Shown: piece by piece, positions 1-36,589 of the stretch
Layout of the letters: every line of letters begins with the position of its first letter
Position numbering within the stretch: the stretch's first letter is position 1
Assembly (NCBI GenBank): GCA_943331445.1
Contig: CALQLO010000018.1
Coordinates: forward strand, 1-36,589
Reading direction: 5' to 3'
DNA length: 36,589 nucleotides
DNA from: Akkermansia muciniphila
GTDB lineage: Bacteria > Verrucomicrobiota > Verrucomicrobiia > Opitutales > UBA953
Notes under the pieces: model-generated
The model's input: the letters and a program-made list of their open reading frames with translations, nothing else
Database searches by the model: none
Told to the model about the DNA's origin: nothing
Program-made: the position numbers and the translations under genes

Positions 1-323
1 AGGTTCATCGTCTGGTCCGTCTTCGCGTAGAAGACACGGCGGTTCTTGCCGTGCTTATCGAAGACCAGGATCTCGTCGTGGACAGGGCCAGCATATCCAG
101 CAGGACGGAAGTGGGTGTGGGAAGAGATCGTCCACAGGTTGCCTTGTGCATCGACGTCGAGGCCCGTCGGCGTGGCGATGTCGGGATGTTCGACAAGCAG
201 GGTCAATTTGACGCCGGGTTGGAGGATTTGGAGCTCCGGTGGAAGGTCGGTCGGGACGATCGGGGCTTTCACCGGGTCAGCGGCCATCGCCAAGGTGAAG
301 AAGAAGGGGAGGAACAGACGCAT
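1..323 (-). CDS. N-terminal part of a PVC-type propeller dehydrogenase (DUF7133-like), cut by the window edge
   Basis: The reading frame starts at the ATG complementary to 321-323 and stays open to base 1, giving 107 residues. It begins with a Sec signal peptide (MRLFLPFFFTLAMAA) and continues with the text LTLLVEHPDIATPTGLDVDAQGNL and, after a histidine-rich turn, GPVHDEILVFDKHGK. That pattern (enemy of nothing but a blade of an NHL/PQQ-type beta-propeller) matches the first blades of the large PVC 'membrane-bound dehydrogenase' proteins, which usually carry a C-terminal CxxCH cytochrome domain. The C-terminal part lies outside the window, so haem binding cannot be checked. It is divergent from the oxidoreductase at 403, with 79 bases between the start codons. 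Likely a periplasmic sugar or alcohol oxidising enzyme; substrate unknown. The start is secure because the signal peptide begins right at this ATG. Confidence 0.7.
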   Translation of the reverse strand, partial: MRLFLPFFFTLAMAADPVKAPIVPTDLPPELQILQPGVKLTLLVEHPDIATPTGLDVDAQGNLWTISSHTHFRPAGYAGPVHDEILVFDKHGKNRRVFYAKTDQTMN

Positions 324-402
324 GACTGGTGGTCACTCTAGGACATCGCTGGCCTTATCAGGTTGCTAGATTAATGATAAACGACAGGTATCGGTCACCC
401 CC

Positions 403-1551
403 ATGAAACGTCGTGATTTCCTCAGCGCTTCGGCGTTGGCCTTGTCGGCCGTGCTGCTGCGTGCACAGAGCGCCGAGCGTCCTCTGACCGTCGGTGTCAT
501 CGGCCATACCAGCCAGGGTAACTACGGGCATGGCGAGGACGCCGTCTGGCTCAAGATCCCTCAGACGAAGATCGTCGCCGTCGCCGATGCGGATGCCAAG
601 GGGCTTGCGATCGAAGCCAAGAAGCTCGGCGGCGTGAAGGCGTATGCCGACTACAAGGTCATGCTGGCCGAAGCCAAGCCGGACATCGCGGCGATCTGCG
701 CTCGGCACATCCATGAGCATCGCGACATGATCGTCGCGGCTATCGAAGCGGGCGTGAAGGGTATCTATATCGAGAAGCCATTCGTGCGCACTTTAGCCGA
801 AGCGGACGAGATTGTAAAGCTGTGCGCCGCCAAGGGCGTGCGGCTCGCCATCGCTCATCGCAATCGTTATCACCACGTGCTCGACACCGTAAAACACTTA
901 GTCGAGTCCGGCGAAATCGGAGCCCTCAAGGAAGTCCGCGTACGCGGGAAGCAAGACCAGCGTGGGGGTGGCCTCGACCTCTGGGTGCTGGGCGGGCACG
1001 GGTTCAACCTTGCGACCCTGTTCACCGGTCCGGCCATCTCTTGCGAGGCCACGATCCTCGTTGAAGGCCGTCCGGCGACCAAGGCTGACATCCATCTGGG
1101 TGACGAAGGCGTCGGTCTGATTGTCGGCGACGAAGTCCATGCCCGCTATGAGACCAAGAGCGGCATTCCCCTTTACTTTGATTCCAAGAAAGGCACCTGG
1201 ACGACCGGCACGCCGTTTGGGGCGCGCCTCATCGGGACCAAGGGTGTCATCTCCTTGCAGGTCGATGAAGAGCCGTTGGCTGTCCTTGAGCGCGATGGAA
1301 AGAAGACCGCGATCACCACGGCTGGCATCGGACAGCCTGAGCCCATCAAGGAGATCAAACTTATCAATGGCGGTCACCATGGCGCCGTGCGCGACCTTCT
1401 CTCGGCGATCGCCGACAAGCGCGGGCCGCTCTGTGGTCCGGAGGCAGGCCGTGAGACAGTGGAACTAACCCTAGCGGTCTTCGCGTCGTTCGCTACCGGC
1501 GGGAAGAAGGTCACGCTCCCGTTGGTTGATCGACTGCATCCTTTGCGCTGA
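403..1551 (+). CDS. Gfo/Idh/MocA family oxidoreductase with Tat signal
   Basis: A 382-residue NAD(P)-dependent oxidoreductase of the Gfo/Idh/MocA family. The N-terminus holds a twin-arginine signal (KRRDFL, residues 2-7, then a hydrophobic stretch to about residue 24), so it is probably exported folded with its nucleotide bound. The Rossmann part starts at residue 29 (TVGVIGHTSQG) and the family lysine is seen in EKP at 124-126; AHRNRYH (151-157) and GGHGFN (197-202) lie in the substrate-binding half. Length is usual for the family. Such PVC paralogues are often near DUF1080 and TIM-barrel isomerase genes, and known relatives oxidise or reduce sugar carbons, including making 3-keto-sugars; that role here is inference. 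The start is preceded by CACCCCC rather than a Shine-Dalgarno sequence. The gene ends 4 bases from the convergent serine hydrolase. Confidence 0.9.
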   Translation: MKRRDFLSASALALSAVLLRAQSAERPLTVGVIGHTSQGNYGHGEDAVWLKIPQTKIVAVADADAKGLAIEAKKLGGVKAYADYKVMLAEAKPDIAAICARHIHEHRDMIVAAIEAGVKGIYIEKPFVRTLAEADEIVKLCAAKGVRLAIAHRNRYHHVLDTVKHLVESGEIGALKEVRVRGKQDQRGGGLDLWVLGGHGFNLATLFTGPAISCEATILVEGRPATKADIHLGDEGVGLIVGDEVHARYETKSGIPLYFDSKKGTWTTGTPFGARLIGTKGVISLQVDEEPLAVLERDGKKTAITTAGIGQPEPIKEIKLINGGHHGAVRDLLSAIADKRGPLCGPEAGRETVELTLAVFASFATGGKKVTLPLVDRLHPLR

Positions 1552-1555
1552 ACGC

Positions 1556-2767
1556 TTAGCGGACCGTCGCCGCGCAGACCATCTCGAGGATGCGAGCGAT
1601 GCTGTAGTTCTCGTTGAAGTTGTTCTTCGGGTGAGCAGGCGGGGTCGTATGCGTACCGAAATTATCTGGACCCTGGGGGAGGCGGGTCAGGTCAGGGTTC
1701 CATTGGCCATCGGGGCCGCCCATCTTGTAGATGACGAGGTCCAGGGAGGGCACGATGTAGAGACAGAAGCCGCCGGCTCCTGTTTTGTAAAAGGCGTCAC
1801 GTGGGGCGCCGACGATGTGGCCATCGGCGTTGTGTTCGAACTGCAAACTGAACGGCCCGTGGGGATTGTAGGGCAGCGGGGAACGGCAGAGCTTGAGGTA
1901 GTCTGACGGGACGAGTTGGCGTCCTTCCCAGCGACCATCGTGGGCGAGGCAATAGCCGAAGCGGGCGGCATCGGTGGAATGGAGGGCAATACTACCCGCG
2001 CCGTTAGCGTGCTTCATGGTGACATCGCCGCGGAAGAGACAGTAACCCCAGGAACCCCAACCCATGGGCTTAGCGAACTTCTCGCCGATATAGTCCTGAA
2101 GTTCTTGGCCAGTGACGCGGCGCAGGACCATGGAAGCGATGTGCGGGGCCGGCGACGAGTAGGAGTAGCCTTCACCGGGGCCCGCCCAGAGCGGTGCGCG
2201 GAGCGAAGAGCCATCAACATCGCGGATGTCCTGTCCTTTGCCCGCCTTGAGCTGGCGGAACTCTCCTTTGACGACCGCGGAAGGTGTGGCGCCTTCGCCG
2301 TTGTGGCCCGAGGTCATGCAGAGCAAGTGGCCGAGGGTGATGTCAGCCTCACGTGGATCGCGTAAGGGGAGGGCTTCGGGCAGGAACTCTTTTGTGTATA
2401 CCTTGGTGTCGAGGCCATGCGGAATCTTTGCTTTAAATTCTTCCAGCATAACGCCGCAGGCAATGCTGGTGAACGCTTTGCCTGTGGAGGCCATGTCCGG
2501 ATTGGCATGCCGATGGGCGAGGCCATAATATTTCTCCAGCACCAGGTAGCCTTTGCTGATCACCACGAGGCCGCCGTTCGGGGCGTTCGAAAACTCCGTG
2601 GCGTGATAGGCTTGTTCCAGTCGGTCCAGGTCAACGCCGGCGAGGGCCCGGGCTTCGGTGGCATCCTTCGGTGTGCGCCAGCCGCCTTGCGCATCCGAGG
2701 GGGGGAAGTATTCGGCCGCACTGGCGGCGAGGGCGAGGAACGCTAGCAACAAGGCGGCTTTTTTCAT
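1556..2767 (-). CDS. Exported serine hydrolase of the beta-lactamase / penicillin-binding-protein-like family
   Basis: A 403-residue protein with a Sec signal peptide (residues 1-18) and the fold signature of class C beta-lactamase-like esterases and peptidases. The nucleophile motif SxxK is STGK at 94-97 (Ser94, Lys97). The second motif, usually YxN, reads YSS at 203-205, so the Asn is replaced by Ser. A KTGAGG stretch near residue 328 sits where the third motif (K/H-T-G) is expected. CMTSGHNGEG (150-159) is the loop usually found before motif two. Members include esterases, D-aminopeptidases and PBP-like proteins; the substrate cannot be told. It is divergent from the acetylxylan-esterase-like gene, with 104 bases between. 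Another hydrolase in an esterase-rich neighbourhood favours deacylation of glycans, which is inference. The start is preceded by TTACCC directly before ATG. Confidence 0.85.
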   Translation of the reverse strand: MKKAALLLAFLALAASAAEYFPPSDAQGGWRTPKDATEARALAGVDLDRLEQAYHATEFSNAPNGGLVVISKGYLVLEKYYGLAHRHANPDMASTGKAFTSIACGVMLEEFKAKIPHGLDTKVYTKEFLPEALPLRDPREADITLGHLLCMTSGHNGEGATPSAVVKGEFRQLKAGKGQDIRDVDGSSLRAPLWAGPGEGYSYSSPAPHIASMVLRRVTGQELQDYIGEKFAKPMGWGSWGYCLFRGDVTMKHANGAGSIALHSTDAARFGYCLAHDGRWEGRQLVPSDYLKLCRSPLPYNPHGPFSLQFEHNADGHIVGAPRDAFYKTGAGGFCLYIVPSLDLVIYKMGGPDGQWNPDLTRLPQGPDNFGTHTTPPAHPKNNFNENYSIARILEMVCAATVR

Positions 2768-2871
2768 GGGTAAGTGGTGGGACAGCGGGGTGGCTGTAAG
2801 GTTTGGCGGAATCTGTGGGCCAAGGCGAGGGCAGGTTTGACCCCGGGCGGCGGCCTGTTCATACGAAACTT

Positions 2872-4170
2872 ATGAACCGACTCTTACCCCTCGTCGCTGC
2901 CCTCTGCTTGTCGTCGCTGGCGGCGCAGGTCGCCAAGCCCGAATCCCCGATTAAAATCACGGCCCGCGCCCAACGTGCGGATGCCGTTTATCATCAGGGC
3001 GAGAAGGTGGTCTTTGATGTCAGTGTCACAGATGAGGGGCGACCAGCGAACGGCATGATTGAATGGGCCATCGTTAAGGACGGCCTGCCGACGGATCAGA
3101 AAGGTAAAGCCGAGCTCGCGAACGGCAAAGCCGTGGCCGAAGGCTCGTTGAACGAGCCGGGGTTTATTCAGGTACGCGTCACCTATCGGCTGGGCACCGC
3201 GCCCAAATCACCCGTCGTTGTCGGACTCGGCGGGGCCGCGATCGACCCGACGGAGATTAAGCCCAGCCTGGCGGTCCCCGCTAATTTTGATGCCTTCTGG
3301 GCAAGCATGAAGAAAAAGTTAGCCGCCATCCCCCTTGATCCGAAGCTCGTCCCGGTCAAGTCGCCGGTCAAAGGCATTGAGTCATTCGACGTCACCGCTC
3401 CGGCACTTGGCCTCCAGATTTCCGGTTACATGTCCAAGCCGATTGGGGCGAAACCTAAGAGCCTGCCGATCATCCTGACCGTGCATGGCGCGGGGGTGAG
3501 CGATAGTTCGCTCGGTGGTTCCGCGGGTTGGGCGAGCCGGGGTTTTATCGCGATGGATATGAATGCGCACGGGCTACCTAACGGTCAGCCGAAGCAGTTT
3601 TACGCCGACCTGTATGCCGGCCCGATGAATCCCTATCGCTATGAACACCGCGACGATCCAGAGAAGGCCTATTTCACCGGCATGATGTTGCGCCTTATTC
3701 GGGGTATCGACGTCCTGACCGCCCAGCCAGAGTGGGATGGTAAGCGGGTGATTGTCTTCGGCGCTAGTCAGGGCGGCTACCAAGCCATTGCTGCGGCCGG
3801 CCTCGATGCCCGGGTCACTTATTTTGTGGCCGGCGTCCCCGCCGGATGTGATCACAGCGGCATGATGGCTAATCGTATCGCTGGCTGGCCGAAGATCGCA
3901 CCGATGAAGGAAGGCAAGCCGGACATGAGCGTCGTCGAGGCCTTCCGTTATATCGATTGTATGAACTTCGCGACGCGCACCAAGGCGGCGGGCTGCTATT
4001 TCACCGTCGGCTTCATCGATACCGTCTGCCCACCCACGAGTGTCTACGCGGCCTATAACCAGCTCACCATTCCCAAGGAGATTTATAACGACATTCCCAG
4101 CGGCCATGCGAATTCTCCGCAGGCAAGCGAAGGCATGCGGCAGGCGGTCATGAAGTACGTTGGCAAATAG
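2872..4170 (+). CDS. Acetylxylan-esterase-like alpha/beta hydrolase (AXE1 family)
   Basis: A 432-residue exported hydrolase. I start it at 2872 because the signal peptide (MNRLLPLVAALCLSSLAAQ) begins there; the frame is open upstream to 2803 but that part is not signal-like. Residues 25-115 form a beta-rich N-terminal domain; the AXE1-type hydrolase follows from about 131 (PANFDAFWASMKKKL is the family's entry helix). HGAG (205-208) fits the oxyanion loop, GASQGG (297-302) the nucleophile elbow with Ser299, and Asp383 with His412 (SGHANS) complete the triad. Relatives remove acetyl groups from xylan or cephalosporins; here an acetylated polysaccharide is likely but not shown. A TTGACC at 2837-2842 is a possible -35 box, which would place transcription start close to the ATG. 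Confidence 0.87.
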   Translation: MNRLLPLVAALCLSSLAAQVAKPESPIKITARAQRADAVYHQGEKVVFDVSVTDEGRPANGMIEWAIVKDGLPTDQKGKAELANGKAVAEGSLNEPGFIQVRVTYRLGTAPKSPVVVGLGGAAIDPTEIKPSLAVPANFDAFWASMKKKLAAIPLDPKLVPVKSPVKGIESFDVTAPALGLQISGYMSKPIGAKPKSLPIILTVHGAGVSDSSLGGSAGWASRGFIAMDMNAHGLPNGQPKQFYADLYAGPMNPYRYEHRDDPEKAYFTGMMLRLIRGIDVLTAQPEWDGKRVIVFGASQGGYQAIAAAGLDARVTYFVAGVPAGCDHSGMMANRIAGWPKIAPMKEGKPDMSVVEAFRYIDCMNFATRTKAAGCYFTVGFIDTVCPPTSVYAAYNQLTIPKEIYNDIPSGHANSPQASEGMRQAVMKYVGK

Positions 4171-4197
4171 AGTATAGAGTTTTGAGTATCGAGTATC
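4170..4197. repeat. Short direct repeats GAGTAT, three copies
   Basis: GAGTAT occurs at 4170-4175, 4184-4189 and 4191-4196, the first sharing its G with the stop codon at 4168-4170; the last two are followed by C. The spacer 4171-4475 is non-coding apart from these repeats, the hairpin at 4239-4253, the inverted-repeat element at 4281-4388 and presumably the promoter of the next gene. Function unknown. Confidence 0.55.
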
Positions 4198-4238
4198 GGT
4201 AGGGGTTCGGCTGGCATGGTGAACGGCTGCGAAGCAGG

Positions 4239-4253
4239 CGCGGCGTAGCCGCG
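4239..4253. repeat. Perfect small hairpin in a GC-rich intergenic repeat
   Basis: CGCGGC-GTA-GCCGCG forms a perfect 6-bp stem with a 3-base loop. There is no T-tract after it, so it is not a canonical terminator. It lies between the esterase stop and the 108-bp inverted-repeat element and looks like part of a dispersed extragenic repeat; other copies are not present in this window. Confidence 0.5.
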
Positions 4254-4280
4254 AGGGGGCAAGCTGGCACGGGGTTATGG

Positions 4281-4388
4281 GGTAGGGCGTGGCTCTCCGC
4301 GCCCGCCGTTGACCGTGCGGAGGATAGGTTGTCGGGTGAGGTGCGCATGTCTGTCCGCGAACGGACGGCTCGGAGAGCCATCCCTACC
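4281..4388. repeat. 108-bp element with imperfect terminal inverted repeats (REP/MITE-like)
   Basis: The left arm 4281-4310 and the right arm 4360-4388 are imperfect inverted repeats of 30 and 29 bases sharing GGTAGGG, TGGCTCTCCG and CCGTT in the same order. Between them lies a 49-base centre. A second hairpin, GTCCG-CGAA-CGGAC (4353-4366), overlaps the inner edge of the right arm. No transposase is encoded in the window. The layout resembles non-autonomous mobile elements or bacterial extragenic palindromes. It lies upstream of the 1313-residue protein gene and the frame of that gene runs open through it, but the true start at 4476 leaves it non-coding. Confidence 0.65.
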
Positions 4389-4475
4389 CGAGGCAAGGAG
4401 TCATCTCCGTGGCGGGAGGTTTGGTCGGAAAGGCTGGTAACCTTTGGTCGATCTCATTGTCTTAAGGATACCCCA

Positions 4476-7400
4476 ATGAGACTGCTTTGCGCCTTCCTGC
4501 TGACCTTGCTGGCTTTACCGGCCGCCGAGCCGCTCTACGACCAGAAGAATCTAGCCGCGTGGTGTATTGTGCCGTTCGACAACCAGAAGCGCACGCCGGA
4601 GCAACGGGCTACGATGGTGGCGAAGATGGGCCTCACCAAGGTCGCCTATGATTGGCGGAGCGAACATGTCGCCGAGTTCGAACAGGAGATCTTGGCTTAT
4701 AAGAAGCACGGCATCGAATACTTCGCTTTCTGGGCTTACCACGACGAGGCCTTTCGGCTTTTTGAAAAATATAAACTCCACCCGCAAATCTGGGTAATCG
4801 CAGGCGTCAAGGGTGACACCCAAGAAGCCAAGGTGAAGAACGCCGCGGAAGGGTTGCTGCCGACGATCGCTAAGACGGCGAAGATTGGGAGCAAGCTGGC
4901 GATTTATAATCACGGCGGTTGGTCCGGTGAGCCGGAGAACATGGTAGCCATCTGCGAATACCTAAAGAAGAACTACGGCGTCACCAACGTCGGCATTGTT
5001 TACAATCTGCACCACGGCCACGGCCATCTTGCCAGGTTAGACGAAGCGTTGAAGCTGATGCTCCCTCATCTGCTCTGTCTCAATATCAATGGCATGGACA
5101 TCGAGGGAGACGCCAAGGGGCGCAAGATCCTGCCGGTCGGCGCGGGCACCCAAGACCTCAAGGTGCTGCGACAGGTGCGCGCCAGCGGTTACGCCGGCGT
5201 CATTGGCATCCTGAATCATACCATGGAAGACGCCGAAGGCCGTCTGCTCGACAATCTGGACGGACTCAAGTGGCTCGTGCCGCAACTCGACGACGCGCCG
5301 ACTGGGCCGAAGCCTAAGTATCGGACGTGGTCGGACAAACCCGTCATGAAGACGACGGCCATCCCCTCAGGGCGACCCACCGGGGTGCCTTCTGTCAGTC
5401 CTGAATTCGGGAAGGCCCTCGCGGGTGGCTGGGTCGTCGATGGCGGAGCTCAGTTTGAGCAATGGCCGCTCACCATTGAGTGTCTCGCCAAACTAAATTC
5501 CAAGAGTGGTTTCAATATCCTCGTTTCAAATAATGAAAAATCCGCCAGTACGCACTGGGAGGTCTATAGTTATGTCAAAACAGGTTGCCTCAGTATCTAC
5601 CTGCCAGGCTTCGGCGGTGAGTATCGTAGCGAGACGGATATTTGCGACGGCAAGTGGCACGACATTCTCGCCAGCGTCTCGGCGGAGAAAGTTCGCCTCT
5701 GGGTGGATGGTAAAATGGTGCTCGAGCGGGCGACAGCCCCGGCGGGCCCTCTCCGCCCGCCACAGCAACATAAGCTCGGCTTTGGACAGTTGATTGATGC
5801 TTCTGTGGGCTGTGACGGCATTATTGATGACGTCCGCATTTCGCGTGGAGCGAATGATCCCACGACTTGGATTAAGGGCCCGCGTAAGCGCATGGATATC
5901 TCCCTCGGTCTTTGGAACTTTGATGACATCGATCAGATTACGGCCCGCCGGGCTGGACCCGCACCCGCGCCGTTCACTCCGGGGCTCGCGCCTTTACGAC
6001 GGGAAGATAATATCATCGCCGATCAATTCGTAAATCGCGATCGCGTGTTTGATTACTACGCCAAGGAGGCGATGGAGTTTATGGGACATCAGCCGGCACC
6101 GGTCATGCTTCCTTCCTATCCTGGCCTAGATGGAGGCAGTCAGGGGCATTGGGGCAATCAGAACGACGCGGTCACCTGGAAGGACGGACGCTGGGATAAG
6201 GCCGACCATGGGGTTCTGTTCAGCGGCGTCTTTCGTGGTGCCGGGCTGACGATTCCCAAGGCGGTTTGCGTACGCAAGGGTACTGAAGCCGCTTGCTTCG
6301 ATCCACTCACGCTTTCTTTCCCGGTTCGCTGGACGGGTGACTTCATTAAACTTGGAGATGGCCGGCACGGCTTCGGGGGCGGTGCGAACATGGCCGGGAA
6401 GTTATCCCTGAAAACTTTAGCCGAAAAGCCTAAGGGTGATTGGAAATACCACGGCTTCTATCGCCACGGCGAACGGACGATTTTTGCCTATAACAAAGGC
6501 GGCAGCGAATACCTAGCCGATGCTTGGGAGGGTGAGCAGCCGGCGGAGAAACTGGCTGCCTTCACTAAGGGTGGCCCTGCACAGTGGCCCGCCTGGCTTG
6601 AAACGACAGGGAAATTGGGTACGCAGCAGCCCTTTGCCACGGATACGGTGCTGCCCCCGTTCAAGAATCCCTATGGGACGCTCTTCTTTATCACCGGGAT
6701 CGACTTCTTTAAGGATGGCACGGCGGCCGTCTGCACCATGACCGGTGAGGTTTGGTTGGTGAAGGGTCTGGACGCCCAGTTTGATCACGTGCGCTGGAAG
6801 CGTTTTGCCGCCGGGCTGCACCACGCCCTCGGGGTCAAAATCATCGACGATAAGCTTTACGTGCTGGGGCGTGATCAGATTACCCGCTTGCATGACCTTA
6901 ACGGGGATGGCGAGGCGGACTTCTACGAGTGTGTGAACAACGCGATGACCACTTCACCAGGCGGCCATGACTTCATCGTTGGCCTGGATGCAGATGCCCA
7001 GGGGCGATTCTACACCTCGTCGGGAAATCAAGGTGTCTTACGGCTTAGCGATTCCAATAAAGTAGAAGTGCTCGCCACTGGCTTACGTAATCCCAACGGA
7101 ATCAGCGTCACGCCGGATGGCAAATTCATCCTTTCCAATGTGCAGGAAGGCAATTGGACGCCCGCTTCCGCGGTCTGTCAGGTGGAAGTGGGTCGCAATG
7201 AAGGCACGCACTTCGGTTCAGGTGGCCTCAAGCCATCTGGCATGAATACGTTACCGATTCTGCAGCTTCCGCGCGGGGAAGACAATTCCTGTGGTGGGCA
7301 GATTTTCCTCTCTGAGTCTGGCTGGTCGGGCTTAAAGGGTGATGGCAATTTCCTCCACTTCTCATTTGGCACTGGCAGCGCCTGGTTGGTTTCACGTCAG

Positions 7401-8417
7401 TTGCTCGAGGGCGTCTGGCAGTCGGCAGCGGTGAAGATTACCGGTAATTTTATGACGGGACCTCAGCATGGCCGCTTCGGCCCGCATGATGGCCATCTGT
7501 ATGTGAGCGGCATGGTGGGGTGGGGGAGCTATACACCTGAAGACGGGGCTCTCCATCGAGTTCGTCACACCGGCGGAGAATTTCCGACCCTCATTGGCCA
7601 TGAAGCCCGGGATAACGGCGTGCTGCTTCGATTTAATCGTGTTGTGGATGCATCGTTCGCGGCGAAAGCGTCTTCGCATTTCGCCCAATGTTGGAACTAC
7701 CTCTTCGGGCCGGCTTATGGTTCGCCGGAATATTCTGTGAAGTATCCCGACTCCATCGGTCACGACCCGCTGGAGATTCGGAGCGCCCATGTCGTGGAGC
7801 AGGGCCGCGCCATCTTCTTGGAAATTCCACAGCTTACCCCGGCGAACCAGATTCATCTGCATGTTGGGGTGATGCCGGCACGGTCTCAGGATGTTTTTCT
7901 GACCGCCCATCACCTGGGTAAGCCGTACACCGATTACCCTGGGTATGTCGCGGTGCCTAAGGTCATGGGGCATGATCACGTCGCTCCGGTTGCGACCGGT
8001 AAAGTTAATCCCGTTAAATGGGAAATCGAGATGTGTCGTGGTCCAGTCCGAGAAATGAAACTGCAGGCCGCCACGGGTCTGCAATACCTCCAGAAAGAAT
8101 TACGAGCCAAGGCAGGCGAGGGCATTGCTTTGCAGTTCGATAATCCGGATGTCATGCCGCACAATTTCGTCTTGGTCGCCCCTGGTGCGTTGGAACGGGT
8201 GGGTGAACTTTCGGCGAAGATGGTGGCCATGCCTGACGGCTATGCCCGACATTACGTCCCCGAGTCGCCCGAGGTGCTTTGCTATTCGCGTATGCTCGAC
8301 CCGGGGAAGCAGGCTACCGTCTTCTTTAATGCGCCGAAGGAGCCTGGTCGTTACCCCTATTTCTGTTCGTTCCCGGGGCATTCTCAAATGATGCGCGGTG
8401 TGCTGATTGTGGAATAG
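4476..8417 (+). CDS. Exported multidomain protein: TIM barrel, LamG-like, DUF6797-like, beta-propeller and type-1 copper cupredoxin
   Basis: A 1313-residue protein; the start at 4476 is chosen because a signal peptide (MRLLCAFLLTLLALPAAE) begins there. Residues about 20-275 look like the xylose-isomerase-type TIM barrel of sugar isomerases/epimerases (AAWCIVPFDNQKRTPEQRA, then EYFAFWAY). About 309-490 is LamG/concanavalin-like (GKWHDILASV, LWVDGKMV, IIDDVRIS). About 509-640 matches the DUF6797 type (YPGLDGG, HWGNQND, LFSGVFRGAG). About 725-1030 is a propeller (DLNGDGEADF, LATGLRNPNGISVTPDG). Residues 1175-1313 are an azurin/plastocyanin-like domain with all four type-1 copper ligands: His1229 (MPHNF), Cys1297, His1302 and Met1306, in C-x4-H-x3-M spacing as in azurin. 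No CxxCH haem motif is present. Likely a periplasmic sugar-modifying or oxidising protein passing electrons through copper; the activity is inferred. Confidence 0.82.
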   Translation: MRLLCAFLLTLLALPAAEPLYDQKNLAAWCIVPFDNQKRTPEQRATMVAKMGLTKVAYDWRSEHVAEFEQEILAYKKHGIEYFAFWAYHDEAFRLFEKYKLHPQIWVIAGVKGDTQEAKVKNAAEGLLPTIAKTAKIGSKLAIYNHGGWSGEPENMVAICEYLKKNYGVTNVGIVYNLHHGHGHLARLDEALKLMLPHLLCLNINGMDIEGDAKGRKILPVGAGTQDLKVLRQVRASGYAGVIGILNHTMEDAEGRLLDNLDGLKWLVPQLDDAPTGPKPKYRTWSDKPVMKTTAIPSGRPTGVPSVSPEFGKALAGGWVVDGGAQFEQWPLTIECLAKLNSKSGFNILVSNNEKSASTHWEVYSYVKTGCLSIYLPGFGGEYRSETDICDGKWHDILASVSAEKVRLWVDGKMVLERATAPAGPLRPPQQHKLGFGQLIDASVGCDGIIDDVRISRGANDPTTWIKGPRKRMDISLGLWNFDDIDQITARRAGPAPAPFTPGLAPLRREDNIIADQFVNRDRVFDYYAKEAMEFMGHQPAPVMLPSYPGLDGGSQGHWGNQNDAVTWKDGRWDKADHGVLFSGVFRGAGLTIPKAVCVRKGTEAACFDPLTLSFPVRWTGDFIKLGDGRHGFGGGANMAGKLSLKTLAEKPKGDWKYHGFYRHGERTIFAYNKGGSEYLADAWEGEQPAEKLAAFTKGGPAQWPAWLETTGKLGTQQPFATDTVLPPFKNPYGTLFFITGIDFFKDGTAAVCTMTGEVWLVKGLDAQFDHVRWKRFAAGLHHALGVKIIDDKLYVLGRDQITRLHDLNGDGEADFYECVNNAMTTSPGGHDFIVGLDADAQGRFYTSSGNQGVLRLSDSNKVEVLATGLRNPNGISVTPDGKFILSNVQEGNWTPASAVCQVEVGRNEGTHFGSGGLKPSGMNTLPILQLPRGEDNSCGGQIFLSESGWSGLKGDGNFLHFSFGTGSAWLVSRQLLEGVWQSAAVKITGNFMTGPQHGRFGPHDGHLYVSGMVGWGSYTPEDGALHRVRHTGGEFPTLIGHEARDNGVLLRFNRVVDASFAAKASSHFAQCWNYLFGPAYGSPEYSVKYPDSIGHDPLEIRSAHVVEQGRAIFLEIPQLTPANQIHLHVGVMPARSQDVFLTAHHLGKPYTDYPGYVAVPKVMGHDHVAPVATGKVNPVKWEIEMCRGPVREMKLQAATGLQYLQKELRAKAGEGIALQFDNPDVMPHNFVLVAPGALERVGELSAKMVAMPDGYARHYVPESPEVLCYSRMLDPGKQATVFFNAPKEPGRYPYFCSFPGHSQMMRGVLIVE

Positions 8418-8445
8418 GGTTTGGCGTTGCAGGTGAGCACCTGGC

Positions 8446-8880
8446 ATGGATTATCCCCTTATGGATAAATCCAAGCTACGCCTCATCTTGCGCATCTCGC
8501 TGCTGGCCCTGTGGGCTTCTGTCGTCCTCTCGATTGCTCTAGCGTTTCTTCAGGATAAGCTGCTCCCGGATGCCTTGGTCGAATGGCATAAGTCGAGTGC
8601 TGGCCAGTTTGGCTTCGGCGATATTATCGCTTTATTGTTCTGGGGCCTTGGCCTCTTCCTGTTTTTCGTCAGCTCCATCGGCCTCTTCTTTTATCAGCGA
8701 TGGGCGGCCTGGATGTTCACGATTGTTACCGCCGTCTTCTCGCTTCAGCTCCTCGCCAGCCCCACGGTGGAGCCGGGGATTTCCTCGTTCATCGGAAGCT
8801 GGAGTGACGTCCTTACGGGAATGGTCATTGCCCTGGTCTTCTTCACGGACGTTCTCCGTGAAGATAATCACACTGCGTGA
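8446..8880 (+). CDS. Small membrane protein with about four transmembrane segments
   Basis: A 144-residue hydrophobic protein I do not recognise. Predicted membrane segments lie at about 11-34, 58-82, 87-104 and 118-136, separated by short loops; the loop between the first two (DKLLPDALVEWHKSSAGQ) is the longest. No conserved catalytic motif is visible. The ATG at 8446 has a fair Shine-Dalgarno-like AGGTGA at 8431-8436; a second in-frame ATG at 8461 follows TATCCCCTT and would remove five residues. The 28-base gap after the large cupredoxin protein suggests cotranscription, and its stop overlaps the start of the next gene by 4 bases (GTGA). It could be a membrane anchor or partner for the neighbouring exported proteins, but that is only context. 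Confidence 0.75.
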   Translation: MDYPLMDKSKLRLILRISLLALWASVVLSIALAFLQDKLLPDALVEWHKSSAGQFGFGDIIALLFWGLGLFLFFVSSIGLFFYQRWAAWMFTIVTAVFSLQLLASPTVEPGISSFIGSWSDVLTGMVIALVFFTDVLREDNHTA

Positions 8881-9965
8881 CCCGTTCGGTGTCATTGCTG
8901 GCTCGGATGGCCGTGGTGGCGGGCTTGTTGATTTCGCCGTTAAGCGCTGCTGATTCGATCGATTGGGACAAGGCCCGCGTAATTTATCAGAAAGTCCAGC
9001 AGGGGCAGGAGGTCAGTGCGGAAGATCGGGCGTACCTTGAGAAAGCCAAAGCCTTACGGGCAGCTCAAGGCGGGCAAGCTCCGCGTGATCAGGTAGGGGG
9101 CCGCCCAGTTAAGGCGGAGACGGGATTCATCCCGTTGCCCGAACTGACGGGGAATTACAAAGGACATGATGGTGGCCTCTATGGTGCTGGCCAGAACCTG
9201 CCGCCGCCAGCTTTGGATGTGATGGCCCGCGCGGCTATGGCAAGAATCACTCCACTCGATGCAGAGGGTAAGCCGAATTTGGGCGGGAAAGTAGTCCTGC
9301 TTTCGATCGGTATGTCTAATACCACGATGGAGTTTAGTGGTTTCGTGGAGTTAGCGAAGATAGATAAGCGTAAGGCTGATGCGGTTGTGGTCGTCGACGG
9401 TGCCCAGGGCGGACAGTCAGCGGATCGCATTGCGGACGAAGCCGCGCCCTTTTGGAAAGTTATCGATCAGCGTCTCGCGTCCGCCGGAGTTTCTCCCAAG
9501 CAAGTTCAAGCCATCTGGATGAAGCAGGCTTTCCCGGGTCCGCGAGAGGAATTTCCAGTAGAGGCTCGTCGGCTGGCGGGTTACTTGGAGCAGGATATCG
9601 CCATCGCCCGGAAGCGTTACCCGAATCTGCGCATCATTTATCTCTCAAGTCGCATTTATGCCGGCTTTGCCACGACCGGCCTCAACCCCGAGCCGCATGC
9701 TTATGAAGGGGCCTTTGCGGTTCGCTGGACGATTCTGAAACAGTTGGAGCCAGCGGCCGTCAACTCCGACTCCGTGTTGCTCTGGGGCCCTTACCTTTGG
9801 GCGGATGGCGTCCGTGGCCGTAAGGAGGATGGATTGGTCTGGAAGGCGGAAGATTTCGCCCAGGATGGTACGCATCCCGGGTCGGGAGGAAGGGTGAAGG
9901 TAGTTGAGCAATTGCTGGGCTTTTTCCACACTTCGCCGTACGCAGCTTGGTATCGCCGGCCATAA
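8877..9965 (+). CDS. Exported SGNH/GDSL-type hydrolase
   Basis: A 362-residue protein beginning with GTG, which overlaps the previous stop codon in GTGA, so translation is probably coupled. A signal peptide covers residues 1-25 (cut near SAADS), followed by a charged helical stretch to about 80. The catalytic core starts at about 138: VLLSIGMSNTTMEF contains the likely nucleophile Ser147 (block I of SGNH hydrolases in a GxSN form), VVDGAQGGQSADRI (172-185) supplies the oxyanion-hole glycine, and DGTH (330-333) gives the Asp330-His333 pair of block V. The block III asparagine is not clear. The family includes sialate O-acetylesterase and carbohydrate esterases; an acetyl-esterase role on glycans is plausible but unproven. 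Confidence 0.72.
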   Translation: MTRSVSLLARMAVVAGLLISPLSAADSIDWDKARVIYQKVQQGQEVSAEDRAYLEKAKALRAAQGGQAPRDQVGGRPVKAETGFIPLPELTGNYKGHDGGLYGAGQNLPPPALDVMARAAMARITPLDAEGKPNLGGKVVLLSIGMSNTTMEFSGFVELAKIDKRKADAVVVVDGAQGGQSADRIADEAAPFWKVIDQRLASAGVSPKQVQAIWMKQAFPGPREEFPVEARRLAGYLEQDIAIARKRYPNLRIIYLSSRIYAGFATTGLNPEPHAYEGAFAVRWTILKQLEPAAVNSDSVLLWGPYLWADGVRGRKEDGLVWKAEDFAQDGTHPGSGGRVKVVEQLLGFFHTSPYAAWYRRP

Positions 9966-10035
9966 GGGGCGGGATGGCTTAGGGCGGGGATGGAGGTGGG
10001 TGCATCTGGGTGAAACCTCTCGCCGTTCACTGGGG

Positions 10036-10041
10036 TATAAT
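10036..10041 (+). promoter_or_regulatory. Candidate -10 box of the DUF1549/DUF1553-DUF1501 operon
   Basis: TATAAT matches the sigma-70 -10 consensus exactly and lies 24 bases upstream of the ATG at 10066. No good -35 (TTGACA) is seen at the right distance; the bases around 10011-10018 (TGAAACCT) are a poor match. The rest of the 100-base spacer 9966-10065 holds no other recognisable element. Confidence 0.5.
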
Positions 10042-10065
10042 CATTAAGAGAATCCCAAGAACCCC

Positions 10066-12222
10066 ATGAAGTCTTACCCCTGTCGCTTGGTCCTATCGGT
10101 ATTCCTTCTGGCCCTTTGTCCCTTGGATGGCCTCGCCGCCGTCCCCGCGAAGAAGGCGGATAAAAATGATGGCCCGACGGTCAAGGCTGCAGCTCCGGTG
10201 GCCAAGCCGGTGCAGGCCGTGTCCGACAAGACGCAAATCTGGCACACTTGGACCGACACGGAGGGCCGCAAGGTGGAGGCTTTATTCTGTGGGCTCTCGG
10301 GCGATTACATCACGATGCAGACCAAGGATGGCCGCACCTACCATTTTGCCACCAGCTTACTCATCCCCGAAGACGTTGAATTCGCCAAGAGCTGCCTCAC
10401 CAAGAATCGCGATGCCAGTTTCAGCCCGGCAATCATTGCCTCGGCCGCTGCGGATATTGATCGGATGGTCGGTGCCATCCTTGCCGAGAATGGTCAGCAG
10501 CCGAACGCCCCGGCTACCGACGCACAGTTTTTACGTCGCATTTACGTCGACGCGGTGGGTCGCGTGCCCACCGCCAAAGAGGCGGATACCTTCCTGAAGA
10601 ATCCCGCCCCCGATAAGCGTGCTAAACTCATTGATGACCTGGTCTTCTCACCCGGTTACTCGATGCAGATGTTCAACTGGATGGCGGACTTACTCCGCGT
10701 GAAGGACACTTTCGGCAAGGGAGTCCCTGCCTTTACGTTCGAAGACTGGCTCAAGATGCGCCTCGCGGCAGATGCCCCTTGGGATAAGCTAGTCTACGAA
10801 ATGCTGACGGCTGATGGTCGCCTGTGCGATAACGGTGCTACGGGTTTCATGCTCTTTGATGCCGAGATGCCGCTGGATGGCGTCTCCAACCTCATGACGA
10901 CTTTCCTGGGCACAAACATGGCTTGCGCCCAGTGTCACGATCACCCGCTGGCTGAATGGAAGCAGCGCGATTTCTATCAGATGGCCGCATTCTTCGGGGC
11001 GACGAGCGGCAAGGACACCGCTATTCTGGGTGCCGTAAACAAGGCCGCCAAAGATGGCGGCCTACCTAAGGCCGCGGTAAAGAAGATCGCCGATATGAAC
11101 GCCTTCCGGATGGAGGATACCAGCAAGCAGAAGCTCACCTTCCCTAAGGATTACAAATATAAGGATGCCAAGCCCAGTTCGCCCGTATCGCCGGCGCTCA
11201 TCGCCTGGGAGAAAGAAGATAAATCCCTCCCAATTTATAATGTGGCGACTAAGGATCCAACCCAGCTGCGCATCCAGTTCAGCCGCTGGCTAACCAGCCC
11301 CCAGAATCCCCGCTTCGCGACCAATATCGCCAACCGCATCTGGAAGAAAGCTTTCGGCGTCGCGGTGCTCGAGCCCGTCAATGATATCGATGACTTGAAA
11401 CTGGCCAGCAGTCCCGAACTCTTGGCTCATCTCACCTTCGTCATGAAGGCCGCCAAGTTCGACCTACGGGAAGTGCAGCGCGTCATTTACAACTCCAAGA
11501 CTTTCCAGGCTTCGGCCAGCCCGACGCCTGATCTCGGCAAGGCGAAGTACCTCTTCCCCGGTCCCGTCGTGCGTCGCTTCACCGCCGAAGAGGCCTGGGA
11601 TAGTCTCATTGTTAACGCGCTCGGTACCTATGCCGACAATGTCCTGCTGCGCCGCGGCGACGACCTTAAAGCAATGGCGCTTCCTGCTGGCAAGGTGACC
11701 TTGGCGGAAGTGAAGAACGCCGTTGAGCGCACCAAGGCGGCCTTCGCTGGCTCGGCTAATGGTAAGGCCGCCGGTGGCAAGAAGGGCGCGGGTGGTTCCA
11801 CGCTCGGACTCGCCAATGGCTATGAGGGCGACAAGCCAGTGACGCGTTTTAACATGATGTTGGCGCGGGCGAGCGAACTACCTCAGCCATCTCCCGAAAC
11901 CCACTTCCTGCGTGTTTGGGGGCAAGGTGATCGGCTCCTAGCGGATTCGGCCACGAACGACGGCAGCGTCCCGCAACTTCTTCAGATGATTAACGGTTCA
12001 GTCTCGAAGATGATTGCCGATACGCGCTCAGCGGCGGTCATGGATGCCGCTAAAGAGAAGGTGCCGGATGCCCAGATTCGCTCGCTGTATCTTTCTTATC
12101 TCTCCCGCCCGCCCACCGCCAAGGAACTCGCCACCGCCAATAAGTCCCTGAAGGACGGCATTGGCCTGACCGACTTGGCCTGGGTTCTCGCCAACACCCG
12201 CGAATTCCTCTTCGTCCAATGA
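10066..12222 (+). CDS. SHD1-DUF1549-DUF1553 protein with one haem motif
   Basis: A 718-residue exported protein: signal peptide 1-25, Ala/Lys/Pro-rich linker to about 55, an SHD1-like small beta domain at about 59-110 (WTDTEGRKVEALFCGLSGD), DUF1549 from about 128 to 330 and DUF1553 from about 400 to the end. One CxxCH motif, CAQCH at 287-291, sits at the usual place in DUF1549 (CAQCHDHP). Unlike the three minus-strand paralogues it lacks the N-terminal PSCyt1 cytochrome domain. A Gly/Lys-rich low-complexity stretch lies at about 564-585. The C-terminus (LAWVLANTREFLFVQ) has the hallmark tail of the family. Role unknown; the haem motif and export suggest a periplasmic redox or structural partner of the DUF1501 protein whose ATG overlaps this stop codon (ATGA). 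Confidence 0.85.
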   Translation: MKSYPCRLVLSVFLLALCPLDGLAAVPAKKADKNDGPTVKAAAPVAKPVQAVSDKTQIWHTWTDTEGRKVEALFCGLSGDYITMQTKDGRTYHFATSLLIPEDVEFAKSCLTKNRDASFSPAIIASAAADIDRMVGAILAENGQQPNAPATDAQFLRRIYVDAVGRVPTAKEADTFLKNPAPDKRAKLIDDLVFSPGYSMQMFNWMADLLRVKDTFGKGVPAFTFEDWLKMRLAADAPWDKLVYEMLTADGRLCDNGATGFMLFDAEMPLDGVSNLMTTFLGTNMACAQCHDHPLAEWKQRDFYQMAAFFGATSGKDTAILGAVNKAAKDGGLPKAAVKKIADMNAFRMEDTSKQKLTFPKDYKYKDAKPSSPVSPALIAWEKEDKSLPIYNVATKDPTQLRIQFSRWLTSPQNPRFATNIANRIWKKAFGVAVLEPVNDIDDLKLASSPELLAHLTFVMKAAKFDLREVQRVIYNSKTFQASASPTPDLGKAKYLFPGPVVRRFTAEEAWDSLIVNALGTYADNVLLRRGDDLKAMALPAGKVTLAEVKNAVERTKAAFAGSANGKAAGGKKGAGGSTLGLANGYEGDKPVTRFNMMLARASELPQPSPETHFLRVWGQGDRLLADSATNDGSVPQLLQMINGSVSKMIADTRSAAVMDAAKEKVPDAQIRSLYLSYLSRPPTAKELATANKSLKDGIGLTDLAWVLANTREFLFVQ

Positions 12223-13526
12223 GTATCCTCACCTCCGCCAGTCTCCTCCGCGATCCCGAAGATCGCCGCCGCTTCATCGAGAAGTGTGCGAAAATATCAT
12301 TCGGCCTGAGCATCCTGCCGTTCTTCACGGGAATCGCGGAAGCCGCTGAGCAGGCCGGTGCCGTCGCGGCGCCCAATGCCGGCCTCCCAGGCTTCGGTAA
12401 GGCCAAGCGCGTCATCTTCTTGGAGTTACAGGGCGGTATGTCGCACATCGACACCTTTGACCCGAAGACCGGCGACAACAAAGGTCCGGGCAAGGCGATT
12501 TCGGCTAAAGGTGATTACCAGCTGACGGAATACCTTCCGTCGATCGCCAAAATCGGCGATAAAATCACCGTCGTCCGTAATATGACGGCCAAGGTCGGCG
12601 TGCACGCTTCGGCCTCTTACCTCATGCGCACAGGCTTTGAACAACGGGGCACTTTGCAGCACCCGACGCTCGGGGCTTGGGCGCAACATTTCCTCGGGGC
12701 AAGCCATAAGACCTTGCCGTCCTCGGTGGCCGTCAATCGCTCCGCGAACCATGGGAACGGCTGGTTCCCAGCTTCATTCTCCCCTCTGCCGATTCAGAAT
12801 CCCGAGGATGGGCTACTGGACACCAAGAGCCCAGTTACGACGGAAGTTGCGGCCAAGCGTGCCGGCTTATTGGCCCAATTGGACTCCGGGTTTGGGGGTA
12901 AGGCGGCAGATGAAAACGTGAAGGCTTACAACGAATTCTACGACACGACCTTCCAGCTCATGAAGAGCACCGACCTTAAGGCTTTTGATCTCGCTTCCGA
13001 GCCAGCCGAAGTGCGCGCCCGCTACGGTAAGAGCAAGTTCGGACAAGGTTGTCTCTTGGCCCGCCGTCTCATTGAGAACGGCGTCCGCTTCGTCGAGGTC
13101 GCTAATGGCGGCTGGGACATGCATGCCACCTTGGGTGATCGGATGGAAACGCTCGGCGGCGACTTCGATCGCGTCTTTGCCACATTGATCCAGGATCTTG
13201 ATTCCAAGGGCTTGCTCGACACCACGTTGGTCGCGGTCACCACCGAATTCGGCCGGAAGCCTGACTTCAGTGGCGGCGGTCGCGGTCACCATCCGCTCGT
13301 CTTCTCCACCGTGCTGGCGGGCGGCGGGGTGAAGCGTGGTTTCGTGAATGGTGCCAGCGATGCCAAGGGCTACGCTCCAGATGGTGATGGGGTTTCACCT
13401 GGCAGCCTCCACGCCACGATTGCGCATGCCGCTGGCTTACCAGTGCAGACGGATATCATCACGCCGGCGGGACGTCCGATGCAGGTCGGGAATAAGGCCA
13501 AGCCCGCCATGGGCGTCTTCATCTAA
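12219..13526 (+). CDS. DUF1501 protein (alkaline-phosphatase-superfamily-like fold)
   Basis: A 435-residue DUF1501 protein, shorter than the three minus-strand paralogues (479-487). Its start overlaps the DUF1553 stop in ATGA. The N-terminus has a twin-arginine-like motif (DRRRFIEK, residues 15-22) before a hydrophobic run, so Tat export is likely. Conserved DUF1501 signatures are FLELQGGMSHIDTFD, the Trp-Asp-x-His stretch GGWDMH, TEFGRKPD, GRGHH, and LHATIAH near the end; these His/Asp positions are candidate metal ligands in this superfamily. Compared with the paralogues it has GRGHH in place of GRDHH and TTEFGRK in place of WGGEFGRT, so it belongs to a different subfamily. Biochemical role unknown. 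A strong terminator follows 18 bases after the stop. Confidence 0.87.
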   Translation: MSILTSASLLRDPEDRRRFIEKCAKISFGLSILPFFTGIAEAAEQAGAVAAPNAGLPGFGKAKRVIFLELQGGMSHIDTFDPKTGDNKGPGKAISAKGDYQLTEYLPSIAKIGDKITVVRNMTAKVGVHASASYLMRTGFEQRGTLQHPTLGAWAQHFLGASHKTLPSSVAVNRSANHGNGWFPASFSPLPIQNPEDGLLDTKSPVTTEVAAKRAGLLAQLDSGFGGKAADENVKAYNEFYDTTFQLMKSTDLKAFDLASEPAEVRARYGKSKFGQGCLLARRLIENGVRFVEVANGGWDMHATLGDRMETLGGDFDRVFATLIQDLDSKGLLDTTLVAVTTEFGRKPDFSGGGRGHHPLVFSTVLAGGGVKRGFVNGASDAKGYAPDGDGVSPGSLHATIAHAAGLPVQTDIITPAGRPMQVGNKAKPAMGVFI

Positions 13527-13544
13527 GACCCCCCCCATGGTTAG

Positions 13545-13573
13545 AAAAGACCCGGCCACAAGCCGGGTCTTTT
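13545..13573. terminator. Bidirectional intrinsic terminator between convergent genes
   Basis: A perfect 12-bp stem, AAAAGACCCGGC with GCCGGGTCTTTT, encloses the loop CACAA. The T-run on the plus strand continues as TTTTGTTTT, and on the minus strand as TTTTCTAA. It can end both the DUF1501 operon (plus) and the MenH-like gene (minus). Confidence 0.93.
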
Positions 13574-13576
13574 GTT

Positions 13577-14311
13577 TTAACGCAGGAGCATCGCCAGATC
13601 GGCGGGTTGCTCAAGGTGCACGGCGTGGTCGGCTTCTGCGATGATGCTCAGTCGGGCTTTCGGCAGGTGGGCGCCCATCTCTTGGGCGAGGCGCGTAAAT
13701 TTCGAATCATGTTCCCCTGTGACGATATCGATGGGCATGCGGAGCTCTTTGAGTCGATGCCAGAGCGAGGGCAGGGTGCCGGTGCCTACGTTCTCCAAAC
13801 TGAGGGCGAGGGCTTCGGGTTCATTGCGGCCCCGGCGTGCTAGGATTGGAGCAAGCCTTTCCGGAGGGAGTTCGAGCAGTTTTTCAAAGAACGTCTGGTT
13901 GTGCCAGTACTTGAAGAAGGCCTCGATTCTTTGGGTGCGAATGAAGCCCGCCAGTGAGGCATCGGCGAGTTGACGTTCATCGCGTTGCTCCGGAGTGGCG
14001 AGTCCCGGGCTGGCTCCGATTAGGATTAGATGGGCGACGCGTTCGGGGTGGGCCACGGCCCAGTGGAGGGCAAGTCTTCCACCCAGCGAATAGCCGAGGA
14101 GGGTGATCTGTCGGGAGTTACCAGAGGCTAAGTCAATGGCAGCCAGGTGGGCGGCCATTGAAAAGTCACTCGGGCGGCGTTGGGTGGAGAGTTTGCCGTG
14201 GCCGGGTAGGTCGATGGCGCGGAGCTCGTCTTCTGGGCGGAGGTGTTGGCGCAGGGGTTCGAAGTCCTCCGCTGAGCCTGTAAATCCATGAATGGCGATA
14301 ATGGTAGCCAT
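13577..14311 (-). CDS. menH: Alpha/beta hydrolase, MenH-like (2-succinyl-6-hydroxy-2,4-cyclohexadiene-1-carboxylate synthase candidate)
   Basis: A 244-residue cytoplasmic alpha/beta hydrolase without signal peptide. HGFTGS (8-13) is the oxyanion-hole loop, GYSLGGR (73-79) the nucleophile elbow with Ser75, and Asp202 and His229 (EADHAVHLEQP) complete the triad. IDLPGHG (33-39) and IGASPGL (98-104) are both typical of MenH of menaquinone biosynthesis, which eliminates pyruvate from SEPHCHC. No other men genes are in the window, so the assignment rests on motifs alone; related hydrolases of meta-cleavage pathways remain possible. SD-less start (AACCGATG). Its upstream region, shared with the divergent flavin-reductase-like gene, holds a perfect palindrome at 14436-14450. 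Confidence 0.65.
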   Translation of the reverse strand: MATIIAIHGFTGSAEDFEPLRQHLRPEDELRAIDLPGHGKLSTQRRPSDFSMAAHLAAIDLASGNSRQITLLGYSLGGRLALHWAVAHPERVAHLILIGASPGLATPEQRDERQLADASLAGFIRTQRIEAFFKYWHNQTFFEKLLELPPERLAPILARRGRNEPEALALSLENVGTGTLPSLWHRLKELRMPIDIVTGEHDSKFTRLAQEMGAHLPKARLSIIAEADHAVHLEQPADLAMLLR

Positions 14312-14435
14312 CGGTTAGCGCTTGAGGCCTAGGGCGCAGGCCGCTGGGGCGGCTTGGGGCCGATTTGCGGGGAATAAGGCGAATTCCTGCCTGGCCTGGC
14401 CTGCAACGTGGTAGGAGATGTCTTTAAGGGGGTAT

Positions 14436-14450
14436 CTGGACATTGTCCAG
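14436..14450. promoter_or_regulatory. Palindrome CTGGACATTGTCCAG, candidate operator
   Basis: Perfect 7-base arms around a central T, 125 bases upstream of the MenH-like start. A second copy of its core, ACATTGTCC, lies at 14562-14570, 33 bases before the flavin-reductase-like start, inside GAACATTGTCC, which has one mismatch as a palindrome. Two matching sites in one divergent 291-base spacer suggest a dimeric regulator. The rest of the spacer has no clear coding content. Confidence 0.4.
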
Positions 14451-14602
14451 GGGCTGCGGCCAGCCAGACCGCCCAGAAAGGGCAGGGAAAGGAGGCAATG
14501 GGGCCAGATCATCGGGGGAGGGATAAGCCAGCCGGCGATATAGGTCAGTAAAATTGAGGGAACATTGTCCGCCGAAGGGGGTATTAACCTTACCCCAATT
14601 TA

Positions 14603-15088
14603 ATGCCTGGAATCCGCGTCAAGCCATGGAACCGTGTGGACGGCCCTATCTACAGCCTTGCGACCACCGCAAATGGTAAGGGGAATCTTAACATCTGCAG
14701 TTACGTGACGCCGATTAGTCTAAAGCCGAAGCGTTTCATCATTGGGGTTTATAAGGACACGAAGACGCTCGCTAATCTTGAGGCTAATCCCGTCGGCTTG
14801 TTGAACTACATGGCGAAAGATCAGGCCAACCACATCAAACTCCTTGGCAAGAAGTCTGGAAATTCCACGGACAAGATTGCGCAGCTCGGCGATCAGATTG
14901 AACACGTGGGCGATGGGCTTTATTTTCTGAAGGGCGCGATTGCCACGCTCCGCCTCCGTTTCGCAGAACGCATGGATTGCGGCGATCATTGGGCTTGGTT
15001 GGCCAACGTTGATTCCTATGAGAATCTCCGCGAAGCCCCTCCGCTCACGCTCGACGAGCTGAAGCGATTGAAGCTGATTTTGGCCTAA
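14603..15088 (+). CDS. Flavin reductase-like protein (FMN-binding split barrel)
   Basis: A 161-residue soluble protein resembling the flavin reductase / FMN-binding split-barrel family: an N-terminal GPIYSLATTANGKGNLNICSYVTPISLKPKR stretch (read here in segments: the ATTANG, the N-x-CSYVTP flavin-contact region and the strand RFIIGVYKDTKTLANL) is the typical FMN site. Length is usual for short members. Such proteins reduce flavin with NAD(P)H or simply bind FMN; without context the substrate is unknown. It stands alone on the plus strand, divergent from the MenH-like gene. Upstream, TACCCC lies a few bases before ATG and a TATTAA at 14582-14587 is a weak -10 candidate. Confidence 0.72.
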   Translation: MPGIRVKPWNRVDGPIYSLATTANGKGNLNICSYVTPISLKPKRFIIGVYKDTKTLANLEANPVGLLNYMAKDQANHIKLLGKKSGNSTDKIAQLGDQIEHVGDGLYFLKGAIATLRLRFAERMDCGDHWAWLANVDSYENLREAPPLTLDELKRLKLILA

Positions 15089-15136
15089 GCGTTCAGCTGG
15101 CGGGCTGGCACGTGTGCGAGGTGATATGGCGTAATA

Positions 15137-15161
15137 AAGGACGCCAAGCCGTGGCGTCCTT
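15137..15161 (-). terminator. Intrinsic terminator after speA
   Basis: AAGGACGCCA pairs with TGGCGTCCTT (10-bp perfect stem, 5-base loop). On the minus strand it is followed by TATTACG after the stem's terminal TT, giving a short T-rich tail 16 bases beyond the speA stop. On the plus strand the tail is poor, though it may also help to end the flavin-reductase-like transcript. Confidence 0.75.
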
Positions 15162-15176
15162 GCCTCTGGGCACCGC

Positions 15177-17126
15177 TTACTTCTTTTTCGAGGCCTTCTT
15201 CGGCTTAACCTCTTCCCGGTCAGGGATGAGGTAGGTCTGGCTGCGAATCAGTCGTTCGTAAAGATCTACCATGGCGACGCCTTCGCGGGGGCGGACTGAG
15301 TCTGCCTTGGTGGCGCGATCCACTTGTCTCTTCAGCATGCGGCAGAGGTCCTCAGCGTTATACTGAATCATGCCCAAGATGCGCTCGACGGAGTATCCCG
15401 GGATGCTTTCTTCAATGTAGAAGCCGTCTTCTTCATCATCTTCAAGGAAGACGTGGGCCTCGTTGACGCGGCCGAAGAGGTTGTGAAGGTCACCCATGAT
15501 GTCCTGGTAGGCGCCGACCATGAAGGCGCCGATGTAGTAAGGCTGGCCTTCCTTGAGCGGGTGGAGCGAGAGGGTCTTCCGGACGTCTTCTAGGTCGATG
15601 AAGTCGTCGACCTTGCCGTCGGAGTCGCAAGTGATGTCGACGAGGGTCGCCTGGACGGTTGGGCGTTCGTTGAGGCGATGAATCGGAGCAATGGGGAACA
15701 ACTGATCAAGGGCCCAATGATCGAGGAGGGATTGGAAGACCGAGAAATTGCAGACGTATTGCTCGGCTAACATCGAGTCGAGTCGGGCGAGTTCGTCGGG
15801 GATGTCGGAAATATCTTTAAGGTCCTGACGAATCTGGCGGCAGATATCCCAGAAGAGACGATCAGCGTGGGCGCGTTCTTCTAAGCGGAGATGACCGAGG
15901 CTGAAGCGAGCATGGGCTTCTTCGCGTTTCTCCTTCGCGTCGTGGTACCGTTCGAGCGGGTCATACTTCCGCTTATTTTTACGGATGGCCTCCAGCTCGC
16001 GCACGAGCTGGTGGAGTTTACCCTTTGGCGGCTGGACGGTGAGTTCGTCGCGGGTAATGCGGTCGACGGCTTCGAAGATGAGAATCGAGTGCGGGGCGAC
16101 GAGGGCTCGGCCGGATTCCGAGACGATATCAGGCAGGGGGACGCCGCTTTCTTCGCAGATTTGCTTCACGTTGGCGACCACGTCGCGGGCGTAGCCTTCC
16201 ATGCTGTAATTCATGGAAGACTCGTAGGCGGAGCGGCTGCCGTCGTAGTCGATACCTAGGCCGCCACCGACATCGAGTAGGCCCATGGGGAAGCCCATGC
16301 GCTTCAGTTCGCAGTAGAAGCGGGTGGCTTCGACCACGGCCTTCTTGATGGTGCCGATATTCGGCACTTGGGAGCCGATGTGAAAGTGAACGAGGCGAAG
16401 GGCGTCCTTCATCTTCGCCTTGGCGAGGCGCTGGGAGACTTCGACGATCTCGGAGGCCGTTAGGCCGAACTTGGCATTCTCACCGGTGCTGTCCGCCCAC
16501 TTGCCTTCGCCGGCGGTGGTGAGCTTAACGCGCAGTCCGATGTGGGGCTGGACGCCCATGCGGCGCGCGATGCGGATGATGGCATCGATTTCCGAAAGCT
16601 GCTCGACGACGATGATGGTCTGTTTGCCTAGGCGGCGACCCATGAGCGCGAGCTCGATGTATTCTTCGTCTTTGTATCCGTTACAAATCAGGAGGGCCTT
16701 ACGGTTCTCAAGGAGGGCCAGGGCGATAATCAGTTCGGGCTTGGAGCCGGCTTCGAGGCCGAAATCATATTCTTCACCGGCATCGAGGATTTCTTCGACC
16801 ACTTCGCGCAGCTGGTTGACCTTGATCGGGAAGACGCCCCGGTAGCGGCCGGAGTAATCCTCTTCTTCGATAGCTCGGCGGAAGGCTTCGTTGATCTGGG
16901 TGACGCGATGGCGGAGGAGATCCTGCACGCGGATCGTCAGGGGCGGCTTCAGGCCAGAGGCCTCAACCTCTTTGACGATGTCGGAGATGCGGATCTTCCG
17001 GTGGTCGCCCTTAGGGTGCACGCAGAGATTGCCCTGCGGATCGACGGAGAAGTTGTTACCTCCCCAGCGTTTAAAGCCGTAATAATCTTCGGCGTCTTTA
17101 GTAGTCCAGGGCTGCGGTTTGCTCAC
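15177..17126 (-). CDS. speA: Biosynthetic arginine decarboxylase
   Basis: A 649-residue PLP enzyme that converts arginine to agmatine, the first step of the agmatine route to putrescine and spermidine; length is close to the roughly 650 residues of the E. coli enzyme. PLP-lysine motif: FPIKVNQ with Lys102. HFHIGSQ (247-253) contains the histidine that stacks on PLP, GGGLGIDYDGS (287-297) binds the phosphate, and CDSDGKVDDF (500-509) carries the cysteine and aspartate of the second half of the active site; GAYQDIMGDLHN (538-549) is also typical. The C-terminus is Lys-rich. Start is GTG at 17124-17126 (MSKPQPWTTKDAEDYYGF), with no Shine-Dalgarno sequence. No agmatinase or agmatine deiminase gene is next to it. 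It is divergent from the SMUG1 gene. Confidence 0.97.
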   Translation of the reverse strand: MSKPQPWTTKDAEDYYGFKRWGGNNFSVDPQGNLCVHPKGDHRKIRISDIVKEVEASGLKPPLTIRVQDLLRHRVTQINEAFRRAIEEEDYSGRYRGVFPIKVNQLREVVEEILDAGEEYDFGLEAGSKPELIIALALLENRKALLICNGYKDEEYIELALMGRRLGKQTIIVVEQLSEIDAIIRIARRMGVQPHIGLRVKLTTAGEGKWADSTGENAKFGLTASEIVEVSQRLAKAKMKDALRLVHFHIGSQVPNIGTIKKAVVEATRFYCELKRMGFPMGLLDVGGGLGIDYDGSRSAYESSMNYSMEGYARDVVANVKQICEESGVPLPDIVSESGRALVAPHSILIFEAVDRITRDELTVQPPKGKLHQLVRELEAIRKNKRKYDPLERYHDAKEKREEAHARFSLGHLRLEERAHADRLFWDICRQIRQDLKDISDIPDELARLDSMLAEQYVCNFSVFQSLLDHWALDQLFPIAPIHRLNERPTVQATLVDITCDSDGKVDDFIDLEDVRKTLSLHPLKEGQPYYIGAFMVGAYQDIMGDLHNLFGRVNEAHVFLEDDEEDGFYIEESIPGYSVERILGMIQYNAEDLCRMLKRQVDRATKADSVRPREGVAMVDLYERLIRSQTYLIPDREEVKPKKASKKK

Positions 17127-17237
17127 GTCGGTAGGGAGGTGGACTTTTTATCCTGCGGGGGGAAGCGCAAGGGGAAATCGCACCCCTGCGCCTGCCTTAC
17201 GGCTCGACCCGGTGGTATGGGGTGTTTGTCTTTCACC

Positions 17238-17966
17238 ATGTCTGCCGAGCCAGTCATCCGGGCGACGATCGCGTTACGAAAAGCCCTTGCTGGGCTCTCG
17301 TTTCCTTCGCCCGCTGACTTTGTCTACCGCCCGCTGGACTATGCCTGGGCGGGCCACGAGGCCTACTTGCGACGGTACGCGGCAGCTGGACCTCGCAAGG
17401 TTCTCTTCTTGGGGATGAATCCTGGCCCGTTTGGGATGGCCCAGACGGGGGTGCCTTTCGGTGAAATTGCTGCCGTCCGCGATTGGATGGGCATCGAGTT
17501 GCCCATCGGACGTCCAGAGGTCGAGCACCCGGGCAAGAAGGTCGCCGGGTTTGCCTGCCATCGCTCCGAAGTCAGCGGGCGTCGTCTGTGGGCGCTTTGC
17601 CAGGAGCGCTTCGGCTCAGCCGATAAATTCTTCGCGGAGCACCTCGTGCACAATTACTGCCCGTTGCTCTTTCTCGAAAACACCAAGCAGGGTCGCAATG
17701 TAATCCCCGAGGAGCTTCCGGCCGATTCAATGGCTCCCGTGAATGCCGAGTGCAATCGTCTCTTGCGCGTCATGGTCGAAACCTTGGGTGTGACGACGGT
17801 GGTTGGAGTGGGGGGGTATGCTGAGACCCGAGCCCGTGAAGCCTTGGATGGATTATTGGTGAAGTTCGCCAAGGTGCCGCACCCCAGTCCGGCCAACCCA
17901 GTGGCGAATCGCGGTTGGTCCGCCGCCGCGACCAAGGCGCTCGTCGAACAAGGAGTCTGGGCTTAA
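17238..17966 (+). CDS. SMUG1-type uracil-DNA glycosylase
   Basis: A 242-residue base-excision repair enzyme that removes uracil, and often hydroxymethyluracil or xanthine, from DNA. Motif 1 is FLGMNPGPFGMAQTGVPFGE at 57-76, essentially the SMUG1 signature, with Asn61 as the water-activating residue. Motif 2 is HPSPANP at 215-221 followed by NRGW, with His215 as the leaving-group residue. VRDWMGIELP (80-89) and HNYCPLLF (138-145) are also SMUG1-like. I start at 17238; an in-frame ATG at 17217 would add seven residues (MGCLSFT), and the long open frame upstream overlaps speA and is not plausible. The stop is one base before the methyltransferase start, so the two are probably cotranscribed. Confidence 0.93.
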   Translation: MSAEPVIRATIALRKALAGLSFPSPADFVYRPLDYAWAGHEAYLRRYAAAGPRKVLFLGMNPGPFGMAQTGVPFGEIAAVRDWMGIELPIGRPEVEHPGKKVAGFACHRSEVSGRRLWALCQERFGSADKFFAEHLVHNYCPLLFLENTKQGRNVIPEELPADSMAPVNAECNRLLRVMVETLGVTTVVGVGGYAETRAREALDGLLVKFAKVPHPSPANPVANRGWSAAATKALVEQGVWA

Positions 17967-17967
17967 T

Positions 17968-18774
17968 ATGGGACTCATCGAAGAAATCTTGGTTCGCCCG
18001 AAATTACGCCAGAAGCTCTGGCAGTGGTGGTACCCGTTTTTCACGCGTCGGGTTCGGGCACAGGGCATCAGTTTCCTGAACTATTCATTCGAGGCTGAAG
18101 GTGAGGCCCGACTTGAGTTGAGACCTGAGGACGAAGCCGACCGGCCAAACATTCAGCTCTATCACCATGTCTTGGGCGGAGTTGATTTGCGGGGTAAGCG
18201 GGTGCTAGAGGTGAGTTGTGGCCATGGCGGCGGCGCTTCCTATTTCGCCCGATATCTTGGTCCCGCCGAATATATCGGGCTCGATTTGAATCCCGAAGCC
18301 ATTCGCTATTGTCAGGATAAACATCGAAGCGAGGGGCTGCATTTCATGGTGGGGGATGCCCAGTCACTCCCTTTTCCCGAAGCTTCTTTCGACGTCGTTA
18401 TCAACGTGGAGGCTTCACATTGCTACCCAGATTTCCCCGGCTTCGTGGGTCAGGTCGCCCGGGTCTTGAGATCCGGAGGATGGTTCTGCCATGCGGATAT
18501 GCGCTACCCCAATGGGCTGGCTGAATGGGTCGATGCGTTGGCCCGGCATCCCCAAATGCGCTTAGATCAAATGCGCTTAATCAATCCCGAGGTCATGCGC
18601 GGCATGGAATTAAATACGCCGCGATATGAAGCGATGGTACGGCAGGCGTTGCCGCGTTTTCTGCACGGAGTGGCGATGGACTTTGCGGGCGTGAAGGGAT
18701 CGCGACTTTACCGCGATGCGGCTTCCGGGGAGATGACTTATCGGTCCTTCAGGCTACAGCGTCGTCACGCTTGA
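17968..18774 (+). CDS. Class I SAM-dependent methyltransferase
   Basis: A 268-residue methyltransferase without signal peptide. Motif I VLEVSCGHGGG (79-89) binds SAM, Asp106 (GLDLNPE) ends beta-2, GDAQSLPF (129-136) is motif II, and FDVVINVEASHCYPDFPGF (141-159) with VLRSGG (166-171) are motifs III and IV of the type seen in phthiotriol/fatty-acid and sugar O-methyltransferases. The N-terminal helix region (WQWWYPFFTRRV) is aromatic and may contact a lipid or membrane. Substrate unknown. It follows SMUG1 with a 1-base gap (TAATATG). The sulfatase start lies 41 bases downstream. Confidence 0.85.
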   Translation: MGLIEEILVRPKLRQKLWQWWYPFFTRRVRAQGISFLNYSFEAEGEARLELRPEDEADRPNIQLYHHVLGGVDLRGKRVLEVSCGHGGGASYFARYLGPAEYIGLDLNPEAIRYCQDKHRSEGLHFMVGDAQSLPFPEASFDVVINVEASHCYPDFPGFVGQVARVLRSGGWFCHADMRYPNGLAEWVDALARHPQMRLDQMRLINPEVMRGMELNTPRYEAMVRQALPRFLHGVAMDFAGVKGSRLYRDAASGEMTYRSFRLQRRHA

Positions 18775-18815
18775 GGTTGCTTCCGGGTGGGGTTGGCTCA
18801 CGCTGGCACATTCCC

Positions 18816-20285
18816 ATGCGATTCCTTGCCGGACTTTTATTCTGCGTCCTGTCCGCTCTCGCCGCGGAACGCCCTAATATCATTTTTATTCTAACTGACG
18901 ATCAGGGCTACGGCGACTTGAGTGCCCACGGTAATCCCATTTTAAAGACTCCCAACCTCGATAGGCTGCGGTCTCAAAGCGTCCGCTTTACTGACTTTCT
19001 GGTCTCGCCCACTTGTTCGCCGACGCGCAGCGCTTTGCTGACGGGTCGCCATGAATTTAAGAACGGCGTCACCCACACGATTCTCGAGCGCGAGCGGATG
19101 GCCTTGGGGGCGGCGACTTTACCTCAGCAGTTGCAGAAGGCAGGTTACCGCACGGGGATTTTCGGGAAGTGGCACCTAGGGGACGAGGCTGAGTATCAGC
19201 CGAACAAGCGTGGGTTCGACGAAGTTTACATCCATGGTGCCGGCGGTATTGGTCAGAGTTACCCTGGGAGCTGTGGCGATGTACCAGGCAATTCTTACTT
19301 CAGCCCGACGCTCCTCCATAACGGCAGGTTCGAGAAAACCGCCGGCTACTGCACCGACATGTTCTTCGGTCAGGCCACGAAATGGATTGAAGGCGAGGTC
19401 GCAGCTAAGCGGCCTTTCTACGCATACATCGCAACTAACGTGCCGCACTCCCCTTATAATGCGCGGCCCGCGGATGCTGCACTCTACGAGGGGAAGGGGC
19501 TGGGTACCGACGTGGAAAACTTCTTCGGGATGATTCATAACCTCGACCTGAACGTCGGCCTGCTGATGGCCAAAATCGAAGCGATGGGCATCGCCCAAGA
19601 CACCTTGGTGGTCTTCATGAACGACAATGGCGGCACGGCGGGCGTACCGATTTTTAATGCGGGCATGCGCGGTCCGAAGGGTACGCCCTACATGGGGGGC
19701 ATTCGGGCGATGTCCTTCTGGCGCTGGCCGGGACATTTCCAACCGGCTGATGTCAAAGCGCTCGCCGCTCACATTGACTTTACGCCTACGGTACTTGAGC
19801 TCACCGGTACTCCAGCCTCGGAGCAAATGAGGGCTCAGATGGAAGGTCGGAGTTTGGCGCCGCTGCTGCGTGCTAAGGTCGGTGAGGATATTGCCTGGCC
19901 AGACCGGACGCTTTTCACCCACGTAGGTCGCTGGGGTGGTATGGTCAAGGGGGTCGACCCCGAAGTCGGAAAGTATTCCCAGACGAGCGTCCGGACCGCC
20001 CAGTGGCATCTCGTTTCGATGGGTAAGAGCAAGGCGTCGAAGAAAGCTCAGCGCGTGCCAGCTGATTTTCCTCCAGCCACGCCTAATTGGCAGCTTTTTG
20101 ATCTTAGTAAGGATTATGGCGAAACCACCGATGTTGCCGCGCAACACCCGGAAGTCGTCGCCGACCTGATCGCCAAACACGATGCTTGGTGGAAGGAATG
20201 TCGCCCGATGATGATCAATGAGAATGCCCCTGGCCCTGCCGAGAATCCATTCAAGGTGATGTATCGGGAGCAGACCGGTAAGTAA
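18816..20285 (+). CDS. Exported FGly-type sulfatase (S1 family)
   Basis: A 489-residue sulfatase with a Sec signal peptide (MRFLAGLLFCVLSALAAE). Asp28 and Asp29 (ILTDDQGYGD) are metal ligands; CSPTR at 67-71 is the formylglycine consensus with Cys67 to be converted by a sulfatase-modifying enzyme not encoded here. KWH (118-120), His211 (VPHSPY) and Asp270-Asn271 (FMNDNGG) are the other canonical catalytic residues, so the enzyme looks complete. The family cleaves sulfate esters from carbohydrates or aryl compounds; the substrate is not readable. I choose the ATG at 18816 after TTCCC over the TTG at 18771 because the signal peptide starts there. It ends 18 bases from the convergent DUF1501 gene, with no clear terminator between. 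Confidence 0.95.
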   Translation: MRFLAGLLFCVLSALAAERPNIIFILTDDQGYGDLSAHGNPILKTPNLDRLRSQSVRFTDFLVSPTCSPTRSALLTGRHEFKNGVTHTILERERMALGAATLPQQLQKAGYRTGIFGKWHLGDEAEYQPNKRGFDEVYIHGAGGIGQSYPGSCGDVPGNSYFSPTLLHNGRFEKTAGYCTDMFFGQATKWIEGEVAAKRPFYAYIATNVPHSPYNARPADAALYEGKGLGTDVENFFGMIHNLDLNVGLLMAKIEAMGIAQDTLVVFMNDNGGTAGVPIFNAGMRGPKGTPYMGGIRAMSFWRWPGHFQPADVKALAAHIDFTPTVLELTGTPASEQMRAQMEGRSLAPLLRAKVGEDIAWPDRTLFTHVGRWGGMVKGVDPEVGKYSQTSVRTAQWHLVSMGKSKASKKAQRVPADFPPATPNWQLFDLSKDYGETTDVAAQHPEVVADLIAKHDAWWKECRPMMINENAPGPAENPFKVMYREQTGK

Positions 20286-20303
20286 CGCCGGCTACCCAGC
20301 GGG

Positions 20304-21767
20304 CTAGGCCATCAATTGCTTCACGACCTTGCCGTGGATATCGGTCAGGCGGAAATCACGGCCTTGGTAGCGATAGGTCAGGCGAGTATGGTCGACGCCC
20401 ATGAGGTGTAGAATGGTCGCGTTGAGGTCGTGCACGTGGACGCCGTCCTTGACGATGTTGTAACTAAAATCATCGGTCTCGCCAAACGTGGTGCCTTTAT
20501 TGACGCCCGCGCCAGCCATCAAGACCGTGAAGCAGCGTGGGTGGTGATCGCGGCCGTAGTTCGTCTCAGTCAGGGCGCCTTGGGAGTAAATTGTGCGCCC
20601 GAATTCGCCGCCCCAGACAATCAGGGTGTCATCGAGTAGGCCGCGTTGTTTGAGGTCGGTGAGTAGGCCGGCGGTGGCCTGGTCGGTGTCGTTGCACTGG
20701 CCTTTGATGGCCTTAGGGAGTCCGCCGTGGTGGTCCCAGCCCATGTGGAAGAGTTGCACAAAGCGAACGTCACGTTCGCACAGCCTGCGGGCGAGTAGGC
20801 AATTGGAGGCGAAGGAACCGGGGCGCTTCACGTCAGGGCCGTAAAGATCGAGGATGTGTTGCGGTTCATTAGAGATATCGAGCAGGTCGGGCACGCTGCT
20901 TTGCATGCGGAACGCCATTTCGTATTGAGCAATGCGGGTCTGGATCTCGGGATCACCGAGTACGCCGTGGCGTTGTTGGTTGAGTTCGGCGAGTTCATCC
21001 AGTTCGGCCCGGCGAACTTCGCGGGGGATGCCTTCGGGGTCTTTCAGGTAAAGGACACGTTCGCCTTTGTTGCGTAGTTTGACGCCTTGGAGTTTCGAGG
21101 GCAGGAAGCCGGCTCCCCAAAGACGATCGTAGAGAGGTTGATCATCGGGACGCCCACTGCCGAAAGAGCTCATCACGACATAGGCAGGCAAGTTGGCATT
21201 TTCGCTGCCGAGGCCGTAGGCGGACCATGAGCCGATGCTGGGTCGGCCGGCGAGCTGACTACCAGTCTGCATGAACGTGATGGCCGGGTCGTGATTAATC
21301 GCCTCGGTATTCATGCCGCGAATCACGCACCATTCATCGGCTTTGCCAGCCATGTGCGGCATCAATTGGCTGAACCAGTTGCCACTTTGGCCGTGCTGGG
21401 CGAACTTGAACATCGACGGAGCCACCGGGAAGTTTTTCTGGCCCGATGTCATGGTCGTCAGCCGCTGGCCTTTGCGAATGGTCTCGGGGAGGTCTTTGCC
21501 GCGCATCTTCTCCATCTCCGGTTTTGGGTCGAAGAGATCGAGTTGCGAGGGAGCACCCGATTGGAAGAGGTAGATGATGCGCTTGGCTTTCGGTTTGAAA
21601 TTCGGGAAGCCGAGTCCGGGGTTGGCGGCGAAGCCCGGCGTGCTCATGAGCGAGCCGAGGGCCGCGAGGCCGATGCCGCCCGCGGAGCCTTTGATGAAGG
21701 TCCGACGGGAGAGCGCCATGCGCGTCGCCATGTCTAATCCTTGGAATTGTCGATCGTTGCAGTTCAT
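20304..21767 (-). CDS. DUF1501 protein with Tat signal
   Basis: A 487-residue DUF1501 protein. Twin-arginine signal SRRTFIKGSAGG at 20-31. Signatures in order: LFQSGAPSQLDLFDPKPEM, IRGMNTEAINHDPA, GSWSAYGLGSEN, LLARRLCERDVRFVQLFHMGWDHH, WGGEFGRT, GRDHHPRCF, HVHDLNATILHLMG, and the C-terminal RLTDIHGKVV. The Asp and His residues in WDHH, GRDHH and HVHD are candidate metal ligands of this alkaline-phosphatase-like fold. The start is kept at 21767 because its ATG overlaps the upstream TGA (ATGA); a second ATG 12 codons in is possible. Role unknown; the strict pairing with the upstream haem-motif protein suggests a joint function. Confidence 0.9.
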   Translation of the reverse strand: MNCNDRQFQGLDMATRMALSRRTFIKGSAGGIGLAALGSLMSTPGFAANPGLGFPNFKPKAKRIIYLFQSGAPSQLDLFDPKPEMEKMRGKDLPETIRKGQRLTTMTSGQKNFPVAPSMFKFAQHGQSGNWFSQLMPHMAGKADEWCVIRGMNTEAINHDPAITFMQTGSQLAGRPSIGSWSAYGLGSENANLPAYVVMSSFGSGRPDDQPLYDRLWGAGFLPSKLQGVKLRNKGERVLYLKDPEGIPREVRRAELDELAELNQQRHGVLGDPEIQTRIAQYEMAFRMQSSVPDLLDISNEPQHILDLYGPDVKRPGSFASNCLLARRLCERDVRFVQLFHMGWDHHGGLPKAIKGQCNDTDQATAGLLTDLKQRGLLDDTLIVWGGEFGRTIYSQGALTETNYGRDHHPRCFTVLMAGAGVNKGTTFGETDDFSYNIVKDGVHVHDLNATILHLMGVDHTRLTYRYQGRDFRLTDIHGKVVKQLMA

Positions 21768-24700
21768 TCGCGGGTCACGGTTTCGTCTAAGTTAAGGAGA
21801 ACATTGGCGGTCACGGTCCAGGCGGCGACTTCCTCAGGTTTGAGGTCGGCGGCGGGCGGCGAGGCGCCAGCAGCAAGCAGCTTCTTCGCTGAGGCCAGAT
21901 CGTTGGCGTAGGTCTGGAGGCGCCGTTCAAGTCCCTGGCGGAGGACGGCTAGCTCCTTCGGGTTGGCGTCCCGAGAGGTCACGCGATGGAAGGCCCAAGC
22001 CAAGCGCACGGAGAGATCACCGGGTTGGCGGAGGGTTAATTCCGCTAATTTACGGGCAGCCTCGACGTAGGTGACTTCATTCAATAGGGACAACGCCTGA
22101 AGTGGCGTATTCGAGCGTGAGCGCTTGACCGTGCAGACTTCGCGACCGGCCGAATCAAAGAGGAGCATCGAGGGCGGGGCCGCGGTACGTTTCCAAATGG
22201 TGTAAAGCGAGCGGCGATAGAGACCTTCGCCCATGTCGGGTTTATAATTGCGCATGTCGCCATAGACGCTGGTTTCGTCCCAGACGGCTTCGGGCATGTA
22301 AGGTTTCACACTCGGTCCGCCCTGTTTTTCAACGAGCAGTCCGCTGATGGCCAAGGCTTGATCGCGGATGAGTTCAGCTGGCAGGCGGAAGCGAGGTCCG
22401 CGAGCGAGTAAGCGGTTGTCGGGGTCTTTCTCCAGCATGTCCTTGGTCACAGCCGCGCTGCGGCGGTAGGCTGCACTCGTGAGGATGAGCTTATGCATCG
22501 CCTTCATGTCCCACTTGCGGTCAACGAACTCGACGGCCAGCCAGTCGAGTAGGGCAGGGTTACTCGGCCACTCGGCTTGCGAGCCAAAATTCTCGGACGT
22601 CTTTACGAGTCCGACACCGAAGAATCGTTCCCAGGCACGATTAACCCAGACGCGTCCGGTGAGTGGATGGCGGCCGCTGACGAGCCACGAGGCGAAGCCA
22701 AGTCGATTGTTGGGGGCGCCTTCAGGCAACGGCGGCAGGAAGGCTGGCAGTTTGCGTTCCACCTTGGGGCCGATGCGGTCATATTCTCCGCGGAGCAGGA
22801 GGAAGGCGTCGCGGGGTTTGTCGCTTTCCTTCATCACCATGATATTCACTGGGGCGCCCTTGGCATTATCGAGGGATGTCTTGGCGGCGGTGACTTTATC
22901 CATCGCTTGTTGGCGGGGGTGTTCCGGGCTTTCGGTGAACAGTTTGGCGATAGCCTTTCGATCGATGTCCGTGAGTTCAGCGTCTGGGCGCCCAAGGAGT
23001 CGGCGGAGGGTTTCCGACTTAGGGTCAGATTTTAGCGATAGGAGTTTGGCGTCTTGGCTCGAGGTGTTGAGGCGGAAGCGCCCGATGCTGTGACCGCCGA
23101 ACGAATCATGGCGGAGCACCACGATTAATTTAGCACCCGTTGGGATGAGGGTCGGTGCCACGGTGAAGATGGCCTGACGGTGGACGCGGTTTTCGGGGAT
23201 GTTGCCGCCGATGGCCCAGCCGACGCTGCCAGGCGCGGCCTTCTTGGCTTTGCCCTTGGCGGGAGGAGCTTTAGCGAGGCCAGCGATGGACCAGCCGGGT
23301 TGGTCAAAGTCGGTTTCCGCCTTGGTGATTGGCAGGGAGGAGGTTTTGCCGTCAGCCGTGACGAGACGCACATCGATAGAGCTGAGCACGAAGTTTCCGT
23401 TAGAGCCTCGGCCAAGGCTTTTTCCAGGGAGGCTATCATCTGGGAAAGCCTCCAGTCGAACCGCGGTGAGAAGTCCGGCCGCTGGCTGGGATTCGATGAG
23501 ATACGTTTCTTTGGCTGGTGCTGTCCCGAGCGCGAGCCAGGTGCCATCCTCGAGTCGTTTGAAGGTGGTCCCTTGCTCGGCCGCGACTTTCTCGCCTTCT
23601 AAGATATTCCAAGGAGTGCCGCTCTGGCTGAAGGCCAAGCGTTTATCGCTCAACCATTTGTGGTAGAGTTCAGGTTGCTCGGCGGGCGTGTTATTGAGCG
23701 CAGCTTCCGCCGTCGCTAAGACGCTGGCGGCGTCGTCAATTTTCTTTTGCTCTTCCAGGGTGGGCAATGAGAGCAGTGGCGGGGTGTTGCCACCGCGTCG
23801 GGTGGTGCCGGCACCGCCGAAATCTCCCAAAACGCCAGATTCTTGGTTAGAATTAAAATAGGCGAAGAACTGGTAGAATTCTTTCTGTGTGATGGGGTCG
23901 TATTTATGGTCGTGGCAGCGACAGCAATTCATCGTCAAGGCCATCCAGGTCGACCCAGTGGTTTCCACGCGATCGATGACGTTTTCCGCAAACCATTCCT
24001 CGACGATGCGGCCTCCCTCGCCGTTGAGGCGGTGGTTACGGTGGAAAGCGGTGGCGACGATTTGATCGCGGGTGGCATTCGGCAAGAGGTCGCCCGCGAG
24101 TTGCTCAAGGGTGAATTGGTCGAACGGCTTATTGTCGTTGAAGGCCTTGATGACCCAATCGCGATAAGGCCACATCGTGCGCTGGGTGTCGCTCTGGAAG
24201 CCGTTGCTGTCGGCGTAGCGGGCGAAATCGAGCCACTGCATCGCCATGTTCTCGCCGTAACGCGGCGAGGCGAGCAGTCGATCAACGGCTTTCGGCCAGG
24301 CCTCCGTGGAGGCGTCTCTGAGGAAGGCTTGGAGGTCGGCGTCGGTCGGCGGGAGGCCGGTCAGGTCGAGCGCAGCGCGACGGAGTAGGGTGGTTTTGGG
24401 GGCGTCTCCATTCGGGCTGAGGCCCTTGGCGGAGAGGCCTTGGGCGAGGAAAGCATCGATGGCGTTGCCGTTGGCCGGAATCGTAGGAGTGGCTGGCTTG
24501 CTTGGGGGAATGAATGCCCAGTGCCCTTGGTATTCGGCGCCTTGTTTGATCCAGCGTCGGACCGTGTCAATTTGGGCAGCGGTCAGCACCTTGTGGAAAT
24601 CCGCAGGTGGCATGTGTTCATCGGCATCCTTAGTGAGGAGGCGTTCCATGACTTGACTCTTTTCTGGGTGCCCGGGGACGATGGCTGGCTTCTCGGATTT

Positions 24701-24901
24701 GCCGCCTTTGATCGCTGCTTCAAATGAATCTAGTCGTAGCTTGGCTTTGACCTTGGCGACATCGGGGCCGTGGCAAGCGAAGCAGGTGTCGGAGAAGATG
24801 GGCCGGATGTCGCGGTTGAATTCGACGCGCTCCTCGGCCGAGGCATAGGGACCAAGGGCGAGGGCGCTGAGTGCGACCAGATGGGGGAGCGAGGGGCGCA
24901 T
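21764..24901 (-). CDS. PSCyt1-DUF1549-DUF1553 protein with a discoidin-like insert
   Basis: A 1045-residue exported protein. Start set at 24901, where MRPSLPHLVALSALALG opens a signal peptide; the frame is open 13 codons further. PSCyt1 cytochrome domain: FNRDIRPIFSDTCFACHG with CxxCH at 40-44 and Met97 (HMPPADFHK) as likely axial ligand. DUF1549 from about 150, containing PRYGENMAMQWLDFARYADS and a second motif CCRCH near residue 325 (CCRCHDHKYDP). A beta-rich, discoidin-like insert at about 400-630 is itself interrupted by a Lys/Ala/Pro linker. DUF1553 from about 730 to the end (SWLVSGRHPLTGRVWVNRAWERFFGVGLV, then the SNTPLQALSLLN stretch). Likely periplasmic, haem-binding; reaction unknown. 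Directly upstream of and coupled to the DUF1501 gene. Confidence 0.88.
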   Translation of the reverse strand: MRPSLPHLVALSALALGPYASAEERVEFNRDIRPIFSDTCFACHGPDVAKVKAKLRLDSFEAAIKGGKSEKPAIVPGHPEKSQVMERLLTKDADEHMPPADFHKVLTAAQIDTVRRWIKQGAEYQGHWAFIPPSKPATPTIPANGNAIDAFLAQGLSAKGLSPNGDAPKTTLLRRAALDLTGLPPTDADLQAFLRDASTEAWPKAVDRLLASPRYGENMAMQWLDFARYADSNGFQSDTQRTMWPYRDWVIKAFNDNKPFDQFTLEQLAGDLLPNATRDQIVATAFHRNHRLNGEGGRIVEEWFAENVIDRVETTGSTWMALTMNCCRCHDHKYDPITQKEFYQFFAYFNSNQESGVLGDFGGAGTTRRGGNTPPLLSLPTLEEQKKIDDAASVLATAEAALNNTPAEQPELYHKWLSDKRLAFSQSGTPWNILEGEKVAAEQGTTFKRLEDGTWLALGTAPAKETYLIESQPAAGLLTAVRLEAFPDDSLPGKSLGRGSNGNFVLSSIDVRLVTADGKTSSLPITKAETDFDQPGWSIAGLAKAPPAKGKAKKAAPGSVGWAIGGNIPENRVHRQAIFTVAPTLIPTGAKLIVVLRHDSFGGHSIGRFRLNTSSQDAKLLSLKSDPKSETLRRLLGRPDAELTDIDRKAIAKLFTESPEHPRQQAMDKVTAAKTSLDNAKGAPVNIMVMKESDKPRDAFLLLRGEYDRIGPKVERKLPAFLPPLPEGAPNNRLGFASWLVSGRHPLTGRVWVNRAWERFFGVGLVKTSENFGSQAEWPSNPALLDWLAVEFVDRKWDMKAMHKLILTSAAYRRSAAVTKDMLEKDPDNRLLARGPRFRLPAELIRDQALAISGLLVEKQGGPSVKPYMPEAVWDETSVYGDMRNYKPDMGEGLYRRSLYTIWKRTAAPPSMLLFDSAGREVCTVKRSRSNTPLQALSLLNEVTYVEAARKLAELTLRQPGDLSVRLAWAFHRVTSRDANPKELAVLRQGLERRLQTYANDLASAKKLLAAGASPPAADLKPEEVAAWTVTANVLLNLDETVTRE

Positions 24902-24962
24902 GGGGTGTGCGAGTTCTGAAAAGTTAGGTGCCCTCCACACCCTTGCAACGAGTAGTTAATAA

Positions 24963-24986
24963 AAAACCCCTCTTACGAGGGGTTTT
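24963..24986 (-). terminator. Strong intrinsic terminator after the DUF1080 pair
   Basis: AAAACCCCTC pairs with GAGGGGTTTT around the loop TTAC. On the minus strand the stem is followed by a run of T (TTTTTT then ATTAAC), 20 bases beyond the stop of the double DUF1080 gene. It separates that unit from the DUF1553-DUF1501 pair downstream, which therefore needs its own promoter in 24902-24962. Confidence 0.92.
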
Positions 24987-25006
24987 GAAGCGAGCTGGGG
25001 AAGTGC

Positions 25007-26320
25007 TTATTTAGCTTCGATGGGCTTCACCGATAGATTGCGGAAGCCGACGGGATCGCTGTGTCCAGCGAAACCAAAGTAGCCGTGGGTGCGGTCCTTG
25101 CCAGGGTGGGCGCTCTTGGCCATCACGGTGGTCATATCGACCTTGGAGAGGTCGCAGTCGAGGATGAGGTAGCCATTGAGCTCCACCTTGATGGTGGAGC
25201 CAACGACGGTGACTTCTTCGAAGTTCCATTCGCCGATGGGGCGCTGGTAACCGCGGAGCGCAGCCACCATGCCGTAGGCGGAACCGTGAACCTGGCGTGG
25301 GTCGAGTTTGCCACGTACCTTGTCGTAATTGTCGTCGAGCACCTGGATTTCACACATGCCGACATAGGCCGTATTGCCTTCTCCCGGGTAGCGGATGCAG
25401 AAGCCGTTATTGCCGCCGACAGGAATCTTAATTTCGGAGCGAACGGAGAAGTTGGTGAGGTCATCCTTATGGTAGAGGTTGCCGCCCTTCTTGGGCTTAC
25501 AGAAAATCGCACCATCAACCACTTCGTACTCGGTGACGGCGCCGCGCCAGTCGGTCAGGTCCTTGCCGTTGAAGATGGATTTGAAGCCCTCGTTGCCATG
25601 AGCGGCCAGGATTTTGTTCGCTTCTTCGCCGCCGATTTCGCGGATGGCGATGTTGCGCCACTTAATCTGAGCACCGTGGGTTTGCAGGCAGATCGGGCCT
25701 TTGGCGGGGATGGCGGATTTACGATCGTAGTAGTTTTCGAGGATGGCGTGGTCGACGGTCTGCTTGCCGTTGAGCCAGACGCTGACGCGGGAGCCGACCA
25801 TGAGGATGCGCATCGTGTTCCATTCGCCAGGTGCCTTGTCGGCGAGAACGAGAGGGTTTTTACCAGGAGCCCCCTTGCTGTTATTCCAAAGGCCACCGGA
25901 ACCGAGCTGGGCGTCGTTTTTGACTTCCTTCGGATTGGCGGGATCCCAGATTTGGACCTGCGGGCAGGCGCGGAGGTAAACGCCGGAGTCGCCGAGGGGG
26001 GCCATGTTATATTCGAGGACAAGTTCGATGTCGCCGTAATCCTTGTCGGTGGTGGCGTAGGCGCCCGTCCCTGGATTGACGAGCTCGCCGTCCTTCACGG
26101 ACCAGTGCTGCGGGAATTCGTCGCGCATCTTCTTCAGGATGGCGTCCTTCTTCTCGCCGGTTTGCTTGCCGACGGAATGCGGATTGTAGCCATGCCAGCC
26201 CGTGAGGTCTTTGCCGTTAAACAAAGGCGTGAAGCCCGCGGGGGTGGTATTTGTCTGGGCGGTGGAGCAGCCCGCGAAGACGGCAGCCAGAGAGGCCAGG
26301 AGGAGGAGGCGTAGTTTCAT
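25007..26320 (-). CDS. Double-DUF1080 (3-keto-disaccharide hydrolase-like) lipoprotein
   Basis: A 437-residue protein with two DUF1080 domains (about 31-228 and 247-434), each opening with FNGKDLT. The family is a concanavalin-like beta-sandwich; studied members cleave 3-keto-glycosides made by Gfo/Idh/MocA-type oxidases. The start is at 26320 (MKLRLLLLASLAAVFAGCSTAQ), a likely lipoprotein signal with Cys18, though Phe at -3 of the lipobox is unusual; the longer frame upstream overlaps the preceding gene's stop. Domain 1 shows GDSGVYLR and EWNTMRI, domain 2 GGNNGFCIRYPGEGN, MCEIQVLDD and GEWNFEEV, so both keep the usual core. The gene follows the single-domain DUF1080 gene by 10 bases. Probably anchored to a membrane. 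Confidence 0.9.
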   Translation of the reverse strand: MKLRLLLLASLAAVFAGCSTAQTNTTPAGFTPLFNGKDLTGWHGYNPHSVGKQTGEKKDAILKKMRDEFPQHWSVKDGELVNPGTGAYATTDKDYGDIELVLEYNMAPLGDSGVYLRACPQVQIWDPANPKEVKNDAQLGSGGLWNNSKGAPGKNPLVLADKAPGEWNTMRILMVGSRVSVWLNGKQTVDHAILENYYDRKSAIPAKGPICLQTHGAQIKWRNIAIREIGGEEANKILAAHGNEGFKSIFNGKDLTDWRGAVTEYEVVDGAIFCKPKKGGNLYHKDDLTNFSVRSEIKIPVGGNNGFCIRYPGEGNTAYVGMCEIQVLDDNYDKVRGKLDPRQVHGSAYGMVAALRGYQRPIGEWNFEEVTVVGSTIKVELNGYLILDCDLSKVDMTTVMAKSAHPGKDRTHGYFGFAGHSDPVGFRNLSVKPIEAK

Positions 26321-26330
26321 ATGTTTGGGA

Positions 26331-26987
26331 TTAGAGGGGTTCGAGGGTGCAGCGCTTGACTTCAAAGGCAGCGCCTTCGACTTGGAGCCCGATGAAGCCT
26401 TCGGTCGGGTTGGCTCCGGTGGCTTTGTTTACTTCCTTGCCGTTTACGATGATGGTCACGGTGTCCTTGTCGCAGATGGTGGTAAAGGTATTCCATTCGC
26501 CGACCGGCTTTTCAGCGTCAGCGACCGGGCGGCCGATGCGGTAGCCGCGGATCTTACCCGACTTCTTATCCTTGAGTTCCGTACCGTCTTTGACGGTCGC
26601 ACCGTTCCAGAAGTAGAAGTCACCCTGGCGATCATGCATACCTTGGCATTCGATGCTCTTCGGCCAGATGGCGTCCGGCGGGGTCATGTGGACGATTACC
26701 CCCGTATTGCCGGGTTTGGTGAAGCGCCACTCGACGGTGAACTTGTACTGCTTGTAGCTCTTTTCGGTGCGCAGGAAGCCGTTGGGCTTACCGGTGCAGG
26801 TAAGCAAGCCGTCCTTGATGCTCCAGGTGTCCTTGGAAGTGGCTTCGGGAAAGACCACCCAGCCGACGGTGTCCTTGCCATTGAAGAGCTCCGTCTTGGC
26901 GGAAGGGGTGGCGGCGTCAGCGGCGAAGACGTTCGCGAAGTTCGCAAACAGCAGGGTAGCCAGAAGGGCTAGGCGGGTGGGGTGCAT
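26331..26987 (-). CDS. Single-domain DUF1080 (3-keto-disaccharide hydrolase-like) protein
   Basis: A 218-residue exported protein: Sec signal at 1-22 (cut after VFA), then one DUF1080 domain. ELFNGKDTVGW, DTWSIKDGLLTCTG, GFLRTEKSYKQYKF, GNTGVIVHM, SIECQGMHDRQGDFYFW and GEWNTF are the typical strands of the family, and the acidic residue in IECQG is at the putative active site. It is the first gene of a two-gene unit with the double-domain lipoprotein 10 bases downstream; both end at the terminator at 24963-24986. The start ATG is preceded by GAGGG too close for a normal Shine-Dalgarno. The usual partner of these enzymes is a 3-dehydrogenase that makes the keto-sugar; no such gene is adjacent, but a Gfo/Idh/MocA enzyme lies at 403. 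Confidence 0.9.
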   Translation of the reverse strand: MHPTRLALLATLLFANFANVFAADAATPSAKTELFNGKDTVGWVVFPEATSKDTWSIKDGLLTCTGKPNGFLRTEKSYKQYKFTVEWRFTKPGNTGVIVHMTPPDAIWPKSIECQGMHDRQGDFYFWNGATVKDGTELKDKKSGKIRGYRIGRPVADAEKPVGEWNTFTTICDKDTVTIIVNGKEVNKATGANPTEGFIGLQVEGAAFEVKRCTLEPL

Positions 26988-27027
26988 CCCTCGAACTTAC
27001 AACTTCGCGTCCACCTATGAAGGAAAA

Positions 27028-27047
27028 ACGCCGAATTTTAACGGCGT
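27028..27047 (-). terminator. Intrinsic terminator after the DUF1501 gene at 27066
   Basis: ACGCCG pairs with CGGCGT around an A/T-rich 8-base loop; on the minus strand the stem is followed by TTTTCC (T5 including the stem's end). It lies 18 bases beyond the DUF1501 stop and 40 bases before the DUF1080 start, so it probably ends the long operon from the right edge. Confidence 0.75.
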
Positions 27048-27065
27048 ATAAGTGTCGTTTACCGC

Positions 27066-28505
27066 TTACGCCATGATGCCGTTGACGGGCTTTCCGGCAA
27101 TGCCTGTCAGGCGAACATCGAGGCCTTGGTACTTTACGCTCAACTGTCGATGGTCGATGCCCATCAGCTGAAGCATGGTGGCGTGGAGGTCGTGCACATC
27201 GACGACGTTCTCAACGGCGTGGTAGCCCAACTCGTCCGTGGCGCCGTAAGTGGTGCCGGCTTTGACGCCGCCGCCGGCCATGAACACGCTGTAACCAGCA
27301 ATATGGTGATCGCGGCCGGATCCCTGGCCCATGGGCGTGCGTCCGAATTCACCGCCCCAGAGGATGAGGGTGTCTTCAAGCATGCCACGTTCTTTCAAAT
27401 CACGAATCAAGGCGGCGGTGGCTTTGTCCACATCTTCAGCGCCCATCTTCATGCCGTTCTCGAGATTGCCGTGGAGATCCCAGGCGCGGTGGTAGAGCTG
27501 GATCATGCGTACACCGCGTTCGGCAAGTCGGCGTGCCATGAGGCAATTGGAGGCGAAGGAGCCGTCGCCGATTTCCTTGATGCCGTACGATTCGATGGTC
27601 TTGGCGGATTCGCTTTTGAAATCGAGTAACTCGGGCACGCTCGACTGCATCTTAAAGGCCATTTCATATTGCGCGATGCGCGTGGCGATCTCGGGGTCGA
27701 CGGTTTCTTCGGCGAGTTGTCCGTTGAGTCGACGAATCTCATCGATGACTTGGCGTTGGGTGCTTTGGCAGACGCCTTCCGGATTGCCGATGTAGTGGAC
27801 GGCTTCGCCTTTGGACTGGAATTGAATGCCCTGGTATTTACTCGGGAGGACGCCGCTGGACCACTGGCGGGCCGAAATGGGCTGCTGGCCGGTACGACCA
27901 GTGGAAGTAAGAACGATGTAGCCAGGCAGGTTCTCAGTCTCCGCGCCGAGGCCGTAGAGGAGCCAGGAACCCATGCAGGGGCGCCCCTTGATGATGGAGC
28001 CGGTATTGATAAAGGCGTGGGCCGTATCGTGGTTGATCTGCTCCGTCTTCAGCGAGCGAATGACGCACATCTCGTCGGCGACGCTGCCGATGTGCGGGAA
28101 AATATCCGTCATCTCCATGCCGGATTTGCCCCACTTCTTAAATTCGAAGGAGCCACCGCGGGCCTTGAGCACCGTATTTTGAAGCTGGGCGATTTGTTGC
28201 CCCTTCGTGAATGACTCAGGGAAGGGTTGGCCATCGAGTTTTTTCAGGACGGGCTTGTTGTCGAAAAGCTCGAGATGAGGCGGGCCGCCAGCCATGCAGA
28301 GGAAGATGACGCGCTTTGCTTTGACGGGGAAGTGGGGCGAACGGAGGAAGCCTTTCGAAAAGCCGGAGGCGGGCGGGGCGCCGGCAGCGCTCGCCTTGGC
28401 GGCGAGCATCGCAAAGGCCGCTCCACCGAGCCCGTAGGCACTCTTGGTCAGGAAGCTGCGCCGATTGATGGACAGCGCGTGGGAGATGGGGTCGTAAGGC
28501 TTCAT
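27066..28505 (-). CDS. DUF1501 protein with Tat signal
   Basis: A 479-residue DUF1501 protein; start at 28505, two bases after the stop of the upstream gene (TAATCATG). Tat motif INRRSFLTKSAYGLGG with Arg15-Arg16. Signatures: FLCMAGGPPHLELFDNKP, IRSLKTEQINHDTAH, GSWLLYGLGAETENLPGY, LMARRLAERGVRMIQLYHRAWDLHG, WGGEFGRT, GRDHHIAGYSVFMAGGG, HVHDLHATMLQLMG (in segments), and RLTGIAGKPV at the end. Closest in layout to the DUF1501 at 20304. The candidate metal ligands (Asp/His in WDLH, GRDHH, DVHDLHA) are all present. Role unknown, exported folded, presumably acting with the haem-motif protein encoded directly upstream. Confidence 0.9.
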   Translation of the reverse strand: MKPYDPISHALSINRRSFLTKSAYGLGGAAFAMLAAKASAAGAPPASGFSKGFLRSPHFPVKAKRVIFLCMAGGPPHLELFDNKPVLKKLDGQPFPESFTKGQQIAQLQNTVLKARGGSFEFKKWGKSGMEMTDIFPHIGSVADEMCVIRSLKTEQINHDTAHAFINTGSIIKGRPCMGSWLLYGLGAETENLPGYIVLTSTGRTGQQPISARQWSSGVLPSKYQGIQFQSKGEAVHYIGNPEGVCQSTQRQVIDEIRRLNGQLAEETVDPEIATRIAQYEMAFKMQSSVPELLDFKSESAKTIESYGIKEIGDGSFASNCLMARRLAERGVRMIQLYHRAWDLHGNLENGMKMGAEDVDKATAALIRDLKERGMLEDTLILWGGEFGRTPMGQGSGRDHHIAGYSVFMAGGGVKAGTTYGATDELGYHAVENVVDVHDLHATMLQLMGIDHRQLSVKYQGLDVRLTGIAGKPVNGIMA

Positions 28506-28507
28506 GA

Positions 28508-31500
28508 TTAGTAGCGGGTAATCGCTTCGTGGGAATTGAGGATGACGCGGCACGCCTGCGTCCAGGCGGCGACTTCGATGGGGTCGGCCGTGGGAGCGGC
28601 GGCGAAGCCGACTTTCATCAGTTTAGCGGCTTCGGCTGGGTGCGCTTTATAATAGGCGGTCTGGTCCGTGATGAGTTTACCGAGGGAGTCGCGTTCGGAT
28701 GCTTTGATTTCTCGTCCCACGGCGAGGCGGAAGCTTAGGGCCAATCGGTCGGTGCCGGCAGGGGTGGTGAGTAGGCGAGCGGCCATCACGCGAGCAGCTT
28801 CCACGAAGGTCGGGTCGTTCAGTAAGGTGAGCGCTTGCTGCGGGGTGTTGCTGTAGTTGCGCAGGGCGGTGCACTCGTCGCGGGCCGGTGCATCGAAATT
28901 AATGAGCATCGGGTGGAGGAACATCCGCTGCCAGTGCATGTAGAGCCCTCGCCGCCATTGGCTATCGTCGGTACTCGCGATATAAGTACGGTTCGGGAAT
29001 TGGATGGGCTCGTAGTAGCCCGCGGGCTGATAGGGTTTCACGCTTGGACCGCCGACGTCTTTGAGGTTGATTAAGCCAGCGATGAACAAGGCGTTATCGC
29101 GGACAAATTCAGCGTCGAGTCGCCGGGGGTTTTGCGAGGCGAGCAGGCGGTTATTGGGATCGAGCTCCTTCAGATCTGGCCGCAGGCTACTGCTTTGGCG
29201 GTAGGTGCGGCTGGTGACCATCAGTTTGACCATCCGTTTCATATCCCACCCTTTGTCGCGAAATTCGACCGACAGCCATTCGAGTAATTCAGGATGGGAG
29301 GGAGGTTCGCCCTGTGAGCCGAGGTCATCGAGCGCGGCACTGAGTCCAGCACCATAGTATTGTTGCCAGAGGCGATTCATGACCGCGCGGGCGGTAATGG
29401 GATTGTCCTTGGAGGTGATCCAGTTGGCGAGGTCGAGGCGGGTGAGGCGTTTCTCCGGGGTGCTTTCCCGGCGGCCTGGAAGAAAGGATGGAGTGCTGGG
29501 CAGGACAACCGGTCCAGACACATCAAGGAAGTTGCCGCGAGGGAGCACGCGTACGGTCAGGGGGGCGACGGACTTGGTCGTCATCGACCAGGCGAACCCC
29601 TCGTATTGCCAGCGAATGCGGCTGGCGATAGCGCGGGCTTTCTCGAGCGCTGGGCGATCGCTGGCTCGTGAGTAGAGGAAACTTCCCATGCTGGCTGGAG
29701 ATGGCTGACCCGTCTTAAGCGCGGTTAGAAAGGCTCCATCCGTGACCTTGAGCGGGTCGTGGTGTGAGATCGGTGAGACCGAGACTTTGAATGACAAGGC
29801 GGCGGAGCTCTCGAAGTGGACGATGAACTTCTCGTCCTTCTTCAGGGTGATCGGGGAGTCGAGGAGCCAGACAGCATGGACATCGGCATCGGGCATCTTC
29901 AGGGTCCAGCCGGTGACGATGTCTACCGCTTCGACGGTGCTGTTATAGCGGGGCTCGCGATGGGAGGCATCGGCGAGGAAGAAACCCACGGGGCGTTCTT
30001 TGCCCTTGGCATCCGCGATGCCGAAGCGCGCGGTGATATTGCTGGTGGCGTCCAGGGCGAGCGAGCCTTTCGGGATGTCGATACGGACCGAGGCGATGGG
30101 CGTGGCGGTCGGTGCCAGGCTCATCGCGAAGTCTTCGCCTTTGGCGACGCCGCGTTTCAACTGAATGGGTTCACCGGCCGCAAACTCGGTGGGCATTACG
30201 GGCGCAACCGGCTTCTTGACGGCCGCTGTCGCGTTGGTGTTTTTGGGGGCAGCTTTGGCGGGTGCCGGTGGGGCGGCTTTGTGCAGGAAACTTCCACTGG
30301 GGGTAACGAGGCCAGAAGGGTGGGCGGTCAGGAATTCGTTGGTTTCTTTGAGCCAGGCCGCGAACGCGGTGCGTTTCTGGTCGTCGGCCTGAATCGACTG
30401 GGTGAGCTGAGCATAGTGCGCCTGCAGTTCCGCGCGGCCTTCTTGGTCCTTCTTGGAGAGGTACGCGTTCTTCGAGCGGACTTCTGGGGCGAAGGGGTGT
30501 TCATTGCCAACGCCCTTGAGTTCGGGCTCGGGGGTATAGGAGTAGTCTGCATAGACACCCCATTGTTTTACGTCCGCGAAGAAGGATTGAAGTGAATAGA
30601 AGTCAGCCGACTTGATGGGGTCGAATTTATGATCATGGCACTCGGCGCAACCGAAGGTACTGCCGAACCACGCGTTGGAAACCGAGCGAACGCGTTCGGC
30701 GCCATACTTGGCTAAGTATTCCTTGGCCTGGGCGCCGCCTTCGCGGGTCATCATGTTTAAGCGATTGTAGCCGCTCGCGACGCGTTGTTCTTCCGTCGGG
30801 TTGGGCAGGAGATCGCCGGCAAGTTGTTCTTGGGTGAAGGTGTCGAACGGCTTATTGGTGTTAAACGCGTTGATAACGTAATCTCGGTACGGGAAGATGC
30901 GCTGGTTTTGGTCACCGTGGTAACCGACCGTGTCGGCGAAGCGGGCAATATCGAGCCACCAGACGGCCATGCGTTCGCCGAAGTGTGGCGAAGCCATCAG
31001 TCGATCCACCTGTTTTTCATAAGCGGTGGGGGAGTGGTCTTGGACGAAGGCGGCCGTCTCTTCGGGCGTGGGTGGAAGGCCGAGTAAATCGAGCGAGACT
31101 CGGCGGAGGAGGCGCTCTTTGTTCGCTTCGGCCGAGGGGGTGATTTTCTTCTCGGCGAGTTTGGCACCGACAAAGGCGTCGATGGGGTTGTGGCCTCCCG
31201 CTGGCATCGCCGGCACCGTGGGTGCTTCCAGTGGCTTGTAGGACCAGTGCGGCTCATAGGAGGCACCTTGAGCAATCCAGCGCTTGAAGAGGGCTTTTTG
31301 TTTTTCGGTAAGGTTCTTATGGGATTCCTTATTGGGCATCACTTCGTCGGCATCCTGCGAATAGAGCCGCTTGATGACTTCGCTCTCTTCGGGTTTGCCG
31401 GGGACGATCGCAATGGCCCCGCTCTTCCCGGCTTTTAAGGCATCCTCCCGGAGGTCGAGCCGGAGTTTGCCTTTACGGCTCTTGGCATCGAAGCCGTGGC

Positions 31501-31630
31501 AATGGAAGCAGGTGTCCGACATGATCGGGCGGATGTCGCGATTGAAACGAACGGTCTCGTCGGGCTGTTCGGCCGCAAGGCAGCTGAGTCCGATGCAGAG
31601 GCTCAGGAAGATAGGCGAAGACGCACGCAT
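28508..31630 (-). CDS. PSCyt1-DUF1549-DUF1553 protein with a beta-sandwich insert
   Basis: A 1040-residue exported protein; start at 31630 because MRASSPIFLSLCIGLSCLAAE is a signal peptide. PSCyt1: FNRDIRPIMSDTCFHCHG, CxxCH at 41-45. DUF1549: PHFGERMAVWWLDIARFADT, and a second motif CAECH near residue 328 (CAECHDHKFDP). A Pro/Ala/Lys-rich linker (about 455-485) leads into a beta-rich insert to about 650 with discoidin-like strands (VRIDIPKGSLALD, FIVHFESS). DUF1553 follows from about 735 (LANWITSKDNPITARAV, GAGLSAALDDLGSQGEPPSHPELLEWL in segments; YSNTPQQALTLLNDPTFVEAA) to the family tail AAWTQACRVILNSHEAITRY. Haem-binding, periplasmic; reaction unknown. The FAD oxidoreductase stop is 96 bases upstream. 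Confidence 0.88.
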   Translation of the reverse strand: MRASSPIFLSLCIGLSCLAAEQPDETVRFNRDIRPIMSDTCFHCHGFDAKSRKGKLRLDLREDALKAGKSGAIAIVPGKPEESEVIKRLYSQDADEVMPNKESHKNLTEKQKALFKRWIAQGASYEPHWSYKPLEAPTVPAMPAGGHNPIDAFVGAKLAEKKITPSAEANKERLLRRVSLDLLGLPPTPEETAAFVQDHSPTAYEKQVDRLMASPHFGERMAVWWLDIARFADTVGYHGDQNQRIFPYRDYVINAFNTNKPFDTFTQEQLAGDLLPNPTEEQRVASGYNRLNMMTREGGAQAKEYLAKYGAERVRSVSNAWFGSTFGCAECHDHKFDPIKSADFYSLQSFFADVKQWGVYADYSYTPEPELKGVGNEHPFAPEVRSKNAYLSKKDQEGRAELQAHYAQLTQSIQADDQKRTAFAAWLKETNEFLTAHPSGLVTPSGSFLHKAAPPAPAKAAPKNTNATAAVKKPVAPVMPTEFAAGEPIQLKRGVAKGEDFAMSLAPTATPIASVRIDIPKGSLALDATSNITARFGIADAKGKERPVGFFLADASHREPRYNSTVEAVDIVTGWTLKMPDADVHAVWLLDSPITLKKDEKFIVHFESSAALSFKVSVSPISHHDPLKVTDGAFLTALKTGQPSPASMGSFLYSRASDRPALEKARAIASRIRWQYEGFAWSMTTKSVAPLTVRVLPRGNFLDVSGPVVLPSTPSFLPGRRESTPEKRLTRLDLANWITSKDNPITARAVMNRLWQQYYGAGLSAALDDLGSQGEPPSHPELLEWLSVEFRDKGWDMKRMVKLMVTSRTYRQSSSLRPDLKELDPNNRLLASQNPRRLDAEFVRDNALFIAGLINLKDVGGPSVKPYQPAGYYEPIQFPNRTYIASTDDSQWRRGLYMHWQRMFLHPMLINFDAPARDECTALRNYSNTPQQALTLLNDPTFVEAARVMAARLLTTPAGTDRLALSFRLAVGREIKASERDSLGKLITDQTAYYKAHPAEAAKLMKVGFAAAPTADPIEVAAWTQACRVILNSHEAITRY

Positions 31631-31665
31631 GGCAGGGGTAGGCTTTAGACAAGCTGGCACCGCCC

Positions 31666-31722
31666 GGGTTTCAATGGGAATCCCGGGGAAACCCCTCAGG
31701 GCCGATCGACCTCGAGAGAGGT
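31666..31722. other. Intergenic inverted repeats between the FAD oxidoreductase and the DUF1553 gene
   Basis: Two small structures: GGGTTTC (31666-31672) pairs with GAAACCC (31688-31694) across 15 bases, and ACCTC-GAGA-GAGGT (31709-31722) forms a 5-bp hairpin. Neither has a T-tract on the minus strand, so they do not look like full terminators; they could attenuate or stabilise an operon transcript. Confidence 0.35.
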
Positions 31723-31726
31723 AAGC

Positions 31727-33433
31727 TTATCGGGCCGGGGCTGCAGGGAGTTTCTTGCCGCCCACTTGATTGTCTTCGTGGGCCGGGTACTTGGATAGGT
31801 CGATGGCTTTGTTGAGCACCTGTCCATCCGCCAGCAGCCGGGCCTTGAGTTGGGCGTAAGCTACGTCTTGGACGGCTAGACTGCCGTCGATGGCGAGGGC
31901 TGCGGCGGTGGCGGCGGATTGTCCAAGGATCATGAAGACGGGCTCCATCCGAATTGAACCATAGGCGATATGGGTGGCGCCACAGGCGACGGGGACGAGT
32001 AGGTTGGTGGCCTGCGTTTTCTTGGGGACCAAGGCACCGTAGGCGATTTCGTAAGGGCCGCGCGGGGAGACACCGATATCGCCTTCGTTCTGCACGTAGC
32101 CTTCAGGGGTGACGTAGCGCTGGGTGTTGTGCGAATCGATCATGTACGAGCCCATGCCGACGGAATCGGGCGTCGGCTTTACCTTGGTGAGCTCATTCTC
32201 GGTCATCACAAATGTGCCGACGAGACGACGGGCTTCGCGGACGTAGATTTGGTGCGACCAGTTGCCGTTATCTTTGAATTCGTCCTTGGGTAAGCCCCAC
32301 GTATTCATCTTGGCGCGGACGTCCGGGGGGACGCGCGGATCGGTGCAGATGAAGTAGAGGAGTCCTTTTTGGTAGGTTTCGTGTTCCTGGATAATCTCCT
32401 TGCGACGGGCATAGCTGGCCTCGGGGTAATCGTAGTTATAGCCGATATTATCGAAGCTGAAACCACCGTGGTTGTTGGTGTCAGTCTTGCCGTTCGGAAT
32501 GAGGTCGAACTTATCGAACGTCTCTTTCCAGCCAGCCGCATAGGCCCGGGCGAGGACCTCATATTGTTTGGGATCATAACCTTCGGGGGCCGTGAAGGGG
32601 ACCCGGTTTTCCGGGACGTTGGTCAGGCACATCCGGAAGCAGTAAGCTTGCAGGCGCTGATCAGCTTCTCCGAAGGCCGCAGGCTTCACGGGGGTGACGC
32701 GGGCGACGAGGCCGCTCTTAGGGTCGCCAGGGGTGATGTAAGGGTCGATGCCGGTCTGCAGGACGCCGAAATGGTGGCGGTGGTGCAGGACGCCGATTTG
32801 GGAGCCGTTATGCTTTTCGCCATACTCGGCGTTGGCTTCTCGGCCAACCCGGTAGGTGACGCCGGCGGCCGCCATGAGGTCGCCCTCGTAAGTGGCGTCG
32901 ATGAATACCTTCCCCGCGAAACTCTTGCCTGAGAGCATGCGGATCTCCGCGATACGTCCGTTTTCGAGGGTTACACCCTTGGCGCGATCGAGCCATTCGT
33001 TGCGGAAGACGGGTAGCGAGAATTCATTGACGTAATCCTCAAAAACTTTCTCGGCGATGCTCGGCTCGAAAATCCACATGGTCCGTTCGCGCTGATCCAT
33101 GGCGACGGTGCCCTGGCCTTTGTTGCCGAAGGCTTCGCGCTTTTGGTGTACCCAGGTTTCGGGCTGCTGATAATATTGCCAGACGCGGTGGTAGAAGTTG
33201 CGGGAAAGGCCGCCGATGACGGACTTGTCCCCGCTATCGGTGTAGCCGAGCCCGCCGCTGCTCAGGCCTCCGAGATGACGATCCGGCCCGACGATGACGA
33301 CGGACTTACCCATCTTCTTGGCTTGGACGGCGGCGATGACGCCCGCGGAGGTTCCACCATAGATAACGATATCGAAATTTTCCGCGGCCGTGAGGCGATA
33401 CGCGCACAGGCAGAGGAGGGCGAGGAGGCGCAT
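31727..33433 (-). CDS. Exported FAD-dependent oxidoreductase (FAD_oxidored / PF12831 type)
   Basis: A 568-residue flavoprotein with a signal peptide at 1-17. The dinucleotide fold starts at residue 21 with IVIYGGTSAGVIAA (GxxxAG form of the FAD-binding glycine motif), followed by HLGGLSSGGLG at 53-63, a family signature. VFIDATYEGDLMAAAG (near residue 177) and SIRMEPVFMILGQSAATAAALA in the C-terminal part (read in segments) are also typical of PF12831. HNGSQIGVLHHRHHFG is a histidine-rich stretch that could bind metal. Such PVC proteins are of unknown substrate, probably oxidising a hydroxylated compound in the periplasm. The start lies two bases after the esterase stop (TGAGCATG). The C-terminal tail is Lys/Pro/Ala-rich. 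Confidence 0.85.
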   Translation of the reverse strand: MRLLALLCLCAYRLTAAENFDIVIYGGTSAGVIAAVQAKKMGKSVVIVGPDRHLGGLSSGGLGYTDSGDKSVIGGLSRNFYHRVWQYYQQPETWVHQKREAFGNKGQGTVAMDQRERTMWIFEPSIAEKVFEDYVNEFSLPVFRNEWLDRAKGVTLENGRIAEIRMLSGKSFAGKVFIDATYEGDLMAAAGVTYRVGREANAEYGEKHNGSQIGVLHHRHHFGVLQTGIDPYITPGDPKSGLVARVTPVKPAAFGEADQRLQAYCFRMCLTNVPENRVPFTAPEGYDPKQYEVLARAYAAGWKETFDKFDLIPNGKTDTNNHGGFSFDNIGYNYDYPEASYARRKEIIQEHETYQKGLLYFICTDPRVPPDVRAKMNTWGLPKDEFKDNGNWSHQIYVREARRLVGTFVMTENELTKVKPTPDSVGMGSYMIDSHNTQRYVTPEGYVQNEGDIGVSPRGPYEIAYGALVPKKTQATNLLVPVACGATHIAYGSIRMEPVFMILGQSAATAAALAIDGSLAVQDVAYAQLKARLLADGQVLNKAIDLSKYPAHEDNQVGGKKLPAAPAR

Positions 33434-33435
33434 GC

Positions 33436-34281
33436 TCAGCGGTTGGTCGACTGTTTAGCGATGAAGTTCAGCACTGCCAGCCGGGCCGGGTCATCAAGAT
33501 TGCGCATGTTGTGGCCGACGCTGCCATGGTCGCGGTTTTCCACGCGGAGCGAATAGCTCTCCGTATGGCCAGCGGCCTTCAGGGTCGCGACGAAGAACTG
33601 ATTCTCCTCGCCCCGGGTAATCATGTCGTTCTGGGCGTAAATGGTGAGGACGGGCGGCAAGGCTTTCTTAATGTAGAAGCAGGGCGCAGCTTCGTCGGCG
33701 GTGAGGCCATACTTGGCTTGGCCGCGTTCCTCGCGGACGGTGTAGTGTGTCAGGACCTGTCCGCTCACCTGGGCGATGCCAGCGACGGAACCAAGGGTGA
33801 GTCCGTGGGGCTTGAGGCGTTCGGGGTCGAAGCCAACAAGCAGTGCGAGGTAGCCTCCGGCGGAGTGCCCGCCGATGAAAACTTTGTGCGGATCGCCGCC
33901 GTATTCGGCGATATGTTTGACGGTCCAGGCGAAAGCTGCCGCTGCGTCATTCACGTAGGCGGGGTATTTGGCCTTGGGGCTCAGGCGGTAGTTCGGTGTG
34001 ACGGTGGCGACGCCGCCTTTAGCGAAGCTCATCGCGATATCCGTGGCATGCTCGTTAGGCATGTCCTTGTTGCCGTTCTTTAATCCGCCGCCGTAGAACC
34101 AGACAAAGGTCGCGAAGCCTTTGCCTTCGGCCGGGATTGCGATGTCCAGTTTGCAGCGCTCCTGCTCGTAGGGGGTAAGGGAGACGACATCATCCTTGTA
34201 GGGGATATCCTTAATAAGTTTGGGGGCAGCGGACTCGGCGAGCAGTGCCGCCGGCAACAAGAGGAGGACGGAGAGGCGCAT
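33436..34281 (-). CDS. Exported alpha/beta hydrolase (carboxylesterase / BD-FAE-like)
   Basis: A 281-residue esterase with a Sec signal peptide (MRLSVLLLLPAALLAES). WFYGGG (61-66) is the oxyanion-hole loop in the HGGG position, GHSAGG (138-143) the nucleophile elbow with Ser140, Asp219 (YAQNDM) and His252 (NRDHGS) complete the triad. RLSPKAKYPAYVNDAAAAFAW is the typical helix region of hormone-sensitive-lipase or BD-FAE-like enzymes (read in segments). Relatives deacylate xylan, feruloyl or acetyl esters. It starts within the preceding DUF1501 stop (TAATG, one base shared) and is followed two bases later by the FAD oxidoreductase, so all belong to one transcript. The substrate is unknown; an ester on a glycan is the likely guess. 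Confidence 0.87.
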   Translation of the reverse strand: MRLSVLLLLPAALLAESAAPKLIKDIPYKDDVVSLTPYEQERCKLDIAIPAEGKGFATFVWFYGGGLKNGNKDMPNEHATDIAMSFAKGGVATVTPNYRLSPKAKYPAYVNDAAAAFAWTVKHIAEYGGDPHKVFIGGHSAGGYLALLVGFDPERLKPHGLTLGSVAGIAQVSGQVLTHYTVREERGQAKYGLTADEAAPCFYIKKALPPVLTIYAQNDMITRGEENQFFVATLKAAGHTESYSLRVENRDHGSVGHNMRNLDDPARLAVLNFIAKQSTNR

Positions 34282-35720
34282 TAGGCGATGATGGAGTCGA
34301 CAATCTTGCCGTGGACGTCGGTGAGGCGATAGTCGCGACCGGCGTTACGGAAAGTGAACTCCTCGTGGTTGAACCCGAGAAGGCGCAGGATGGTGGCGTG
34401 TAAGTCATGGACATGCACCACGTCCTTGACGGCCTTGAAGCCGAACTCGTCGCTCTCGCCGTGGATGTGGCCGGGTTTTACGCCGCCACCAGCCATCCAC
34501 ATCGTGAAGCCGTGGCTATTATGGTCGCGTCCATTAATCTTGCCAGCGTTGGAGCCAGGCGTGGGAAGTTCCACGGTGGGAGTTCGACCGAATTCTCCTC
34601 CCCAGATGACGAGCGTATCTTCGAGCATGCCGAGTCGTTTGAGATCCGTTAGGAGTGCCGCAATGGGTTGATCGGCTTCAAGGGCGAGGCGCTTATGATT
34701 TTTCTCGATGTCGTCATGGCTGTCCCATGGCTGGCCGGCGCCGTGCCAGAGCTGAATGAAGCGCACGCCGCGTTCGGCGAGACGGCGAGCGATGAGGAAC
34801 TGTCGGCCAAGGGTCGTATCACCATACATCTCACGCGTCTTTTCAGGCTCGCGGCCGATGTCAAAGGCGTCGGTGGCTTCGAGTTGCATACGATAGGCCA
34901 TCTCGAAGGACTGGGCTCGGGCTTCCAGGGCGGCATCCTGCGAGCGGGTCGCTTGGTGGGCGGCGTTGAGCTTCGCGAGGAGGTCGAGTTGCTTGCGCTG
35001 GGCGGGCCGGGAGAGGCCGTGGTTGCGGATATTCTCCACGAGTTCGTCGACGTTGCGTTTAGCGGTGTCGACGTAGTTGCCCTGATAGACGCCAGGCAGG
35101 AACCCGCATTGCCAGTTCTGGGTTTCTTGAATCGGGAAACCACCCGGACAAAGGGTCATGAAGCCGGGTAGATTTTCGTTCTCGGTGCCGAGTCCGTAGG
35201 TGACCCAAGAGCCGAGGGAGGGGCGAATCTGTCGGGCCTCGCCGCAATTCATCAGCAATAAGGAGGGTTCGTGATTCGGCACATCGGCCTTCATGGAACG
35301 AATGACGCAGAGATCGTCGGCATGCTCGGCGGTTTTCTCAAAGAGTTCGCTGACTTCGAGTCCGCTCTTGCCGTAACGTTTCCAGCTGAAGGGTGAACGG
35401 AAGGCGGCCCCGGTCTTGCGCTCGGTGGCGATGTAGTCGCCGGGGAGGGTCTTGCCGTGGTATTTATCGAGGCTGATCTTGCGATCGAAGGTATCGACCT
35501 GGGAGGCACCGCCGTTGGCGAAGATATGGATGACACGCTTGGCCTTGAAGGGGAGGGGCGGTTTGCGAGCCGCCAAGGGGTGCATCGGGTCGACGTTAAT
35601 CTGCGCGGCCTGCAGGTCGCGCTGCAGGAGTGAACTCAGGGCGACGCCGCCGAGCCCCATGCCGCAACGGCGGAGGAATTCGCGCCGCGAACCGAGGGAG
35701 AGTGGGTCGATGTGTTGCAT
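34281..35720 (-). CDS. DUF1501 protein with Tat signal
   Basis: A 479-residue DUF1501 protein. Tat motif GSRREFLRRCGMGLGG (10-25). Signatures: IHIFANGGASQVDTFDRK, VIRSMKADVPNHEPS, GSWVTYGLGTENENLPGF, LIARRLAERGVRFIQLWHGAGQPWDSHDD, WGGEFGRTPT, GRDHNSHGF, HVHDLHATILRLLG and RLTDVHGKIV. It differs from the other two minus-strand copies by GRDHN for GRDHH and by an insertion before that motif (ELPTPGSNAGKIN). The start shares one base with the stop of the upstream DUF1553 gene (TAATG) and the stop shares one base with the esterase start. Role unknown; presumed partner of the upstream haem-motif protein. Confidence 0.9.
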   Translation of the reverse strand: MQHIDPLSLGSRREFLRRCGMGLGGVALSSLLQRDLQAAQINVDPMHPLAARKPPLPFKAKRVIHIFANGGASQVDTFDRKISLDKYHGKTLPGDYIATERKTGAAFRSPFSWKRYGKSGLEVSELFEKTAEHADDLCVIRSMKADVPNHEPSLLLMNCGEARQIRPSLGSWVTYGLGTENENLPGFMTLCPGGFPIQETQNWQCGFLPGVYQGNYVDTAKRNVDELVENIRNHGLSRPAQRKQLDLLAKLNAAHQATRSQDAALEARAQSFEMAYRMQLEATDAFDIGREPEKTREMYGDTTLGRQFLIARRLAERGVRFIQLWHGAGQPWDSHDDIEKNHKRLALEADQPIAALLTDLKRLGMLEDTLVIWGGEFGRTPTVELPTPGSNAGKINGRDHNSHGFTMWMAGGGVKPGHIHGESDEFGFKAVKDVVHVHDLHATILRLLGFNHEEFTFRNAGRDYRLTDVHGKIVDSIIA

Positions 35721-36589
35721 TAGTCGGCGAAGATGAATTCGTTGCTCTCTAGAAGGACCTGAGCGAAGGTCGACCAGGCTGACTGCGGGTCGGTCTTTTT
35801 GCCGAAGTCAGCGGTACCTGAGGCGATGACTTCCCCTGACTTGGCATCTTTGATTACGGCCGACCATTTGAAGCCGTCGCTATTGGAGCCGATCAGATTA
35901 TCGGCGACGAAGTTAATCGACTCACCGGGGGCGAGTTCGATTTCCTCGAGATTAAGCGTGGCGGCACCAGCCCCTTTGGCCACGGCTTCCAAGAGTAAGC
36001 CAGCCCGGCTACTTGTAATTCGTCCGCGGACGCCATCGCTAGATTTGCTGGGGACTTCTAGTTTGCTTTCGATGCGGAATTTACCGCCGCCGCCCGCGGT
36101 CCAGCGTCGCACCACCGCCGTATCTTGTCGGTCGCCAGGATGTCCGCCGGCCGCGGAGAGGAAGGCGTGCCCGAACTCCTTATTGGGCATTTTTTCGCCG
36201 GGTCCGAAGCCTTCTTTGATTTTGAATTTCATCTCCGTGAACTTTAGTTGCTTGGTGGCTGGATCCCAGCCGCCGACGCCGTACGTCCAGGTGGCGGGCG
36301 CAGGTGCCTGGCCTGCTTCGCGAATGTATTGGACGGCGAGCTGGGTTTCGGTGCTCGTCGGGCGGCGGCTGAGGACAGCGGTGTAGAGCGCGGCGACCTT
36401 GGCTTCGTCGTTGGTTAAGGTCGTTACCTTAGAAGCAAGCGCGTCAGCTTGGGTTCTCGCGAAGGGATGGTTAAGCATCCACAGGGCCTGCTGGGGCGTC
36501 GTAGTCTGGTTGCGCTTCGGCACGTGATAGTCCGGATTAGCGAAGTCAAAGGTCCGGAAGACGGCGGGCAGGTTCTGGCGGTCGATGAA
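35720..36589 (-). CDS. C-terminal part of a DUF1553 protein with a beta-rich insert, cut by the window edge
   Basis: The frame runs open to the last base, so the gene is truncated on its N-terminal side; the apparent GTG start at 36523 is internal. The text FIDRQNLPAVFRTFDFANPDYH followed by RNQTTTPQQALWMLNHPF (given in segments) is the classic DUF1553 region. After PTSTETQLAVQYIREAG the domain is interrupted by about 150 residues of Gly-rich beta structure (WDPATKQLKFTEMKFKI, GGGGKFRIESKLEV), then the hallmark tail SAWSTFAQVLLESNEFIFAD ends the protein. The insert resembles the carbohydrate-binding or C-terminal domains of other PVC cytochrome proteins. Its stop shares one base with the DUF1501 start. 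Confidence 0.85.
   Translation of the reverse strand, partial: FIDRQNLPAVFRTFDFANPDYHVPKRNQTTTPQQALWMLNHPFARTQADALASKVTTLTNDEAKVAALYTAVLSRRPTSTETQLAVQYIREAGQAPAPATWTYGVGGWDPATKQLKFTEMKFKIKEGFGPGEKMPNKEFGHAFLSAAGGHPGDRQDTAVVRRWTAGGGGKFRIESKLEVPSKSSDGVRGRITSSRAGLLLEAVAKGAGAATLNLEEIELAPGESINFVADNLIGSNSDGFKWSAVIKDAKSGEVIASGTADFGKKTDPQSAWSTFAQVLLESNEFIFAD

Follow-up and report, generated by a model that had tools for sequence, protein, structure and literature searches.

We describe a single gene whose 1313-residue product joins a (βα)8 barrel, a LamG-like domain, DUF6797, a β-propeller and a type-1 copper domain in one chain. Our preferred reading, to which we give about even chances, is that the cell exports the product as a modular oxidoreductase, linked to carbohydrates and equipped with a tethered electron carrier. 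The gene lies within the window, that is, the whole stretch of 36,589 nucleotides analysed here, which contains the following features.

2803..4170, + strand: acetyl-xylan-esterase-type gene (Pfam AXE1); apart from the window's own, homologues lie upstream in 10 related loci
4476..8417, + strand: whole gene, 1313 aa (ORF; ATG at 4476, stop ending at 8417)
4476..4526, + strand: probable signal peptide, residues 1-17 (hydrophobic N-terminus, read by eye)
4551..5291, + strand: (βα)8 barrel of xylose-isomerase fold, residues 26-272
4905..4913, + strand: Y144-N145-H146 at the end of β5, with Y144 at the position of the metal-binding Glu of relatives (54 of 54 rows each; alignment to 3wqo)
5004..5006, + strand: N177 at the end of β6, replacing the metal-binding Asp (54 of 54 rows)
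5082..5090, + strand: N203/N205 at the end of β7, replacing the metal-binding His (54 and 52 of 54 rows)
5211..5213, + strand: L246 at the end of β8, replacing the metal-binding Glu (Leu in 39 and Ile in 15 of 54 rows)
5466..5852, + strand: LamG/concanavalin-like domain, residues 331-459 (Pfam, above cut-off)
6291..6515, + strand: DUF6797, residues 606-680 (Pfam, above cut-off)
6630..7571, + strand: six-bladed β-propeller, residues 719-1032
8043..8414, + strand: type-1 copper (auracyanin-like) domain, residues 1190-1313
8160..8162, + strand: copper ligand H1229 (72 of 72 rows)
8364..8393, + strand: copper ligand loop C1297-x4-H1302-x3-M1306 (72 of 72 rows, spacing constant)
10066..13526, + strand: PSCyt2/PSD1 and DUF1501 genes (Pfam), downstream in close relatives too
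25007-26987, - strand: two adjacent 3-keto-disaccharide hydrolase (PF06439) genes

ORF analysis gives one unbroken frame of 1313 codons, and AAGGA stands 7 bases upstream of the ATG. The N-terminal sequence suggests that the protein is probably exported. Pfam reports LamG (38.7 bits, cut-off 27.6), DUF6797 and Copper-bind above their cut-offs and the isomerase-type barrel below its own. An AlphaFold model of residues 480-1313 has a mean pLDDT of 89.5 and a pTM of 0.89, and one of residues 20-1185 a pLDDT of 87.2 and a pTM of 0.65; the latter value means that the individual folds are confident and the placement of barrel against propeller is not. Pfam and the models thus bear out the domain list of the original prediction, in which barrel, LamG, DUF6797, propeller and copper domain had been named. 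Scans of the sequence for promoters (one, against a shuffle mean of 2.6, hence not above shuffles), terminators (nine, shuffle mean 6.5) and PHROGs relatives (two matches, both at chance level) complete the annotation.

The predicted structure of the copper domain has a cupredoxin fold of the auracyanin/azurin type, and the sequence carries the candidate type-1 ligand set of His, Cys, His and Met (H1229, C1297, H1302, M1306). The complete copper ligand set of the original prediction is thereby upheld, with all four ligands intact and, in the rows compared, invariant. Azurin in the strict sense (TIGR02695) was rejected, as the domain scores 34.8 bits against an equivalog cut-off of 105.1. A protein query returned the window copy only; a family search of the window's own genome with PF00127 returned nothing, though the domain matches by hmmscan, and we treat this as a sensitivity limit.

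The barrel retains the fold of its superfamily and has exchanged its metal site. Modelled as a (βα)8 barrel of the xylose-isomerase-like (AP_endonuc_2) superfamily, it scores 25.9 against a Pfam gathering score of 31.1; all four barrel-bearing relatives scanned (L048, L073, L043, L086) and a Spirosoma homologue pass this cut-off. Aligned with hhalign, the barrel profile reached 92% probability against six canonical barrels and gave a meaningless result against one canonical epimerase. The Glu/Asp/His/Glu metal site was not found in the barrel, where Tyr, Asn, Asn and Leu occupy the ligand positions. Two residues past the β8 position, at 248, Glu occurs in 3 of 54 rows and His in the rest; the Spirosoma barrel also has a Glu near this position, but its β6 position is still Asn. 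Conservation counts are based on ORFs that span at least 70% of the domain. The near-invariant columns nevertheless cluster at the pocket, where 26 of 46 fall within 64 of 253 positions, the pocket and opposite-face positions being windows that we chose around the strand ends of the model.

Chemistry in the xylose-isomerase-like superfamily is usually metal-dependent. With the metal site replaced and a conserved pocket kept, the sequence makes a standard metal-dependent isomerase unlikely, and assignment as a metal-dependent isomerase or epimerase was rejected on the replacement of all four ligand positions, with the occasional Glu at 248 as a reservation. The original prediction had a sugar epimerase or isomerase passing electrons to copper; this part finds no support, since Y144, N177, N203/N205 and L246 stand where metal ligands would be and an isomerase yields no net electrons. 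That a superfamily noted for reactions with metals should include a conserved pocket free of metal is of interest in itself. The pocket could also belong to an enzyme that works on keto-sugars or 3-keto-glycosides without a metal (an epimerase, lyase or hydratase), with the propeller as a lactonase and the copper recycling an oxidised intermediate. We consider this quite unlikely: the usual chemistry of the superfamily is metal-based, the barrel showed no set of residues that would mark a different mechanism, and a lactonase would give copper no electrons.

Further barrels were seen at greater distance. Those of L103, L111, L112, L104 and L105 match the barrel profile with E values of 1e-25 to 2e-16; in the parts of the alignments printed, metal ligands are missing and YPH-like and NLxH motifs are present, and together with the present barrels they perhaps form a larger metal-free subfamily. 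On a plasmid of Spirosoma oryzicola (L143, 8893-9810), a free barrel lies within a locus of SusC/SusD-type, GH5, GH140 and Gfo/Idh/MocA genes.

The propeller is the weak link of the oxidoreductase reading, its fold being ambiguous and its sequence not tied to a dehydrogenase. The model has six blades, as expected of PQQ-dependent sugar dehydrogenases (GSDH), and such a fold suits lactonases and NHL scaffolds as well as sugar dehydrogenases. The GSDH profile PF07995 reported nothing for the window protein at E 0.01 and gave 16.6 bits, under the cut-off of 25, on a distant Catenovulum homologue; hhalign of the propeller alignment A4 against A6 gave 11.7% probability with the profiles out of register. 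Searched against the PDB, the propeller profile drew 13 sequences with E values no higher than 10. PknD and Pizza repeats made up most of them; a gluconolactonase came at E 1.9, and sugar dehydrogenases did not appear. A GxRNPxG motif common to the propeller and sugar dehydrogenases was recognized by eye only. Membership of the GSDH family is not claimed, for want of a family match by sequence. Likewise, TIGR02604 (PVC-type haem-binding CxxCH) matches residues 776-853 weakly, at 24.1 against a cut-off of 122.2, and no CxxCH motif occurs anywhere in the window protein.

Such ambiguity leaves room for a non-enzymatic electron conduit, in which barrel, LamG and propeller would be scaffolds that bind polysaccharide or partners and only the copper (and haem) would be redox-active, in the service of another enzyme. 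We hold this explanation to be possible but somewhat unlikely. Against it speak the concentration of near-invariant barrel columns at the pocket and the 60 invariant columns of the propeller over 21 rows, many of them polar, which would seem to exceed the needs of a scaffold; the invariant residues include those of the GGHDF and RNP motifs.

The architecture recurs widely. Six peptides were scanned against one genome per species (84,980 species), giving 107 matching stretches, 106 of which encode a relative. The best 80 of the 107 stretches were analysed and represent 77 loci, so that the true total exceeds 77. Their titles are nearly all from Verrucomicrobiota or Planctomycetota, a few MAGs being titled otherwise (e.g., L058, L065) or only as "bacterium". 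By segment matching, the barrel forms the N-terminal part of the chain in 50 of the 77 listed loci, is the next gene downstream in three and the gene just upstream in one, and is fused C-terminally in one (L073); in 11 the fetched stretch lacks it, in 10 it is out of view because the frame leaves the contig, and one locus (L084) stops short of the core. LamG is present in 44 of the 77. In L048 the barrel is a stand-alone gene. The permuted member (L073, 3006-7145) has haem motif, DUF6797, propeller and copper followed by the C-terminal barrel, and in one MAG (L041, 1504-5648) the gene is split into two overlapping frames. As the barrel has been split off and permuted, it looks, from these sequences, functionally linked to the DUF6797/propeller core. 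Near-copies or cut rows were omitted from A1 (44 of 47 loci) and A2 (61 of 67); A3 comprises 22 of 56 loci with barrel, and A4 is every third row of A2. In a sample of 145 genomes drawn from the phylum, 12 had a match to the barrel profile at E 1e-5 and four of these, the window's own genome included, were close members, which indicates that the family is patchy within the phylum.

This recurrence bears on the trivial explanation that the gene is decaying or was mis-assembled into a chimera, for which the unusual domain list is the one argument. The comparison of domain order in relatives found the same order in the 50 fused loci, hence not a one-off, the ligands and pocket are conserved, and the frame is open throughout; we give an artefact practically no credence.

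Most planctomycete-type relatives carry a haem-c motif after the putative sugar-binding domains and ahead of the propeller, and the verrucomicrobial branch is without it. Altogether, CxxCH occurs upstream of DUF6797 in 39 of the 77 listed loci and nowhere else in those frames. Pfam reports cytochrome c at the motif in six of seven motif-bearing relatives scanned (E 0.01), with the match of L043 below cut-off and none reported for L061. The insert resembles the C-terminal part of Kustd1711 that comprises haem and "nose" (7zs0, E 3.7e-19); passages of the publication (PMC11791136) put the potentials of the Kustd1711 hemes at about +350 mV. In a tree of 62 rows, which was built by a quick method, is rooted at the midpoint and does not tell the older haem-motif state from the younger, the 22 verrucomicrobial rows starred as a group include none labelled with CxxCH: 20 are labelled without it and two (L034, L037) are unlabelled, segment matching showing no motif in either. 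The motif is present in 38 of the other 40 rows, the exceptions being L030 (no motif) and L050 (cut), and two changes suffice for this distribution. The label "barrel none" of L081 in the tree goes with an ORF that leaves the contig. The haem motif in many planctomycete relatives suggests a sugar-linked redox machine, and the family is a natural example of a single enzyme core furnished with haem and copper carriers.

Electron carriers also accompany the propeller and barrel outside this family. The window's own genome (94.8% complete) has four DUF6797 matches, and each of the four propellers comes with a carrier: copper in the window protein, and cytochrome c in the chain or adjacent for the other three. 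One paralogue (L004) combines DUF6797 and propeller with a cytochrome c domain at the end where the window protein has copper, and two (L002, L003) lie next to cytochrome c genes of the same orientation. Propeller matches of the same genome without a DUF6797 hit (L005-L009) show no CxxCH in their own frames. In Catenovulum, the propeller gene lies directly 3' of a c-type cytochrome gene, and in G118, a genome of the same phylum, a free barrel lies about 60 bases downstream of a frame of 1116 aa (L140, 8121-11468, - strand) that combines F5/8 type C and HZS_alpha (hydrazine synthase alpha, middle) domains with three CxxCH motifs. The recurrence of carriers beside the propeller favours its reading as a dehydrogenase, and the propeller rather than the barrel is the likelier electron source and redox unit. 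The electron-transfer role proposed for the copper in the original prediction therefore gains from the CxxCH-bearing loci and the three cytochrome-paired paralogues, and loses the barrel as the source of electrons.

The gene setting, judged from sequence, points to carbohydrate metabolism. The survey of related loci took in frames of 150 aa or more, and shorter neighbours are missed; downstream homologues of PSCyt2/PSD1 occur in nine of them above 65% identity and of DUF1501 in eight above 80%. Directly downstream of the gene (8446-9965) are two genes without a Pfam match, of 144 aa (homologues in three related loci, the frame limit being able to miss short copies) and 362 aa (homologues in two besides the own copy). 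The window holds three pairs of PSCyt2/PSD1 (DUF1549/DUF1553) and DUF1501, two of them also with PSCyt1, plus a fourth DUF1501 gene (10066-13526, 20304-24940, 27066-31660, 34281-36523), the last lying near the window edge beside a frame that shows only the PSD1 end. The window also contains a sulfatase, the two 3-keto-disaccharide hydrolase genes and ordinary genes such as arginine decarboxylase. Ten neighbouring proteins from five planctomycete loci were scanned: they include a sulfatase (L086), a glucuronyl- or acetyl-xylan-type esterase (L043), PSCyt and DUF1501 (L048), DUF1501 (L064) and unrelated genes, and the single neighbour scanned in L074 had no match.

In the carbohydrate-linked oxidoreductase that we prefer, LamG and the barrel would bind a ligand derived from a (poly)saccharide. 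The six-bladed propeller, putatively with a redox cofactor such as PQQ, would perform or receive a two-electron oxidation, and the tethered auracyanin-like copper would accept the electrons singly and pass them to an acceptor in the periplasm or membrane. In most planctomycete-type relatives, the haem-c ahead of the propeller may serve as a second carrier. We further speculate, and regard as rather unlikely, that the protein is a self-contained saccharide oxidase whose metal-free barrel grips the sugar end, whose propeller oxidises it and whose copper (in planctomycetes, haem then copper) exports the electrons, all in one polypeptide. If true, this would let PVC bacteria oxidise polysaccharide-derived sugars outside the cytoplasm in direct coupling to respiration. 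Planctomycetes and Verrucomicrobia have many large redox proteins of unclear purpose, and a barrel, lectin-like domain, propeller, haem motif and copper that are fused, split and re-fused connect the breakdown of polysaccharides with electron transfer outside the cytoplasm in a concrete way that can be tested.

The layout was rightly called unusual in the original prediction: no description of barrel, LamG, DUF6797, propeller and copper in this arrangement was found in the open-access literature searched, mostly titles and the starts of abstracts, and within this scope we regard the layout as undescribed. No paper on DUF6797 was found in the open-access literature. In passages of He et al. (2017; PMC5615132), PSCyt domains of freshwater Verrucomicrobia are joined to LamG-type carbohydrate-binding domains and nothing is said to be known of PSCyt protein functions; azurin, cupredoxin, plastocyanin and isomerase do not occur in the main text consulted. 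Passages of PMC8779525 count azurin genes in Verrucomicrobia, deem the sole Planctomycetes hit contamination or wrong annotation and describe a divergent N-terminal region in the azurins, which could hide fusions; the word "fusion" does not occur in these passages.

Known systems share single parts with the window protein. UlaE, D-tagatose 3-epimerase and YcjR are likewise xylose-isomerase-like TIM barrels, from which the present barrel differs at all four metal-ligand positions. Soluble PQQ-type glucose and aldose sugar dehydrogenases (2ism, 3das, 3a9g) have a similar propeller fold without a match of sequence family. Auracyanin and azurin are small free carriers, whereas the copper domain here is the C-terminal part of a 1313-residue protein. 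Nitrous oxide reductase, a propeller with a C-terminal cupredoxin, is alike in overall layout and provides the top Foldseek row (1qni), but a TM score of 0.14-0.19 and an rmsd of 28 Å confine the resemblance to layout and give no indication of homology; its copper also differs in type from the type-1 copper of the window protein. Foldseek rows of very large multi-domain chains were set aside as low-TM single-domain coincidences. The planctomycete-specific cytochrome proteins in the passages of PMC5615132 have LamG in common with the window protein and are themselves PSCyt/PSD proteins. From the propeller/haem proteins of TIGR02604 in PVC bacteria and the DUF6797-cytochrome c proteins, the window protein differs in that copper replaces haem.
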